A program made the translations under genes and the position numbers. From Blautia parvula (GTDB lineage Bacteria; Bacillota; Clostridia; Lachnospirales; Lachnospiraceae): a stretch of 64,000 nucleotides of DNA. Below, piece by piece: positions 1 to 64,000 of this stretch (the stretch's first letter is position 1; the number at the start of each line of letters is the position of its first letter). Below the pieces are notes generated by a model. It saw only the letters and a program-made list of their open reading frames with translations, searched no databases and was not told where the DNA came from. The stretch covers positions 1,954,001-2,018,000 of the forward strand of contig NZ_CP084061.1 of the NCBI RefSeq assembly GCF_020215665.1, read 5' to 3'.

Positions 1-497
1 CCGGCACTTGCGCCACAGGTGAGCAGGAATTTTTCTTCTGTCTTGCTCCTGTCCAGTACCTTTGATACTGCCTTTCCTGCCATGGCCCCAATCTGGATGG
101 ACGGACCCTCTCTTCCCAGAGACAGCCCCGCAAAGAGTGACAAAAAGCCGCCCAGAAATTTTGCAGGCAGCACTCTCCACCAGACCTGATTTAATTTACC
201 TGCCATCTCTCCTTCCACCTGGGGAATACCGCTCCCGGAGATAAATGACTCATATTTTACAAGACGCCCTACAACACAGGCGAGAATGAATAAAACAACA
301 AACCAGCCTCCCGCAGCCAGTGGATATTTTCTTCCATATGCAAGGACAACGTTCATGCCCCTGCCCGCGTACTCCAGAAGTACCCGGTATAAAAGGACCA
401 CAAGTCCGGCTACGATTCCCACCAGGAATCCCTCTGCTGTCAGAATGGACTTAAAATGCTCTGCTCTCTTGATCACATAGGAAGTGTCCCGCTTCAC
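1..497 (-). CDS. CLC-family chloride channel/transporter, N-terminal part (cut by window edge)
   Basis: This is the first part of a voltage-gated chloride channel (CLC) family membrane protein; the rest lies beyond base 1. The translated minus strand shows hydrophobic helices and the two family selectivity-filter motifs: GSGIPQ (near residue 90) and GREGPSIQ (near residue 125). The glutamate of GREGP is the gating or proton-coupling Glu in characterised CLC proteins, which suggests an H+/Cl- antiporter or a gated channel; the sequence alone does not separate the two. A GTG start is chosen at 497 because GGGAGG lies just upstream at normal spacing; no ATG fits as well. It diverges from the DUF1292 gene, and each has its own promoter in the gap. 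Fluoride exporters of the CLC-F type are a possible alternative, but they usually have a different filter. Confidence 0.85.
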   Translation of the reverse strand, partial: MKRDTSYVIKRAEHFKSILTAEGFLVGIVAGLVVLLYRVLLEYAGRGMNVVLAYGRKYPLAAGGWFVVLFILACVVGRLVKYESFISGSGIPQVEGEMAGKLNQVWWRVLPAKFLGGFLSLFAGLSLGREGPSIQIGAMAGKAVSKVLDRSKTEEKFLLTCGASA

Positions 498-558
498 AAT
501 GATTCCTCCCTCTTTGGTACCTTACTGTTACACTGGTCTTCTTCTGAAGACTACTCTC

Positions 559-587
559 ATTATACGTGTGACCCCATAAAATTGCAA
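559..587 (-). promoter_or_regulatory. Promoter of the CLC gene
   Basis: On the minus strand, TTGCAA (582-587) and TATAAT (559-564) are separated by exactly 17 bases. Transcription would run toward the CLC gene start at 497. Confidence 0.6.
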
Positions 588-604
588 TCGCCAATTCGTA
601 ACTG

Positions 605-633
605 TTGCAATCTTTTCCCTAATCTGATAGTAT
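605..633 (+). promoter_or_regulatory. Promoter of the DUF1292/amidohydrolase unit
   Basis: TTGCAA (605-610), a 17-base spacer and TAGTAT (628-633), about 70 bases before the DUF1292 start codon. It diverges from the CLC promoter; both -35 boxes are TTGCAA. Confidence 0.5.
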
Positions 634-701
634 GAAAGCAGTCAAAATGCGGTTCTTGGCCGTATTTTGAATACTGATAGAAAAGAAGAGAGGTAACACA
701 T

Positions 702-1097
702 ATGAGTGAAGAAACATTCACAGCAAATATCGGCGGCTGCGACCCCAGCGACTGCGCTACCTGCAGCTCCAACTGCTCCAGCGCCGGCAAAGGTTCTATT
801 CCCAGGGTTCCGAACCCAACCATCAAACTGACTCTGGAGGATAACACAGTCCTGGAGTGTGCCGTTCTCACCACTTTCCCGGTGGAGGACTTCGGTGAGT
901 TCATTGCTCTTGTTCCCCTTGACAAGGATGGCAAAAGTACATCCGGAGAGACTTATCTGTTCCGCTATGCGGAGGACGAGGAAGGCAACCCTGTGGTGAC
1001 CAATATCGAGCGGGAGGATGAATACATGGCTGCTGCTGAGAGCTTCCATGAATTTATCGCCAATCTTCCAAGCGAGCAGGATATGGAAGAAAAATGA
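702..1097 (+). CDS. DUF1292 domain protein with Cys-rich N-terminus
   Basis: A 131-residue acidic protein. Residues about 38-110 match the DUF1292 pattern common in Firmicutes (a small beta-rich domain of unknown role, with the ITLEDG-like opening and 'ECAVLTTFPVEDFGEFIALV'). The first 25 residues carry four cysteines in the arrangement C13-x4-C18-x2-C21-x3-C25, which resembles the Cys-rich tails seen on Mrp/NBP35-type P-loop ATPases; metal or Fe-S binding is possible but not shown. The start has GAGAGG upstream at normal spacing. An amidohydrolase gene follows 43 bases downstream on the same strand, so the two are probably co-transcribed. No biochemical role can be assigned. Confidence 0.85.
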   Translation: MSEETFTANIGGCDPSDCATCSSNCSSAGKGSIPRVPNPTIKLTLEDNTVLECAVLTTFPVEDFGEFIALVPLDKDGKSTSGETYLFRYAEDEEGNPVVTNIEREDEYMAAAESFHEFIANLPSEQDMEEK

Positions 1098-1140
1098 TCA
1101 GGGTTCTGTAATTAAATATTTTTCATGGGGAGGATCTGCC

Positions 1141-2034
1141 ATGCATGATTTTAAGATCTGGGACAGCCATGTCCATCTCTTTCCCCCTGAGGTCTATGAG
1201 AACTGGGAGAAATACGCTGCCAGGGACAACTGGTTTGCCCTTCTCACAAAGAAGCCGGAAAACGGCAAGGGGACCGAGGAGGCCTGGGCCAACGCCGAGG
1301 AAGCTCTGGAATGCGCAGACAAAGCCGGTATTTACGGCCTTGTCATGCAGGGATGGTATTGGAATGATGAGGGACTCATGACCCTGCACAATGATTATAT
1401 GGCTGATATGATGAAACGCCATCCCAAGAGGCTGAAAGGCTTTCTTTCCATTAATCCCAAATTCCGGGAAAAAGCCATCGCCGAAATTGAACGGTGTGCC
1501 AAGCTGGGCTTTACCGGCATAGGCGAACTTGGCCCCGGGGGAAATGGATATGATTTTGAGGATTCTGATTTTATAGATGTTCTGGAATGCGCACAGCACT
1601 ATGGTCTTGCCGTATGCATCCACTGCGGGGAACCGGTGGGACATGCCTATCCGGGCAGGGACTTTACCAGTCTGGCCCCTATACCCGGACTGGTGAAGAA
1701 ATATCCTGATTTGAAGCTCATCCTGGCCCACATGGGCGGCGGACTTCCCTTCTATGAAATGAACCCAAAATATCAGGGCAAATTCCAAAATGTCTGCTAT
1801 GACACAGCCGCCAATCCCCTGTTGTACCACATCCGCAGTTTTCGCTCCGTCATCTCCATGATCGGCAGTAAAAGGCTGCTGTTTGGAAGTGATTTTCCGC
1901 TGCTGCTCTATCCCTCCAAATGCAGGGAGATGGATTTTTCCATGTTTGTGGAGGATATCCGGTCAAACGCCGGGCTTACGGAGGAAGAGTGGCATGATGT
2001 GATGGGCGGTAATCTGATTCGTTTTCTGGAATGA
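1141..2034 (+). CDS. Amidohydrolase-2 family TIM-barrel hydrolase
   Basis: A 297-residue metal-dependent hydrolase of the amidohydrolase_2 family (PF04909-like), probably cytoplasmic. It shows the N-terminal metal-binding DSHVHLF motif (about residues 8-14), an 'IHCGEP' strand around 160, 'LAHMGGG' around 200 and the C-terminal 'LLFGSDFPL' with the conserved Asp. These are the His/His/His/Asp positions of the family. The start at 1141 follows GGGGAGG at good spacing; a longer frame opens upstream but would overlap the preceding gene without a ribosome site. Family members include decarboxylases and lactone or amide hydrolases, so the substrate is open. A large hairpin with a T-run lies downstream (2151-2233). 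Confidence 0.85.
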   Translation: MHDFKIWDSHVHLFPPEVYENWEKYAARDNWFALLTKKPENGKGTEEAWANAEEALECADKAGIYGLVMQGWYWNDEGLMTLHNDYMADMMKRHPKRLKGFLSINPKFREKAIAEIERCAKLGFTGIGELGPGGNGYDFEDSDFIDVLECAQHYGLAVCIHCGEPVGHAYPGRDFTSLAPIPGLVKKYPDLKLILAHMGGGLPFYEMNPKYQGKFQNVCYDTAANPLLYHIRSFRSVISMIGSKRLLFGSDFPLLLYPSKCREMDFSMFVEDIRSNAGLTEEEWHDVMGGNLIRFLE

Positions 2035-2150
2035 TGCGGATGGTCAATGATAGGATGGGTTAATGATGTGATGAATCCTGTGGGTTCCTTGCATAAATCT
2101 GATTTTTAAAGAAATGAGGCTTTCATTGTACGGAAGCAGGGATATGGTAT

Positions 2151-2233
2151 AGCCAGTCGGGACTTCATGAAATTTGCGCAGTTGGATAAAGATAACTGCG
2201 GCAAAGCGCATGAAGAATCCGGCTGGCTTTTTT
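2151..2233 (+). terminator. Long branched hairpin ending in a T-run
   Basis: The outer arms 2151-2169 and 2209-2228 pair through AGCCAG/CTGGCT and CTTCATG/CATGAAG. Inner arms (TTTGCGCAGTT at 2173-2183 and AACTGCGGCAAA at 2194-2205) pair with a single bulge. A six-T run follows at once. It would end the amidohydrolase transcript. It is far longer than a normal terminator, so it may be a folded repeat or small RNA that also terminates. Confidence 0.6.
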
Positions 2234-2244
2234 ATGTTGTTTTT

Positions 2245-2316
2245 GGTAACTGTTCAGTCAGATCTGCGCATTTACTGCGCTGACCGTGCAAAAGAGTAGT
2301 GGCGGCAGGTATTCGC
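2245..2316 (+). repeat. 72-bp dispersed repeat, copy 1
   Basis: This stretch matches the reverse complement of 48112-48183 at 70 of 72 positions. It contains the arms GCGCA and TGCGC around TTTAC, forming a hairpin. It sits directly beside the 3' end of the Rpn-like gene, as the other copy sits beside the 3' end of the PHP gene. Confidence 0.85.
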
Positions 2317-2327
2317 AGCATGGATTT

Positions 2328-3218
2328 CTATTTCAGTTCTTTGATCCTCTCCAGTGGGATATCCAGCTTTTCTGCTATTACCTCCGGGGGCAGAACATCA
2401 AGAAAACTGACCGCCGCTTTTTCCAGTCCCATCTGTTTTCCTCGCCTTTCACCTCTTTTTTCACCTCTTTTCTCACCTTTTCGTTCTCCTTCCCTTTCTG
2501 CATCTTCCGTCAGCATACTGTACAGCCACGTCATACTCAACACCTCCTTAATTTCTTCCAATTCCTCTTTTTCCAGAAATTTTTCCGCCAGTGTGTACAA
2601 AATAGATTCTGTCTTCTTAACCTCCTGCGTGACCTCCTGGCTGGCCGTTAGGCGAAAGGCCCGTTCCATCCTGTCTTTCTGGGATATCTCGCCTCCCAGT
2701 AACGGAAGCAGGGAAAGCTTTGCCAGATCTTTTCTTGAGAGTTTCCTGCCCTCTCCCTGTTTCTTCTCCAACTTTTTCAAAAGTTTGTCTCCGTCTCTGT
2801 CAGACAGCATCACAGGAACCACTTTGTAAGTATTTTTACCGCATTTCATGCTGGTAACAGGATGTTTTACACTGCCGCTGTATATAACATAGGTCACAAC
2901 GTCAATCCCATACTGATAGCTGATAATACTCTCATATAGCCGGAACCGTCTCATATCCTCGATTCCCCCATCCCTGCTCTGAAACTCCAGATGACCGCAG
3001 GTATCATCCTCCATAATGAGGTTTAAATCCTCATAAAATTTTTTCAGTTCCAGATGGATACTCTCTGTAGGAGCTATCCTTCTGACCTTCTGTCTCACAC
3101 CCGCCATGGGCAGCAGTTCCCTGGCGAAGAAGGACACGGCGGTCTTCAGGGCCTTGTCCTCATGTTCCGAATGTGCCGGGAACTTCTCACGCACAGCAGG
3201 CGGCCTGGATTTTTTCAC
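2328..3218 (-). CDS. Rpn-like PD-(D/E)XK nuclease family protein
   Basis: A 296-residue protein of the PD-(D/E)XK 'Rpn family / nuclease-type transposase' group that is expanded in Lachnospiraceae. The core reads FYEDLNLIMED then HLEFQS, giving D64 and E78-x-Q80 as likely catalytic positions (Gln replacing the usual Lys, as seen in this group). Residues 241-260 are a low-complexity run built from EKRG/ERKG units, probably a flexible or coiled charged tail, followed by a short helical C-terminus. The GTG start at 3218 follows AAGGAGG at ideal spacing. RpnA-type proteins promote RecA-independent recombination in E. coli; whether this one acts on DNA is unknown. It stands alone, with a dispersed repeat at its 3' end. 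Confidence 0.75.
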   Translation of the reverse strand: MKKSRPPAVREKFPAHSEHEDKALKTAVSFFARELLPMAGVRQKVRRIAPTESIHLELKKFYEDLNLIMEDDTCGHLEFQSRDGGIEDMRRFRLYESIISYQYGIDVVTYVIYSGSVKHPVTSMKCGKNTYKVVPVMLSDRDGDKLLKKLEKKQGEGRKLSRKDLAKLSLLPLLGGEISQKDRMERAFRLTASQEVTQEVKKTESILYTLAEKFLEKEELEEIKEVLSMTWLYSMLTEDAEREGERKGEKRGEKRGERRGKQMGLEKAAVSFLDVLPPEVIAEKLDIPLERIKELK

Positions 3219-3510
3219 TGTACCTCCTTACAGGCACTCTGAAAAAACATCCGCTTATATAGCACTGCATTCGCTGCATTTGTAAATATACACAGACAGA
3301 CTGCATCTCTTTTTTATACTATAGCAAATTATCATTTTGCAGGCAATGGTTTTACCATGATTTTTTTATATTTTGGGAAATTTCGTCCTGAATAGGACAT
3401 ATAAGACTTTTTTATAAGATAAGGAAATAAAAAACAGGTCAAAGCGGATCCTCTTTACAAAGAGTACCACTGTCCCCAAATGCTGAATCACCATAGAAAA
3501 GGAGTTGTCC

Positions 3511-3615
3511 ATGAGCTGCATACTGCAGGTGCTGTTAGTTATAAAGTATATGAAATCATCCGGAAAAAAGCAAGTGTTATTTTCCACAAGGCCTTTTCAG
3601 GCCATAGGCATGTAA
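3511..3615 (+). CDS. Possible 34-residue peptide
   Basis: An ATG at 3511 is preceded by AAAGGAG six bases upstream, and the frame runs 34 codons to TAA at 3613-3615. The product would be small, hydrophobic at its N-terminus (LQVLLVIKYM) and basic after that. The stop codon merges into the palindromic element that begins at 3612. I do not recognise it. The good ribosome site is the only support, so it may be chance or part of the repeat. Confidence 0.25.
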   Translation: MSCILQVLLVIKYMKSSGKKQVLFSTRPFQAIGM

Positions 3616-3686
3616 CTCCCGCGGCAGCCAGCGCGATATGGAGCAGCTTGCTCCATATCTGTGCAGCACGAAACGTGCTGCCGGGT
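3612..3686. repeat. Palindromic element A (GCCAGCGC type)
   Basis: It contains GCCAGCGC (3627-3634), a perfect 11-bp hairpin (arms 3635-3645 and 3649-3659, loop GCT), TGTGCA (3660-3665) and a second perfect hairpin (GCAGCACG at 3663-3670, loop AAA, CGTGCTGC at 3674-3681). GGCAGC before and GCTGCC after can close an outer stem. The same blocks in the same order occur at 23356-23413. It lies just beyond the 3' end of fabV. Confidence 0.7.
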
Positions 3687-3704
3687 GCCAAGGGAACGCC
3701 CAGC

Positions 3705-4883
3705 CTATACCAAGCTCGGAATTTCCACCTGTATCTCCACATCTCTGCTGTAATCCACATTGTCCAAATGGAAACCGAACATATGGTAGAAGTCTTCCCA
3801 GTATCCTTCGATATCAGAAAGTTTCTCCACATTCTCCGTATTCACTTCTTTCCAGCAGTCCATGACAGCGCCCTGTACCTGAGGTGCCAGCTCCCAGTCA
3901 TCCATGCGGATACGGCCCTGTGGGTCTGTGGGAATCTCCGCAGCAAAAAGTTTGTCATGGAACAGGCGTGAAATCTGTTCAATACATCCCTCATGTGTGC
4001 CCTGTTCCTTCATCACCTTATACAGAATGGCAAAATAAAGAGGCACGATAGGAATAGCTGCACTGGCCTGTGTCACAAGGGCTTTGTTCACAGAAATATA
4101 TGCCTGAATACCCGGATGTTTCTCGTGTATCCTGCCTGCTGTCTCTGTCAGATGCTTTTTGGCCTGTCCGATGGTTCCCTCTGTATAGATGGGATAAGTA
4201 AGTTCCGGTCCGATGTAGGAGTACGCCACTGTCACAGCATGGTCAGCCAGCACGCCGGCATCTGTCAGGGCATCCATCCAGTCCATCCAGTCCTCACCGC
4301 CCATAACTTTGATGGTGCCCTCCAGCTCCTCCTCATTTGCAGGCTCTACTGTCTTGGTCACAATTGTATTGTTTCTCAGATCCAGGCTCTTCTCCGTGAA
4401 AGCACCTGTTGTCGTCTTCAGAGTGGAGGACCATGTTTTGTTGTCCGCAGTCGTCCTTCTCGGTGCCGCCAAGCTGTAGATCACCATGTCCACCTGTCCC
4501 AGGTCCGCCCGGATCATGTCGATTGCCTGCTGTTTTACTTCCGCTGAGAAGGCGTCTCCATTGATGGATTTTGCATAGAGTCCTTCCTCCTGTGCAAGCT
4601 CCTCAAAGGCTGCCGTGTTGTACCAGCCCGGCGTTGCTGTCCGTTTGCCGTTGGACGGCTTTTCAAACATGATTCCAATGGTGGCTGCCTGACATGCAAA
4701 AGCCGCCGTAATTCTGCTTGCCAGTCCATATCCTGTGGAAGCACCGATTACCAGTACCTTTTTCGGTCCGCATACCTGGCCCTTTTCCTTCACATATGCA
4801 ATCTGCCTTTTCACATTTTCCCGGCATCCTTCCGGATGTGCTGTTGTACAGATAAATTCCCTTACCTTAGGTTCAACGATCAT
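3705..4883 (-). CDS. fabV: Enoyl-ACP/trans-2-enoyl-CoA reductase, FabV type
   Basis: A 392-residue NAD(P)H-dependent reductase of the FabV/TER family, which reduces the trans-2 double bond in the last step of fatty acid elongation (ACP thioesters) or of butyryl-CoA formation (CoA thioesters). The nucleotide-binding motif GASTGYGLASR is at 47-57. The catalytic Tyr and Lys are Y233 and K242 in the family's Y-x8-K spacing, and the length fits the family (about 400). The gene stands alone. Its promoter carries a near-palindrome matching the FabT fatty-acid repressor site (4952-4968), which supports a role in fatty acid synthesis rather than in crotonyl-CoA reduction. The TetR gene diverges from it. 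The sequence cannot decide between ACP and CoA as carrier. Confidence 0.93.
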   Translation of the reverse strand: MIVEPKVREFICTTAHPEGCRENVKRQIAYVKEKGQVCGPKKVLVIGASTGYGLASRITAAFACQAATIGIMFEKPSNGKRTATPGWYNTAAFEELAQEEGLYAKSINGDAFSAEVKQQAIDMIRADLGQVDMVIYSLAAPRRTTADNKTWSSTLKTTTGAFTEKSLDLRNNTIVTKTVEPANEEELEGTIKVMGGEDWMDWMDALTDAGVLADHAVTVAYSYIGPELTYPIYTEGTIGQAKKHLTETAGRIHEKHPGIQAYISVNKALVTQASAAIPIVPLYFAILYKVMKEQGTHEGCIEQISRLFHDKLFAAEIPTDPQGRIRMDDWELAPQVQGAVMDCWKEVNTENVEKLSDIEGYWEDFYHMFGFHLDNVDYSRDVEIQVEIPSLV

Positions 4884-4951
4884 TATCCTATCCTCCGACT
4901 TTTTATTATCTGAAAGCTGAAATTTCTTTCTGCTTACTTTTATCTTCTAAT

Positions 4952-4968
4952 AGTTTGATTACCAAAGT
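4952..4968. promoter_or_regulatory. FabT-like operator at the fabV transcription start
   Basis: AGTTTGATTACCAAAGT is a near-perfect dyad and matches the FabT (MarR family) consensus ANTTTGATTATCAAATT at nearly all defined positions. It lies immediately downstream of the predicted -10 box of fabV, where a bound repressor would block transcription. Confidence 0.6.
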
Positions 4969-4997
4969 ATATTATCATAAATACACATGAAATGCAA
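4969..4997 (-). promoter_or_regulatory. fabV promoter
   Basis: On the minus strand, TTGCAT (4992-4997), a 17-base spacer and TAATAT (4969-4974). The start point falls inside the FabT-like dyad. Confidence 0.55.
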
Positions 4998-5023
4998 CCC
5001 GGTAATTATATTCTGTTTCCTTA

Positions 5024-5052
5024 TTGACAAAGCGACATGCATGTCGCATAAT
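5024..5052 (+). promoter_or_regulatory. Promoter of the TetR gene
   Basis: TTGACA (5024-5029), a 17-base spacer and CATAAT (5047-5052). The first TetR-type dyad fills the spacer and touches the -10 box. Confidence 0.65.
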
Positions 5053-5072
5053 AAAAGCAACACACGTGTCGC
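5032..5072. promoter_or_regulatory. Two TetR-type operator dyads
   Basis: GCGACATGCATGTCGC (5032-5047) is a perfect 16-bp palindrome. GCAACACACGTGTCGC (5057-5072) is a weaker copy of the same design, 25 bp away centre to centre. They flank the -10 box of the TetR promoter, as expected for autoregulation. Confidence 0.7.
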
Positions 5073-5089
5073 AAATGAGGTAATATCCA

Positions 5090-5683
5090 ATGGGAACAAA
5101 AGGTGAAAAAACAAAACATTTTATCTGTGAAGCCGCATTCCGGCTTTTTGCGGAAAAGGGTTTCAAAGATGTAACTATGAAAGATATCTGCGAGAAAACC
5201 GGGCTCAGCCGCGGGGGCCTGTACCGCCACTATGACAGCACCAGCCAGATATTTCTGGAACTCATCCACACACTGATGGCAGACCAGCAGAACGAATTTG
5301 AAGAGAAAATAAAAGCAAAGGTCCCTGCGCGGGAAATCCTGCTCCATGTGCTGGACCGCTATGAAACGGAAATGCTTGACCGGGAACATTCTCTCAGCAT
5401 TGCGATCTACGAGTTTTTCAGCGGCCCTTCTGTATCGAAAAGCAGCAATTCCATACAGCAGCAGTATGAGGCCTCTAAGGAGATGTGGACTGCCCTCATC
5501 CGTTACGGGATACAGACAGGTGAGTTCTCTCCGGTCAGCCCGGAAGCAGTCTATGACCTGATCGTTTTTTCTTACCAGGGTGTCCGCATGTACAGCAGGC
5601 TCATGGAAATAGAGGAGACCATACCGAAGAACATTACCAGCCAGATCAAATCTCTGTTATTAAAAGAAAGGGAAAAGAAATGA
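5090..5683 (+). CDS. TetR/AcrR family transcriptional regulator
   Basis: A 197-residue one-domain repressor. The N-terminal TetR helix-turn-helix is clear at about residues 27-48 (VTMKDICEKTGLSRGGLYRHY). The remaining all-helical part is the ligand-binding and dimer domain, which has no recognisable ligand signature. The start at 5090 has GAGG upstream. It ends in a 4-base ATGA overlap with the nucleoside phosphorylase gene, so the two are translated together. Two dyads in its own promoter indicate autorepression. The fabV promoter lies beyond these dyads and has its own, different operator, so control of fabV by this protein is not implied. Confidence 0.9.
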   Translation: MGTKGEKTKHFICEAAFRLFAEKGFKDVTMKDICEKTGLSRGGLYRHYDSTSQIFLELIHTLMADQQNEFEEKIKAKVPAREILLHVLDRYETEMLDREHSLSIAIYEFFSGPSVSKSSNSIQQQYEASKEMWTALIRYGIQTGEFSPVSPEAVYDLIVFSYQGVRMYSRLMEIEETIPKNITSQIKSLLLKEREKK

Positions 5684-6444
5684 AAACAGTCTTTTACAGA
5701 AAAGAACGCCCCGGCCGGGCATTTATCAACCCGACAGATACCGTTGCCCCCGTATCCGGTTTTCCGAACATCTGCGTATCCACATACTCCCGGATAATCA
5801 TTGAAAAATTTGCTGCCCTGGAAGGTGTGGAAGTCATTTCGCATCTGTATACAGCCAATGGAGCCATACCCATCTATAAAATCCCTTACGGCGGCAGTGA
5901 AATCGCATTTTATATGTCGCCGGTAGGCGCACCTGCATGTGTGAGCTGCTTTGAGGAGGCAGCAGCCATGGGTGCTGAAAAATTTGTTTTCTTCGGATGC
6001 TGCGGCATTCTGAATGATGAGGCCGTAAAAAACAGGCTTATCATACCAACAGGAGTCATACGCGATGAGGGGACCAGCTACCACTACCTTCCTCCCACAG
6101 AGGAACTGCAGCCTGACAGCCATTCCACGGAAGTCTTAAAAAGCTGCATGGAAAAATACGGATTTCCCTACGCCTGCGGCAAAATCTGGACAACAGATGC
6201 TATATACCGGGAGACGCCCCAGGAGATAGCCGCCTGGAAAGAAGCCGGGTGCATCGGTGTGGAGATGGAGTATTCCGCCCTGCTGGCAGCCGCAGCATAC
6301 CGGAATCTGCCGCTCATCCAGTTCTTCTATGGAGCAGACAGCCTGGATAATCCCACATGGCAGCCCCGGGACCTGACCGACTGGGGGCTTTCAGGCGCAG
6401 AAACATACATGACCCTTGCCTTTGCATGCGGACTGGCTATGTAA
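5680..6444 (+). CDS. Nucleoside phosphorylase (PNP/UDP family)
   Basis: A 254-residue protein of the purine-nucleoside/uridine phosphorylase superfamily, which splits nucleosides with phosphate to give ribose-1-phosphate and a base. Visible features are the conserved 'GCCGIL' turn after the FVFFGC strand (about residue 106-111), the 'GVEMEYSALLAAA' ribose-binding segment with its Glu-Met-Glu triad (about 203-207), and 'TTDAIYRE'. It is coupled by overlapping stop and start codons to the TetR gene, so the regulator probably senses a nucleoside-related or toxic nucleoside-like compound (inference). The closest subgroup looks like uridine phosphorylase, but the base preference cannot be fixed. 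A hairpin with arms GTACAGCAGC and GCTGCTGTAC follows at 6516-6550. Confidence 0.8.
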   Translation: MKTVFYRKERPGRAFINPTDTVAPVSGFPNICVSTYSRIIIEKFAALEGVEVISHLYTANGAIPIYKIPYGGSEIAFYMSPVGAPACVSCFEEAAAMGAEKFVFFGCCGILNDEAVKNRLIIPTGVIRDEGTSYHYLPPTEELQPDSHSTEVLKSCMEKYGFPYACGKIWTTDAIYRETPQEIAAWKEAGCIGVEMEYSALLAAAAYRNLPLIQFFYGADSLDNPTWQPRDLTDWGLSGAETYMTLAFACGLAM

Positions 6445-6515
6445 TGAACGGATATCTGTTCTGATGCCGCAGCCGTCTAAAAAATTCGGCACATCCATGG
6501 GGATGACCGCATGAA

Positions 6516-6550
6516 TGTACAGCAGCAATCCGTTTCCTGCCGCTGCTGTA
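6516..6550 (+). terminator. Hairpin after the phosphorylase gene
   Basis: Perfect 10-bp arms GTACAGCAGC and GCTGCTGTAC around a 15-base loop, followed by a pyrimidine-rich stretch (TAAATCTTTCCC). A likely terminator, although the T-run is interrupted. Confidence 0.5.
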
Positions 6551-6571
6551 CTAAATCTTTCCCTTTCCTAT

Positions 6572-6600
6572 TTGACATATGCCATCTTAACTATTAGAAT
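6572..6600 (+). promoter_or_regulatory. Promoter of the GGDEF gene
   Basis: TTGACA (6572-6577), a 17-base spacer and TAGAAT (6595-6600), leaving an untranslated leader of about 80 bases before 6688. Confidence 0.6.
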
Positions 6601-6687
6601 AAAAGAAAATGTTATGTATGACCCGATAAAAACCGGGCAGGCTGCACAGGATTCTTACCTATCCGGCCTGAAAAGAAAGGGAATGCA

Positions 6688-8061
6688 ATGACGGATAGAG
6701 AAAAGATAATACAGGTGTTCTATGATTATGAGGATGGAGGTCTTGTTTCCCTGGATCTGAACAAAATCTTGAACTGCCTGGATGAAACTCTGATAGGCAT
6801 CGGAATCGGAGAACAGGGATTTGTCACTTCCAAAGAGGATGTTCGTCAGGTCTTTACCACCGGCCTGAAAAATAATACCGATACAAAGCATTCTCTGTCC
6901 TTTGAACAGATTCATGTTCTGATACACGAGGAGGGTTTTGCCAACCTCTGTGCAAAGGTCATTGTCAGGGCTGAAAAGGAAAATAACGTGTCCATCAGTC
7001 AGTTCCTGCAGTCACTGACTTTAGTCCGCAGAGGAAAAGACTGGAAAATCTGTGCCCTCCATGCCTCCTCTCCCATCGTAACAGAGGAGAGTGTAGAGGC
7101 ATATCCCTTGAAATTTGCCGAAAAAACCCTGCAGAGCCTGAAAGAAAAAATCGGTGAGGAGGCATATCTGGCTGAGGAGCAGTACCGGCAGGCTGTGCTG
7201 GCTGATACTGTAGCTTTCTACATCATCAATTTTTCCAAGGACGTCTTTGAAAAATGCCAATTAAATGGTGATTTATGCGCTTTTGTGGAGCCGCAGACTC
7301 CCTATGAGCAGTTTATATGTGATAAACTGCCGCAGTATGTGGCCTCGGAAGACCGGGCATATTTTCTGGAAACCCTGTCGCTGGCAAGTATAAAGGCTGC
7401 TTTTGAAGCCGAAAAAAAAGAACTGAGCTGCGAATACCGCTTTCTGTGTCCTGACAGCTCTGTGCTCTGGATGGTCACCACTGTACGGCTTATCACAGAT
7501 GTAGTGACCGGCGACAAAAAAGGCATCATGTACGTAAAGGACATTGACGCCGGTAAACGAAGAGAGCTGGAGATGATTGAAAAAGCAGACAGGGATGAGA
7601 TGACAGGCGTTCTCAACAAGGCCGCATTTATCCGTTCTGTCACAGATTCTCTTCTCTTAAGTACAGGAACTCCTGCTTTTGTCATGCTGGACATCGACAA
7701 TTTTAAATCCATCAATGACACCAAAGGCCATCCGGCAGGGGACCTGGTGCTGATGGCTATTGCCGGTATTTTGAAGGATATTTTTGCCGCTGATGGTATT
7801 GTTGGACGTCTGGGAGGCGACGAGTTCGCGGTTTTCCTTCCGGGTACTCATACACAGGATGCACTTACCGCAAGGCTGGAACAGGTACTGGAACAGGTCA
7901 AAAGCGTAAAACAGTGCAATAAGGCTCCGTCAAATGTGACCTGCAGTATCGGCGTGACGTTCTGTGACGATAAGAGGAGTATTGAGGAAATCTATAAAAA
8001 TGCAGACGATGCCCTGTACCGCGCAAAGCAAAACGGCAAAAACCAAATCACATTTTTCTGA
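6688..8061 (+). CDS. Diguanylate cyclase with NTF2-like and PAS domains
   Basis: A 457-residue soluble signalling protein. Residues about 5-130 form a SnoaL/NTF2-like domain (ending in the typical 'DWKICALHAS'). Residues about 165-290 look like a PAS sensor fold, and residues about 295-457 are a GGDEF domain with an intact GGDEF signature at 376-380. The product would be cyclic di-GMP made from two GTP. No RxxD inhibitory site is present five residues before GGDEF, so product feedback through that site is unlikely. There are no membrane segments. The gene is alone, with its own consensus promoter and a strong AAGGGAATGCAATG start region. No EAL or HD-GYP partner is in the window. Confidence 0.9.
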   Translation: MTDREKIIQVFYDYEDGGLVSLDLNKILNCLDETLIGIGIGEQGFVTSKEDVRQVFTTGLKNNTDTKHSLSFEQIHVLIHEEGFANLCAKVIVRAEKENNVSISQFLQSLTLVRRGKDWKICALHASSPIVTEESVEAYPLKFAEKTLQSLKEKIGEEAYLAEEQYRQAVLADTVAFYIINFSKDVFEKCQLNGDLCAFVEPQTPYEQFICDKLPQYVASEDRAYFLETLSLASIKAAFEAEKKELSCEYRFLCPDSSVLWMVTTVRLITDVVTGDKKGIMYVKDIDAGKRRELEMIEKADRDEMTGVLNKAAFIRSVTDSLLLSTGTPAFVMLDIDNFKSINDTKGHPAGDLVLMAIAGILKDIFAADGIVGRLGGDEFAVFLPGTHTQDALTARLEQVLEQVKSVKQCNKAPSNVTCSIGVTFCDDKRSIEEIYKNADDALYRAKQNGKNQITFF

Positions 8062-8081
8062 TAATACAATATATAAAAACT

Positions 8082-8127
8082 CCCCCTTAAACAGATTTTG
8101 GTTCTTTATCTTGTCTGCTTAAGGGGG
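8082..8127 (-). terminator. Terminator of nrdG-dut
   Basis: Arms 8082-8095 and 8114-8127 pair at 13 of 14 positions. Read on the minus strand, the hairpin is followed by TTTTT. It lies between the convergent GGDEF and dut genes. Confidence 0.6.
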
Positions 8128-8151
8128 TATAGAGTAAACTACTCAGTCTAT

Positions 8152-8664
8152 TTATTTGGTTGTACTACCAAATCCTCCGTTTCGAATCTCACACACGTCG
8201 TCATCCACGGTAATCCCGTATTCCACAAAGATTCCCTGCGCAAATCCGGTACCTGCTTCCACGCATACGGTTTTTCCCTCATTGGAATCATTTGTTATTT
8301 TCACAAAAATATGACCCTCATTGTCTGAATGAAAATAATCGCTGTCTATGATACCAACTGTATTGTTTAGCTGCAGACGATATTTAAATCCCAGTCCGCT
8401 TCTCGGATACAATTTAAGGACCCATCCCTCATCCATCTCCGCGCGCACACCGGTAGGGATCTTCACCGTCTCACCGGGTTTCAGCTCAAAGGAGAGGGGG
8501 CTGTAAAAATCATAGCCCGCACTTCCTGCGGTTGCTCTTTTTGGGAGTTTTATGCTGTCGTATACGGTATTGATCTCCTCTTCTGTCACCTCACCAAAGG
8601 TGTCTTTCCATCCCTCTGCAAACTGTTCTCTGCTCACTTTATGAAATTTTGCAATTCTTCTCAT
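8152..8664 (-). CDS. dut: dUTP diphosphatase (trimeric dUTPase)
   Basis: A 170-residue dUTPase that converts dUTP to dUMP and pyrophosphate, keeping uracil out of DNA and feeding dTMP synthesis. All five family motifs are visible: AGSAGYDF, PRSGLGFK, NNTVGIIDSDY, GFAQGIF and the C-terminal RNGGFGSTTK arm. An N-terminal extension of about 40 residues precedes motif 1, longer than in E. coli Dut. The start at 8664 (MRRIAKF) is preferred because CAGGAGAT lies upstream; the frame stays open further back into nrdG without a ribosome site. It follows nrdG closely on the same strand, linking two steps of deoxynucleotide supply. Confidence 0.93.
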   Translation of the reverse strand: MRRIAKFHKVSREQFAEGWKDTFGEVTEEEINTVYDSIKLPKRATAGSAGYDFYSPLSFELKPGETVKIPTGVRAEMDEGWVLKLYPRSGLGFKYRLQLNNTVGIIDSDYFHSDNEGHIFVKITNDSNEGKTVCVEAGTGFAQGIFVEYGITVDDDVCEIRNGGFGSTTK

Positions 8665-8689
8665 AGTCATCTCCTGTATGTTTTTTATT

Positions 8690-9181
8690 TTAATCTGCAT
8701 GCAGTACCACATTTCCCTCTTCCAGGGATCTCTGCACATCAATCACCCTCTGGTTGGAACTGCCTTTCCATTTCAGGGCAATATCCTTCTTCTCCGCCAC
8801 AAACCTGCCGTCCACCAGCACGTCCAGGTATCTCAGAATCTCTTTTCCCTGTAGTTCTTCCCACAGGTATCCGGTGTAAAGCCATATAGTCTTGGCCGGA
8901 TATTTTTCCCTGATCTCTTTTGCAAATGCCGTCACTTCCGGCTCGTTCTGAAAATACAGCGGGTCCCCGCCGGAAAATGTGATTCCGGATATGTAACTTT
9001 TACCCAATTGCTCGAAAATCTCTTCTTTCGCTGCCTCATCAAATGCAAGACCGCTTTCCGGGTCCCAGGTGATGGGATTCTGGCAGTCCTTGCAGCAGTG
9101 GGAACAGCCGGATACCCATAAGACTACCCGCAGGCCATCCCCGTTCAGCATGTCATCTTTTGTGATGTTATGATATCTCAT
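8690..9181 (-). CDS. nrdG: Anaerobic ribonucleotide reductase activating protein
   Basis: A 163-residue radical-SAM activase that installs the glycyl radical on the anaerobic class III reductase NrdD. The 4Fe-4S motif is C-x3-C-x2-C within 'SGCSHCCKDC' (around residues 25-34), and the S-adenosylmethionine-binding GGDP motif follows ('TFSGGDPL'). The length is normal. nrdD is not adjacent in this window, which is unusual because the two often form one operon. The gap to the pnp terminator upstream is under 40 bases, so there is little room for a separate promoter; read-through or a promoter inside the pnp end is likely. Confidence 0.93.
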   Translation of the reverse strand: MRYHNITKDDMLNGDGLRVVLWVSGCSHCCKDCQNPITWDPESGLAFDEAAKEEIFEQLGKSYISGITFSGGDPLYFQNEPEVTAFAKEIREKYPAKTIWLYTGYLWEELQGKEILRYLDVLVDGRFVAEKKDIALKWKGSSNQRVIDVQRSLEEGNVVLHAD

Positions 9182-9218
9182 GAAACTTCCCTCCTGCCGT
9201 AACCGTTTCTATTCTCAT

Positions 9219-9268
9219 GAAAAAAGGAGAGGACCGGCAGTCCGGATACAGGCTGCCTGGCTCTCCCC
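9219..9268 (-). terminator. Terminator of rpsO-pnp
   Basis: Arms 9226-9240 and 9253-9268 pair through GGAGAG/CTCTCC and CGGCAG/CTGCC. Read on the minus strand, six Ts follow (9220-9225). Confidence 0.75.
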
Positions 9269-9284
9269 TCAATATTTTTACGAA

Positions 9285-11381
9285 TTACTGTGCGTCCTTC
9301 GGCACGTCCTTGATGCTGAAGCTGATTCTTCCCATCTTGTCCTTGCCCATGCAGATTACCTTTACCTTGTCTCCAAGTGTCAGGACATCCTCTACGCGGT
9401 TGATTCTCTCTTTGGCAATTTTGGAAATGTGAACCATACCCTCTTTGCCCGGAGCAAATTCCAGGAATGCACCAAAATCTTTGATGCTTACCACCTTGCC
9501 TGAATAGATCTGGCCTTCCACGAAGTCTGTGGTGATGACCTTCACATAGTGAAGTGCTTTATCCATCATCTTCTGGTCTGTGCCGCAGACAGAAACTGCA
9601 CCTGTATCATCAATGTCAATTTTAACGCCTGTCTCGTCGATGATCGCGTTGATTGTTTTTCCTCTCTGGCCTACCACGTCACCAATCTTCTCCGGATCGA
9701 TCTGGATCTGGATGATCTTCGGTGCGTACTCATTCACGTGGTCTCTCGGAGCCGGAATACATTTTTCCATAACTTCTGTCAGGATGTACTCTCTGGCTTC
9801 TTTTGTTCTGGCAATGGCCTCCTCAATGATCGGTCTTGTCAGTCCGTGGATCTTAATATCCATCTGGATCGCTGTGATGCCGTCATGTGTACCGGCTACC
9901 TTAAAGTCCATATCTCCGAAGAAATCTTCAAGACCCTGGATATCTGTCAGAACAATATAATCATCATCTGTGTCGCCTGTCACCAGACCGCAGGAGATAC
10001 CGGCTACCGGTTTCTTAATGGGAACACCTGCTGCCATCAGGGACATGGTGGATGCACAGATACTTGCCTGTGATGTGGAACCGTTGGACTCAAAAGTCTC
10101 AGATACGGTACGGATCGCATACGGGAACTCCTCTGTTGCAGGAAGCACCGGTACCAGCGCACGTTCAGCAAGAGCACCATGACCGATCTCACGGCGTCCC
10201 GGACCTCTGGATGGTTTTGTCTCACCTACAGAATAGGACGGGAAATTATAGTGGTGCATATAGCGTTTGCTTGTCTCAAACTCATCCAGTCCGTCCAGTC
10301 TCTGTGCCTCGGAAAGAGGAGCCAGAGTGGTGATGGTACAGATCTGCGTCTGTCCGCGGGTGAACATAGCGGAACCGTGAACGCGCGGAATCAGGTCTGT
10401 CTCTGCTGCCAGAGGACGAATCTGTCTGATCTCACGGCCGTCCGGACGCTTATGGTCTCTGAGGATCATCTTGCGGACTGTCTTTTTCTGGTACTGGTAA
10501 ACAGCGTCCGGAATCAGTGCCAGCCACTCTTCGTTCTCAGCAAAAGCCTCTTCCAGCTTTTCTGTGATCGCGCGGATGTTGCCTTCTCTTGTCTGCTTGT
10601 CATCTGTAAACACAGCTTCTTCCATGGCTTCCGGTGTCACCACCTCTTTGATCGCCGCAAACAGTTCTTCCGGAACTGCACAGCTCTCATACGTGTGTTT
10701 TTCTTTTCCGCATTCTGCCACGATCTTATCTATAAATGCAATGATCTCACGGTTCACTTCATGAGCCAGGAAAATTGCCTCGATCATCTTGTCTTCCGGA
10801 ATCTCGTTGGCTCCGGCTTCGATCATGATCACTTTTTCTCTTGTGGATGCAACGGTAAGCTGCAGGTCTGAGATATCTTTCTGTGCCAGTGTGGGGTTCA
10901 CGATCAGTTCCCCGCCGATCATTCCGATCATGGTTGCCGCACAGGGACCATCAAAAGGAATATCGGAAATACAGGTAGCGATAGAAGAACCCAGCATAGC
11001 AACGACCTCAGGGTTGCACTCAGGGTCTACGGACATTACCATGTTGTTCAGGGTAACGTCATTTCTGTAATCCTTTGGGAACAGAGGACGCATAGGACGG
11101 TCAATGACACGTGAAGTCAGGATGGCATGCTCACTGGCCTTTCCTTCTCTCTTGTTAAATCCTCCCGGGATTTTTCCGACTGCATATAATTTCTCTTCGT
11201 ACTCAACGCTCAGCGGGAAGAAATCAATTCCCTCTCTCGGTTTGTCAGAAGCTGTCGCCGTAGATAATACGGTGGTGTCTCCGTAATGCATGAATGCTGC
11301 GCCGTTTGCCTGCTTAGCCACACGGTCAATGTCAACCGTCAGGGTTCTGCCTGCAAGTTCCATGGTAAAACTCTTGTACAT
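9285..11381 (-). CDS. pnp: Polyribonucleotide nucleotidyltransferase (PNPase)
   Basis: A 698-residue 3'-5' phosphorolytic exoribonuclease, which degrades RNA with phosphate to give nucleoside diphosphates. The domains are in the usual order: a first RNase PH core (about 10-230), a helical linker, a second RNase PH core (about 310-540), a KH domain with 'IGDVVGQRGKTINAII' (about 560-610) and an S1 domain ('GQIYSGKVVSIKDFGAFLEF', about 620-695). The length matches the family. It is downstream of rpsO, the classic arrangement, with a hairpin in the gap. The start has AAAGGAG upstream. Confidence 0.97.
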   Translation of the reverse strand: MYKSFTMELAGRTLTVDIDRVAKQANGAAFMHYGDTTVLSTATASDKPREGIDFFPLSVEYEEKLYAVGKIPGGFNKREGKASEHAILTSRVIDRPMRPLFPKDYRNDVTLNNMVMSVDPECNPEVVAMLGSSIATCISDIPFDGPCAATMIGMIGGELIVNPTLAQKDISDLQLTVASTREKVIMIEAGANEIPEDKMIEAIFLAHEVNREIIAFIDKIVAECGKEKHTYESCAVPEELFAAIKEVVTPEAMEEAVFTDDKQTREGNIRAITEKLEEAFAENEEWLALIPDAVYQYQKKTVRKMILRDHKRPDGREIRQIRPLAAETDLIPRVHGSAMFTRGQTQICTITTLAPLSEAQRLDGLDEFETSKRYMHHYNFPSYSVGETKPSRGPGRREIGHGALAERALVPVLPATEEFPYAIRTVSETFESNGSTSQASICASTMSLMAAGVPIKKPVAGISCGLVTGDTDDDYIVLTDIQGLEDFFGDMDFKVAGTHDGITAIQMDIKIHGLTRPIIEEAIARTKEAREYILTEVMEKCIPAPRDHVNEYAPKIIQIQIDPEKIGDVVGQRGKTINAIIDETGVKIDIDDTGAVSVCGTDQKMMDKALHYVKVITTDFVEGQIYSGKVVSIKDFGAFLEFAPGKEGMVHISKIAKERINRVEDVLTLGDKVKVICMGKDKMGRISFSIKDVPKDAQ

Positions 11382-11497
11382 ATTATTTCTCCTTTACATT
11401 CTTCGGCGATGCGCTGTCCGAAACAACTGAAAAATGCATTTCCCTGTAAGGAAATACCCTTTTCAGTGGTCTCGGTTCCAGTATCTTCGCCGTGATA

Positions 11498-11522
11498 AAA
11501 TGGGGCGGAATACTCCGCCCCT
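11498..11522 (-). terminator. Hairpin between rpsO and pnp
   Basis: GGGGCGGA and TCCGCCCC form a perfect stem around a short loop, followed on the minus strand by ATTTTAT. The T-run is weak. It probably acts as a partial terminator or a processing site that lowers pnp relative to rpsO. Confidence 0.55.
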
Positions 11523-11534
11523 AGGTTTGACTGA

Positions 11535-11801
11535 TTATTTTCTAAGACCTAACTTCTCGATCAAAGTACGGTATCTCTCAATATCAGTTTTCTTCAGATA
11601 AGCAAGTAAACCACGTCTCTGACCTACCATTTTCAGAAGACCTCTTCTGGAGTGATGATCTTTGTGGTTTGTCTTTAAGTGCTCTGTCAGTTCCTCAATC
11701 CTTGCTGTTAAAACTGCAACCTGCACTTCCGGTGAACCTGTGTCGCCCGGTGTTCTTGCATATTCTGCCATGATAGCCTGTTTCTTTTCTTTAGAAATCA
11801 T
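11535..11801 (-). CDS. rpsO: 30S ribosomal protein S15
   Basis: An 88-residue ribosomal protein that binds 16S rRNA helices in the central domain. The sequence has the family core ([38 protein letters not shown]) and the exact usual length. The start at 11801 (MISKEKK) follows GGAGG at eight bases; an earlier in-frame ATG at 11816 has no ribosome site. It leads the rpsO-pnp operon and has its own promoter upstream. Confidence 0.97.
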
Positions 11802-11896
11802 TGTATGTTCCTCCATATTCTTTTTTATAATCGCCTCTGATTAAGAAACGGTCGGAGTTTCCAATTCCTGAATCAGGGCTGTGCTCATACTGGTTT

Positions 11897-11925
11897 AGTA
11901 TAGCATAACAGTCCGTAGTTGTAAA
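11897..11925 (-). promoter_or_regulatory. rpsO promoter
   Basis: On the minus strand, TTTACA (11920-11925), a 17-base spacer and TATACT (11897-11902). The leader to the S15 start is about 90 bases, long enough for the autoregulatory folding known for S15 in other bacteria; no specific fold is claimed. Confidence 0.6.
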
Positions 11926-11934
11926 GATGCATTT

Positions 11935-12687
11935 TCAGAAAAAACGCACGCCCCAGACAGCCTGTTCCCTGTACAGATCAGACACTTTTATGCCTGTGGC
12001 GGAACTGCTGGCATGGACCACCTGTCCATCGCCGATGTACATGACCACATGATAAATATACCCGTTTTCCGAGTAAAAGATCAGGTCCCCGGGAAGTGCT
12101 TCCTCCACGGATATTCTCTGTCCCGCGTTTGCCTGGTCTGCTGCCACCCTGGGGATATCCACGCCAAAATCATTGTAAAGGGTCTGTACAAAACCGGAGC
12201 AGTCCGCGCCGTTTGTCAGGCTTGTCCCACCCCAGACATAGGGATTCCCCACAAACTGAAGGGCATAATTGACCAAAGACGTGCGCACGTCCGAGGGGTT
12301 GATAACAGGCACCGGCTCCGGGTCATCCACCGGATATGCCAGCACCGGCTCTGTAAGCCCTGTCATCTCCAGATAATCCGCCTCATTGGTGCCCAGCATG
12401 TCCAGATACAGGTTGCACACATACCCTGTCATCTCCCCGGAGCTGATATAAGACCATTCTCCCTCTGTGCTCTCCACATAACAGAGCCCGTCCTTGGGGA
12501 GTTTGCCGATGATGGCAGCATCCGTACCTGCCCCCTCCCTGATATTCAGGCAGCTATCCACATCTGCCACGGCACAACACTGCTCTGTGGGAACGTTCTC
12601 TGCCGGTTCTGCCATAACTGGCACTGCTGCCAGAAGCATACCGGTACCTGCCAGTGTATAACTGATTTTTTTCATAAAATTCTGCAT
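11935..12687 (-). CDS. Secreted NlpC/P60 cell-wall peptidase with SH3 domain
   Basis: A 250-residue exported peptidoglycan hydrolase. A signal peptide occupies residues 1-26 (KKISYTLAGTGMLL then VMA). A bacterial SH3-like wall-binding domain spans about 38-95, with 'LNIREGAGTDAAIIGKL'. The NlpC/P60 domain spans about 133-250, with the catalytic triad C163 (ADCSGF), H213 (YHVVMYIGDG) and H225 (VVHASS). Such enzymes cut the D-Glu to diamino-acid bond of stem peptides. The start at 12687 follows AAAGGAG; an upstream ATG lacks a ribosome site. It is transcribed alone after the terminator at 12748-12783. Confidence 0.93.
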   Translation of the reverse strand: MQNFMKKISYTLAGTGMLLAAVPVMAEPAENVPTEQCCAVADVDSCLNIREGAGTDAAIIGKLPKDGLCYVESTEGEWSYISSGEMTGYVCNLYLDMLGTNEADYLEMTGLTEPVLAYPVDDPEPVPVINPSDVRTSLVNYALQFVGNPYVWGGTSLTNGADCSGFVQTLYNDFGVDIPRVAADQANAGQRISVEEALPGDLIFYSENGYIYHVVMYIGDGQVVHASSSATGIKVSDLYREQAVWGVRFF

Positions 12688-12747
12688 AAAATACTCCTTT
12701 TCAAAGAAACCATCATTCCTTCCGGCCGTACTTTGCCGGGCCGGACG

Positions 12748-12783
12748 CAAAAAGCCCGCGGCGCTTCTGCCGCAGGCTTTTTC
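12748..12783 (-). terminator. Terminator of the Na/Pi cotransporter gene
   Basis: AAAAAGCC and GGCTTTTT enclose an inner GCGGC/GCCGC stem. The A and T tracts on both sides make it a potential terminator in both directions. Confidence 0.75.
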
Positions 12784-12854
12784 TTTGGTATTCAGGACAA
12801 TAAAAGCATATCTTTTATTGTATTATAGAGTATTGCCTGTATTTTACGATTTTA

Positions 12855-14513
12855 TTACGATTTCATTACAATTCTCTTATCTTCTTCCGGTTCTTCGTCC
12901 AGAATGGAGAATGCAATGTTTGTTGCATGGTCAGCCACACGCTCCAGACCGGAAATCAGGTCTGAATAGATCATGCTGGCGTCGGGTGTACATTCATTTC
13001 TGGTAAGACGCTGTATATGGGTCTCCTGGAGATGTCTCTCCATCTCATCAATGCTGTCCTCCAGCTCCAGGATCTCCTGGAGATGCTTCTGGCTGTTATG
13101 GGAGAACATGTCCATGGAGTAAGTCATGATCCTTATAACCTTGTCCATCATTTCAGCCAGCTCCTTCTGGGCCGCCGGACTGAACTCGATATTTTTCTCC
13201 CTGCGCTCAATGGCTGCGTCTGCCACATTCTCCGCATGGTCTCCGATTCTCTCAATATCGTTCACCACATGGAAAAGGCCGCCGATGCTCTTGATATCAT
13301 CAATGGGCAGCGTGCTCTGGTTGATGGCGATCAGATAATCCGTGATGGCGTGGTTCATATAATCAATATGTTTTTCCACCCGGTAGACCTCTGCGATCTC
13401 CTCCTCATCCATTGTGATCAGCGCATTCATCGCTCTGTTTAAATTGGTGATAGCCATATTACCCATTCTCTCCAGCTCTTTTGTAGCTTCCACTACAGCC
13501 GTACTGGGTGAGAATACATTGGTGGGACCTATGTATTCCAGCTTGAAGCCGCCGTCTGTGGCCTCTTCGTCCTTTCCGGGAACGAAGAGATAGGTCATCT
13601 TTACAATGGCACCGGAGAACGGCAGTAAAATCAACACCTGGAAAACTTTGAACAGGGTGTGGGCATTTGCCACGCTCCGTCCTATGTTGCCTCCGGAAAG
13701 TGTGGTGATCATATTCTCTACCCAGCTCTCTCCCAGCAGAAGCATTACCGCCATGATCACTGTACCGATCACGTTGAACAGAAAGTGGATCAGCGCCGCG
13801 CGTTTTGCGTCTTTGTTTCCATTGAGGCTTGCCAGCAGTGCGGAAGTACACGCACCGATATTACATCCCAAAATGATGTAGAAGCAGATTCCCAGCGGAA
13901 GCAGACCCTGCTGCGCCATCAAAAGCAGTATGCTGACCGTTACCGATGAGCTCTGGATAATGGCAGTGATGAGAAATCCGATGAAAATACCCAAAAACGG
14001 ATTTTTCAGATTGGAGAGCAGGCTGATGATAAATGGTGATTCCTTCAGGCCCGCCATGCTTCCCGACATGAGTGAAAGTCCCATGAACAGCACGCCAAAG
14101 CCCAGAATGACCTCACCTACCTTTTTCACCTTCTCCTTCTTGCAGAACATGACAATGATCACGCCCAGCATCAAAAATACCGGGGCAATCTGGGAAAGGT
14201 TAAAAGCTACAAGCTGTGATGTGATGGTGGTACCGATATTGGCACCCATGATCACGCCTGCCGCCTGGTAGAGATTCATAAGCCCTGCATTTACAAAGCT
14301 GACTACCATTACTGTGGTTGCGCTGGATGACTGGATGATGGCACAGAAAATCATACCGAACAGCATTCCCACAACCTTGTTTTTTGTAAAGAAAGCCAGA
14401 AAACTACGCATCTTTGCTCCCGCGGCCTTCTCAATGCTGTCACTCATCACCCGCATGCCGTACAGGAACAACCCTAAACCGCCTATCAGCGTCAAAATGT
14501 TTCCTACGTTCAT
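12855..14513 (-). CDS. Na+/phosphate cotransporter with PhoU-like tail
   Basis: A 552-residue membrane protein. Its first 320 residues hold the two inverted Na_Pi_cotrans repeats, each with the diagnostic QSSS motif ('IIQSSSATT' near 61 and 'IIQSSSVTV' near 187), and about eight transmembrane helices. Residues about 340-545 are a soluble helical PhoU-like domain. It is expected to import phosphate with sodium at the cytoplasmic membrane, with the tail in a sensing or regulatory role. It starts 66 bases after ribF on the same strand and may be partly co-transcribed with it. A terminator follows. Confidence 0.92.
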   Translation of the reverse strand: MNVGNILTLIGGLGLFLYGMRVMSDSIEKAAGAKMRSFLAFFTKNKVVGMLFGMIFCAIIQSSSATTVMVVSFVNAGLMNLYQAAGVIMGANIGTTITSQLVAFNLSQIAPVFLMLGVIIVMFCKKEKVKKVGEVILGFGVLFMGLSLMSGSMAGLKESPFIISLLSNLKNPFLGIFIGFLITAIIQSSSVTVSILLLMAQQGLLPLGICFYIILGCNIGACTSALLASLNGNKDAKRAALIHFLFNVIGTVIMAVMLLLGESWVENMITTLSGGNIGRSVANAHTLFKVFQVLILLPFSGAIVKMTYLFVPGKDEEATDGGFKLEYIGPTNVFSPSTAVVEATKELERMGNMAITNLNRAMNALITMDEEEIAEVYRVEKHIDYMNHAITDYLIAINQSTLPIDDIKSIGGLFHVVNDIERIGDHAENVADAAIERREKNIEFSPAAQKELAEMMDKVIRIMTYSMDMFSHNSQKHLQEILELEDSIDEMERHLQETHIQRLTRNECTPDASMIYSDLISGLERVADHATNIAFSILDEEPEEDKRIVMKS

Positions 14514-14579
14514 TCTTATCTCCTTGGTAAAAAAGATTTCGTTATAAACTATAATAGAAAATCTGAGGTTTGTCCATCA

Positions 14580-15506
14580 TTATTTGTCAAACGCTTTGAA
14601 AAAATCTCGACCTTTTTGGACATCCACATCCAATTGTCCCTTTAATTCCTGAAGGGAGGCGAATTTTCTCTCCGGCCTCAAATAGCGGTAAAAACGCACC
14701 TCTGCGTCCTGTCCGTACAAGTCCTCGTCACAGTCAAAAAGGTATGTCTCCACACCCAGAAAATGTTCCGCAACTGTGGGCTTATACCCTACGTTGGTAA
14801 TTCCCTGGTATATTTTGTCACTAATGCGGGAACGGGTGATATAGACACCGTTGGGCGGCAGTTTCTTACAGACCGGAGGGATCAGGTTGGCAGTGGGGAC
14901 GCCTATGGTACGCCCAAGCTGCCGCCCGTGCACGATCTCACCTCTGGTAAAATACACATATCCCAGAAGCTCATTGACCTTTTCCATATTTCCCTTTTCC
15001 AGTTCTTCCCGCACATAGGTGCTGCTGATCTCCCGGCTGCCGTCTTTTAATTTTTCTACTACGTCAACGGTAAATCCGTAAGTTTCTCCCATTTTTCGCA
15101 AAAGTTCGGGGGAACCTGCCCTGTCGTGCCCGAATCTGAAATCAGGGCCCACAGCCAGATACCTCACATGCATGCGGTTCACCAGGAACTCTTTTACAAA
15201 TTCCTCTGCTTCCATGTGCATGAGCGTATCGGTAAAAGGACACTCCACCAGAATATCCATTCCCCGCTCACAGGCCAGCTCCTCCCGTTCCTCGTTGGTC
15301 AGAAGTCCCTTTGCAGGGGTATGTAGAAGCCTCACCACAGGCGACACGTCAAAAGTAAAGATAACCGCCTTACAGTTATCTTCTTTTTTCTCCCGTATGC
15401 AGTTCATAAGCTTCTGATGTCCTCTGTGCAGCCCGTCGAATTTTCCGAGGGTGACTGCACTTGTCTCCCCCTCGCCAAGCCGTGGCACATCTGTTGTATA
15501 TATCAT
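14580..15506 (-). CDS. ribF: Bifunctional riboflavin kinase/FAD synthetase
   Basis: A 308-residue enzyme that phosphorylates riboflavin to FMN and adenylylates FMN to FAD. The N-terminal FAD synthetase part (about 1-180) has 'LGKFDGLHRGHQKLM' with the nucleotidyltransferase H-x-G-H signature. The C-terminal riboflavin kinase part (about 185-305) has 'GRTIGVPTANL' with the conserved PTAN. It overlaps truB by four bases (ATGA), the usual order at the end of this operon. Confidence 0.96.
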   Translation of the reverse strand: MIYTTDVPRLGEGETSAVTLGKFDGLHRGHQKLMNCIREKKEDNCKAVIFTFDVSPVVRLLHTPAKGLLTNEEREELACERGMDILVECPFTDTLMHMEAEEFVKEFLVNRMHVRYLAVGPDFRFGHDRAGSPELLRKMGETYGFTVDVVEKLKDGSREISSTYVREELEKGNMEKVNELLGYVYFTRGEIVHGRQLGRTIGVPTANLIPPVCKKLPPNGVYITRSRISDKIYQGITNVGYKPTVAEHFLGVETYLFDCDEDLYGQDAEVRFYRYLRPERKFASLQELKGQLDVDVQKGRDFFKAFDK

Positions 15507-16423
15507 GGTGTCTCCTTTCTGCTCTCCGCAAAATCCTCCGGGGTGCAGAACATGGTAATCAGCCGAAACTGTTTTTTCTTCTCTTCAAATTCATACAGGC
15601 CGATAAAACGCCGGCTGCTGTCGTACATGCGGACTCTGGTGCCGTCCTCCATGACGCATTTGGCGGGAACCGCATTTCCGTTGCGGAGCATTTTGTCAAA
15701 ACACGCCGGTGCCTGTATCTCTCCGTATTGGGAAAACATCTGCTCAATTGTGACAACATGGGACAGGACCGTGCCCGCTTCTGCCGCCTTCTCCACCTCT
15801 GAAAGCTTCAGGGCATCCTTCACGTCAAAGCGCTCCACACGGGTGCGCAGCAAACTTTCCATACAGCCGCCGCAGCCCAGCTTCTGACCGATGTCATGAC
15901 ACAGGGTCCTGATATAAGTACCCTTGGAGCAGGTAACCGAAAACCGCACAAGCGGAAGATTCATCTCGAGAATATCAATCCCGTAAAATACCACGCGGCG
16001 CGGCTTTCTCTCCACTTCTTTTCCCTCACGGGCAAGCTCGTAAAGCTTCCTGCCGTTTACCTTTAAAGCAGAATACATGGGAGGGATCTGCTGCTGCTCT
16101 CCGAGAAAGCTCTCGATACAGGCGCGCACGCCCGAAGGGTCGGCACAGACCTCTTTTTCCTCCAGCACAGTGCCTGTCATGTCCTGGGTATCTGTGGTGA
16201 TCCCCAGATGCAGCACCGCCTCATATGTCTTCTGCTTATCTGTCAGAAGGTCACACAGCTTTGTGGCCTTTCCCAGACATACCGGGAGAACACCCTCCGC
16301 GTCCGGGTCCAGCGTACCTGTATGGCCAATCTTCTTTTGTCTTAAAATGCCCCGAAGCTTTGCCACAACGTCGTGGGATGTATACCCCTTTTCCTTGTAT
16401 ATGTTAATAACTCCGTTAATCAC
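15503..16423 (-). CDS. truB: tRNA pseudouridine(55) synthase
   Basis: A 306-residue enzyme that makes pseudouridine-55 in the T loop of tRNA. The catalytic Asp lies in 'GTLDPDAEGVLPV' (about 36-48), and 'TYIRTLCHDIG' is also conserved. The GTG start at 16423 overlaps the end of nrnA by eight bases and has AAAGGA upstream. Confidence 0.96.
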   Translation of the reverse strand: MINGVINIYKEKGYTSHDVVAKLRGILRQKKIGHTGTLDPDAEGVLPVCLGKATKLCDLLTDKQKTYEAVLHLGITTDTQDMTGTVLEEKEVCADPSGVRACIESFLGEQQQIPPMYSALKVNGRKLYELAREGKEVERKPRRVVFYGIDILEMNLPLVRFSVTCSKGTYIRTLCHDIGQKLGCGGCMESLLRTRVERFDVKDALKLSEVEKAAEAGTVLSHVVTIEQMFSQYGEIQAPACFDKMLRNGNAVPAKCVMEDGTRVRMYDSSRRFIGLYEFEEKKKQFRLITMFCTPEDFAESRKETP

Positions 16424-17381
16424 AGCATTTTTCCTTTATCTGTTTTTCTATATGTCCGGTCAGATTGTTGATCACGTCATAGACAGAGCCCTGCATGGTG
16501 CAGCCCGCTGCCTTCACATGGCCGCCGCCTGAAAAATAGCTGGCTACCATATTGACATCCACAGGACCGTTGGAGCGCATGCTCACTTTAAATTCCTGTG
16601 TCTTTACTTCATACAAAAAGACTGCAACTTCCACACCTTTTGTAATGCGGAGCTGGTCAACAATACCGTCTAAATCCTTTGGTTCCACACCGTAGAATTC
16701 CATATCGCGCTTTCTGATACACCCGATGATGCATTTTCCGTTCAGCAGCATAATGCTCTCCATCAGGCATCTGCCCAGGATCTGGTTCTGCACATAGCTT
16801 TTCCGGTAAAAGGTCTCATCAATGATCCTTGTAAAATCAATCCCTTTTTCCATGAGCTTTGCGGCAATGCGCATGGTCTCCGGAGTGGCAGAGGAAAATT
16901 TGAACACACCGGTGTCATGGGCCATCCCCATATAGATGGCCTCTGCCGCCTGCTTTGACACTTTTTCCTCATCCAGAAGGCCAAACAGCACCTCTGACGC
17001 GGAGCTTACATCCGGCTTCACCACATTGATATCACCAAAGCCCTTATTGCTCACATGATGGTCAATGCAGATTCGTTTCCGCGCTTTCTGATACGCTTCA
17101 GATGCCACACCGATGCGGTCCGACGTGCTGGTGTCAATGAGAAAGAACACATCATACACCTCATCCCCGCCGCACACGGTCCTGATCTCATCCAGATGTG
17201 AGATCAGGGAAAAGGCATCCCTGGGCTGTTCCAGATAGACATCTGTCTCAATCTCCGGATAATTTTCGCGCAGATAGAGGTAAAGCCCCATGCAGGAGCC
17301 TACACAGTCACCGTCCGGACGAACGTGTCCGGCGATGGCTGCCCTCTTGATTCCCTTCAGTTCACTCGCTATCTTCTCCAT
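16416..17381 (-). CDS. nrnA: DHH-family oligoribonuclease/pAp phosphatase NrnA
   Basis: A 321-residue DHH/DHHA1 phosphoesterase that degrades nanoRNAs to mononucleotides and dephosphorylates 3'-phosphoadenosine-5'-phosphate. The N-terminal DHH domain shows 'GHVRPDGDCVGS' (about 20) and 'DHHVSN' (about 100). The C-terminal DHHA1 domain ends in the RNA-binding 'GGGHVKAAG'. The start at 17381 is chosen because GGAGG lies nine bases upstream; it overlaps rbfA by 20 bases. The operon position after rbfA is typical of Firmicutes. Confidence 0.93.
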   Translation of the reverse strand: MEKIASELKGIKRAAIAGHVRPDGDCVGSCMGLYLYLRENYPEIETDVYLEQPRDAFSLISHLDEIRTVCGGDEVYDVFFLIDTSTSDRIGVASEAYQKARKRICIDHHVSNKGFGDINVVKPDVSSASEVLFGLLDEEKVSKQAAEAIYMGMAHDTGVFKFSSATPETMRIAAKLMEKGIDFTRIIDETFYRKSYVQNQILGRCLMESIMLLNGKCIIGCIRKRDMEFYGVEPKDLDGIVDQLRITKGVEVAVFLYEVKTQEFKVSMRSNGPVDVNMVASYFSGGGHVKAAGCTMQGSVYDVINNLTGHIEKQIKEKCCD

Positions 17382-17757
17382 CCTCATGCACCTCCGATGC
17401 TGTGTCCTTTCTGCTGACCTCATCAATCAGCTTAGACATGGTTACGCCATATTCAATGGATTCGTCCAGAATAAACCGGATCTCAGGCGTATTTCTCAGG
17501 TTCACCGTCTTGGCAAGCTGCCTGCGGATATAGCTTTCCGCACTGCGAAGCCCTGCTAAGGTGTCCTTTTTCGCTTCTGCATCGCCAAGCACACTGATAT
17601 ATGCCTTGCAGGTTTTAAGGTCCGGCGCAACTTCCACTGCCGTGACGCTTGTCATCGGCTGGATGCGCGGGTCCTTGATACCGTTGCGGATGATCTCTGC
17701 CAGTTCTTTGTGAACCTCAGCATTCACCCGTGTATTTTTAATACTGTTTTTTCTCAT
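17362..17757 (-). CDS. rbfA: 30S ribosome-binding factor A
   Basis: A 131-residue KH-like assembly factor that binds the immature 30S subunit and helps 16S rRNA 5'-end maturation. Typical features are 'RVNAEVHKELAEIIRNGIKDPR' near the start (only part of which is family-diagnostic) and 'YISVLGDAEAK'. The short acidic C-terminal tail is variable in the family. It sits between infB and nrnA, as expected. Confidence 0.95.
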   Translation of the reverse strand: MRKNSIKNTRVNAEVHKELAEIIRNGIKDPRIQPMTSVTAVEVAPDLKTCKAYISVLGDAEAKKDTLAGLRSAESYIRRQLAKTVNLRNTPEIRFILDESIEYGVTMSKLIDEVSRKDTASEVHEDGEDSE

Positions 17758-17767
17758 AAAAGCTCTC

Positions 17768-20700
17768 CTATCTCGGCACTTCCACCATAATGTAAGCTTC
17801 TACCCTGTCTTCTTCCAAAACGTCGTTGAAGTCCTCGAATACGAGACCGCATTCATAACCTGCTTTTACTTCTTTTACATCATCTTTGAAGCGTTTCAGA
17901 GATGCCAGAACACCTTCGTAAATCTGTTCTTCGCCCCTGGTGATGCGGACCTTGCAGTTTCTCTGGAACATACCGTCCAGAACATAGCCGCCGGCAATGG
18001 TACCCACTCCGGATGCCTTGAATGTCTGACGTACTTCCGCATGGCCGATGACTTTCTCCTCGAATACCGGGTCCAGCATACCCTTCATGGCAGCTTCCAC
18101 ATCCTCGATGGCCTGATAGATGACACGGTACAGTCTTAAGTCAACACCCTCCTGCTCTGCAATGGCCTTAGCCGTAACATCCGGGCGTACATTGAAGCCG
18201 ATGATAATGGCATTGGATGCGCTTGCAAGGGTAACATCAGATTCGTTGATGGCACCCACACCGCCGTGGATGACTTTCACCACAACCTCCTCGTTTGAAA
18301 GCTTCACAAGACTCTGTTTCACTGCTTCCACAGAACCCTGTACGTCGGCTTTTACGATCAGAGGAAGTTCTTTCAGATTACCTGCCTGAATCTGTGTGAA
18401 CAGATCATCCAGGGACATCTTGGCTTTTGTCTCTTCCAGAAGACGGTTTTTATTTTCGGAAACAAAGGTAGCAGCAAAGTGTTTTGCCTCTTTGTCATTT
18501 TCTGTTGCAACCAGGATCTCTCCTGCGTTTGGCACGTCACTAAGACCCAGGATCTCTACCGGAGTGGACGGACCTGCCTCTTTTACTCTTCTTCCCTTGT
18601 CATCCATCATGGCACGGACTTTACCGGAGCATGCGCCGGCGGCAATGAAGTCACCTACACGCAGGGTTCCTTTCTGTACCAGGATCGTGGCAACAGGGCC
18701 TTTTCCTTTGTCAAGCTCTGCCTCGATCACGAGACCTCTTGCCATTCTCTTCGGATTGGCTTTCAGCTCTGAAACTTCCGCAGTCAGAAGGATCATCTCC
18801 AGAAGGGTCTCGATACCCTCCCCGGAATGTGCGGATACCGGTACAAAGATGGTGCTTCCGCCCCAGTCTTCCGGAATCAGCTCATACTCGGATAATTCCT
18901 GTTTTACTCTCTCAATATTGGCACTCGGCTTATCAATCTTGTTGATGGCAACAATGATCTCAACGCCTGCAGCCTTGGCATGGTTGATCGCTTCCACTGT
19001 CTGAGGCATCACACCGTCATCAGCGGCAACTACCAGGATCGCAATATCTGTAGCATTGGCACCGCGCATACGCATGGCAGTAAACGCCTCATGGCCCGGT
19101 GTGTCAAGGAAGGTGATCTTCTGATCATTGATGGTAACCACGTAGGCACCGATGTGCTGTGTGATACCGCCTGCCTCTCTGTCTGTCACATGGGTGTTTC
19201 TGATACAGTCCAGAAGAGATGTTTTACCATGGTCAACGTGGCCCATAACGCAGACTACCGGAGGTCTCGGAACCAGTAAGGAGGCATCTTCTTCATCTTC
19301 TTTCAGAAGTTCCGCGATCACATCTACCTTCTCTTCCGGTTCTGCGATGATATCGTACTCCAGAGCGATCTCCTGTGCCTTCTCAAAATCGATCTCATGG
19401 TTCACAGTGACCATGATACCGTCCATGAAAAGCTTCTTGACGATAACTGAGGGCTGCATTTTCATCTTCTCAGCCAGCTCGCGGATGGTCATTTTCTCCG
19501 GAAGCGTGATCTCTTTTACAACTTCCTTCTTCTCCTCCACCTTAGGCTGGGTGCTCGGTCTCTGCAGCGCTTTCGGCAGTCTCTGGTTCGGACGTCTTCC
19601 GCCTCCCTGGTTCGGGCGTTTTCCGGCTGCCTTGAAATCGTCTTTCTTGACATCCTTCTTCTTATTCTCACGGTTTAATTTGCGGCTGTCCTTCTCCACA
19701 AATTCCAGTTTGGGAGCATCTGCTTTGCCGCCTTTGTCTCTGTTAAATCCGCCGCCCTGACGGTTATCCGTACCTCTCTGACGGTTATCACCGAAGCGGT
19801 TCGGACCGGTGCCTGTTCTCGGACGATTATCACCGCCTCTGTTGTCGCTGCTGTAGCGCGGGCGGTCGCCTGTACCTGTTCTCGGACGGTTGTCACCGTT
19901 TCTGTTGTCGCTGCTGTAGCGCGGACGGTCGCCCGTACCTGTTCTCGGACGGTTGTCACCGTTTCTGTTGTCGCTGTTGTAGCGCGGACGATCACCTGTG
20001 TTTGTTCTCGGACGGTTGTCACCGTTTCTGTTGTCGCTGCTGTAACGCGGACGGTCGCCTGTACCTGTTCTCGGACGGCTGTCACCGTTTCTGTTGTCGC
20101 TGTTATAGCGCGGACGATCGCCTGTGCCTGTTCTCGGGCGGCTGTCACCGTTTCTGTTGTCGCTGTTATAGCGCGGACGGTCGCCTGTGCCTGTTCTCGG
20201 GCGGCTGTCACCGTTTCTGTTGTCGCTGTTGTAGCGCGGACGGTCGCCTGTGTTTGTTCTCGGGCGGCTGTCACCGTTTCTGTTGTCATTATTATAACGG
20301 TTCTGGCCGTCTCCGCTGCTGGTTCTTGGGCGGTTATCACTGTTTCTGTTATCGTTATTGTAACGATTCGGACGGTCTCCGTTTCTGTTGTCGCTGTTCG
20401 GACGATTATCCGTCCTGTTCTGAGTATTTGCTGTACTTTCCGTTTTCATTCCTCCCTGTGCCGGACGATTATTCCCCGGCTGGCTGCTGCTGTGCACACT
20501 GCCTGCTTCTGCAGGACGATTCTGTGGTTTTTGTTTTCTCTCAGGCATATGACTGGCGTTCTGCGGTCTGAAGACCTGGATCAGCTTTTTCTTTGGTTTC
20601 TCTTCTGCTGACGCCGCCGGCTTTGCAGAATCTGTGCTGGCTGCTGCCATATTTCCCTTTCTCAAGTTTGCTCGTATCATGCTCACGTGGTCATCCTCAA

Positions 20701-20812
20701 GGCTGCTCATGTGGCTTTTTACATCTATATTTTTGGATTTCAAAAAATCCATGACCTCCTTGTTGGTTTTATCTAATTCCCTTGCAATTTCATGCACTCT
20801 CAGTTTTGACAT
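17768..20812 (-). CDS. infB: Translation initiation factor IF-2 with repeat-rich N-terminus
   Basis: A 1014-residue GTPase that brings initiator fMet-tRNA to the 30S subunit. An IF2_N helical domain opens the protein (about 1-55), and a second IF2_N-like segment lies near 430-480. The G domain begins near residue 520, with [10 protein letters not shown] (G1), DTPGHEAF (G3) and NKID (G4), followed by domains II, III and the fMet-tRNA-binding IV. Residues about 140-350 are very unusual: about eight copies of a 21-residue Arg/Asn/Asp/Gly/Pro-rich unit containing RPRT-x-TGDRPRY, encoded by near-identical 63-base repeats. The start has AAGGAGG upstream. Length above 1000 is due to this insert; the catalytic part is normal. 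Confidence 0.97.
19795..20350 (-). repeat. 63-bp tandem repeats inside infB
   Basis: About eight direct units of 63 bases. Each encodes 21 residues built on GD-(S/N)-RPRT-(G/N)-TGDRPRY-(N/S)-SDNRN. Units differ at a few positions, mainly Ser/Asn alternations. They preserve the reading frame of infB. Confidence 0.9.
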
Positions 20813-20827
20813 ATATTGCCCTCCTTT

Positions 20828-21142
20828 TTATTTTCCCATCTGTTCCAGCTTTTTCTTCATCGCCACTGCGAAATTATCATCCGTCACACCCAGAGACGCG
20901 CGGTAATCCTTTCCAATGGCACCTCCCAACTCCTCCTTTGTTCCGACAACATACAGCGGCACCTTATAGTAAGTACACATGTCGGAAAACTTTTTTTTTG
21001 AATTATCTGATGCATCGCCTGCCACAAGGACAAGGCGCGCTTTTCCTGCCTTCACTGCTTTTTCCGTGGCAAACTCGCCGCTTACCACTCTTCCGGCTTT
21101 AGCCGCCAGTCCCAGAAGGGACAGTTCTTTACTGATGCTCAA
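20828..21142 (-). CDS. ylxQ: L7Ae-family ribosome/RNA-binding protein YlxQ
   Basis: A 104-residue protein of the L7Ae/L30e/S12e/Gadd45 family, which binds kink-turn-type RNA. The core 'LGLAAKAGRVVSGEFATEKAV' (shortened signature LGLAAKAG) and 'ARLVLVAGDASDNSKKK' are typical. A TTG start at 21142 is proposed because AAAAGGAG precedes it by about ten bases and it gives a normal N-terminus (SISKELSLLGLA); it overlaps rnpM by 14 bases. An ATG further upstream exists but lies deep inside rnpM. The position between rnpM and infB is the standard one. Confidence 0.88.
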   Translation of the reverse strand: MSISKELSLLGLAAKAGRVVSGEFATEKAVKAGKARLVLVAGDASDNSKKKFSDMCTYYKVPLYVVGTKEELGGAIGKDYRASLGVTDDNFAVAMKKKLEQMGK

Positions 21143-21407
21143 GCTTATCAAACTCCTTTTCCAGGCTCTCATATACAGATACCGGAATCGCTGTCTTTAA
21201 AGAGCGCTCCAGTCCTCTGTTTTTGATGGCCTTCTGCAGGCATTCCTTGTCAAAACACAGATATGCCCCTCTGCCGTTCTTTCTGCCTGTGGCATCCAGA
21301 ATGATCTCATCCTCCGGTGTCTTTAGAACACGGAGCATTTCCTTCTTGCTCTTCATCTCACCGCAGCCGGTACATTTCCGCATAGGGACTTTCCTGACCG
21401 TACCCAT
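21129..21407 (-). CDS. rnpM: RNase P modulator RnpM (YlxR)
   Basis: A 92-residue YlxR-family protein. It has the opening 'PMRKCTGCGEMKSK' with the conserved C-x2-C pair and the family signature 'GRGAYLC' near residue 46. The family was recently named RnpM because it binds RNase P RNA and tunes its activity; older annotation calls it an RNA-binding protein of the nusA-infB operon. It starts eight bases after nusA ends. An alternative GTG start directly after the nusA stop is possible but less likely. Confidence 0.92.
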   Translation of the reverse strand: MGTVRKVPMRKCTGCGEMKSKKEMLRVLKTPEDEIILDATGRKNGRGAYLCFDKECLQKAIKNRGLERSLKTAIPVSVYESLEKEFDKLEHQ

Positions 21408-21415
21408 ACTCTCAC

Positions 21416-22597
21416 CTACTCTTCTTCACCGGGAAGCGGCAGATCGGAAGGTTCTTCATAGTTCTCTATTATGTCCTCTTCCCCGTATGCTTCCTCGTCG
21501 TAGCCTTCTTCTGTAAACTCTTCCTCTTCAAACTCTTCCTCATAGAAATCGAAATCACCGGACTCTCTGGCCTGTGTCTCGCTCTTGATATCGATTTTGA
21601 ATCCTGTCAGCCTGGCTGCAAGTCTGGCATTCTGTCCCTCTTTGCCAATCGCCAGGGAGAGCTGGTAATCCGGAACAATGACCATAGCAGTCTTCTCATC
21701 CGGGTCAGCCATAACAGAGATGACTTTTGCGGGACTTAACGCATTCTCAATGAGAAGTGCCGGGTTGTCGCTCCAGTTGATAATATCAATCTTCTCGCCC
21801 CTTAACTCTTCCACAATAGCATTGACTCTGGCGCCGTTCATACCAACACAGGCACCCACGGGATCTACATCCGGGTCATTGCTCCACACAGCGATCTTCG
21901 TACGGGAGCCCGCTTCTCTGGCAATGCTCTTGATCTCCACCGTGCCGTCCTTCACCTCTGTGACCTCCGCCTCAAAAAGACGTTTCACCAGTTCCGGATG
22001 TGTCCTGGACACAAGGATCTTCGGTCCCTTGGGGGTATCTTTTACCTCCAGGATATACAGTTTGATCCTCTCTGTGGGGCGGAACACCTCTGTCTTCACC
22101 TGTTCGTTCTCTGTCAGGATGGCATCTGCCTTGCCCAGGTTGATGCTGTAGTTTCTGCCCAGGCTTCTCTGTACGATACCTGTCACAACATCTTTTTCCT
22201 TTCCGTAATACTGGTTGAAGATCACTTTTCTCTCTTCTTCACGGATTTTCTGCAGAATTACGTTCTTGGCATTCTGGGTGGCGATCCTTCCGAACTCCTT
22301 GGACTTGATCTCCACATTCACCACATCTCCCAGCTCATACTGGGAATTCATCATCTTGGCATTTGCCAGGCTGATCTCCATGACCGGGTCCATCACTTCC
22401 TCCACCACAGTCTTCTCCGCGTACACGCCGAAATCACAGGTCTCGGGGTTGATATTCACGTGCACATTGTCAGCCTTGCCGAAATGGTTCTTGCACGCCT
22501 GGATCAGGGACTGCTCAATGGCTTCCAAAAGCGTATCTTTGCTGATGGATTTCTCTTTTTCCAGAATATCCAGCGCCTCTAATAACTCTGTATTCAT
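21416..22597 (-). CDS. nusA: Transcription termination/antitermination factor NusA
   Basis: A 393-residue RNA polymerase-associated factor that promotes pausing, termination and antitermination. The domains are an N-terminal polymerase-binding domain (about 1-130), an S1 domain (about 135-200), and KH1 and KH2 (about 205-345, with '[15 protein letters not shown]' and '[16 protein letters not shown]'). A Glu/Asp-rich tail follows (about 355-393), common in Firmicute NusA. There is no C-terminal helix-hairpin-helix repeat as in E. coli, which is normal for this phylum. The start has CAGGAGG upstream. Confidence 0.96.
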
Positions 22598-22642
22598 TTT
22601 TTTACATCCTCCTGAATTTCTTCTATATAATATCCACTGCTG

Positions 22643-23107
22643 TTAAAAGTCAAATGCCTGCCTGATCAGTGCAATGTCAGCCTTCAAAAAGGTGCGCTCC
22701 CCATCTTCATTCTCAATGGTCACGCTGTCCGCATCGTAGGCTTTCAGTATACCGTAGAATTCCTTCTCCCGGTCAATGGCACGGTAAGTTCTGATCTCCA
22801 GCTCTTTGCCCATGTTTCTTAAGTAGTCCTTTTCTTTTTTCAGTGGTCTTCCAAGACCCGGGGAACTCACTTCCATAATATAAGCAGTGTCGATAAAGTC
22901 TTCTTCATCCAGCTTTTCAGAAAATGCTCTGCTGACAACCTCACAGTCATCTACAGTAATGCCGCCTTCTTTGTCAATGTAGGCACGCAGATACCAGTTA
23001 CTGCCTTCCTTCACATATTCCATATCCACAAGCTCAAACCCATTGCTCTCCAGTATGGGTGTTATCAGGGCTTCTGCTTTCTGCTCGTATTTTTCTCTCT
23101 GACTCAT
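22643..23107 (-). CDS. rimP: Ribosome maturation factor RimP
   Basis: A 154-residue cytoplasmic factor for 30S subunit assembly. The N-terminal domain has 'GFELVDMEYVKEGSNWYLR' (family signature ELVD-x-EY) and the conserved 'VSSPGLGRPL' lies near residue 85. It is the first gene of the rimP-nusA-rnpM-ylxQ-infB-rbfA-nrnA-truB-ribF operon, and a promoter lies about 45 bases upstream. Confidence 0.96.
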   Translation of the reverse strand: MSQREKYEQKAEALITPILESNGFELVDMEYVKEGSNWYLRAYIDKEGGITVDDCEVVSRAFSEKLDEEDFIDTAYIMEVSSPGLGRPLKKEKDYLRNMGKELEIRTYRAIDREKEFYGILKAYDADSVTIENEDGERTFLKADIALIRQAFDF

Positions 23108-23149
23108 TCTTTCACCTTCTTCCGCATTTTCTGTCCGCTATTCGATAAA

Positions 23150-23179
23150 GTTATAACGGAACATTTATATTCGTGGCAA
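23150..23179 (-). promoter_or_regulatory. Promoter of the rimP-ribF operon
   Basis: On the minus strand, TTGCCA (23174-23179), an 18-base spacer and TATAAC (23150-23155), about 40 bases before the rimP start. Confidence 0.5.
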
Positions 23180-23209
23180 CTTTATGGGTACTTAGTTTCC
23201 CACTACATA

Positions 23210-23238
23210 ATAAGAGTGGACCGAAGGCCCACTCTTAT
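23210..23238 (-). terminator. Hairpin ending the transglutaminase/PAP2-parEC operon
   Basis: Perfect arms ATAAGAGTGG (23210-23219) and CCACTCTTAT (23229-23238). Read on the minus strand, the loop holds TTCG. No long T-run follows, so it may work as a 3'-end stabiliser rather than a strict terminator. It separates the upstream operon from the rimP promoter. Confidence 0.5.
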
Positions 23239-23467
23239 GTTATCGTGATTATCAAGTTCTATACCAGAATACCACTAAAGCAGTAAAGTTGCAAGTGTTT
23301 TTATAACTATTCCTCCCACAACCACTATTCCGCGAGGTGTTTTGCGAAGCAAAATCCCGAGTTGGCCAGCGCCAAAATGCAATTTATTGCATTTTGTGTG
23401 CATCGCGAAGCGTGTTACTGTTCACAGAACTGCGCTTTTTGCAGGGCTGTGAATAGTTACGTGTTTT
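23239..23467. repeat. Palindromic element B (GCCAGCGC type) and flanks
   Basis: This stretch between the hairpin and the transglutaminase stop codon holds no gene. At 23365-23372 is GCCAGCGC, then a perfect 10-bp hairpin (arms 23373-23382 and 23387-23396), then TGTGCA (23397-23402) and CGCGAAGCG. TTTTGCGAAGCAAAA precedes it (23340-23354). GTTACTGTTCACAG (23413-23426) pairs with CTGTGAATAGTTAC (23447-23460) at 12 of 14 positions. The block order matches element A at 3612-3686. Confidence 0.7.
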
Positions 23468-24691
23468 TTACCAATAGACCGTGAGGAGCATGTCCTCATC
23501 GCTGTATCCGATGTTCCACTGATAGGTTTCCCCCTCCTGGAACGGATAGGCATCCCGCACAGCCCGCTCGATCAGATCACCGTCCACCATGGCGGCTACA
23601 GCCTGCCGGTAACTGTCCGGATCGGCAAACTTGAAATCTTCCCGCTCCCTTCCTTCCGATATGGATGCAGTGAGTATATTGTAGAATTCATTCTCCTCAT
23701 AGTATGAGTACCAGGTGCCGTTCATTTTGTAATAGTTATAGCTGTCATCTGTGCATTCCGGCAGCGGCAGAAGGTCGTCCGGTGTATGTGTAGCAAGGAG
23801 TGTGGCGGCATCACAGCACAGATAAGTGTAGGAGATCTCCTGCACGGCCCCTTCCTGTTTCTCCGAAAATCCCGGATTTGCCCAGGTGGTATCCACATAG
23901 TAATAATTCTCTCCTATCTTCACCAGATTCCATGCATGTTCCTCATCATTTGGCGCTGCTTTTCCGGTGACCAGCGTACAGAAAATTCCCATCTTTCCCA
24001 AAAGGTACTGGGTCGCTTTGGAAAATCCGGCACATACCGTGACCTGGTTTAAGAAGACGCTCTGAATATTCTGGTTGTTTGGGCAGGACTGGTCATATGC
24101 TGTATTCTGGCTCAAAAATTCGTAAATATACTTGATTTTCCCATATGTATCCGCATCTGCCGGTACCTGTGCGATCCACTGGTCTGCTGCCGCCTCAATG
24201 CCGGCTTTTGTGGATTCTATCTCTGCCTTATCTATATTGTACACAAGCTGCAGATCCACACTGCCGGCCGCCTCCGCGCTGCCGTCTCCCTGGAAGGTGT
24301 AGGACTGCTGGTCCAGCCAGAAAAATTCCGGATGGTCCACGAACACCATATTGTTGACCCGGTTGATATCTGCCTCCGTACAGGCATCCACAGTGACGAT
24401 ATCCTTATATTCCAGAATCCCGTTCAAAAGCTGTCGGTATAACTTCTGCTGGTCCTCTGTCAGGCTCTCATAACCATAGGGTATGTATTCGCCGTTTATA
24501 TACTGAAGGGCATCCGCCTCCGCAATTTTCTCCTTCTCCGGCTCAAAGACCTGATAGATCTTCTTTTGTACGGATTCGGTCACACTTTCTTTTGTCTCCG
24601 CCTCCGTCTCTATCCCCCTGCCGCAGCCGGAAAACAGAAAGGAGACCAGGAGCGTCCCGCACAGAAGCAGGCTGTATACTCTTTTTCTCAT
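23468..24691 (-). CDS. Transglutaminase-like domain lipoprotein
   Basis: A 407-residue surface lipoprotein. The signal peptide ends in lipobox FSGC with the modified cysteine at C23, followed by an acidic Glu/Thr linker. A papain-like transglutaminase domain follows, with catalytic triad C220 (VTVCAGFSKA), H252 (EHAWNLV) and D267 (YYVDTTW). In bacteria this fold is mostly a peptidase or cross-linking hydrolase acting on wall or exported proteins; the target is unknown. The start at 24691 has GGAG nine bases upstream; an ATG two codons earlier is too close to the ribosome site. It is last in the run that begins with the PAP2 gene. Confidence 0.9.
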   Translation of the reverse strand: MRKRVYSLLLCGTLLVSFLFSGCGRGIETEAETKESVTESVQKKIYQVFEPEKEKIAEADALQYINGEYIPYGYESLTEDQQKLYRQLLNGILEYKDIVTVDACTEADINRVNNMVFVDHPEFFWLDQQSYTFQGDGSAEAAGSVDLQLVYNIDKAEIESTKAGIEAAADQWIAQVPADADTYGKIKYIYEFLSQNTAYDQSCPNNQNIQSVFLNQVTVCAGFSKATQYLLGKMGIFCTLVTGKAAPNDEEHAWNLVKIGENYYYVDTTWANPGFSEKQEGAVQEISYTYLCCDAATLLATHTPDDLLPLPECTDDSYNYYKMNGTWYSYYEENEFYNILTASISEGREREDFKFADPDSYRQAVAAMVDGDLIERAVRDAYPFQEGETYQWNIGYSDEDMLLTVYW

Positions 24692-24703
24692 AGGCATCTT
24701 CTC

Positions 24704-25624
24704 CTAGTCAAACCAATTCTTATGTTTAAAATACAAAATCTCTATGATAACGATCAGAAGCACCACACCGATAATGATAAAATAGCTGCCTTTATAGTAA
24801 AGCTCCGGCATATTCACAAAGTTCATGCCATACCAGCCGGTGATCAGCGTCAGGGGCATGAAAATAGTGGTGACGACGGTGAGGAACTGCATGATCTTGT
24901 TCTGCCGCTCCGCAGTTCTGGCCTGATACATTTCCCGGATCTGAAGGGTATATTCCCGCAGGTTTCTGGTGTTGTCCGCAAGGCGCTCTATTCTTTTTGC
25001 CATTACTCGGAAAAGGCGGCAGTCCTCCTCCCCGAGAAATCCCGTATAATTTTCCTCCAGCATTTCACAGAAGTCCGCAAGCTGGTCATAGTAGGTGTTC
25101 ATGCGCAGAAGCTCCCTGCGCACAGTCAGCATCCTTGCCGGACAGTCCTTGATCTCCCGACGGAACAGCCCGTCCTCCAAGTCTGTCATCCTGAGTTCAT
25201 ACGCCTGGAGAAAACGGACATCATCTTCTAACAGGCGCTCCATAAATTCAAAGAGAAAATGCGCCACATAACTCTGCTCCTGGAACCGGATTTCCTCCAT
25301 CTCTTTTACTATATGGGCCACAAATCCGGATTCGTCCACAAACAACAGCTTCTCCCTATCCATATAATACCCGAAGGAGATGGGTTTTTCCAGAAGTTTT
25401 TCTTTCTGGGGCACGGAAAAAGTTCCCACTACGCAGTCCTTCTGCAGCTCCGCCTTGCAGAAATGCACGTGCTCCAGGCTTCTTAAAAGCAGGCGCCCCG
25501 GACTGCTGTCCCCGTATTTTCTTTTGTAGGATTCCACTGTCAGTATCTCAATAAGGCAGTCTCCGGGAGCCAGAATTTCCTTTTCCCCGAGGCCTGACAT
25601 TTTCTTATTCAAACGATATCTCAT
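24704..25624 (-). CDS. corA: CorA-family magnesium/divalent metal transporter
   Basis: A 306-residue pentameric channel subunit. It has a long cytoplasmic alpha/beta funnel, then two C-terminal transmembrane helices. The signature YGMN is present (GMN at 266-268) just after the first helix, and the periplasmic loop 'FVNMPEL' follows. It mediates Mg2+ (also Co2+ or Ni2+) entry. The first 100 residues diverge from E. coli CorA, as is common in this family. The start has GGGAGG upstream. It lies 12 bases before the lipoprotein gene and 46 after parC. Confidence 0.92.
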   Translation of the reverse strand: MRYRLNKKMSGLGEKEILAPGDCLIEILTVESYKRKYGDSSPGRLLLRSLEHVHFCKAELQKDCVVGTFSVPQKEKLLEKPISFGYYMDREKLLFVDESGFVAHIVKEMEEIRFQEQSYVAHFLFEFMERLLEDDVRFLQAYELRMTDLEDGLFRREIKDCPARMLTVRRELLRMNTYYDQLADFCEMLEENYTGFLGEEDCRLFRVMAKRIERLADNTRNLREYTLQIREMYQARTAERQNKIMQFLTVVTTIFMPLTLITGWYGMNFVNMPELYYKGSYFIIIGVVLLIVIIEILYFKHKNWFD

Positions 25625-25670
25625 TAGGCCCTCCCGTATCGGCGCTGTTCCCTGCGGCCAAACCGGCCTG

Positions 25671-27917
25671 CTACAGCCTTACCTTTGTACCTTTTGTATC
25701 ACGTTTTGCCAGCTTCAGCCGGTTCAGTGCCACACTCTTCTCCTTGTAGGTAACGGTATACTCTGTGCGGCCTTCCAGCAGGTAAGCGTGCTCCACCTCA
25801 TCGTCCCCGGCAAGGCGAATACCGCGCACGCCGATGGCTGTTTTCTTCTTATCCGGAACCTCTTCCTTCAGAAAGCGCAGAAAAATGCCGTTCTTTGTCT
25901 GCAGCACCACATATTCCATGGGGTCGGCGATCTGTACCAGTACCAACTGGTCGCCTTCCGCCAGCTTTGTGGCTGCTATGGTCCGCTTGGACACATCAAA
26001 TTCTGTTCCTGTCACCTGTTTCAGCATACCTGTCTTCGTGGCAAAGAACAGCATGGAATCTTTAATTCCGGAGAGGCTGGATACAAATACCATCTGCTCC
26101 GCAGAGCTGTCATAGTTGCTCACATTGTCAATGGGTGTGCCTTTATCTCTGAATTTTCCGTAGGGCAGGTCCAGCACCTTGATGGTATGCATTCTGCCGG
26201 AATCTGTAAACACACAGATCTTGTCCGTGTTCATACAGGAGAAAATATATTTATTCTCACTGTCCGCAGTCTCCTTATTCCGTTCATAGGCTGCCTTGTC
26301 GATGGTCCTGGCATACCCGAAACGATCCATGAGAAAGACAACTTCCATCTCTTCTATTTTCTTTTCCTCGTACACAGCTTCTGCTGCGTTTTCAATGGCA
26401 GTGAGACGCTTCTTTCCGAATTCTTTTTTCACGGCTCTGAGCTCGTCGATGATAACAGCTGCCATGGAGTCATAGTTGTTTAAGATATCCTCGTAGCGGG
26501 CAATATTTTTCAGCGTGGTCTCATGCTCTGCCATAAGTGCCTCCACTTCCAGGCCGATAAGCTTATAGAGACGCATATCCAGAATAGCAGCCGCCTGTCT
26601 TTCCGTAAACCGCAGCTTTCCTGCCTGCCGCTCGCTTGTCTTTGTCTTAAAGCGTATCCCCTCTGTGATACCGCTGACCAGGCAGTTTTTCACCTGTTCT
26701 CTGTTCTTGCTTCCCCTGAGGATCTCAATGATCAGGTCTATGACATCACAGGCCTTTATGAGACCTTCCTGTATCTCCTGTTTTTCCCGCTCTTTTGCAA
26801 GGAGTGTCTGATACTTTCTGGTAGCCACCTCGAACTGGAAATCCACATGGTACTCAATGACCTGTTTCAGACTTAAGATCTCAGGCCTTCCGTCCGCAAC
26901 GGCAAGCATATTTACGCCGAAAGTGTCCTCCAGCCTTGTCTTCTTGTACAGCATGTTGGTCAGGTTCTCCACATCCGCGCCCTTTTTCAGTTCCAGCACA
27001 ATGCGGATTCCCTCTTTTGAAGACTGGTTGGAGATATCCACAATATCCGTGGTCTTTTTTGTCTCCACAAGGGTTGCCACATCGTTCAGGAATTTGCCGA
27101 TGTTGGCGCCGATCATGGTGTATGGGATCTCTGTGATGACCAGAAGGGTTCTTCCTGCTTTTCCCTTCTCCACCTCCACCTTGCCGCGGAGCTTGATCTT
27201 GCCGCTCCCGCTCTCATAGATGGCGGGAAGGTCATCCTTGTTGACCACGATTCCGCCTGTGGGGAAATCAGGGCCTTTGATGTATTTCATCAGCCCCTGC
27301 GTGGTGATGGTGTTATCCTTCATATAGGCGATGACACCGTCAATGACTTCGTTTAAGTTGTGGGGAGGAATACTGGTCGCCATACCTACGGCGATGCCGT
27401 CCGCTCCGTTTAACAACAGGTTCGGGACCTTCACGGGAAGCACTGCAGGCTCTTTTTCCGTCTCATCAAAGTTGGGAACAAAATCCACCACATTCTTGTC
27501 AAGGTCTGCCAGATATACCTCCTGGGTTATTTTCTCCAGACGGGCCTCTGTGTACCTCATGGCAGCCGCCCCGTCCCCTTCTATGGAGCCGAAGTTGCCG
27601 TGGCCGTCCACCAGGGTCTGGCCTTTTTTAAACTCCTGGGCCATGACCACCAGGGATTCATAGATTGAACTGTCTCCGTGGGGATGGTATTTACCCATGG
27701 TATCGCCTACGATACGGGCACATTTCCTGTATGGCCTGTCATAGCGGATCCCCAGCTCATACATATCGTAAAGGGTTCTCCTCTGCACCGGCTTTAAGCC
27801 GTCCCGCACATCCGGAAGGGCGCGGGCGACGATAACACTCATGGCATAGTCAATATAAGACTTCTGCATGATCTCCGAATATTCTGTTCTGATAATATTA
27901 TCCTGTACGTTCGCCAT
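25671..27917 (-). CDS. parC: DNA topoisomerase IV subunit A (ParC-like)
   Basis: A 748-residue DNA-breaking and rejoining subunit. The catalytic Tyr is Y122 ('MRYTEARL'). The quinolone-resistance region reads HPHGDSSIYE, with Ser at the position of E. coli GyrA S83 and Glu at the position of D87, which is the unmutated pattern for many Gram-positive ParC proteins. The C-terminal beta-pinwheel lacks a clear GyrA box (QRRGGKG); RDKGTPI stands at the corresponding blade. That and the paired downstream order after the B subunit favour topoisomerase IV over gyrase. It would decatenate daughter chromosomes. The start follows AGGAGGAGC. Confidence 0.88.
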   Translation of the reverse strand: MANVQDNIIRTEYSEIMQKSYIDYAMSVIVARALPDVRDGLKPVQRRTLYDMYELGIRYDRPYRKCARIVGDTMGKYHPHGDSSIYESLVVMAQEFKKGQTLVDGHGNFGSIEGDGAAAMRYTEARLEKITQEVYLADLDKNVVDFVPNFDETEKEPAVLPVKVPNLLLNGADGIAVGMATSIPPHNLNEVIDGVIAYMKDNTITTQGLMKYIKGPDFPTGGIVVNKDDLPAIYESGSGKIKLRGKVEVEKGKAGRTLLVITEIPYTMIGANIGKFLNDVATLVETKKTTDIVDISNQSSKEGIRIVLELKKGADVENLTNMLYKKTRLEDTFGVNMLAVADGRPEILSLKQVIEYHVDFQFEVATRKYQTLLAKEREKQEIQEGLIKACDVIDLIIEILRGSKNREQVKNCLVSGITEGIRFKTKTSERQAGKLRFTERQAAAILDMRLYKLIGLEVEALMAEHETTLKNIARYEDILNNYDSMAAVIIDELRAVKKEFGKKRLTAIENAAEAVYEEKKIEEMEVVFLMDRFGYARTIDKAAYERNKETADSENKYIFSCMNTDKICVFTDSGRMHTIKVLDLPYGKFRDKGTPIDNVSNYDSSAEQMVFVSSLSGIKDSMLFFATKTGMLKQVTGTEFDVSKRTIAATKLAEGDQLVLVQIADPMEYVVLQTKNGIFLRFLKEEVPDKKKTAIGVRGIRLAGDDEVEHAYLLEGRTEYTVTYKEKSVALNRLKLAKRDTKGTKVRL

Positions 27918-27927
27918 TTTGCTCCTC

Positions 27928-29865
<1,938 letters not shown>

Positions 29866-30693
29866 CTATTTCAGTATACTCTCAATCGCTTTTGCAGCAC
29901 CGTCATTCTCATTGGTGTCTGTCACTGCGCTGCTGATCTCCTTCACTCTGCTGCAGGCATTGCCCATAGCCACAGAGTATCCGGCATTTAAAAGCATTTC
30001 ATAATCATTATTGCTGTCACCGACTGCCATGATTTCTTCCTGTCTGACCCCGATCATGTCGGCCAGCTTTACAATGGCATTCCATTTGCTCCATCTTCCG
30101 TGCACCACTTCTATATTATTGGGGATGACGGAAATGGGATGTACACCGGGGAGCATATCTATTTCCCTTATCAGCTTATCCTTTTCTTCCATTTTGGATA
30201 CTAAAATATGTACCTTTCCCACACGGATTCCATCCTCTGCAAGAAGCTGCCTGTAGTCTGCTGTCATTTTGTTGGTGGCAAGAAGCTGGTCGCAGTATTC
30301 AACCGGAAGGCCGCACCTTCTTATAACTTCCTGCCCCTTTACATCCATATAGGCATCCTGTCCCGCATAGATTTCCACATATGTATCATACTGTGCCGCA
30401 AGCTCGTAGATCTTCCTGACATTGTCCATATCCATTTCATGAAAATACAGGACATCTCCTGTCCTGCCGTCGGTGATAACGGAGCCGTTACCGTTTATGA
30501 AATAGGAAATCTCCCTGAAATCTTTTAAAACAAACCGGGCATTGCGATAGGAGCGGCCCGTTGTGGGCACGATCAGGTATCCTTTTCTTCCCGCTTCCTC
30601 CACAGCTTCCCTGGTCCTCTCTGAGATGGTGCAGTCGTCCCGAAGAAGCGTACCGTCCAGGTCAATGGCTATCATTTTTAAATCTTTTCTCAT
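29866..30693 (-). CDS. Cof-type HAD-IIB sugar phosphatase family protein
   Basis: A 275-residue haloacid-dehalogenase phosphatase. Motif I is 'AIDLDGTLL' with the nucleophile D11 and acid D13. Motif II is 'VPTTGRS', and motifs III/IV include 'K' and 'AVGDSNNDYEML' near residue 215-226. The IIB cap sits between motifs II and III. Cof proteins dephosphorylate sugar phosphates, PLP and similar small molecules; the substrate cannot be predicted. It lies 15 bases before parE and 13 after the PAP2 gene, so it is co-transcribed. The start follows CAGGAG. Confidence 0.9.
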   Translation of the reverse strand: MRKDLKMIAIDLDGTLLRDDCTISERTREAVEEAGRKGYLIVPTTGRSYRNARFVLKDFREISYFINGNGSVITDGRTGDVLYFHEMDMDNVRKIYELAAQYDTYVEIYAGQDAYMDVKGQEVIRRCGLPVEYCDQLLATNKMTADYRQLLAEDGIRVGKVHILVSKMEEKDKLIREIDMLPGVHPISVIPNNIEVVHGRWSKWNAIVKLADMIGVRQEEIMAVGDSNNDYEMLLNAGYSVAMGNACSRVKEISSAVTDTNENDGAAKAIESILK

Positions 30694-30706
30694 CTTGGTT
30701 CTCCTG

Positions 30707-31240
30707 TTATTTGTTCGGATTCATTCGGCGGCTTTTCACACAGCCAAATACATACGCAGACAGCAGCCCGCAGCAGATGCCGATGACAATGCCCGCCATT
30801 ACATCTGTAGGGAAATGCACATACAGGTACAGGCGTGAAAAGGCGATCAGGGCAGCCAGCACATAGGCGCAGATGCCGGCCTTTTTATTGCCCGTAAACA
30901 GCGCTGTGGCCGCGGCAAAGGAGGCCTGCGTGTGACCTGACGGAAAGGAATAGTCCTTCGGCACCCGGATCAGCAGCTCCACGGTGTCGTTGATCCAGCA
31001 GGGACGCTGCCTGGCCACCAGCGGCTTTAATATAATATTTCCAAACAAAGCGGATAATATCAGCGCCCCCAGCACAAGAACGCCATACTTTCTGTATTTC
31101 TTCACACAGAGCAGCACCAGACCAAGTACGATCCAGAACCATCCTGCGTTTCCAAGGGATGTGATAAATACTAAAATTTTGTCCAGCAGAGGGGTATGTA
31201 TCTGCTGCAAAGCATCCAATATCGTAAATTCCCAACCCAT
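30707..31240 (-). CDS. PAP2-family membrane phosphatase
   Basis: A 177-residue integral membrane phosphatase with about five to six helices. All three PAP2 motifs are visible: K-x6-RP (KPLVARQRP), PSGH ('FPSGHTQ') and SR-x5-H-x3-D ('SRLYLYVHFPTD'). Candidate substrates are undecaprenyl pyrophosphate or phosphatidic acid-type lipids; the BcrC-like recycling role is possible. The start at 31240 (MGWEF) has AAAGGA upstream; the frame is open further back without ribosome signals. It is the first gene of the PAP2-HAD-parE-parC-corA-lipoprotein run. Confidence 0.9.
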   Translation of the reverse strand: MGWEFTILDALQQIHTPLLDKILVFITSLGNAGWFWIVLGLVLLCVKKYRKYGVLVLGALILSALFGNIILKPLVARQRPCWINDTVELLIRVPKDYSFPSGHTQASFAAATALFTGNKKAGICAYVLAALIAFSRLYLYVHFPTDVMAGIVIGICCGLLSAYVFGCVKSRRMNPNK

Positions 31241-31340
31241 ATCTTTTTCCTTTCTGTTTCGGATTCGTCCTATATCATAACTTATTTTGGGGATTTTTTC
31301 AAATCTATTCTGTAATTCGGTAAATATGTGGGGTGACGGC

Positions 31341-31377
31341 AAAAAACCTCCGGCTCCCGGGATGGGAGCAGAGGTTC
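31341..31377 (-). terminator. Terminator of the GH3/transporter operon
   Basis: AACCTC-x-GCTCCC pairs with GGGAGC-xx-GAGGTT; read on the minus strand, TTTTTT ends the stem. It lies 60 bases after the GPH transporter stop. Confidence 0.8.
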
Positions 31378-31439
31378 TTATCATCGGAATGTTGTTCGCT
31401 GCAGCAAAAGGCCGCTGTAGGATACAACATACTATTTTT

Positions 31440-32810
31440 TCACCCTGCAGAAGGTGTGCTTCTCTTTTTTAATTCTTCCTGAATATATGGCAATTCTTTA
31501 TCCAATTTATAAAATTGTAATGCCAATACAGCCAGAAAATACAAAGCCGCCGGTACCACGGTAAACAAAAGGATCACGGAATTTACTGCCGAACTGCTTT
31601 GTACCACCGCAGTGCCGTCATAACCGCCCAGTGCTGTGACAAGTCCTAACATGCCGCTTGCCAAACCGGTTCCGACTTTACTGCAAAAACCCGATACACA
31701 AGTATAAATCCCTTCTCCTCTAACCCCGTTTTTATACTCACCATAATCCATACAATTGATAATTACATTTGAGGTAAGAATAAAAATGGGCATAAAAGAT
31801 ATAGAAAAGAATAATGCCGAAACCAATAACAGCGGCATACTTGTCACCCCTAATAACGGCAGCAGTTTTCCAACGGCACCAATCAGTAATGCAGCCGCCA
31901 TCAAATTCTTCATTCCTATCTTCTTTGACAGCATAGGATAAAAAGCGATCGTCAATGGACCCGCAATGGATGTCACCGAAACAAGTGACATCATGGAAAT
32001 ATCCCCCACAACATACTTAAAATAGTAAGTTTGTGAATTCGCGACGATATTAGATGCAATATTTGTCATCAAAAGTGCCAATCCAAAAAACATCAGATAA
32101 CGATTGCTAAATAACAGTTTTGCACTCTGTACAATTGTAAGTTTCTTTGATTTATCTTTCATTACAGTTTCAGCAGTACCATCCACTTCCGGAATAAGAA
32201 AAATTCGGATAAAGGATAAAACAATTGCAGGAATACAGATCATAGCAGCGATCGTTCTCCAGCCGGATGCCGTTTTTCCGATTTTATCGATTAATAAAGG
32301 AAGTAAAACGCTTAACACCACAGATGAAAATGCTGAGATCATTCCTGTCAATGCTCCGACAGACACCTGGTCCTCTTTATCTGTCACTGCCCTTGCAAGA
32401 TATACGGTTCCTGCACAGGAATACAATGTCTGAAAAATCGAAAAAACCATTGTATATAAAATAAACACAAGAATTGCCGTTCCAACTGTTCCGATATTCG
32501 GAATGGAAAACAATATAAGCGTTGCGATCGCATAGAACGCAAAGGTGATATCATATGGTCTTGCCTTTCCCCATCTTGTATTTGTCCTATCAATCAAATA
32601 CCCAGCCAAAATATCGGTCACTCCATCAAAAATCTTTGATAAAAGCAGCAGAAGGCCCACAAGTCCGGATGGCAGTCCTAAAACATCTGTTGAAAAATAT
32701 GTAATATATCCAAGAAGAATCAGTACACATGCTGATCCGATCAGAGGCGCTGACCAAACAAAATAGAATAATTTTGAACGTTTACCCTTTTTATTCCTGA
32801 TTGTAATCAT
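31440..32810 (-). CDS. GPH-family sugar:cation symporter
   Basis: A 456-residue, 12-helix transporter of the glycoside-pentoside-hexuronide (MelB/XylP-like) family. The family loop 'IFDGVTDILAGYLIDRTNTRWGKARPYD' region (D-G-x-TD and R-x-GK-RP elements) lies near residues 60-85. It would import a glycoside with H+ or Na+. The start codon overlaps the stop of the first GH3 gene (ATGA), so the two are translated together; the glycosidases are cytoplasmic (no signal peptides) and act on the imported sugar. Codon and base use is more AT-rich than in the housekeeping operons. Confidence 0.92.
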   Translation of the reverse strand: MITIRNKKGKRSKLFYFVWSAPLIGSACVLILLGYITYFSTDVLGLPSGLVGLLLLLSKIFDGVTDILAGYLIDRTNTRWGKARPYDITFAFYAIATLILFSIPNIGTVGTAILVFILYTMVFSIFQTLYSCAGTVYLARAVTDKEDQVSVGALTGMISAFSSVVLSVLLPLLIDKIGKTASGWRTIAAMICIPAIVLSFIRIFLIPEVDGTAETVMKDKSKKLTIVQSAKLLFSNRYLMFFGLALLMTNIASNIVANSQTYYFKYVVGDISMMSLVSVTSIAGPLTIAFYPMLSKKIGMKNLMAAALLIGAVGKLLPLLGVTSMPLLLVSALFFSISFMPIFILTSNVIINCMDYGEYKNGVRGEGIYTCVSGFCSKVGTGLASGMLGLVTALGGYDGTAVVQSSSAVNSVILLFTVVPAALYFLAVLALQFYKLDKELPYIQEELKKRSTPSAG

Positions 32811-35053
32811 TTGTTTTCCTTCTTTCCCACATAAAGAGTCGTATGTAATTCTGCATTCACATTCCCTCCAACCCATATGTCGATGACTGTTTCATCCTGA
32901 ACATAGGCTTTTTTGCTGCTGCTGTAATAACGCAAATCATCTGCTGTCAATTTCAATGCAATTGTTCTGGTTTCACCCGGCATCAAATCTATCTTCGTAA
33001 ATCCCTTCAACAGTCTCTTTGGTCTGGTGTCACTTCCATATCTCTGGTGGATATAGAGCTGCGCAATTTCAGCCCCTGCCCGGCTTCCTGTATTGGAAAG
33101 ATTGAATCGCACAACAGCCTCTTCCCCTAACTGGATCTTCTCTTTTTCCAATACAAGATCGCTGTATTCAAATGTTGTATAACTCAGTCCATATCCAAAC
33201 GGATATAAGGGAGTTCCCTCTTCATTCCAATACCTGGAATAAGGTTTTGGCTGATCTTCCGCTGGCTGATGTGTGAGATTTTCTGCATAGAATTTCGGAC
33301 ACTGTCCGGCACTTCTCGGAACTGTGATCGGTAATTTTGCACTTGGATTTACGTCTCCGAAGAGAATATTAGCAACTGCATTGCCGCCTTCCCATCCCGG
33401 CTGAAAAGCTTCTACAATGGCATCTATATGCTCATCGGCCCATGTAAGTGAAAGCGGTCGTCCGCCCAGGAGCACAAGTACAATCTGCTTTCCTGTTTCG
33501 TATACTTTCTCAAGAAGTTCCTGCTGTCTGCCGGGTAAATCAAGGGTTGTTCTCGATGCAGCTTCCCCTGACATATTGACTGCTTCTCCCAGCACCATGA
33601 CAACCGTATCCACCTGTTTTGCCGCCTCAACTGCTTCTACAATTGCAAGTTCCGCTTCCTCATCCGTCTGCTTTTCTTTTTCCTTTTTGCCGCAAAAATC
33701 AGGAAGAATCTGAGAGACCATACTCGGAATATCTCTTTTTAACCATGCTCCCGGTCTGTAAATAATCTCTGCATCAGGAATCTTATTACGGATTCCCTCT
33801 AATACGGTTACTGCCTGCGGCACATTAGACATTCCGAGAATTCCTTCTGTGTCATCTTTTGCATCCGCAATTGGTCCGATCACAGCCAGTTTCTTAATAT
33901 CTTTTGATAAAGGAAGAATGGATTCTCTGTTTTTAAGCAGTACAATACTCTGTTCTGCACTCCATAGAGCTTTTTTTCTATGTTCCCTTTCATCTTCCTC
34001 TGATTCTATGTCAGTGTACGGATGTTCAAATAATCCAAGTTCAAACTTAGTTTTCAGAATACGCCTTACCGCATCATCAATCTGCTCCTCTTTTATTTTT
34101 CCTTCACGGACAAGTTTGGCCAGAAACTGGACATATTGAAAGCTCCCCATATCCATGTCTACATGCGCATCCATTGAGCGCAAAACAGCGTCTTCTCCGT
34201 CTTTTGTCAGTCCCTGAGTGATAAGGCTTCCGATGGTTCCTGCGTCTGTCACCACGAACCCATTAAACCCCCATTCCTCTCTTAATACCTCATTTAAAAG
34301 AAAGTGATTGATCGTTGCGGGAACATTGTTCAAATCCATATAGGCGGTCATTACCGTCTCTGCGCCTGCTTTTAATCCTGCTTCAAATGTAGGGAAATAC
34401 ACATTGCGAAGCTCTGCTTCCGATAAAATGACCTGGTCGTAGTCTCTTCCTCCCATGCAGGCACCATACCCGGCAAAATGCTTGACACATGTCATCAGGG
34501 AATCTTGTGCGTTTAATGATTCACCGTGAAAACCCTGAATTTGTGCCTCTACAAGCTTTGATGCAAGGCAGGGATCTTCCCCCATGGTTTCCCCCACTCT
34601 TCCCCATCTGGTGTCTCTTGCAATGTCAGCGTTCGGGAAAAAGGTCCAGTGGATTCCATCTCTTCTGGCTTCCTCTGCTGCAGCACGCTGGCTTTCCCGA
34701 AGCACTTTGGGGTCCCATGAAGCAGCCATTGCCAACGGAATGGGGAATCCCGTTCTATATCCGTGGACTACATCCGAACCATATAAAATGGGAATCCCAC
34801 ATGGGCTTTCTTCTACTGCGATTTTCTGAATGGCATTTCTTTTTTCTTTATTTAGCAGGTATAACATAGAACCTGCAAGCCCCTTACGCGCCATATCTTC
34901 GGGGTCCGGTCCTCCGAATTCTTTCATCTGCTCCAATCCCCATACCTGGTTCATCTGTCCAATCTTATCCATCAAATTCATCTGTGCCAACAAGTTTTCC
35001 GTTCGTTCTTCTATTGAAAGCTCCGGATTGAGATATGTTTTATCCTGTAACAT
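32807..35053 (-). CDS. GH3 beta-glycosidase, BglX-like
   Basis: A 748-residue glycoside hydrolase family 3 enzyme, cytoplasmic (no signal peptide). It has the (beta/alpha)8 domain with the KHF motif and the nucleophile D270 in 'GFVVTDAG', then the alpha/beta sandwich with the acid/base residue, and a C-terminal FnIII-like domain. The start at 35053 has GGAGG 10 bases upstream; an earlier in-frame ATG lacks one. Likely activity is exo-beta-glucosidase or xylosidase on short oligosaccharides. It lies 44 bases after the second GH3 gene. Confidence 0.92.
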   Translation of the reverse strand: MLQDKTYLNPELSIEERTENLLAQMNLMDKIGQMNQVWGLEQMKEFGGPDPEDMARKGLAGSMLYLLNKEKRNAIQKIAVEESPCGIPILYGSDVVHGYRTGFPIPLAMAASWDPKVLRESQRAAAEEARRDGIHWTFFPNADIARDTRWGRVGETMGEDPCLASKLVEAQIQGFHGESLNAQDSLMTCVKHFAGYGACMGGRDYDQVILSEAELRNVYFPTFEAGLKAGAETVMTAYMDLNNVPATINHFLLNEVLREEWGFNGFVVTDAGTIGSLITQGLTKDGEDAVLRSMDAHVDMDMGSFQYVQFLAKLVREGKIKEEQIDDAVRRILKTKFELGLFEHPYTDIESEEDEREHRKKALWSAEQSIVLLKNRESILPLSKDIKKLAVIGPIADAKDDTEGILGMSNVPQAVTVLEGIRNKIPDAEIIYRPGAWLKRDIPSMVSQILPDFCGKKEKEKQTDEEAELAIVEAVEAAKQVDTVVMVLGEAVNMSGEAASRTTLDLPGRQQELLEKVYETGKQIVLVLLGGRPLSLTWADEHIDAIVEAFQPGWEGGNAVANILFGDVNPSAKLPITVPRSAGQCPKFYAENLTHQPAEDQPKPYSRYWNEEGTPLYPFGYGLSYTTFEYSDLVLEKEKIQLGEEAVVRFNLSNTGSRAGAEIAQLYIHQRYGSDTRPKRLLKGFTKIDLMPGETRTIALKLTADDLRYYSSSKKAYVQDETVIDIWVGGNVNAELHTTLYVGKKENK

Positions 35054-35097
35054 GGTTATTTCCTCCTGATCTCTGCCTGTCCACGGCCACATAATTT

Positions 35098-37362
35098 TTA
35101 TTTATTTAAATCCTGCACTATCTGCATCAGCTGCTCCCTTGTCATTCCGCCGAAACTTTCCAGTATCCCCAGGGGCATTTCCAGAAACATTCTCTGCTGC
35201 ATTTTCGCCGCACCTTCTCCCAACACGTCAAAGGTGCTTTCTTCCTCTCCCTTCGACATGGGAAGCATCAGCTGCTCCAATACAGCACGTCCCTTTGCTG
35301 TTTTTAACAGGCTGCCGACATTTGACTCCAAGGTGTAATGGTATGGCAGCTCTGCACTGCTGTCCACATGAACAATTTCTCTTAATCGGATATCTCTGCT
35401 TGAGGCACCGATCTCAATGGCAAAATCGCCGCTTTCCACATACCAGTCATGAATTTTTGTTTCATAGTAAGCAAAACTTCTCTTATCCAAAAGAAACTCT
35501 ACCTGTTTTTCCTGATTCGGATTCAAGTCAGTCTTTACAAAACCTTTTAATTCTCTCACCGGTCTGTCCACACTGCTTTCCAAATCTCTGACATAAAGCT
35601 GTACGACTTCCTTTCCGTAAACAGAACCGGTATTTTTTATTTTACATGTAACCCGCACAGTTTCTGTATCTGACAAAGTCGATTTTTCGACCTTTAAGTC
35701 GCTGTACGCAAAATCTGTATAAGAACATCCGTGTCCAAACGGGAACTGCACATCCATTTCTTTTTTGTCATAATAACGATATCCCATATAAATCCGCTCA
35801 CAGTAATCAGCGATACCGTCCGGTCCCGGGAAATTCAGATAAGCCGGGGTATCCGGCAATTTTTTTGCCCATGTCTCTGCCAGCTTTCCGCTCGGATTGT
35901 CCTGTCCATATAGCAAACGGACCGCTGCGGCTCCAACCTGCTGTCCTCCCAGATGCATACACAACACCGCTTTCACTTTTTTAAGCCACGGCAGATGCAT
36001 AGGGGAACCGCCATGCAGTACAACAACCAGATTCTTCTGTACTTCTGAAATTTCTTCGATCAGTCTGTTCTGATTGTCAGGGAGCTGATCATGTTCCCTG
36101 TCAAAGCCTTCCGATTCAAAGGAATCCGGCAATCCGGCAAATACAACTGCAACATCTGCCTGTTTTGCTGCCTTTACAGCCTCCTGTACCAATTCCTCAT
36201 CTGCTGATTCCGTTTCTGCGTGATATCCTTTTGCATAGGCAACGCAATATTTTTTCGCTGCCTCTAATGCACTTGTCACACGGTTCGCATTAATATGGCT
36301 GCTGCCGCTTCCCTGATAACGTGGTTTCTCCGCAAACGCGCCGATAAATACAGCCTTTTTTTCAGTACTGATCGGCAATACTTTTTCGTCACACGAATCA
36401 TTTTTCAGCAGTACCGCACACTGAACAGCCAGTTCTTCGCTTAATTTTGCTAATTCCTCTCTATCAATACCGGTATTTTCCTGTTTCTGTTCCTGATAGT
36501 CGAAAATGAACTGCAAGACATCAGCGACAATAGCATCCACTTCCGATTTCGTCACCTTACCGCTCTCCAAAGCGGCTTTTAATGCTGCCTCATGGGTACC
36601 ATATCCTCCCGGCATAACCAGATTCAACCCTGCCCGGATGCCCTTTACCACATCCTTTGCAGCGCCCCAGTCTGTGACAACAAAACCATCAAATCCCCAC
36701 TTTTTACGAAGAATATCTGTCAACAGCATTTTGTTTTCTGAACAGAATTCTCCGTTGACCGCATTGTAAGCACACATTACACTGCGTGTTTTTCCTTCTT
36801 TTACAGCCATCTCAAAAGCCGGAAGATAGATCTCATGCAGGGTTCGTTCGTCCATATTGGAAGAACCATTCATACGCATGGTTTCCTGGTTATTAGCCGC
36901 AAAATGCTTTACACAGGCTGCGACGCCCTGCTTCTGCAGGCTCCTGATATAAGCACCCGCCAGTTTTCCCGCCAGATAAGGATCCTCACTGAAATATTCA
37001 AAGTTTCTTCCGCACAGGGGACTTCTCTTCATATTCAGTCCCGGTCCGAGAAGCATACCCACATCCTCTGCCTGACATTCTCTTCCCAATGCCTCTCCAA
37101 GCTGTTCCAGAACATTTTCATCAAAACCGGAGGCCAATGCCGATGCACTCGGATAACAAACCGTCTTAATACTTTCGTGAATTCCCATATGGTCACTTTC
37201 GCCCTCCTGTTTGCGAAGACCATGAGGGCCGTCGCACATCATCACGGATGGGATCCCGAGTCTCTCTACTTTTTCCGTGTGCCAGAAATCAGCACCGGAA
37301 CAAAGTGCGATTTTCTCATCTAACGTCAGCATATTCAACATTTCTTCCACTTTTTTCCTCAT
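35098..37362 (-). CDS. GH3 beta-glucosidase, Clostridium BglB-like
   Basis: A 754-residue GH3 enzyme of the other major GH3 architecture. The barrel domain starts at once with 'KIALCSGADFWHTE' and 'MMCDGPHGLR' (substrate-binding Asp), with nucleophile D231 in 'GFVVTDWGA'. The sandwich, the FnIII-like domain and an extra helical C-terminus of about 80 residues follow. The N-terminal pattern is like clostridial thermostable beta-glucosidase B. It is the first gene of the GH3-GH3-transporter operon, under the promoter at 37425-37430. Start 37362 has GGAGG upstream. The two GH3 proteins are not close copies of each other. Confidence 0.92.
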   Translation of the reverse strand: MRKKVEEMLNMLTLDEKIALCSGADFWHTEKVERLGIPSVMMCDGPHGLRKQEGESDHMGIHESIKTVCYPSASALASGFDENVLEQLGEALGRECQAEDVGMLLGPGLNMKRSPLCGRNFEYFSEDPYLAGKLAGAYIRSLQKQGVAACVKHFAANNQETMRMNGSSNMDERTLHEIYLPAFEMAVKEGKTRSVMCAYNAVNGEFCSENKMLLTDILRKKWGFDGFVVTDWGAAKDVVKGIRAGLNLVMPGGYGTHEAALKAALESGKVTKSEVDAIVADVLQFIFDYQEQKQENTGIDREELAKLSEELAVQCAVLLKNDSCDEKVLPISTEKKAVFIGAFAEKPRYQGSGSSHINANRVTSALEAAKKYCVAYAKGYHAETESADEELVQEAVKAAKQADVAVVFAGLPDSFESEGFDREHDQLPDNQNRLIEEISEVQKNLVVVLHGGSPMHLPWLKKVKAVLCMHLGGQQVGAAAVRLLYGQDNPSGKLAETWAKKLPDTPAYLNFPGPDGIADYCERIYMGYRYYDKKEMDVQFPFGHGCSYTDFAYSDLKVEKSTLSDTETVRVTCKIKNTGSVYGKEVVQLYVRDLESSVDRPVRELKGFVKTDLNPNQEKQVEFLLDKRSFAYYETKIHDWYVESGDFAIEIGASSRDIRLREIVHVDSSAELPYHYTLESNVGSLLKTAKGRAVLEQLMLPMSKGEEESTFDVLGEGAAKMQQRMFLEMPLGILESFGGMTREQLMQIVQDLNK

Positions 37363-37424
37363 AATTTTTTCCTCCTGCATGTTTTCCTAATCACTCTTTC
37401 TGCCCGGATAGGACTGATACCTGG

Positions 37425-37448
37425 ATTATAGCAAAAGAAATTTCTTTT
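37425..37448 (-). promoter_or_regulatory. Promoter and 16-bp palindrome of the GH3 operon
   Basis: On the minus strand, TTGCTATAAT is an extended -10 box (TATAAT at 37425-37430). Directly upstream lies a perfect 16-bp palindrome, AAAAGAAATTTCTTTT (37433-37448), filling the spacer where an activator or repressor could bind. No good -35 box is visible, which suits an activator-dependent promoter. Confidence 0.5.
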
Positions 37449-37475
37449 TTGTGTTCGTTTAATTGTATATTTTTA

Positions 37476-37504
37476 TTGTAATGTATGTTTTTTAGATATA
37501 TTAT
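37476..37504 (+). promoter_or_regulatory. Promoter of the AraC regulator gene
   Basis: TTGTAA (37476-37481), a 17-base spacer and TATTAT (37499-37504), 35 bases before the TTG start. It diverges from the GH3 promoter. Confidence 0.5.
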
Positions 37505-37538
37505 AGAGTAGAGGATTTATGTATATGGAGGTATATAA

Positions 37539-38561
37539 TTGAAGAATATAAATGACACCTATATTAAACTGCAGACAAATAACACCCTTCTCTCTCACAA
37601 ACTTAAACACTTCTCTACCACCGCTGAGTATATTGACACAAACGTCAATATTCTCGGCTCCAAAACCATAAACCAAACATTTCAGAATGAATTTATTGTG
37701 AATTACGCGGATTTTCAAACATCAGGCATCATAAACGGCTCCATAGATATGGGAAAAATATACGAAACAGCCATTCAAAAACATGGTGGATTTGAAATGA
37801 TTTACGTTGTAAAAGGTACATCCTTAAATCAAATCAATCATACGAATTATCAGTTACAAAAAAATGATATTATGATCATGAACCCCAATTGTAAAAGCGG
37901 TATGATATCCTCCTCTGATTCAATCATCATAATTTTAACGGTTACCTCTGAGTTCTTAACTTACTTTTATAATCAAAACCACCGGTTTACCATGCTTCCG
38001 AAAATATTTCAGGACTTTTTTCTTTCGTGTTATAGAAACAGTGAATATAAAAATTCAGACTATTTTATTTTTTCAAATCAGGGTGAATCAGGGGAAACCC
38101 CTGAAGTCTCCGATCATTTTCATCAGATCAATGAGGAATTGCGGAAAAAAAAGCCCGGATACGAATCTATCGTATACGGACTTTTCTGCCGTCTTCTTTT
38201 TTCTATTACGGATTCATCCTATAAAGCGGAACAACACCAAATCGTTCCGCAATCCATGGAAGATTTAACAAAAAACATAAAACAGTATCTGGATACCCAC
38301 CGATATAAGATAAGCGGTTCTGAGCTGTCTGCTGTTTTTCACTTTCACAAAGATTATTTATCAAAAGTGTTTCAGGCAAAAATGAATCAGACAATCAAAA
38401 AATATAACCAGGCTGTCTGTATGGAAGAAGCATATAACTTATTATGTAATTCTCAGTTGACCATAAGCGAAATCGCAGATGCAATAAATTATTCCAGCAG
38501 ATCACAATTTTATGCTGCCTTTGAAAGTACGTTTGGGATGAAGCCTTCTTCTTTAAGATGA
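37539..38561 (+). CDS. AraC-family transcriptional regulator of the GH3 operon
   Basis: A 340-residue regulator. The first 160 residues resemble a cupin sugar-sensing domain (the 'LQKNDIMIMNPNCKSG' beta strands). The last 100 hold two AraC helix-turn-helix motifs, 'HFHKDYLSKVFQ' and 'TISEIADAINYSSRSQFYAAF', followed by the typical 'FGMKPSSLR' end. The TTG start at 37539 is supported by GGAGG seven bases upstream. It diverges from the GH3 operon, 176 bases apart, so it is the likely activator of that operon (inference). The gene is AT-rich compared with most of the window. A perfect terminator hairpin follows directly. Confidence 0.9.
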   Translation: MKNINDTYIKLQTNNTLLSHKLKHFSTTAEYIDTNVNILGSKTINQTFQNEFIVNYADFQTSGIINGSIDMGKIYETAIQKHGGFEMIYVVKGTSLNQINHTNYQLQKNDIMIMNPNCKSGMISSSDSIIIILTVTSEFLTYFYNQNHRFTMLPKIFQDFFLSCYRNSEYKNSDYFIFSNQGESGETPEVSDHFHQINEELRKKKPGYESIVYGLFCRLLFSITDSSYKAEQHQIVPQSMEDLTKNIKQYLDTHRYKISGSELSAVFHFHKDYLSKVFQAKMNQTIKKYNQAVCMEEAYNLLCNSQLTISEIADAINYSSRSQFYAAFESTFGMKPSSLR

Positions 38562-38563
38562 TG

Positions 38564-38588
38564 ACCGGGCAGGTACGGCCTGCCCGGT
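38564..38588 (+). terminator. Terminator of the AraC gene
   Basis: Perfect 10-bp arms ACCGGGCAGG and CCTGCCCGGT with loop TACGG, three bases after the stop. The following T-run is weak. Confidence 0.65.
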
Positions 38589-39003
38589 TAAAGTTATCCT
38601 TATAGCATTTTAAAACCTTTTAGTACCTGACTCAGATAAATATTGAAAGGTTTCCATTCTTTGTAAAAACTCTACCGCAGGCTGAATAAGGAATGTGCCT
38701 TACGTTAATACTGAAACCTTATACGCGTTTGAGCATATAAAAACTTGCTTGTACTTAGTGAGTAAACAGATAGAATGAAGACAGTTGTGACACAATCTCA
38801 ATAGCCTGGAAAATTTACCATAATAGCTAAAATAGGTCTAATTATATACAATCTACAGTGATCACTTATCATTTTTCGTTCTTTTTTAAACGAATCATTT
38901 AAAAAAATCTCATAAATCAAAAATTGGAATTTAATACTATATGGTGGTAAAAATCATATACATACGCTCATTTCCGATAGAAAACTTATATCTTGTTTAT
39001 AAA
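38589..39003. other. AT-rich stretch with no gene seen
   Basis: Both strands were read; stop codons are frequent in all frames and no ribosome site is followed by a real frame. Arms AAACCTTT and AAAGGTTT near 38611-38653 can pair. A 29-codon minus-strand frame ending near 38620 could be the tail of a lost gene but matches nothing I recognise. Confidence 0.4.
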
Positions 39004-39171
39004 CTAATCTTCTTTTTGATTTGTATTTTGAGTTTCCAAATTTTTACAGTATTCTTTCATACAATCAGGCACATCTGGTTCGTAAACATGAATAATCGAT
39101 GAACTTTTTGTAGATGTCAGTGCAGTTTTAATAATTTTTTCAACTAAAATATCCATTTTTTTATTTATCAT
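39004..39171 (-). CDS. agrD: AgrD-like autoinducer peptide precursor with Ser ring residue
   Basis: A 55-residue peptide gene, ATG at 39171 with AAGGAG ten bases upstream. Residues 1-20 form an amphipathic basic leader (KKMDILVEKIIKTAL). The core reads SSSIIHV (23-29), then YEPDVP (30-35), then a charged tail with C37 and C42. Listeria monocytogenes AgrD has CFMFV followed by YEPKSP, so the alignment puts Ser25 where the ring Cys should be and predicts a five-residue SIIHV lactone. Staphylococcus intermedius-group AIPs are the known precedent for a Ser lactone. It lies 144 bases downstream of agrB, the gene for its processing protease. Two GGTTAA motifs (minus strand, 39253-39258 and 39291-39296) sit in that gap. 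No mature peptide is proven. Confidence 0.75.
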   Translation of the reverse strand: MINKKMDILVEKIIKTALTSTKSSSIIHVYEPDVPDCMKEYCKNLETQNTNQKED

Positions 39172-39315
39172 AATATTTTCACTCCTTTTTATAAGATAAT
39201 GATATAATTATATAAGATTTTGTCTTGAAATAGCGTATATACATTATGTAATTTAACCTTACTAGTCATATAGCAAAATTATGTGTGCTCTTAACCCATG
39301 TCTATAATATCGTTA

Positions 39316-39885
39316 TTAGTCTCTTGTTCTTATAATCATTCTATTAACATCTTTTAATGATAATGTACTAAATACTTCTATAGAACAAGCCAAGAATATA
39401 ATATCTTTCACCTGTCTGTCTTGTATTATTAGTTCTGTCAACATTATAAAAAATAAAATGATTATTGAATTTCTTTTTCTCCGTCTTATTTCCGACTTAT
39501 CCGAAATCGGGTGTTTTTCAGTACAATATGGCGCATATTCATATAATAAAAAAACATAAAACACAAAACAAATTACCATCAAAAAATCCGGAAACTTTAC
39601 CAGCTTTCCAAATAAGATAGAACCGTAAATAATTGAAATCATAGTTAGACTGCATCCCCAACTTGTTTTACAATGCCGACCTCCTGCTTGGCTACGAAGC
39701 CCACTAAACACAAGTAAGACCACAACTGTCTCCGTCAAGTATCCACTACACAATCCCAGCAATAAAAAAAATAAAGTCTTACCCCAAGTAGCTCCTATCA
39801 CCTCCAATCCATATATCAATATATCAACATTATAATTTTTTCTATCCGAATGACTCAATAACCAATTTGCAATTTTCTTATACAT
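39316..39885 (-). CDS. agrB: AgrB-like peptide-processing membrane protease
   Basis: A 189-residue polytopic membrane cysteine endopeptidase that removes the C-terminal tail of AgrD and closes the ring. The family signature R-x2-AGG-x-H-x6-C is intact ('SQAGGRHCKTSWGC'), giving catalytic H71 and C78, at the same seven-residue spacing as H77/C84 of S. aureus AgrB. Four to five hydrophobic segments surround it, and the basic 'KSEIRRRKRNS' loop is typical. The start at 39885 (MYKKIANWLL) follows CGGAG; the frame is open 25 codons upstream without a ribosome site. AT-rich, unlike its neighbours. Its substrate is the agrD gene downstream; no agrC kinase or agrA regulator is present in the window. 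Confidence 0.9.
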   Translation of the reverse strand: MYKKIANWLLSHSDRKNYNVDILIYGLEVIGATWGKTLFFLLLGLCSGYLTETVVVLLVFSGLRSQAGGRHCKTSWGCSLTMISIIYGSILFGKLVKFPDFLMVICFVFYVFLLYEYAPYCTEKHPISDKSEIRRRKRNSIIILFFIMLTELIIQDRQVKDIIFLACSIEVFSTLSLKDVNRMIIRTRD

Positions 39886-40147
39886 AATTGCTCCGTACTT
39901 TAATACTATTTCTCTAACATCTCTAACAAATTTTATATCTAATCTTAACATAAATAACAATAATACACAATATTTTCACAAAAATATACCCAACTCTGAC
40001 AAGTAAGTTTTTTAATGGAACACCCCCAGCTTCAACCTGTATTTTCAAGTCCGATCTTTTTCCTTTATATAAAAATACACAATCCCCCTAAAATTTTCCG
40101 TTACTTTCCTGCTTTTCTACCTCTTCCCGGCATCCGCCCTATAAATA

Positions 40148-40933
40148 CTACAGCACAATCTCAAAATACCTCTCCAAAACCCCTTTCATCTCCTCCTCCC
40201 CAATCTCCATCTCCTGCACCACTACCCCATTCTCCACTTCCGTAAACCGATTCCCCATCACCGACACACTCCCACGCTCTGTCCTCTTATTCAGATAAAG
40301 CCTCTGACGGAACACGGAATTTTCGTTCTTGGAGCAGTATTCATTCATGGGGATATAATCCACAGCTTCCTGGGGCATGGTATAGAACTGCAGCATGGAC
40401 TCAATCTCCCCGCTGCCGGTCCTTCTCTTCATGGTCCACCAGGGGACTTCATCCTTATACATATAGTACCGCTCTCCCCTCATATCCGCCACTGCTCCGT
40501 CCTGCACCGGTACTGCTCCCGGGGGCATGGGACCGCCGTAGCCCACGTCGCAGAAATACTTCATGCCATCCAGCTCCACAATAATTCCCCTGTGAAGCAC
40601 AAGCGGCACATAATTCTTATTCCTGGTGATCCGGCACATACAGGAGCTGGCATGGAACCCCAGGTCCTTTAACAGAGCGGTAAACAGGGCATTCAGTTCA
40701 AAACAGTAGCCGCCTCTGTGCTTTGTCACCACCTTTTCATAGATTGCTTCAATGTCTAGCGGAATGTCCTTTTGAAACATCCAGACATCCAGATTTTCAA
40801 ATGGAACATGGAGCTGATGCCCGTAGATCAGGTCATCCAGGTATTCCTTTGTGAGCACATCCCTGCGCTTTCGCTGAATCCGTTTCAGATAGGCGTCTGC
40901 ATCGGGAACAGACGCATACAGTGCTTCATACAT
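40148..40933 (-). CDS. Arylamine N-acetyltransferase
   Basis: A 261-residue acetyl-CoA-dependent arylamine/hydrazine acetyltransferase. The Cys-His-Asp triad is intact: C77 in 'RGGYCFELN', H114 in 'VLHRGIIVE' and D129 in 'FCDVGYGGP'. 'VPFENLDV' at 43-50 is also typical. Gut bacterial NATs acetylate drugs such as 5-aminosalicylate, though the natural substrate is unknown. The start at 40933 has AAGGAGG upstream; the frame is open further back with no ribosome site. It stands alone. Confidence 0.93.
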   Translation of the reverse strand: MYEALYASVPDADAYLKRIQRKRRDVLTKEYLDDLIYGHQLHVPFENLDVWMFQKDIPLDIEAIYEKVVTKHRGGYCFELNALFTALLKDLGFHASSCMCRITRNKNYVPLVLHRGIIVELDGMKYFCDVGYGGPMPPGAVPVQDGAVADMRGERYYMYKDEVPWWTMKRRTGSGEIESMLQFYTMPQEAVDYIPMNEYCSKNENSVFRQRLYLNKRTERGSVSVMGNRFTEVENGVVVQEMEIGEEEMKGVLERYFEIVL

Positions 40934-41209
40934 AATCCTTCCTCCTTTTGCAGCACACCATATGATATCTTCATTATATACAGGTGCATTTTTGTTTGTA
41001 AAGCGGAAAAAAACTTTCGTCATATTGATCATACCCTATGCTACAAAAAGTAGGAATCTTTTTTCGGCAAATGAAACCCTGTGCGGATTTACGCACCGGA
41101 AATCCTGTTATATACTGATGTTATGAATTTATTACTGCATACCGGTATGTGAGCAAAAAGTATGAACGGGCAAGTGCGCATTTTGTCCAAAAGGAAGGGA
41201 GAAATTCAG

Positions 41210-42601
41210 ATGAGTAACGAAAAGAAAGGACTGAGTAAGGCGCTGAAGCTGTTCTACGGCATCGGCGACTGCGGCTTTACCCTGATGACCAATGTGGAGA
41301 GTTATTACTTTAACTTTTTCCTCACAAATCTGGCACAGTTCGGACTGGCAACCGTCTCCTTTATCACCACCACCGCAAGCGTCATAGACGCCTGCCTGTC
41401 CTGGATATATGGAGCCATCTTAAACAGTATCAAACCGAAAAAATGGGGCCGCTACCGTTCCTGGCTGATTCTTCTGCCATGGCTGGTACCGTTTCTCTAT
41501 GCATTCCAGTTTCTGAAAATCGGAGACGGGCCTCTTTCCATAGCGATCATTATCGCGGCTGCTGTTGTCAGCCATGTTGTATGGAACTTCCCCTATGTGG
41601 CCAATGTATCCATGATCGCGGTAGCCGGAAAAACACCGGATGACAGGGCGCATCTGGCCTCCACAAGAGCTGCGTGGGCTAACTTTTCCAAGGTGATCTT
41701 CTCCTATGTGGGGCCTCCCCTGGCTGCTCTCTTTGCAGGCATGATCGGAGAAAAAAGCCAGTACGGCGCAACCGCTTTTGTACTGGGATGTATTATGGCA
41801 GTGCTTTATTTCGCACATTTTAAAATGTTTGACGGATACGAGGAGGCAGAAGCAGCGGCAAACAGCGCAGCAGCTAAAAAAGATACCACCAAGACAGGCG
41901 GTATGGACCTGATCAAGGCCCTTCTGCAGAATCCGCCCCTCCTCTCCCTTTTGCTGGCTGATCTGGCAAAATGGATGTTCAATTTCGTGTGCTCCGGCGT
42001 AGCCATCTATTACTTCACCTATGTGGCACAGAATGCGGACCTTCTGGCAAGATATATCCTGATCTCCAACATTTTGTGCGTGATCGGTTCTTATTTTGCC
42101 AAAAATATGGCAAAGAAAATCTCGACCAGATCCACCACCATCGTCACCTTTTTCGCCATGGCTGTCATACTGATCGCCGCCAATTTCATCTATTCCAACG
42201 TGACCCTGGTCATTGTTCTTATGTCAGCGGCACAGTTCGGATATGGAGTTGCCTACGCGTGTACTCCGGCTCTCTATGCCGATACCATTATCTACTCTGA
42301 GTGGAAAACAGGAAAAAATGCTACCGGGTGGATCAGCGGACTTCAGAATGTCCCCTTAAAAGTCGGTGTTATGACAAGGGGTATCATCATCTCCGCCTGC
42401 CTTGCCTTCGCTGCCTTTGACCCGAGCATCGACGCTGCTATGGCATCCGTGGAGCTGAAAAAAGGCATCTGCATGGCATTTATGGTCATCCCTGCACTGG
42501 CCCTGATTGTGGCCGCTGTCCTACTTCTCTTCGGCTTCCGCCTGACAAAAGAGAAAGTGGAGCAGTATTCCGCTGAGATTGCCGCAAGAAACAGAAAATA
42601 A
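41210..42601 (+). CDS. GPH/MFS-type transporter
   Basis: A 463-residue, 12-helix transporter of the glycoside-pentoside-hexuronide type. The N-terminal 'LFYGIGDCGFTLMTN' (family G-x-GD pattern), the cytoplasmic 'KPKKWGRYRSWLI' loop and 'YADTIIYSEWKTGK' near 385 are characteristic. It starts a three-gene plus-strand run with two UroD-family proteins, so the substrate is probably a small methylated or glycosylated compound used by them (inference). The start at 41210 follows GGAAGGGAG; an in-frame ATG at 41162 has no such site. It is not a close copy of the transporter at 31440-32810. Confidence 0.9.
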   Translation: MSNEKKGLSKALKLFYGIGDCGFTLMTNVESYYFNFFLTNLAQFGLATVSFITTTASVIDACLSWIYGAILNSIKPKKWGRYRSWLILLPWLVPFLYAFQFLKIGDGPLSIAIIIAAAVVSHVVWNFPYVANVSMIAVAGKTPDDRAHLASTRAAWANFSKVIFSYVGPPLAALFAGMIGEKSQYGATAFVLGCIMAVLYFAHFKMFDGYEEAEAAANSAAAKKDTTKTGGMDLIKALLQNPPLLSLLLADLAKWMFNFVCSGVAIYYFTYVAQNADLLARYILISNILCVIGSYFAKNMAKKISTRSTTIVTFFAMAVILIAANFIYSNVTLVIVLMSAAQFGYGVAYACTPALYADTIIYSEWKTGKNATGWISGLQNVPLKVGVMTRGIIISACLAFAAFDPSIDAAMASVELKKGICMAFMVIPALALIVAAVLLLFGFRLTKEKVEQYSAEIAARNRK

Positions 42602-42617
42602 CAGGAGGTATCAGAAT

Positions 42618-43679
42618 ATGAAATTTGACGAAAAAGAACTGGAGATCATCGGTGAATACAACATGCCCGGCATTTACGGCGCGCCGGACAGCATAGTTCC
42701 CAAATACAACCGTCCCATCACCCCAAAGGAAAACATGCTCCGCATGCTGGAAGGCAGGATGCCTCTGTGGGTGCCAAACCAGACCCTTGACAACAATGCC
42801 ATACAGCCCCTTGTTATGCCGGATGCAAAAGCCCGCAATTTCGGCGGCACGGACTGGTTCGGCATTGAGTGGGAATACGAGCCGAACACAAAGGCAGCCA
42901 TGGTAAAACCAGGTACCCGGAGGCTGTCTGACATTACAAAATGGCGGGAAGAACTGGAATTTCCTGACTTGACCGCCATAGACTGGAAGAAAGACTACGA
43001 AGAGAATTATAAAGGACGGATTGCCTGTGACCGCTTTTCCTACTTTGTCATCGTAAACGGATTTTTTGAAAGAACTGCTGACCTGATCAGTTTTGAGGAT
43101 GCCTTCTGTGCCCTCATCGAAGAGCCGGAGGAGCTGACTGCCTTCTATGACAAGCTGGCTGAATGGCACATTGAACTGATCAAGATTGCCCATGATGTCT
43201 ACCACACAGATATGATCCTCTTCCACGACGATATGGGAACCCAGATCAGCACCTTCTTCTCACCGTCTACCTATGAAGAGCTGTTTGTTCCCCAGTATAA
43301 GAAGATCACCAAAGCCGCCCACGATATGGGCATGTATATCTGTCTGCACTCCTGCGGCTGCATCAAAACACTGATGCCCCTCATTATTGAGGCTGGATTT
43401 GATGCCTGGGAGGGCCAGGACAGCGCCAATGATAAGGCAGCCATCATGGAGGAATACGGAAAAGACCTGGCACAGTGTACACTGTATATCATACCCGCGG
43501 ATATGAGCGATGAGGACGCTGTCGCGGATATCCACAGAAAAGTAGATGAACTGGCTATGACCGGCCGTTTTGCCTGCCGTCTGAAGGATGAGAAGCCTGA
43601 CCGTGCAGTGAATCTTGCCGATGAACTGTACCGCTACAGCAGAATCAAATATGCAGAATTGGAGGAATCAAAATGCTGA
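42618..43679 (+). CDS. Uroporphyrinogen decarboxylase (URO-D) family protein, HxC type
   Basis: A 353-residue TIM-barrel protein of the URO-D/MtaA superfamily. It is not likely to be the haem enzyme HemE: it lacks that enzyme's N-terminal R-Q-A-GR motif, and it lies in a transport operon. The strand 'YICLHSCGCIK' provides H244-x-C246 plus C248, the zinc ligand pattern of corrinoid:CoM-type methyltransferases such as MtaA. The adjacent 'LFHDDMGTQ' (202-210) is conserved between it and the next protein. A methyl-transfer role in demethylating an imported compound is plausible but unproven; no corrinoid protein is encoded nearby. Start 42618 follows GGAGG. It overlaps the next gene by seven bases. 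Confidence 0.82.
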   Translation: MKFDEKELEIIGEYNMPGIYGAPDSIVPKYNRPITPKENMLRMLEGRMPLWVPNQTLDNNAIQPLVMPDAKARNFGGTDWFGIEWEYEPNTKAAMVKPGTRRLSDITKWREELEFPDLTAIDWKKDYEENYKGRIACDRFSYFVIVNGFFERTADLISFEDAFCALIEEPEELTAFYDKLAEWHIELIKIAHDVYHTDMILFHDDMGTQISTFFSPSTYEELFVPQYKKITKAAHDMGMYICLHSCGCIKTLMPLIIEAGFDAWEGQDSANDKAAIMEEYGKDLAQCTLYIIPADMSDEDAVADIHRKVDELAMTGRFACRLKDEKPDRAVNLADELYRYSRIKYAELEESKC

Positions 43680-44671
43680 CACCAAAAGAAAATTTCCTGG
43701 AAACCCTGAAAAAGGACGGAAAACCGGACCGCCTGGTCAATCAATATCAGCCCTTTGTCCCGATCATGAATGATCCCCTGCAGAAATTCACCAGAGGAAA
43801 CCGTGTACGTGGAAAAACTTCCGTGGACCGCTGGGGAACGGAGATTCTCTTCCCCGAAGACGCTCCCGGCCCCATGCCCCATGTCACGGAAGCCAATAAA
43901 GTGTGTCCGGATGTGACCCGGTGGCAGGAATCCGTAAAAGTCCCGGACCTTATCGCCAACTGCAGCGACGGATGGGAAGACGCCCTCAGCGCCGCATCCC
44001 AGGTGGACCGCAGCGAAAAACTGGTTCTCGGCTTTATGGGTACCGGAATCTTTGAGCAGAGCCATTTTCTCATGGGCTTTGAGGATGCCCTGATGAATCT
44101 TCTTCTGGAGCCGGAATCCATGCAGGAGCTGGTGGACGCCATTGCGGAATACCGTTTCCGGTATGCCAAACTGCTGGTTGACAATCTGCACCCGGATATC
44201 ATCCTGTCACACGATGACTGGGGTTCCAAGACCAGCCTGTTCATGCAGCCTGACATCTGGAGGCAGTTCTTCAAAGAGCACTACCGACGCATTTACGGAT
44301 ATATGCACGACCACGGTGTTCTGGTCATGCACCATGCAGATTCCTTCCTGGAACCTATTGTTGAGGACATGGCAGAGATTGGTGTGGATGTATGGCAGGG
44401 CGTGCTGCCGGAAAATGACATTTTAAAACTGCAGAAGCAGCTTGACGGCCGCATGACTCTCATGGGAGGCATTGACGCCACCATAGACCGTGAGGACGCC
44501 ACGGAGGAAGAAATACGCGCAGATGTCCGGAGGGCCTGCAGCACTTACGGACCGGGCGGACACTTCATCCCCTGCATGACCTACGGCCTTGCCGGTACCA
44601 TTTATCCCAAGACAGACGAGATCATCGCCGACGAGATTGAAGCTTACAACAGGGAAACCTATCATATCTGA
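43673..44671 (+). CDS. URO-D family protein lacking the HxC metal motif
   Basis: A 332-residue partner of the same fold. It has 'LSHDDWGSKTSLFM' like its neighbour, but the metal strand reads VMHHADSF (H220, H221, D223) where the neighbour has H-x-C-x-C. The C-terminal 'GGHFIPCMTYG' supplies another Cys. The two proteins may form a pair with different jobs, one binding zinc and one binding substrate, or this one may use a different metal. The start has GGAGGAATCAAA upstream, inside the end of the previous gene, so translation is coupled. A terminator follows. Confidence 0.8.
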   Translation: MLTPKENFLETLKKDGKPDRLVNQYQPFVPIMNDPLQKFTRGNRVRGKTSVDRWGTEILFPEDAPGPMPHVTEANKVCPDVTRWQESVKVPDLIANCSDGWEDALSAASQVDRSEKLVLGFMGTGIFEQSHFLMGFEDALMNLLLEPESMQELVDAIAEYRFRYAKLLVDNLHPDIILSHDDWGSKTSLFMQPDIWRQFFKEHYRRIYGYMHDHGVLVMHHADSFLEPIVEDMAEIGVDVWQGVLPENDILKLQKQLDGRMTLMGGIDATIDREDATEEEIRADVRRACSTYGPGGHFIPCMTYGLAGTIYPKTDEIIADEIEAYNRETYHI

Positions 44672-44687
44672 CGAAGCAGTCAAGAAT

Positions 44688-44730
44688 GCGGAAACGGGAA
44701 AACAGCATTTCCCGCTTCCGCTTATTTTTC
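44688..44730 (+). terminator. Terminator of the GPH/URO-D operon
   Basis: GCGGAAACGGGAAA (44688-44701) pairs with TTTCCCGCTTCCGC (44708-44721), with one mismatch, followed by TTATTTTT. Confidence 0.75.
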
Positions 44731-44811
44731 CATATATCATTGGAAACTTTGCACCCTTTTTCAGGAAATGTTATACTGTTGCCATACAAAAAGTAAAAGG
44801 AGAATCCGGCT

Positions 44812-46389
44812 TTGACAGAATTATCTTTCAATCCAGAGGAGAAAAACCGCCTATTCCGGCTGAACATGCAGATACTGGCGGACGCCTTCTCGGAGCATGA
44901 CCAGAATGTCACCTTCTATTCCCAGAATGACCGTCCCTGCCTGGAAGGTATACGCCTCTACAAAAAGGGAAAAAAACTGTATTCCCGGTATGTTTACCTG
45001 CTTCAAAGTGCGGATGTGGATCAGACGTTCCTCGATTACCGGGATGTTGATTTTATCGCTGTGGGACGTATTGATATCTCCTGTATCCATCCAAGCTGTC
45101 CTGTCATAGAGCTGAAAAGCGGCACCGACTTTCTGGATGCCTTTGAGCTGGTACAGGAAATTTTCGCCAAATACAGACAGTGGGACAGACGCCTGCAGTA
45201 TGCCCTTGCCAGTGAACATCCCCTGGATGAAATGCTGCTGGCGAGCCTGGGGCTCTTCGGCAATCCCATGTTCATCCACGACACTGATTTTTATATTCTC
45301 TCCTGTCCCAGATATGTACAGGGCATGACCGTCTGGGAGCGGGATTCACGGACGGGGCGCAGCATGGTCCCTCTCAGCCTGATCCATGACTTCAAGGCAG
45401 ACACCGAATATCTGGATACCCTCAGCAAAAAATCACCCGACCTTTTCTCCGCGGAACAGCGGGGCTACCGGATACTCTATGTGAATCTCTGGAACGGAAG
45501 CCGCTATGAGGGCCGCATCTGCGTGGATGAAATACAGAGTGAGATTCAGGAAGGCAACTATCTTGCCCTTGAATACCTGGGGCAGTCCATAGAGCTGGCG
45601 ATCAAGCACAAAAGTCTCTTTTATCTGAGCATGGGCAATGATATGGACCGCTTTTTCAATGAATACCTGGACGGCACCATCACGGACCCGCAGCGCATCC
45701 TCAATTACCTCTATTTCCTGCACTGGAAGCAGAATGACCGCTATCTCTGCCTGCGCCTGGAGACAGAGCAGAGGGATATCAATATGCTGTCCGCTGCCGC
45801 CACTCTGGGGCATATTGAGACGCAGATTCCCACGGGACACGCGTTCCTCTACCAAAACAGCATAGCTGTGGTGGTCAACCTGTCTTACGCCCATAATACC
45901 TCCTCTGAGGTCATCAGCAGCCTTGCGATCCTCATGCGGGAAGGCCTCCTGAAAATGGGTGCCAGCTCAGAGATCAGCGATTTCATGCTGGTCCCTCAGG
46001 GATACATCCAGGCCAGCGCAGCCCTGGATCTCGGCCGGAAAAGCGACAGCATGACCTGGTGCTACCGTTTTGACGACTACCTGCTGGAATATCTCCTGAA
46101 AAAAGGCAGGGAGGAAATCCCGCCCCAGCTTCTCTGCTCTGAAAAACTGCTTCTCCTGAAAAAATACGACGATAACAACAAAACAGACCTGTACCATACC
46201 GCCAAGGTCTATCTGGAGCTGGAACGCAATGTTCTGCAGACCGCAAAGGAGCTGTACATTCACCGCAGCACCCTCTTCTACCGTCTGGAGCGCATCCGGA
46301 AAATCGCCGGCATAGATTTCGAGGACAGCAGGGAACGGCTTACCCTCCGGCTGTCCTTCTATATCCTGGAACAGAAGCTGGAAACCTGA
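44812..46389 (+). CDS. PucR-type (CdaR) transcriptional regulator
   Basis: A 525-residue regulator. A long N-terminal sensory region of about 280 residues precedes a GGDEF-like PucR middle domain. The C-terminal PucR helix-turn-helix is clear: 'NVLQTAKELYIHRSTLFYRLERIRKI' region (residues about 475-500, with HRST-x-FYRLERI). The TTG start at 44812 has AAAAGGAG nine bases upstream. It lies just after the terminator of the GPH/URO-D operon and is the likely activator of it; PucR proteins usually control purine, amino-acid or sugar-acid catabolism. Confidence 0.88.
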   Translation: MTELSFNPEEKNRLFRLNMQILADAFSEHDQNVTFYSQNDRPCLEGIRLYKKGKKLYSRYVYLLQSADVDQTFLDYRDVDFIAVGRIDISCIHPSCPVIELKSGTDFLDAFELVQEIFAKYRQWDRRLQYALASEHPLDEMLLASLGLFGNPMFIHDTDFYILSCPRYVQGMTVWERDSRTGRSMVPLSLIHDFKADTEYLDTLSKKSPDLFSAEQRGYRILYVNLWNGSRYEGRICVDEIQSEIQEGNYLALEYLGQSIELAIKHKSLFYLSMGNDMDRFFNEYLDGTITDPQRILNYLYFLHWKQNDRYLCLRLETEQRDINMLSAAATLGHIETQIPTGHAFLYQNSIAVVVNLSYAHNTSSEVISSLAILMREGLLKMGASSEISDFMLVPQGYIQASAALDLGRKSDSMTWCYRFDDYLLEYLLKKGREEIPPQLLCSEKLLLLKKYDDNNKTDLYHTAKVYLELERNVLQTAKELYIHRSTLFYRLERIRKIAGIDFEDSRERLTLRLSFYILEQKLET

Positions 46390-46408
46390 TTTTCCCAAAT
46401 ATTCACTC

Positions 46409-46458
46409 AAAAAAAGGAACAGAAAACGGCAGCCTTAACCGTTCTCTGTTCCTTTTTA
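46409..46458. terminator. Bidirectional terminator
   Basis: AAAAAGGAACAGA and TCTGTTCCTTTTT pair almost perfectly, with inner AACGG/CCGTT. A and T tracts at both ends serve the convergent PucR and MATE genes. Confidence 0.85.
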
Positions 46459-47826
46459 TTATCTTCCTCTAAGCGGAGCAATCTTCTCCCTGTAAATCTT
46501 CTTATAGAAATACGCACTCAGCAATACAGATGCGATCTCCGCAATGGGTATGGACCACCACACAGCGGATAATCCTCCTACCTTTGCCAGAATCGCGGCT
46601 GCCGGCAGAATGATCAGAAGCTGTCTGGTCACGGATATGATCAGACTGTAGACACCATTTCCCAGAGCCTGGAACACGGAGCCCACAATGATACAGAATC
46701 CCGCGAACAGGAAGCTTAAGCAGATGATCCGAAGAGCCGGCACACCAATCGCCAGCATATCCTTGGAGGCATTGAACATACCCAGCAGCTGTGCCGGGAA
46801 GATCATGAACAGCGCCAGTCCCAAAAGCATGATGATCACCGCTGACGCAATGCTCAGATGGATTGTCTGGGTGATACGCTTCTTGTCCCCAGCCCCGTAA
46901 TTATAGGCAACAATGGGAACCATACCGTTGTTCAGACCGAACACAGGCATGAAGATAAAGCTGTTCAGCTTGAAATATACTCCGAATACGGCAGTTGCCG
47001 TTGTGGTGAACTGAATCAGGATCTTGTTCATTCCAAAGGTCATGACAGAGCCGATCGCCTGCATGATAATGGAGGGCACGCCTACAGAATAAATCACTTT
47101 GATAATTCTTCCTGACGGTCTGAAATGCCGCATACCGATATGAATGTCCTTGTTGAACTTCACATTGAAGAACATTGCCAGGAACATACCGCAGAACTGT
47201 CCTAAAACTGTAGCTGCCGCGGCTCCCGCAACCCCCATCTTCGGAAAACCGAGAAGGCCGAAGATTAAGATCGGGTCAAAGATAATATTGATGACAGCGC
47301 CCAGTCCCTGGGATATCATAGTGTAAAAAGTACGTCCTGTGGACTGCAGAAGACGCTCAAACATAACCTGCATATAGACAGCAAGGCAGAGGCCTGAAAT
47401 AATGGTCATATACTGGATTCCGTATTCCCGGATCTGCACATCCGAGGTCTGCATGTGGAAAAATGGCTTTGCCAGAGCAACTCCCAGCACTGCGAAGACC
47501 ACGCAGCTTATGAATGCCAGAAAGATACCGTTTTTCGCCGATTCATCCGCTGTTCTGAAATCTTTTTCTCCCAGACTTCTGGATAACACGGCATTGACAC
47601 CCACACCGGTACCCACTGCGATAGCGATCATAAGGCTCTGCACCGGAAAGACCAGAGAGACGGCAGTCAGCGCGTTCTCATTGATCTGTGCCACGAAAAC
47701 ACTGTCCACCACGTTGTATAAAGCCTGCACCAGCATGGACAATATCATGGGCAGAGACATCTGAAACAGAAGCTTCGGCACCGGCACGACTCCCATTTTA
47801 TTCTCTTGTACATTTGTTTCTGTCAT
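46459..47826 (-). CDS. MATE-family multidrug/metabolite exporter
   Basis: A 455-residue, 12-helix exporter of the MatE family with two homologous halves (about 20-220 and 240-440). 'PMILSMLVQALYNVVDSVFV' (family P-x-M-x-QALYNVVD start), 'VGTGVGVNAVLSRSLG' and 'GLNNGMVPIVAYNYGA' are typical of the DinF/NorM-like clostridial subgroup. It exchanges H+ or Na+ for organic cations or drugs; the substrate is unknown. Start 47826 (MTETNVQ) has AAAGGAA upstream. The mRNA leader carries two stable hairpins. Confidence 0.92.
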   Translation of the reverse strand: MTETNVQENKMGVVPVPKLLFQMSLPMILSMLVQALYNVVDSVFVAQINENALTAVSLVFPVQSLMIAIAVGTGVGVNAVLSRSLGEKDFRTADESAKNGIFLAFISCVVFAVLGVALAKPFFHMQTSDVQIREYGIQYMTIISGLCLAVYMQVMFERLLQSTGRTFYTMISQGLGAVINIIFDPILIFGLLGFPKMGVAGAAAATVLGQFCGMFLAMFFNVKFNKDIHIGMRHFRPSGRIIKVIYSVGVPSIIMQAIGSVMTFGMNKILIQFTTTATAVFGVYFKLNSFIFMPVFGLNNGMVPIVAYNYGAGDKKRITQTIHLSIASAVIIMLLGLALFMIFPAQLLGMFNASKDMLAIGVPALRIICLSFLFAGFCIIVGSVFQALGNGVYSLIISVTRQLLIILPAAAILAKVGGLSAVWWSIPIAEIASVLLSAYFYKKIYREKIAPLRGR

Positions 47827-47864
47827 ATAAGACTTCCTTTCCTTTATGTATTTCCCCCGGCAGA

Positions 47865-47919
47865 ATATAGGAGACAAAGTTTCCTATATCATGAAATAAG
47901 AGTCTGCCGAAGCAGACTC
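47865..47919 (-). promoter_or_regulatory. Structured leader of the MATE gene
   Basis: Two hairpins in the 110-base leader: arms ATATAGGA (47865-47872) and TCCTATAT (47882-47889), and arms GAGTCTGC (47900-47907) and GCAGACTC (47912-47919). Read on the minus strand, the second has a TTCG tetraloop. It matches no riboswitch consensus I know. Confidence 0.5.
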
Positions 47920-47941
47920 ATCTATCTTTCCTACCGTCTCT

Positions 47942-47970
47942 AGTTTAAAGGAATTAAAAAATATTGTCAA
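47942..47970 (-). promoter_or_regulatory. MATE gene promoter
   Basis: On the minus strand, TTGACA (47965-47970), a 17-base spacer and TAAACT (47942-47947). Confidence 0.6.
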
Positions 47971-48048
47971 TCCATTATTCTGTCTTTTTCTGAAAGCTTT
48001 TCTGCAACAGAGTGTAGAAGTGTCACGGGACTGTACGGTTCTGTCAGC

Positions 48049-48120
48049 GTAACGATTCAGCCAGCTGAATCGTTACGGGTATTCGCCCATTAAAAATCGC
48101 TTCGCGATGGGGCGAATACC
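48049..48120. repeat. Two adjacent palindromic elements
   Basis: GTAACGATTCAG (48049-48060) and CTGAATCGTTAC (48065-48076) pair perfectly around CCAG. Next, GGTATTCGCCC (48078-48088) and GGGCGAATACC (48110-48120) pair perfectly and enclose an inner ATCGC/GCGAT hairpin. The second unit recurs in altered form at 50308-50356. Confidence 0.8.
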
Positions 48121-48183
48121 TGCCGCCACTACTCTTTTGCACGGTCAGCGCAGCAAATGCGCAGACCTGACTGAACAGTTACC
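48112..48183 (-). repeat. 72-bp dispersed repeat, copy 2
   Basis: Reverse complement of 2245-2316 with two mismatches. It begins three bases after the stop codon of the PHP gene and overlaps the palindromic unit at 48078-48120. Confidence 0.85.
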
Positions 48184-48185
48184 TG

Positions 48186-49025
48186 TCAGCTTTCTTTTAT
48201 TTTCTCCCACACGGAATAAGGGATTTTTAAATTCCCCATTCCGCTTCCCAGATCAATATGCGGTTTGTTCGTACCATGAAAATCACTGCCTCCCGAAATG
48301 CAAAGAGACAGTTCTTTTGCAAGCCTTATCATGTTTCTCTCCTCAAAAGGCTTGTACGTGGAATACATGGCTTCCAGCCCGTCAAGTCCGGCCTTTTTCA
48401 GCTCCTTCACAGCTCGGATCAGTCTGTCGTCTATAAAACGGCACAGCACAGGATGGGCAAAGACTGCCTTGCCGCCCCCTTCATGTATGAGCCGTATGGC
48501 CTGGGCCGGCGTCACCTTCTCCCTGGGCACATAACAGCAGGCTCGGTCCCCCAGGTATCTGTCAAAAGCCTCACTGACAGAACCCACATATCCGTGCTCA
48601 AACAAAAATCTCGCAAAATGTGCCCTGGTCCACACACTATCCGGAAATGCTTCCTTCATCGCCTCGTATGTGATATCCATACCGTGTTCGTTCAGCCGCT
48701 CTATCATTTTAATATTTCTGGCATCTCTTGACTGCTGGAAGTAAGTCAGCTCTTTCCTGAAATGTGTGTCCTTCCAGTCAATCCCCAGCCCCACAATGTG
48801 CACATCCTTCCCCCACCAGGTCGTGGACAGCTCAATCCCGGGAATCACTTCCAGCAAAGTTCCCTCTGCCGCCTCCATGGCCTCCTCTATCCCGTCCATG
48901 GTATCGTGGTCAGTCAGTGCAATGGCCCGCAGCTCCTTTTCCAGAGCATACGCAATCAGCTCTTTCGGCGTATAAGTGCCGTCAGAAGCGTTTGAGTGTG
49001 TGTGCAGATCTATCAAATCTCTCAT
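48186..49025 (-). CDS. PHP-domain phosphoesterase
   Basis: A 279-residue PHP-fold metal-dependent phosphoesterase. Metal-binding motifs are visible: 'DLHTHSNASDG' (5-15), 'ALTDHDTMDG' (about 37-46), a central 'EVIPGIELST' and the late 'SGGSDFHGTNKPH' (about 252-264). It is similar to RNase AM/YciV and 3',5'-nucleotide bisphosphate phosphatases, so it may degrade short RNAs or pAp; this is not decided by sequence. It has CAGGAG upstream and stands alone on the minus strand. A dispersed repeat touches its 3' end. Confidence 0.9.
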   Translation of the reverse strand: MRDLIDLHTHSNASDGTYTPKELIAYALEKELRAIALTDHDTMDGIEEAMEAAEGTLLEVIPGIELSTTWWGKDVHIVGLGIDWKDTHFRKELTYFQQSRDARNIKMIERLNEHGMDITYEAMKEAFPDSVWTRAHFARFLFEHGYVGSVSEAFDRYLGDRACCYVPREKVTPAQAIRLIHEGGGKAVFAHPVLCRFIDDRLIRAVKELKKAGLDGLEAMYSTYKPFEERNMIRLAKELSLCISGGSDFHGTNKPHIDLGSGMGNLKIPYSVWEKIKES

Positions 49026-49381
49026 ATGGATTCTCCTGTATCAGAAATAAACATCTTAATTTTTTACAATATCAGTATAACAGAGAGGCAGGAAAGATAC
49101 AACGTTTCCTGCTGACGGCAGATAAGGAACAAACAAGGCAAAATCCTGTTGCGGTCCGCTAAACGATGTGTTAGAATAATGAAAAGCAAATTTTCTAAGT
49201 CATTTATCTGGTTTTGTATCCGATCAGGATTCAAAATATCTGTAAGCATTTCATTACAGCAGGTTTGTATTCTTTGACCTGTCTTTTCGGAAAATTCATG
49301 CTTTTCTCACACTATAGCAGGGGTTTTTCGGAAACTTTAAAACCTCCTGCACACATGAATTAAATAAGGAGGAGGATTTAC
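49026..49381. other. Intergenic region between divergent genes
   Basis: It holds start regions for the PHP gene (minus) and the PD-(D/E)XK gene (plus). The latter has an AGGAGGAGG stretch at about 49365-49373. No convincing small gene or structured RNA was seen. Confidence 0.4.
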
Positions 49382-50266
49382 ATGGACAAACCAAGAACAC
49401 ATGCACTGCAATGGCATCCTGCCTTTTATGCTGATATTCAGATTGAGCTGGAAGAAGAAGCAGGACTTCTGGTTTTTGAAAATGAACATCAGCTTGGGAC
49501 AAAGCCAAAGGAGATTGACGTACTGATTGTTAAAAAGGAGGTAGAAGTTCCTATACGAAAAAATATCGGAAGGATTTTTCGGAAGCATAATATCGTAGAA
49601 TACAAGAGTCCAACCGATTATTTAAGTATAGATGATTTCTATAAGGTTTATGGCTATGCCTGTTTTTACAAGGCAGATACGGCAAGGGCCGACAGTATTA
49701 AGATTCATGATATCACCATAACCTTCGTATGCCACCGTTATCCCCGCAGTTTGATACGGTATTTAACGGATGAAATAGGGTATCAGATCACCAGAGTTGA
49801 GGATGGTATTTATTATATTATCGGAGATAAAATCCCCATACAGTTGATCCTGACAAAGGAATTGTCAGAAAATCACAATTTATGGCTGAAAAATCTGACC
49901 GATAATCTGGAAGACCCAGAAATGGTAAATCGTTTAATCGAACAGTATGCAAAACATAAAGAAAATAGCCTGTATAAATCAGTAATGAATCTAATTGTCC
50001 GCGCTAACCAGGAAAAATTCAAGGAGGTAAAGGCCATGTGTGAAGCATTGGAAGAATTAATGAAAGATGAATTGGAAGCCAAAAAAGTAGAAGGAATAAC
50101 AGAAACTATTTTAGATCTGCTTTTTGAACTGGGCAGTGTACCTGAGCTACTGCAGTCTGAAATCATGAAGCAGAAGAATCCTGAAATTTTGAAACAATGG
50201 GTAAAATACGCCGCCAGGGCAGATACAGTTGAAGCATTTGAACAGAAAATCAGGAAGGCTGAGTAA
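49382..50266 (+). CDS. PD-(D/E)XK nuclease-fold protein
   Basis: A 294-residue protein of a family common in Lachnospiraceae and usually left as hypothetical. The nuclease core is visible: D46 in 'KEIDVLIVKK' and E73-x-K75 in 'IVEYKSPTDYLS', the D...E-x-K signature of PD-(D/E)XK enzymes. The C-terminal 80 residues are helical (coiled-coil-like 'EVKAMCEALEELMKDELEAK'). It shares a fold, but no obvious sequence identity, with the protein at 2328-3218. A strong GGAGGAGG precedes the start. It is a single gene, flanked by a dispersed palindrome; the AT content is raised. The target is unknown. Confidence 0.7.
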   Translation: MDKPRTHALQWHPAFYADIQIELEEEAGLLVFENEHQLGTKPKEIDVLIVKKEVEVPIRKNIGRIFRKHNIVEYKSPTDYLSIDDFYKVYGYACFYKADTARADSIKIHDITITFVCHRYPRSLIRYLTDEIGYQITRVEDGIYYIIGDKIPIQLILTKELSENHNLWLKNLTDNLEDPEMVNRLIEQYAKHKENSLYKSVMNLIVRANQEKFKEVKAMCEALEELMKDELEAKKVEGITETILDLLFELGSVPELLQSEIMKQKNPEILKQWVKYAARADTVEAFEQKIRKAE

Positions 50267-50307
50267 CAGCAGGATTACCGCTCTGCCTGTGGCTGAAAAT
50301 AAAGAAA

Positions 50308-50356
50308 GCAGGTATCCGCCCGATTGTGAAGCAATTTTTCATAGGGGAATACCTGC
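50308..50356. repeat. Palindromic element, variant of 48078-48120
   Basis: GCAGGTATCCGCC (50308-50320) pairs with GGGGAATACCTGC (50344-50356) at 11 of 13 positions, enclosing ATTG-TGAAG-CAAT. Aligned with the reverse complement of 48078-48123 it is about 75-80% identical, with paired changes in the inner stem. Confidence 0.7.
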
Positions 50357-50436
50357 ATTTCTATGCCGGTGTGCTTATATAAAGACATGATATCCGAAAA
50401 AATGATTCAAAAAAATAACTTTTTTCAAAAAAACTC

Positions 50437-50465
50437 TTGCATTTTGGAATAATATGTAGTATCAT
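50437..50465 (+). promoter_or_regulatory. Promoter of the tRNA-Glu cluster
   Basis: TTGCAT (50437-50442), a 17-base spacer and TATCAT (50460-50465), 40 bases before the first tRNA. Confidence 0.5.
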
Positions 50466-50505
50466 AATCAAGCGTCATGCGAAACGACAAAGCAAAACGC
50501 AGAAT

Positions 50506-50577
50506 GGTTCGTTGGTCAAGCGGTTAAGACGCCGCCCTCTCACGGCGGAAACAGGGGTTCGATTCCCCTACGAACTG
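50506..50577 (+). tRNA. tRNA-Glu (CTC), copy 1
   Basis: A 72-base cloverleaf: acceptor GGTTCGT with ACGAACT (first pair G-U), D stem GTC/GAC, anticodon stem CCGCC/GGCGG with loop CTCTCAC (anticodon CTC at 50539-50541) and T stem AGGGG/CCCCT. Discriminator G. No CCA is encoded. It reads GAG codons. Confidence 0.97.
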
Positions 50578-50612
50578 CTCATACAGTATGCTACAACAGA
50601 AAAGCGCAACAC

Positions 50613-50684
50613 GGTTCGTTGGTCAAGCGGTTAAGACGCCGCCCTCTCACGGCGGAAACAGGGGTTCGATTCCCCTACGAACTG
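50613..50684 (+). tRNA. tRNA-Glu (CTC), copy 2
   Basis: Identical in sequence to copy 1; the start is 107 bases later. The 35-base spacer after it is almost the same as the one before it. Confidence 0.97.
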
Positions 50685-50719
50685 CTCATACAGTATGCTA
50701 CAATTGAAAAGCGCAACAT

Positions 50720-50791
50720 GGTTCGTTGGTCAAGCGGTTAAGACGCCGCCCTCTCACGGCGGAAACAGGGGTTCGATTCCCCTACGAACTG
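50720..50791 (+). tRNA. tRNA-Glu (CTC), copy 3
   Basis: Third identical copy, again 107 bases on. A terminator follows. Confidence 0.97.
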
Positions 50792-50796
50792 CTAAG

Positions 50797-50828
50797 AAGA
50801 TTTCAGTGTTTATGCTGGAATCTTTTTT
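50797..50828 (+). terminator. Terminator of the tRNA cluster
   Basis: AAGATTTCAG (50797-50806) pairs with CTGGAATCTT (50814-50823), one G-U pair, followed by TTTT. Confidence 0.75.
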
Positions 50829-50842
50829 GTTATGTAAAAATA

Positions 50843-50886
50843 GCATGGCAGAACTCTTTCCCTTCCGGAATACTTTTCTGCCATGC
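50843..50886. terminator. Second inverted repeat between tRNA cluster and ppk
   Basis: GCATGGCAGAA (50843-50853) and TTCTGCCATGC (50876-50886) pair perfectly around 22 bases. It could back up either convergent terminator. Confidence 0.5.
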
Positions 50887-50898
50887 CATTTCCCTCGC

Positions 50899-50950
50899 CA
50901 AAAAAAGGCCGATATCCGAAGGCATGTCCTTCCCCGGATACCGGTCCTTT
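50899..50950 (-). terminator. Terminator of ppx-ppk
   Basis: AAAGG-CCGGTATCCG pairs with CGGATATCGG-CCTTT, with one bulge. Read on the minus strand, it ends in TTTTTTT. Confidence 0.8.
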
Positions 50951-50961
50951 TACATTCTTCT

Positions 50962-53097
50962 TTAATCCTCCGGTGCCTCCGCAGGAATGAACACGCGCTT
51001 ATCCACAGAACTCTCCGGCAGTCTGGCATTCTCCCATGCCTCCTCGCAGAAGTAATCCTGGGAATTAAGAAGCACTTTGCCCCTCTTGTCAATCTTCTCA
51101 TACCTGCCGTCCGGCTGCAGCACATGGGCTTTGACATTATCCGCAAGCTGTATCTCCAGAATTTGCTTCACTTCCTCTTTCAGCCGTTCATCCTCCACAG
51201 GGAATACAATCTCCACCCTCTTATCCAGGTTTCTCGGCATCCAGTCAGCGCTTCCCATGAAGACCTCCTCACGCCCGTCACTGTAAAAATAGAAAATCCT
51301 GCTGTGCTCCAGGAAATTTCCCACAATGGAGCGCACCGTGATATTATCACTGATTCCCGGAATCCCCACCTTCAGACAGCAGATACCCCGCACGATCAGA
51401 TCGATCTTCACCCCGGCGGCGCTTGCAGCATACAGAGCCGCAATAATATCCCTGTCGCAGAGAGAATTCATTTTCGCCACGATCCGGGCCTTCCGTCCTT
51501 TCAGCGCGTATTCCCGCTCCATCTCAATCTGATGCAGGAAACGGTCACGCATCCAGATAGGCGCCACTACCAATTTATTCCACGTCCTCGGTTCCGAATA
51601 GCCTGATAACATATTGAACACCGCTGTGGCGTCCTCCCCGATCCTGGCAGAACATGTGAGAATTCCGCAGTCTGTGTACAGTTTGGCTGTGGAATCGTTG
51701 TAATTGCCTGTACCCAGGTGCACATATCTGCGGATGCCGTTCTCCTCCCTGCGCACCACCAAAGTGATCTTGCTGTGGGTCTTAAGCCCCAGAAGGCCAT
51801 AGATCACATGACATCCGGCCTTCTCAAGCATTTTTGCCCAGACAATATTGTTCTCCTCGTCAAAACGGGCCTTCAGCTCCACCAGTACGGTGACCTGCTT
51901 GCCGTTCTCCGCTGCCTGGGCCAGAGCCGCGATAATGGGTGAATTGCCGCTCACACGGTACAGGGTCTGCTTGATCGCCAGCACATCCGGGTCCTTGGCT
52001 GCCTGCCGCACAAAATCCACCACAGGCTGAAATGTCATGAACGGATGGTGCAGCAGAATGTCTCCCCTTCTGATCTGGGTGAAAATATCCTCATCTGTCA
52101 TCATAGCCGGCACCAAAGCCGGTGTGTATGGCTTGTTTCTGTACTCCTCAAAGCCGTCCATTCCATACATTTTCATCAGGAAGGTCAGATCTAAGGGGCC
52201 GTTTATCTGGAAGATATCCTCCTCCTTGATCTCAAATTCCATTTTCAGAATGTTCAGAAGCCTTTCGTCCATCTTGTCTTCCACTTCCAGACGGATCACC
52301 TCGCCCCACTGGCGCTTTTTCAACTGCTTCTGAATCTCCTTTAAGAGGTCTGCCGCCTCGTCCTCATCTATGGTCAGATCCGCATTCCGCATGATCCGGT
52401 ACGGACAGGTGCAGGCCACCTCATTGCTCAAAAACAGTTTGCCGATATTCCGCTCGATCACCTGCTCCAGCAGGATCACCACGGTGTTGCCCTTTTTGTC
52501 CTCAGGCAGCATAACGATCCTCGGCAGCACAGATGGCACCTGGACCGTGGCAAATTCCAGCTCCTCCCTGCCCTTTTTGTCCTTTTTTGAGATCAGGGCA
52601 CCGATATTCAACGTCTTATTCCTGATAAGCGGAAAAGGCCTGGCGGAATCCATTGCCATGGGTGTCAGAACCGGGTATACGCTTTCCTCAAAATAGCGGT
52701 CCACATATTCCTTCTGTTCCTTTGTCAGATCCTCATGCTTTTCCACCACGTGAAGCCCCACTTTGTTAAGCGCAGGCAGAAGGGAGCGGTTGTAGGTGTT
52801 ATACTGTGTCTCCACCAGCTCCTTTGTCACAACAGACAGCTCTTTTAACTGCTCCTTGGGCGTCATGCCGGCAATGTCCGGCTTTGTGTATTTAGCATGT
52901 ACCATATCCTTCAGGGATGCCACACGGATCATGAAAAATTCGTCCAGATTGGATGCCGTTATACTCAAAAATTTCAGTCTTTCAAACAGGGGAAGGCTTT
53001 TGTCCCTGGCCTCTGAGAGGACTCTCTCGTTAAATTTGATCCAGCTCAGTTCCCTGTTCCAGTAATATTCCGGTTTTATATAATCTTTTAAATCCAT
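50962..53097 (-). CDS. ppk: Polyphosphate kinase 1
   Basis: A 711-residue enzyme that reversibly adds the gamma-phosphate of ATP to polyphosphate. The four PPK1 domains are present: N-terminal helical ('YYWNRELSWIKFNERVL' start, catalytic core region NRELSWI), head, and C1/C2 domains. The phosphorylated His lies in 'YVHLGTGNYND', and 'FMGSADWMPRNLDKR' near the end is conserved. The start at 53097 is preferred because GGGGG lies seven bases before it; an in-frame ATG six bases earlier is too close. It begins 11 bases after ppx, so synthesis and breakdown of polyphosphate are encoded together. Confidence 0.94.
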   Translation of the reverse strand: MDLKDYIKPEYYWNRELSWIKFNERVLSEARDKSLPLFERLKFLSITASNLDEFFMIRVASLKDMVHAKYTKPDIAGMTPKEQLKELSVVTKELVETQYNTYNRSLLPALNKVGLHVVEKHEDLTKEQKEYVDRYFEESVYPVLTPMAMDSARPFPLIRNKTLNIGALISKKDKKGREELEFATVQVPSVLPRIVMLPEDKKGNTVVILLEQVIERNIGKLFLSNEVACTCPYRIMRNADLTIDEDEAADLLKEIQKQLKKRQWGEVIRLEVEDKMDERLLNILKMEFEIKEEDIFQINGPLDLTFLMKMYGMDGFEEYRNKPYTPALVPAMMTDEDIFTQIRRGDILLHHPFMTFQPVVDFVRQAAKDPDVLAIKQTLYRVSGNSPIIAALAQAAENGKQVTVLVELKARFDEENNIVWAKMLEKAGCHVIYGLLGLKTHSKITLVVRREENGIRRYVHLGTGNYNDSTAKLYTDCGILTCSARIGEDATAVFNMLSGYSEPRTWNKLVVAPIWMRDRFLHQIEMEREYALKGRKARIVAKMNSLCDRDIIAALYAASAAGVKIDLIVRGICCLKVGIPGISDNITVRSIVGNFLEHSRIFYFYSDGREEVFMGSADWMPRNLDKRVEIVFPVEDERLKEEVKQILEIQLADNVKAHVLQPDGRYEKIDKRGKVLLNSQDYFCEEAWENARLPESSVDKRVFIPAEAPED

Positions 53098-53108
53098 CCT
53101 CATGCCCC

Positions 53109-54653
53109 CTATCTTCTCTTTTTCCGGCGCAGCCTCGGTCGGATGCTGAACACCTCTTCAAAGAAATCCGCCTTTTCCGTCAGAAGCCCTTCCTCCAGTG
53201 TCAGATCCTCCTGCGTGTCAATGGTCAGTACCAGTTCCTTCTCCCTGACTGCCGCTTTGATCTCCTCCACCTTCTGCTTATGGCTGCGGTCCAGGGCATT
53301 AGCCACCCGCAATATGGCTGTCAGCTTGCCGATGAGCATGTAAGTATCACGGTCAATGGCACTTTTGGAGTCCGCCTCCCCGTAATATTTGAAAGGCTCT
53401 GAGTTAAACCGCACCACGCTGGCGATCACTTCCCGCTCCATATGGGACAGGCCGATGATCTCTGTGGACATGATGATCGCGTAGGAACACTCCGCCGCAT
53501 TGCTCATGCTGATATATTTTCCGCAGTCGTGAAGGATGACCGCGATCTGCAGAAGCAGCTTCTCCCTGCTTCCCATGCCGTGCACTTTTTTCATGCTGTC
53601 AAAGATGATGGTAGCCACCTCCGCCACGGCCTGTGTGTGGCTCTTGTTGCTCATATAACGCTTCGCTATATTTCTGGCGGATACCAGTATGTCATTTTCA
53701 AAATTGTGAGTGCTCTTGATGAGCTTTTGTTTCTGGGCGTAGTCATAGGAAACACCGTCATTTAACTGGGTTCCCGGCAGCCATAAGGTGTCTGCCCCCA
53801 TCTCATCAATAAATACCCTGCAGATGATCAGGGTTGGCACCAAAATCGTGGCAAACTCCAGGGAGATTCCCAGCTCCACAGCCGCCTGCTCCGGCGATTT
53901 ATGGACAATGCCCTCATACACCTGCATAAAGGCCTCCCGGCTGACCGTCCTGTTTTCCTCCATGCTGCTCTTTTTCTTCAGGAGTGTTTCAATAAACACA
54001 TCCCCCAGAAGAATGATATTGTCAATCTTCCGCTCTTTCAAATGCAGCTTTTTAAAGCTCAGGATATCGTTGTGTATCAGCTCCTCCACCAGGTGCTCAT
54101 AGTATACGGTCTCCTTTTCCACAGGAATCAGGCGCTCCCGGATACGCAGGCTGCCCATCTTGAAGTTCTGGGTAGTCACCAGCGCGTCCTTGTCAAACAG
54201 GGAGATCTGTACATTACCGCCGCCGATCTCAATGATGGCGGTTCCCTTCTGGATGATCTTCGTAAAAGCCGCGTCCTTGGCTGCCAGTGATTTATAACCG
54301 TAAAACCTCTGCTCTGAATTGCTGAGAATCTCCACATTGATGCCTGTCTTCTGGTATACCTGGTCCAGCACGATCCAGACATTCTTTGCCTCCTGCAGCG
54401 TGCTGGTGGCACAGGCGCGGTATGCATCCACCTGGTATTCCTTCATGATGCCTGCAAAATCGTGGAGCACAGCACACAGCTCCTGGGTGGAATCGTACCC
54501 GATCTTTCCGGTGCCGTAGGTATCCCGTCCGATTTCCAGACGGCTTCTGACCTCATCGATCTGGCGGATTCCCGCCTTGGGTGATATTTCATAGATATCC
54601 ATGGATACATGATAAGACCCTACGTCGATTGCTGCAAATCTTGTAATTGCCAT
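53109..54653 (-). CDS. ppx: Exopolyphosphatase/Ppx-GppA family with HD domain
   Basis: A 514-residue protein of the sugar-kinase/Hsp70 fold. The N-terminal 'FAAIDVGSYHVSMDIYE' ATP/phosphate loop (AIDVGS) and 'AIIEIGGGNVQISLF' belong to the Ppx/GppA domain (about 1-300). An HD-like domain follows (about 320-500, with 'ILHDCGKYIS' giving the HD pair). Products of this class hydrolyse polyphosphate ends or pppGpp. It lies 24 bases after the response regulator gene and 11 before ppk, probably one transcript. Confidence 0.9.
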   Translation of the reverse strand: MAITRFAAIDVGSYHVSMDIYEISPKAGIRQIDEVRSRLEIGRDTYGTGKIGYDSTQELCAVLHDFAGIMKEYQVDAYRACATSTLQEAKNVWIVLDQVYQKTGINVEILSNSEQRFYGYKSLAAKDAAFTKIIQKGTAIIEIGGGNVQISLFDKDALVTTQNFKMGSLRIRERLIPVEKETVYYEHLVEELIHNDILSFKKLHLKERKIDNIILLGDVFIETLLKKKSSMEENRTVSREAFMQVYEGIVHKSPEQAAVELGISLEFATILVPTLIICRVFIDEMGADTLWLPGTQLNDGVSYDYAQKQKLIKSTHNFENDILVSARNIAKRYMSNKSHTQAVAEVATIIFDSMKKVHGMGSREKLLLQIAVILHDCGKYISMSNAAECSYAIIMSTEIIGLSHMEREVIASVVRFNSEPFKYYGEADSKSAIDRDTYMLIGKLTAILRVANALDRSHKQKVEEIKAAVREKELVLTIDTQEDLTLEEGLLTEKADFFEEVFSIRPRLRRKKRR

Positions 54654-54677
54654 TTTCTCACCTCTTCCGTAAACGGA

Positions 54678-55412
54678 CTATATCTTATTTCTGTACTCGT
54701 TGGCTGAAATCCCCTCTATCTTCTTAAAGACCCTGGAGAAATGCGCCATATCCAGAAATCCCACTTCCTCCGCCACATCCCCGATACGCAGGGACGGGTC
54801 CTTTAAAAGCTCCTTGGCCTTGTCGATCCGGATGGAATTGAGGATCTCCGAAAAGCTCTTTTCCAGATGCTTGTTCAAAAGCTTGCTCAGATGCCACTGG
54901 CTCACAAAAGTATTCTCCGCCACTTCACTTAAAGAAATCTTTTTATTATAGTTTTCCTGTATATAAGCCAGGGCATTCTTCACAATAAAACTTCCGGCAG
55001 TATTTTCAGATTCATCCTCCTCGCCGGTGATATTACACTTTTTCAGGTTTTCCGCCATGACCTGCACAGCTTCCTCTATCTCATCCATGTTGGAGGGCTT
55101 TAACAGAAACCGCGTCACACCCAGACGGATTGCCTGCTGCGCATAGTCAAAATCCCGGTACCCTGTCAGAATGGAAATCTGCATCTCCGGAAATTCCACC
55201 CTGAGAGCCGCAATCATTTTCAGCCCGTCCATGCCCGGCATGGAAATGTCGGATATTACAATATTGGGCTGCTCTTTCCTTATGACTTCCAGGCCTTCCT
55301 GTCCGTTGCCTGCTGTGGCTGCGATCTTACAGCCGTATTTTTCCCACGGTACCACTTTGGAAAGGCCCTCTGCAATAATTGGTTCGTCATCTACGATCAC
55401 TACTTTATACAT
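54678..55412 (-). CDS. YesN-type response regulator (REC-AraC)
   Basis: A 244-residue two-component regulator. The receiver domain (1-120) has the acidic pair 'VDDEP', the phosphoacceptor D55 in 'IVISDISMPGMDG' and a late Lys ('FLLKPS'). The C-terminal AraC domain (about 145-244) has two helix-turn-helix motifs, including 'RIGDVAEEVGFLDMAHFSRVFKKI'-type second helix (IGDVAEEVGF). It is the partner of the YesM-like kinase at 58983-60731 (inference). It is cut off from the transporter genes by a strong terminator, and instead precedes ppx-ppk. Start 55412 has a GGGGG stretch upstream. Confidence 0.9.
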   Translation of the reverse strand: MYKVVIVDDEPIIAEGLSKVVPWEKYGCKIAATAGNGQEGLEVIRKEQPNIVISDISMPGMDGLKMIAALRVEFPEMQISILTGYRDFDYAQQAIRLGVTRFLLKPSNMDEIEEAVQVMAENLKKCNITGEEDESENTAGSFIVKNALAYIQENYNKKISLSEVAENTFVSQWHLSKLLNKHLEKSFSEILNSIRIDKAKELLKDPSLRIGDVAEEVGFLDMAHFSRVFKKIEGISANEYRNKI

Positions 55413-55523
55413 ATGTACCCCCGGCTCCTGTTTTAGTTTATCACAAATTTTCTGTTCTTCTTTCAAATTTGCCTTAAATTTATGTAAAATATATTCACTT
55501 TTTATTATTATAAAACATTAACG

Positions 55524-55568
55524 AAAAAAAGGAAAGTATTTGGCCGGTTTTCCACCAAATACTTTCCT
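55524..55568 (-). terminator. Terminator of the ABC transporter operon
   Basis: GGAAAGTATTTGG pairs with CCAAATACTTTCC around an 11-base loop; read on the minus strand, seven Ts follow (55524-55530). Confidence 0.9.
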
Positions 55569-55590
55569 TATAGCTTTTATGATTCAGGCA

Positions 55591-56448
55591 TCATCCTTTT
55601 ACAGCTCCCGCTGTCATACCCTTGATGATGTACTTCTGCAGACATACATACACAACCAGAAGCGGTACGATGATCAGTGTCACTACTGCTGCCATAAGGC
55701 CATAGTCTGTTCCTTCTCTGGAAGAGATCTCCATGAGCAGTCGTGTGATCGCCCACTGGTCTTTGAAACGAAGGAAGAAGGTCTGGGAGAACAGGTCATT
55801 GTAGCTCCACAGGAAACTGAAGATACCGACGGTTGCAAACGATGGTTTCGTAAGCGGTACCACGATCTTGAAGAAGATCTGCATGGGATTGCAGCCTTCC
55901 AGGTACGCCGACTCTTCCAGCTCAATGGGAAGACTCCTGATATACCCTGTGAGCACCACCATGGCAAAGGCCAGGTTTCCGGCTATCTGCGGCAGTATCA
56001 GCGATATGAGCGAGAGGGAAACCTTATCGGTATTTACGATTCCCCAGGAAAACTCCATACGGAATACCGGGATGATGGTTGCGAATACCGGGAACATCAT
56101 AGCTGCCACAACCAGTGTGTTCAGCAGTTTCTTGGTTTTCAGGTTATAGCGGACCAGTGCGTAGGAGGCCATTCCTGCCAGGAGGATAACCACAAGGGCC
56201 ACACAGCAGGAAACGATGATACTGTTTTTATATGCGGTGAAGATGTTCAGCCTGTCAAATGCTGTCTTGTAGTTATCCATACTGAACAGATCCCCGATGG
56301 GAAGTGCAAAGGAATTTGCTATTATTTTCTTTTTGTCCTTGAATGAGTTTAAGATAACCCACAAAATCGGATAAATTGTTGTAAGTGCCCAGAATATCAG
56401 GATGAGATATACGACGCACATTCCTGGTGAAAATTTACGCTTTTTCAT
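55591..56448 (-). CDS. Sugar ABC transporter permease (MalG/UgpE type)
   Basis: A 285-residue inner permease with six helices. The EAA loop for coupling to the ATPase is visible as 'LPIELEESAYLEGCNPMQIFFKIVVPL' (core EESAYLEGC-x-P-x-QIF, about 193-215). It forms the channel with the permease encoded just upstream. No ATPase gene lies in the window; a shared MsiK-like ATPase elsewhere is expected, as is usual for this family. Confidence 0.95.
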   Translation of the reverse strand: MKKRKFSPGMCVVYLILIFWALTTIYPILWVILNSFKDKKKIIANSFALPIGDLFSMDNYKTAFDRLNIFTAYKNSIIVSCCVALVVILLAGMASYALVRYNLKTKKLLNTLVVAAMMFPVFATIIPVFRMEFSWGIVNTDKVSLSLISLILPQIAGNLAFAMVVLTGYIRSLPIELEESAYLEGCNPMQIFFKIVVPLTKPSFATVGIFSFLWSYNDLFSQTFFLRFKDQWAITRLLMEISSREGTDYGLMAAVVTLIIVPLLVVYVCLQKYIIKGMTAGAVKG

Positions 56449-56464
56449 TTTTTATATCTCCCTT

Positions 56465-57358
56465 CTAATAATCTTTCTCTTTGAAAATGACATTTACAAC
56501 CTTGGATAGTATGATGCCGAGAACAACAATTACGATCGCAATGGTGGAACTGTAGTCCGCGTCACTTGCCACGAACGCGTAGTAATACATATACGTGCCG
56601 GTAAGCCATGTCTTGCCGTAGGGCATGCCGTTGGGGAACATCATCCATGGCAGGTCGAAGACCTTCAGTGCTCCTGTCACAGCCAGCACACAGCAGGTGC
56701 AGATGACATTGTGGAGAAGCGGGATGGAGATGAAACGTACTCTCTGGAACCTTGTGGCTCCGTCAATGGATGCTGATTCATACAGTTCATCCGATATATT
56801 GTTAAGTCCGGTCAGCAGTATGATGAAATAGAATCCCACATACTGCCAGGTGACCGGTATCATCATGGTCATTATGGCGTGGGCCTCGTCCTTCCAGTCT
56901 GTCAGGTTCGTCATGCCCAGGAACTCCAGAAGCTGGTTGATCATACCTTTGTCATACAGGAAGATCAGGTTGAACAGAAGTCCTAATGCGGTTGCGGAGA
57001 TAACGATCGGGAAGAAGTAAACGATTCGGAAGAACTTCGCTCCTCTTTTAATATTATCTACCAGAAGTGCTATGATAATTGCGATTCCCACCTGCCCTAC
57101 GATGGTTACGATAATCATGATAAGCGTGTTTTTCAGGGCAATTCTCATGTTCGGGTCTGTGAACAGACGTGTGTAGTTTTTGTAAACCGGGTCATTGAAC
57201 CCTTTGGCCGGAGTTGCCAGTCCTTTGATTTTCATGAAACTGTTGAAGATGTTCTGGATAAATGGGTAGTACAGATACAGAATCAGGAACAGGAATGCAG
57301 GCAGCAGGAAAAAAATGGCCGGCTTCTTATTCTTATAAATATTTGATGTGTTATTCAT
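56465..57358 (-). CDS. Sugar ABC transporter permease (MalF/UgpA type)
   Basis: A 297-residue permease with six helices. Its EAA-like loop is 'ISDELYESASIDGATRFQRVRFISIP' region (E-SASIDGA, about 185-205). Start 57358 (MNNTSN) follows GGGAGG; the frame is open earlier without a ribosome site. It lies 16 bases before the second permease and 159 bases after the binding-protein gene, with a hairpin in that gap. Confidence 0.94.
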   Translation of the reverse strand: MNNTSNIYKNKKPAIFFLLPAFLFLILYLYYPFIQNIFNSFMKIKGLATPAKGFNDPVYKNYTRLFTDPNMRIALKNTLIMIIVTIVGQVGIAIIIALLVDNIKRGAKFFRIVYFFPIVISATALGLLFNLIFLYDKGMINQLLEFLGMTNLTDWKDEAHAIMTMMIPVTWQYVGFYFIILLTGLNNISDELYESASIDGATRFQRVRFISIPLLHNVICTCCVLAVTGALKVFDLPWMMFPNGMPYGKTWLTGTYMYYYAFVASDADYSSTIAIVIVVLGIILSKVVNVIFKEKDY

Positions 57359-57431
57359 AGATTTCGCCTCCCAGACTTTCAAGCGAACACCTGCGTCCAT
57401 TTGAAAGTTACTTCACTTGCTTTTCTTTAAG

Positions 57432-57464
57432 AAGGACCGGAGGATTTTTTCCTCTCCGGTCCTT
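57432..57464 (-). promoter_or_regulatory. Intra-operon hairpin after the binding-protein gene
   Basis: CTCCGGTCCTT and AAGGACCGGAG form a perfect 11-bp stem. There is no T-run on the minus strand, so it probably blocks 3' decay and leaves the binding-protein message more abundant than the permease part. Confidence 0.6.
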
Positions 57465-57517
57465 GAAAAAATACAGTTTTTACGTTACAAATACTTTATC
57501 TGCGGATACAGATATGA

Positions 57518-58873
57518 TTATTCTTCCATTGCATCAATAACCTGCTGGATCGCGTCATTGATTTCCATCTGACCTTCTACGATCTGCGGCATATTTGTGA
57601 AGATAGGAGCTCTCTGATCTTCGGTGCACAGATCCTGGCATGCGCCTGATGTAGCGGTTACGGATTTCAGCATGGTGAGGGCGTCTTTTTCCAGAGAGTT
57701 CAGTTTGCTCTCGTCAATCTGGGCGCCGTCTTTTAAGGATGTTGTGGCTGTTCCTGCAAAATCGGAAACGGTTTCTGTGTTGATGAAATATTCCACTAAA
57801 TCTACAGCTGCTTTCTGTTTTTCCGGATCATCCCAGGCTTTTTTGGAGATGTACCATCCTGATGACAGACCGCTGATGATATCTGTTGTCTTTCTCTCAT
57901 TCTGTCCCGGTACAAAGGTAACGGTGAAGTTATCAATGTTTTCAGCGTTATCTCTGATACCGCCCATCTTCCAGGAACCGTCTACATAAAATGCTGCTTT
58001 GTCCTGTAAGAATCCCTGGAATGCCTCGTCAGCTTCGCAGGTATTGGTATTTTCTGTGAAGAAGCCTTTTTCATAAACATCTTTGATGTCAGCGATGCCT
58101 TCTGCCCAGGCTTTGCCCACTTTGTCATCTACTTTTTCCGGTACTGCCACGTGTGTTGCCGGTGTGTCATGGTTGAAGATAGAATACTCAAACCAGTAGT
58201 GCGGCTCTTTGATCAGAGAAGCGGCGATCGGTGTATAACCTGCGTCCTTGATCTTCTGGCAGGTCTCCATGAACTGTTCCCATGTGGTATCCGGTCCCGG
58301 AATCTCAACACCTGCGTCCTCACAGACTTTCTTGTTCACGTACATGCCTTCCCAGTATCCGTAGAAAGGAACCGCATATTTTACACCGTCTACCGGGGAT
58401 GCCGGGATCAGGTCATCATTCATATTTGACGCATAGTCCGGGTATTTTTCACGAATCTCATCAATGGAAACTACCTTGTCAGCCTCTACGAAGGGGTTGG
58501 AATCATTGCCGTTGAAGTAGAACATAACATCCGGTTCTGCACCTGTCTCAAAGTCTGTGATCACACGGGCTTTCATGGCTTCATCTGCAGATGCGGAGGA
58601 ATCATTGATCTTGTTTCCTGTCTCTTTCTGCCAGTTCTCAATGGTTTCCTGATATTTATCCACATTGCTCTCGGTTCCTGCAAAAGTTGTGGTCACATTC
58701 AATGTAACTTTGCCTTCCGCACTGCCTTCGTCACTGTCATCCGATGTATCCGCGGTATCTTCTTTCTTGGTATCGTCACCAGCGTCCGCTGCTTTACTGT
58801 CGCCGCCGCAGCCTGCCAGCATGGTTCCTGCCATTGCTCCAACGAGTAAAACTGCTACAACTTTCTTCTTCAT
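57518..58873 (-). CDS. Sugar ABC transporter substrate-binding lipoprotein
   Basis: A 451-residue extracellular solute-binding protein (family 1, MalE-like). Lipobox LAGC puts the lipidated cysteine at C22; an Asp/Ser/Glu-rich linker follows (about 25-52). The binding protein body has the 'LNVTTTFAGTESN' start and 'EADEAFQGFLQDKAAFYVDGSW' region typical of carbohydrate binders. Start 58873 follows GGGAGG. A TATAAT box (minus strand, 58925-58930) suggests a promoter of its own between the kinase and this gene. The sugar cannot be named. Confidence 0.94.
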   Translation of the reverse strand: MKKKVVAVLLVGAMAGTMLAGCGGDSKAADAGDDTKKEDTADTSDDSDEGSAEGKVTLNVTTTFAGTESNVDKYQETIENWQKETGNKINDSSASADEAMKARVITDFETGAEPDVMFYFNGNDSNPFVEADKVVSIDEIREKYPDYASNMNDDLIPASPVDGVKYAVPFYGYWEGMYVNKKVCEDAGVEIPGPDTTWEQFMETCQKIKDAGYTPIAASLIKEPHYWFEYSIFNHDTPATHVAVPEKVDDKVGKAWAEGIADIKDVYEKGFFTENTNTCEADEAFQGFLQDKAAFYVDGSWKMGGIRDNAENIDNFTVTFVPGQNERKTTDIISGLSSGWYISKKAWDDPEKQKAAVDLVEYFINTETVSDFAGTATTSLKDGAQIDESKLNSLEKDALTMLKSVTATSGACQDLCTEDQRAPIFTNMPQIVEGQMEINDAIQQVIDAMEE

Positions 58874-58982
58874 AACTAACTTACCTCCCTGTTTGCTTTG
58901 TTTTGCTTTGTTTTTCTTGATGACATTATAATACCGCAAATATTGTAAAAAGCGAATAACTGAGGCTGTGATTTTTTGCTTT

Positions 58983-60731
58983 TTATTGTGCTCTTAGACC
59001 AACAAAAATGGTCAAGCGGGCACAAATCCGGTCATCTTTTTCCTGGAAAATGGCCAGTCCGCAGGGTTCCCCGTACAAAATACCCAGTCTCTGGTTCACA
59101 TTTGCTATGCCCAGATTGCCGGAGGATTCCTTGCTGGTGTCGTAGTCAGGCGCAAGCAGCCTGTCCACCTTTGCCCTCTCCTGCTCGTTCATCACACCGT
59201 TGTTCTCGGTCTCCAGATAGAGGTAGTCCCCCTTTTTGTAGCTTCTCAGTACCACTGTGCCGCTGCCGCTTCGGATAACGCCGTGTTCTATGGCGTTCTC
59301 GATCACGGGCTGCAGGATCAGCCTCGGCACCTTCTCATTCAGGGTGTCCTCCGCAATCTCCACCTCCACAGTGAGCTTGCTTCCCAGCCTCTCTTTCATT
59401 ATATGAAGATAGGCCTCCACATATTGCAGCTCCTCCTTCAGAGGCACCACATGGCGGCGTTTCCTGTCCATGGCAGCGTTCATGAGCACAGACAGGGATT
59501 CTATCATCTTGGATATCTTCATATTACCGGAGAGACGGGCCTCCCAGTTGATGATCTCCAGTGTGTTGTTCATAAAGTGGGGGTTGATGTGGGACTGCAG
59601 GGCCATGATCCTGGCATCCTTGAGCGCCATCTCCTCCTGGTAAATATGGTCAAACTGGTATTTCAGCCGGCTTGACATCTGGTTAAAGGACTCTGTCAGG
59701 TAGACGAACTCCCTGCTTCCCGCCTCGAAGGTGATCTGATAGCCCAGATTGCCCTCCTGGATCTCCCTCGCCCCCTCCATAAGCTGTTCTGTGGGCTGCA
59801 GGATATGCCGCCGTACCATGAGGATCAGGAACACCACCAAAGGCACCAGCAGCACGATCATCACGCCCAGAATACGAAGGTACGCGTACATGGAATCCAT
59901 GACCACCATCTTAGGTATCCGCACAAGGGTATCCAGACTGTAGCTGTTCTCCTTCACCAGATTCCTGATATACAGATAGCCCCCGTCCCAGGTGCTTCCC
60001 TTAGGATATTCCTCAGGGTGAAGTCCTTCTGTCTTCGTCTGTTCTTTCCCCTGGCTGAACTCCAGATTCAATTCATTTAAATAGATACTCATATCAAAGT
60101 CTTCCAGGAAATGCCGCATGCCCTCAAAGCAGTAGGCAATATTCATACGCATGACAAGTACACCCACAGGCTCAAAAGAACGGTTTACCAGGTTACGGAT
60201 CATGTAGACCCTGCCGTCACACTCCAGAAAACCGATGTTTGTATCAAGGGTCTCGGCATATTTTTTCACTGTCTCGTGATCTTCCTTCCAATAGGTGTCA
60301 ATCTGATGATAGGACCCGCCGGCGCTTGCATTGTACACCTCGCCGTTCAGCTTTTCCGGATCATCCAGATACCAGAATACGGTGCTGGAAAAGCTTTTAT
60401 CCTTGGTATACTTGGTGTTCAGATATCCGCGCACCCTGCCGCTGAGCCAGTAATCTTTATAATGATTGTTCATAAAAGCCTCGTATACGGAGCGCAGTTC
60501 CCCCTCATAGGAGGCGTCTCTGGAGTCCTCTATGGCCTGGTTCAGCCGCTCCACGCTTGTCTGCATATTAAAGTTCACCTGGTCCGTCATATTATCCACC
60601 CGGTCACCTAACTGATTGGACAGGATATAATGGACCATCATCCCCACCATGAGCACAAATGGTATCATCCAGCAGCCAAGAGCAATGGCGATCACTCTCC
60701 ACTGGATGGAAAATTTCTTCTTTTCTTTCAT
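58983..60731 (-). CDS. YesM-type sensor histidine kinase
   Basis: A 582-residue membrane kinase. Two transmembrane helices (about 10-32 and 280-300) flank a large extracellular sensor; a HAMP linker follows, then the His_kinase domain with 'LQSHINPHFMNNTLEIINW' (phospho-His in HINPHF) and a GHKL ATPase domain ending in 'GNLGIANVNQRLGILYGE'. It likely senses the sugar bound by the adjacent transporter system and phosphorylates the YesN-type regulator. Start 60731 follows GAGAGGGG. It sits between the phosphoglucomutase terminator and the binding-protein gene. Confidence 0.92.
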   Translation of the reverse strand: MKEKKKFSIQWRVIAIALGCWMIPFVLMVGMMVHYILSNQLGDRVDNMTDQVNFNMQTSVERLNQAIEDSRDASYEGELRSVYEAFMNNHYKDYWLSGRVRGYLNTKYTKDKSFSSTVFWYLDDPEKLNGEVYNASAGGSYHQIDTYWKEDHETVKKYAETLDTNIGFLECDGRVYMIRNLVNRSFEPVGVLVMRMNIAYCFEGMRHFLEDFDMSIYLNELNLEFSQGKEQTKTEGLHPEEYPKGSTWDGGYLYIRNLVKENSYSLDTLVRIPKMVVMDSMYAYLRILGVMIVLLVPLVVFLILMVRRHILQPTEQLMEGAREIQEGNLGYQITFEAGSREFVYLTESFNQMSSRLKYQFDHIYQEEMALKDARIMALQSHINPHFMNNTLEIINWEARLSGNMKISKMIESLSVLMNAAMDRKRRHVVPLKEELQYVEAYLHIMKERLGSKLTVEVEIAEDTLNEKVPRLILQPVIENAIEHGVIRSGSGTVVLRSYKKGDYLYLETENNGVMNEQERAKVDRLLAPDYDTSKESSGNLGIANVNQRLGILYGEPCGLAIFQEKDDRICARLTIFVGLRAQ

Positions 60732-60814
60732 CTCGTTTCCCCTCTCCTGCATTCTGCGGTTCCCGTCCCGGCACCGCTCTTTCTCTATCATACCATGTAC
60801 TATCCTTTTGCGCA

Positions 60815-60866
60815 GAAAAAATTAGAGGGTATGCTGCAAAATTTTAACATCCTGCAGCATACCCTC
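60815..60866 (-). terminator. Terminator of the GH94-phosphoglucomutase operon
   Basis: GAGGGTATGCTGCA pairs perfectly with TGCAGCATACCCTC; read on the minus strand, TAATTTTTT follows. Confidence 0.9.
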
Positions 60867-60879
60867 ATCCTTTATCCGA

Positions 60880-62313
60880 TCAATTTTTCAGTTCCAGGAA
60901 TTCCTCGAAAATCTCGCACATGCGGACAGCCTGGTAAGCCTCAGGCATCTCACAGAAAATGCGCAGAAGAGGCTCTGTGCCGGAGAATCTGGCAATGATC
61001 CAGCCTCCGTTTTTAAAGTAGATCTTACAGCCGTCCATGTAGGAAACCTTTTCCACCGGTTCGTCAATATCGGGAAGGGCCTTATCCACCATGAGGGTCC
61101 TCTGGATCTCCTCTTTTCTTTCAGGCGTGAACTTGTAGTCCCTCTCCTCCATATAGATACTTCCGTACTCCTCCTCAATGTCCCTGGCGATCTGGGATAT
61201 CTTCTTTCCTGTCACTGCGATCATTTCCACCAGCAGCATGGCAGCATATACGCCGTCCTTGCCGTTGATGTGTCCTTTTACGGTCAGGCCGCCTGAAGAC
61301 TCCCCGCCGATAATGGCGTCTGTCTCCTCCATCTTGGAAGAGATATACTTAAAGCCAACGGGAACCTCATAGCATTTCTGCCCGAAGCTCTCTGCCACAC
61401 GGTCCAGCATGTGGGTGGTTGCCACGTTGCGGACGACCGGGCCGCTCCAGCCTTTATATTTTACCAGATAATAATACAGCAGCACTAAGATATCATTGGG
61501 GTGCAGGAATTTTCCCGTATCATCAATGACACCGATACGGTCCGCATCCCCGTCGGTGGCCACACCGATGTCACAGCCTCTGTCCAGCACATAGTTCTGC
61601 AGGGAGCGCAGGGTCTGGGCATTGGGTGCCGGCAGCTTGCCGCCGAACAGCGTGTCGTGGCGCTCATGGATGATCTCCAGCTCGCAGCGGGTGATGGAGA
61701 GCAGAGTCTTCAGGGATGTCTGGCTCACACCGTACATGGGGTCAAGAGCCACACGGAGTCCTTTGTTCTTGATGGCCTCCACATCCACAGCGGCAATGAT
61801 ATTGTCCAGATATTCATTGAGAGGGTTAAATTCCACCACTTTCCCCTCAGCCACTGCCTGCTCATAGGGAATGGCGGCGATGGGAGTTCCAGCGGCGATC
61901 TCCTCCTCCACTTTTGCGATATATTCCTCAATCTCTGCGGTCTGCACTTCATTGGCATCCCTTCCGCCTCTTGTGAAGACCTTGATGCCGTTATAGATCG
62001 CCGGGTTATGGCTGGCTGTCACCATCATGCCGTATGGCAGGTTGTGTGCCATCACATAATACATGATAAGTGGTGTGGGTGAGGACCTGTTGATGAACCA
62101 GGCGCGGATTCCCTCCGCTGCCAGCACCTCACAGGACCACATAACTGCCTCTTTTGCCAGGAAACGCCTGTCATATCCGATGCAGATGTCCTCCTTCTCC
62201 ACGCCCTCTGCCTTCATTTTCATGGCAAGGGCCTTTGTCAGCTTCTGGATATTCTCCTTCGTGAAGCCGTCACCTATAATTGCTCTCCAACCGCCTGTTC
62301 CAAATTTGATCAT
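60880..62313 (-). CDS. Phosphoglucomutase/phosphomannomutase
   Basis: A 477-residue alpha-D-phosphohexomutase. Active-site Ser is S101 in 'VTASHNP', the metal-binding loop is DGDADR in 'VATDGDADRIGV', the sugar-binding loop is 'GGESSGGL', and the phosphate-binding loop near the end is 'RFSGTEP'. It interconverts glucose-1-phosphate and glucose-6-phosphate (or the mannose equivalents). It follows the GH94 gene by 33 bases, so it most likely handles the sugar-1-phosphate released by phosphorolysis. Start 62313 follows GGAAGGAG. Confidence 0.93.
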   Translation of the reverse strand: MIKFGTGGWRAIIGDGFTKENIQKLTKALAMKMKAEGVEKEDICIGYDRRFLAKEAVMWSCEVLAAEGIRAWFINRSSPTPLIMYYVMAHNLPYGMMVTASHNPAIYNGIKVFTRGGRDANEVQTAEIEEYIAKVEEEIAAGTPIAAIPYEQAVAEGKVVEFNPLNEYLDNIIAAVDVEAIKNKGLRVALDPMYGVSQTSLKTLLSITRCELEIIHERHDTLFGGKLPAPNAQTLRSLQNYVLDRGCDIGVATDGDADRIGVIDDTGKFLHPNDILVLLYYYLVKYKGWSGPVVRNVATTHMLDRVAESFGQKCYEVPVGFKYISSKMEETDAIIGGESSGGLTVKGHINGKDGVYAAMLLVEMIAVTGKKISQIARDIEEEYGSIYMEERDYKFTPERKEEIQRTLMVDKALPDIDEPVEKVSYMDGCKIYFKNGGWIIARFSGTEPLLRIFCEMPEAYQAVRMCEIFEEFLELKN

Positions 62314-62346
62314 TGCTGTTCTCTCCTTCCTGTACGAACCCACAAG

Positions 62347-64000
62347 TTATCCCATAACAATTTTTACTGTATTTTCACTGCCTGCTTCGCAGACCGGTAT
62401 CTTATCTACTTTTTCCTTGTTGAGCCAGATTTCCTTCACGCCTTTTTCCACATGGTCCGGGTTTTCCACTGTGATATCAAAGGACGCACCGCGAAATACC
62501 CTGTGCGCGGAAAATCCGTCCCAGTCACCCGGAATACAGGGATCGATCTCCAGTCCGTCCATCAGCGGACGGATGCCCAGCATATATCTGGTGGCTGCAA
62601 AGTAAGCCCAGCCGCCGCTGCCTGTCATGAAGGGATGGCGTGCCCTGCCGTAGGCTGTGTGGTCCCTGCCCATGATGAACTGGCAGTAGGAATAAGGCTC
62701 TGCCTGGCGCACCTCTATCATGTCATTCTGATAGTACGGACACAGAGCGTTGTAGAACTCCATGGCACGGCTGCCTCTGCCCAGCATACATTCCGCTGCC
62801 CATGCCCATGGGTTGGGATGACTGAACACAGAACCGTTTTCTTTCAGGCCCGGGTACACCCTGGTCACAAAACCGATATCATCATCCGGCACCGTATAGG
62901 AGGGGCCGTTGAGCATGATGCCGTAAGGAGTGAAGAGGTTCTCATAGACAGCATCCATGGCCTTTGTTCCCTTTTCTTTGGGCGCCGCGCCGGAGAGCAC
63001 TGCCCAGGCATTGGATTCCAGATGTACTCTTCCCTCTTTGTCCTTCTGTGTTCCGATCTTCCGGCCGTTTTTCGTGATGCCGCGGATATACCACTCTCCG
63101 TCCCACAGCTCCCGGTCACAAACTTTTTTCACATTTTCAGCCATTGACCTGTATTTCTCCACATCCTCTTTCTCGCCCAGATAAGAAGCCATCTCGAGAA
63201 AGCTCTGTATCGCCCAGTAGTGCAGGAAGGATACCATGGCACTCTCGCCGCCGCCTAAGTTCAGGCAGTCGTTCCAGTCCGCGCGCAGACCCTTGCACAC
63301 GCCGTCAGCTCCCACCTGTCTGGCGGAAAAGTCCAGAATTCGTTTCATATGGTCATAGACTGTGCCCTCGCCTTTGTCCGCATAAGGCACCACCTGTTTC
63401 AGCAGTTCAAATTCCCCTGTCTCTTTTACATACTCCACAATGGAGCTGACCAGCCACAGGGCATCGTCTGAGCAGGTGTCCTCCAGACCGTGGATCATCT
63501 GGTCCTTACTGGGTGTGGGCACGACTGTGGGGGACTTAAAGGGCTTCACTTCCGTATCCGGGTCAAACCATTCCGGCTGGAACAGATGCAGGCCGTATCC
63601 CTCCGACACCTGGCCCCTTAAAAGCTCTATGATCCTCTGGCGGCATTTTGCCGGATTGGAATGCGGTACCGTCATGGCATCCTGGGCAGTGTCCCGATAG
63701 CCCAGTCCTGTCCGTCCGCCCACTTCGATGAAGGAGGCAAACCTGGAGAACATCACATTGATCTCCGCCTGATAGAGAGTCCAGGTATTGATAAGCGTGT
63801 TCATGCCTTCATTTGGAGTCCGGATCTGCAGTTTGTCGAACTTGCTCTCCCAGTAGTTTTTCAGTTCCTCATAGGCTGCGTCCACATTGGCAAAACTGCT
63901 GTATTTTTCTCTGTAGGGATAAGCGGCTTTTCTGTTTCCCTCGCCCAGCATGAACACCAGGCGCACTTCCTCACCGGGAGCCAGTGTAAGCTTTTTCTGC
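62347..64000 (-). CDS. GH94 disaccharide phosphorylase, C-terminal part (cut by window edge)
   Basis: The last about 550 residues of a glycosyltransferase-36/GH94 phosphorylase; the frame stays open to base 64000, so the N-terminal beta-sandwich domain lies outside. The (alpha/alpha)6 catalytic domain shows 'GLGYRDTAQDAM' and 'LRADWNDCLNLGGGES', where the DWND Asp is the general acid of cellobiose and chitobiose phosphorylases. It would use phosphate to give a sugar-1-phosphate and a free sugar. Cellobiose, cellodextrin, laminaribiose and N,N'-diacetylchitobiose types all remain possible. There is no signal peptide information. It is co-transcribed with the mutase. Confidence 0.88.
   Translation of the reverse strand, partial: QKKLTLAPGEEVRLVFMLGEGNRKAAYPYREKYSSFANVDAAYEELKNYWESKFDKLQIRTPNEGMNTLINTWTLYQAEINVMFSRFASFIEVGGRTGLGYRDTAQDAMTVPHSNPAKCRQRIIELLRGQVSEGYGLHLFQPEWFDPDTEVKPFKSPTVVPTPSKDQMIHGLEDTCSDDALWLVSSIVEYVKETGEFELLKQVVPYADKGEGTVYDHMKRILDFSARQVGADGVCKGLRADWNDCLNLGGGESAMVSFLHYWAIQSFLEMASYLGEKEDVEKYRSMAENVKKVCDRELWDGEWYIRGITKNGRKIGTQKDKEGRVHLESNAWAVLSGAAPKEKGTKAMDAVYENLFTPYGIMLNGPSYTVPDDDIGFVTRVYPGLKENGSVFSHPNPWAWAAECMLGRGSRAMEFYNALCPYYQNDMIEVRQAEPYSYCQFIMGRDHTAYGRARHPFMTGSGGWAYFAATRYMLGIRPLMDGLEIDPCIPGDWDGFSAHRVFRGASFDITVENPDHVEKGVKEIWLNKEKVDKIPVCEAGSENTVKIVMG

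Follow-up and report, generated by a model that had tools for sequence, protein, structure and literature searches.

In Staphylococcus intermedius/pseudintermedius the agr signal is the lactone RIPT[STGFF], in which Ser stands for the ring Cys, and in Enterococcus faecalis the GBAP of the fsr system is a Ser lactone made through AgrB-type processing (PMC3673130 and PMC12312760 for both). The Agr2 peptide of Clostridioides difficile is listed as NSA[SSWVA], i.e. with a Ser ring, in PMC12312760. C. difficile Agr1 is described as having effects without known agrCA (PMC8534292), and for the agrBD pair of C. perfringens there is evidence for VirS as the receptor (PMC7492741). The CFMFV thiolactone is reported for Listeria monocytogenes (PMC4916163), and six-residue rings are known from C. 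acetobutylicum (PMC4916163 and PMC12312760).

The pair described here lies in a window (by which we mean the whole stretch of DNA that was analysed) of 64,000 nt of Blautia parvula, assembly GCF_020215665.1, contig NZ_CP084061.1, positions 1,954,001-2,018,000 of the forward strand. It resembles C. difficile agr2 (agrB2D2C2A2) by the Ser at the ring and by a Ser doublet where the ring starts, here Ser24-Ser25; however agr2 has agrC and agrA in its locus, and the window locus is without them. With the agr system of S. intermedius/pseudintermedius it shares the replacement of the ring Cys by Ser and, by prediction, the lactone, whereas the staphylococcal locus is a complete agrBDCA, belongs to distant bacteria and makes a characterised five-residue ring. 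The E. faecalis fsr is unlike the window pair in its nine-residue ring, its fsrD placed inside fsrB and its linked fsrCA. The orphan pairs of C. difficile agr1 and C. perfringens also have no agrCA in the locus, with a receptor elsewhere as working model, but the peptides listed for them in PMC12312760 carry a ring Cys which the window peptide lacks. As to L. monocytogenes, its AgrD and that of the window both place Y-E-P-x-x-P at a five-residue spacing, a likeness noted by a first, sequence-only reading of the window, which gives the letters following the Listeria ring as YEPKSP; the Listeria ring is closed on a Cys and its AgrD belongs to an agrBDCA operon, whereas a Ser and agrBD alone are found here.

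Gene layout and the AgrB protein

The features on which the following relies are, in window positions:

39316..39885, minus strand: agrB, 189 aa, predicted membrane peptidase-cyclase (PF04647 at 120.3 bits; H71/C78 invariant; hydrophobic segments)
39673-39675, minus strand: predicted catalytic His71 codon of agrB
39652-39654, minus strand: predicted catalytic Cys78 codon of agrB
39891..39894, minus strand: ribosome-binding site of agrB, GGAG, read from the sequence
39004..39171, minus strand: agrD-like propeptide gene, 55 aa (TIGR04223 at 16.8 bits, below cut-off; profiles excluding its own peptide)
39181..39187, minus strand: ribosome-binding site of agrD, AAGGAGT, read from the sequence
39085..39102, minus strand: Ser24-Ser25-Ile-Ile-His-Val29 codons, predicted macrolactone core (AgrD alignments; ring closure inferred)
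39067..39084, minus strand: YEPDVP codons (residues 30-35), conserved motif after the ring (same columns in 98 AgrDs)
31323..40161, no strand: 8.8-kb stretch with two GH3 glycosidases, an AraC regulator and agrDB (blastn against the congener G007; Pfam; GC)

An AgrB is defined by a catalytic His and a catalytic Cys seven residues apart. H71 and C78 of the window protein have this spacing and are invariant in our alignments of 6 and 8 sequences, and its score with Pfam PF04647 is to be compared with a cut-off of 23 bits. The gene starts with the ATG at 39885, GGAG standing five bases upstream. The agrD-like ORF lies on the same strand, 144 bases downstream of agrB, with AAGGAGT about 10 bases ahead of its ATG. 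The sequence-only reading had announced an agrB with H71/C78 at 39316-39885 and a 55-codon gene with a good ribosome site at 39004-39171, and was right on both, in place as in content. It had also pointed to the possibility of a better AgrD beside another agrB; as the window AgrB is the sole PF04647 match of its 6.25-Mb genome, there is no second AgrB for such a peptide to adjoin.

When the window AgrB was used as BLAST query against 397 genomes of the family, 31 came out at E ≤ 1e-8, its own included, and the best reached 36% identity. Exact peptide words retrieved no AgrB relative, and no close relative of the agrBD pair was found, a point that we count against our main reading. Matches to AgrB on plasmids are distant (11 records, 25-30% identity). 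A phage origin of agrB received no support, the phage collection giving no tblastn match at E ≤ 1e-4. PF04647 is matched in 5 of 20 genomes of the genus and in 114 of 298 genomes of the family.

In the AgrB tree the window protein belongs to a group of eight rows, with L101, L091, L185, L114, L193, L181 and L183; the branch (88/92, not starred) gives to this sequence-based grouping a support that is only moderate. The seven other AgrBs of the group are 22-30% identical to that of the window, and by BLAST E-value the member L193 comes only after two AgrBs from outside: L184, with a ring Cys, and L190, with Ser in the usual column.

Another branch of the tree (95/83) gathers eight AgrBs, L009, L094, L130, L146, L147, L182, L186 and L191, none of which has an AgrD nearby. 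In L009, L094, L182, L186 and L191 the AgrB sits between a regulator and a kinase of the opposite strand, and GHKL kinases were confirmed by Pfam for L009, L094, L130, L146 and L182. These may be AgrBs without AgrD, or AgrBs with a substrate that escapes recognition. In L176 (G026:C97:66000-76089), AgrB comes directly behind a large ORF which, by eye, resembles an ABC transporter of the bacteriocin type bearing a peptidase domain, and a GHKL kinase stands behind AgrB on the opposite strand.

Genomic setting and candidate receptor

G007, which we term a close congener because the DNA flanking the locus is 83-90% identical, is colinear by blastn with window positions 16955-31322 and 40162-44418; between these blocks about 360 bases replace the 8.8 kb of the window, which encode two GH3 glycosidases and an AraC regulator (by Pfam) besides agrDB. 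The lowest 1500-base GC of the window is found around agrDB (38600-40100), at 29% versus 47.7% for the window, and G007 has no AgrB match. Either the 8.8-kb stretch was gained here or G007 lost it; the AT-rich composition and the missing AgrB match in G007 favour the first, and agrBD was probably acquired on a genomic islet. That GH3 genes and agrBD would form a common unit is not supported: other organisms provided 55 loci with GH3, including short ones, and none of these matched AgrB or AgrD at E ≤ 0.01. Elsewhere in the window, at 19810-20410, staggered blastn matches to G007 correspond to short internal repeats of a gene resembling, by eye and from the G007 ORF, the translation initiation factor IF-2.

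The 64-kb window contains no LytTR and no GHKL-kinase match, in agreement with the earlier statement that no agrC/agrA is near, and the pair is thus without the linked kinase and LytTR regulator of an agrBDCA locus. Six of the seven other tree-group loci carry a kinase/LytTR pair divergent from agrBD (one regulator and two of the kinases were scanned with Pfam, the remainder being recognised by similarity). The sequence-only reading had advised to look for LytTR regulators and AgrC-like kinases elsewhere in the genome; this genome has eight LytTR and 27 GHKL-type matches, seven of each lying together as pairs or near pairs. With profiles of the six divergent pairs, one of the own pairs, at 5.097 Mb, comes first; its kinase scores 128.4 versus 74.3 bits among the seven paired kinases, and its regulator 187.2 versus 81.0 bits among the eight own LytTR regulators:

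G000:C1:5096996-5099067, about 3.1 Mb from agrBD: best candidate receptor pair (kin-pair profiles)

The pair lying closest to agrB, about 34 kb away, is not the one with the most similar sequence, and was set aside. The 5.097-Mb kinase has no match in G007 at E ≤ 1e-20, all 20 candidates being scored; with neither a kinase match nor an AgrB match, G007 lacks both agrBD and the candidate receptor. The DNA of the receptor pair (L140:4997-7068) gave no match among the candidate places scored in G007 and G008 (40 of 136 and 120), which weighs less than the result for the kinase, and parts of the neighbouring ABC-transporter gene match elsewhere in both genomes. G004 and G006 have no AgrB match either (G004 is 91% complete). 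Their regulators nevertheless score 225.9 and 234.5 bits with the kin profile, versus 187.2 for the own candidate, and the kinase of G006 129.5 versus 128.4 bits. As genomes without an AgrB match have equally close or closer members, the presence of this receptor family does not hinge on that of AgrB. We put forward the link between agrBD and the 5.097-Mb pair as a hypothesis drawn from profile scores. In the same region (L140:9310-9444, on G000:C1 at about 5.10 Mb), up to 135 bases between two ORFs match dozens of places in G007 and G008 and are probably a dispersed repeat of the genus.

An orphan agrBD pair could be decaying. The linked agrC/agrA is missing although six of the seven other tree-group loci have the pair, the setting is very AT-rich, the AgrD stays below the curated cut-off and a promoter scan gave 10 promoter-like sites for 9.3 expected, i.e. 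chance level; all this speaks for a reading in which agrBD came without its receptor, or lost it, and is now decaying or silent. We nevertheless hold such a fate to be unlikely: both reading frames are intact, each with a good ribosome site, the catalytic pair and the PxxP are kept, and orphan agrBD pairs do act in C. difficile Agr1 and in C. perfringens (PMC8534292 and PMC7492741 respectively).

The ring residue and the small ORF

The window AgrD has no Cys in its ring region, where Ser24 and Ser25 are found, and two Cys (Cys37 and Cys42) in its tail. The replacement of the ring Cys by Ser, first proposed by the sequence-only reading, is thus borne out. How unusual it is was appreciated by a census of 134 loci: 7 of the genus, 30 and 80 rows of the scored family list—taken from the top of this list and not at random—and 17 relatives, 5 of them duplicates of other loci and excluded from the counts. 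An AgrD was found beside 101 of the 134 loci, the 33 others having no AgrD match. Once repeated loci were removed, 98 AgrDs remained, with Cys (66), Ser (30), Thr (1) or Ala (1) in the ring column. The loci of the genus and family lists alone give 86 AgrDs, with 59 Cys, 25 Ser, 1 Thr and 1 Ala, the 10 rows of relatives (5 Cys, 5 Ser) being counted apart; two pairs of identical peptides are kept in the 98-row count, and one of each is dropped in the 86-row count. Among the 25 Ser cases, 16 have no Cys nearby and 9 have one within a few residues, which makes their ring residue ambiguous.

When high-scoring loci were sampled class-wide, 23 of the 30 had an AgrD, with 18 Cys, 2 Ser and 3 other residues, these last three rows having a Cys just ahead of the ring column. 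Across the class Cys is thus the usual residue, and the sample of the host family is richer in Ser. The assertion that clostridial AgrDs normally use Cys holds as a majority statement (59 of 86 in genus and family, 18 of 23 class-wide); with 25 Ser in 86 and the Ser-ring peptide listed for C. difficile Agr2 (PMC12312760), the Ser ring is neither the surprise that had been supposed nor exceptional, though Cys is commoner. On the AgrB tree of 127 rows, the Cys/Ser label needs at least 10 changes (3 of them forced by starred branches) versus 25.6 in shuffles: the ring residue is clustered on the tree, yet it changed several times. Our literature search, which reached few subscription journals, found no survey of ring Ser in the host family. 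In the same census, the AgrD beside the AgrB of L063 (G061) has Thr in the ring column (CAGFTRFLFYEPEIP) and a Cys four residues earlier, and might give a Thr lactone.

The tail Cys had been called odd. For Cys37 this does not hold, as six other AgrDs of the 98 (seven with the own one) have Cys at this position, Cys42 being left out of this count. Four of the six, L080, L090, L093 and L159, have an ordinary ring Cys; the two others have none, and bear Ser (L158) or Thr (L063). A peptide whose ring region is without Cys, whose tail has two, and which shares Cys37 with two other AgrDs also lacking a ring Cys, might be merely cleaved by AgrB into a linear peptide, or might involve its tail Cys. 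We find this very improbable, given the established Ser lactones of the S. intermedius group (PMC3673130 and PMC12312760), and given that Cys37 and Cys42 lie beyond the expected cleavage site and that four of the six AgrDs sharing Cys37 have their usual ring Cys.

The AgrD-like ORF has no Pfam match and misses the NCBIfam TIGR04223 cut-off of 19 bits. It is recovered by profiles from which it was left out: E = 1.1e-4 with a profile of 69 other AgrDs (a training set chosen by a pattern requiring C, S or T at the ring, which may under-count other residues), and E = 3.6e-6 with a profile of the tree group's six other AgrDs, where it ranks second among the non-training ORFs of a set of 8,336. In a leave-one-out test on this set, all seven AgrDs were refound, at ranks 1-3 except L101 (rank 17, E = 0.008). 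Such E-values, obtained with the own peptide left out, indicate that the AgrD assignment is more than chance.

Within the tree group, L091, which has Cys at the Ser25 position, passes TIGR04223 (27.8), L183 is below (14.9) and the four others have no match, i.e. all six Ser-only AgrDs of the group, own included, fail the cut-off. L008, a Ser-type AgrD of another group, passes (25.5). The window gene has the features of an agrD—a small gene adjoining agrB, with a ring core, the aromatic-[QE]-P-x-x-P motif and a charged tail—and its YEPDVP consists of the commonest letters of the Y/H-[QE]-P-x-x-P columns in the 98 AgrDs. As to amphipathicity, the N-terminal leader has a maximal moment of 0.58, reached by 0.21 of shuffles. 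Judging from the profile matches and the kept agrD features, the small ORF next to agrB is a genuine AgrD and the pair a real agrBD. It is hardly credible that the ORF is spurious and that AgrB acts on another substrate, as the eight AgrBs of the neighbouring branch without AgrD nearby might suggest, since the own-excluded profiles find it immediately behind agrB and in the same orientation, and no other small ORF listed around agrB looks AgrD-like by eye.

Ring size and proposed working of the pair

The general AgrD alignment places Ser25 in the ring column, giving the five-residue SIIHV of the sequence-only reading. The tree group speaks differently. Six of its seven other AgrBs have an AgrD beside them, with the cores SVPWNF, SCPAYF, SFPIGM, SIPAGI, SLFPWT and SVFIAA; for the eighth row, L114 (L114/L179), no AgrD was found. 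The Ser shared by these six stands six residues before the aromatic position (Gly in L101) and aligns with Ser24. Counting the own one, the seven AgrDs all have Ser at -6 and only one has a ring Cys; those of L181, L183, L185 and L193 had been noticed before the tree that groups their AgrBs was built. SIIHV thus has the general alignment for it and the tree-group Ser against it: these alignments point towards Ser24 without proving it, and a six-residue SSIIHV ring appears as likely as SIIHV. Relatives with Cys at position 25 had been named as an argument against the Ser ring, and this applies in part, as L091 has Cys there and the conserved Ser just before. For L091 itself, the Cys in the place of Ser25 makes a five-residue thiolactone the more probable product.

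We give a probability of roughly 70% to the reading in which this is a genuine agr-type pair, making a Ser macrolactone signal that would be read by an unlinked receptor in the cell or in its neighbours. It is supported by the AgrB score and catalytic pair, by the AgrD refound with own-excluded profiles and by Ser in 25 of 86 AgrDs; counted against it are the missed TIGR04223 cut-off, the only moderate support of the tree group and the rank of L184 and L190 before L193. Under this main reading, Cys78 and His71 of AgrB would cut AgrD after Val29 and pass the acyl group to a Ser hydroxyl, to yield the macrolactone SSIIHV from Ser24 or SIIHV from Ser25. A second protease would trim the leader and the peptide would leave the cell; the signal could then be read by an unlinked GHKL kinase/LytTR pair of the own cell, the best candidate being G000:C1:5096996-5099067, or by neighbours.

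More tentatively, these elements may be joined. The window pair would then belong to a branch with six-residue Ser macrolactones (Ser at -6), in which Ser-only members go unrecognised by the AgrD model and which normally stands beside a divergent kinase/LytTR pair; here it would lie on a carbohydrate-utilisation islet and act via an accessory receptor about 3.1 Mb away. Taken as a whole, this combination is speculative, and we consider it rather doubtful that all its parts hold together.

Ser-ring signals are already known and are fairly common in the host family; the Blautia locus, with its predicted Ser lactone, is one more case of this known type. Searches or synthetic signal libraries restricted to Cys thiolactones would miss the Ser-ring signals.
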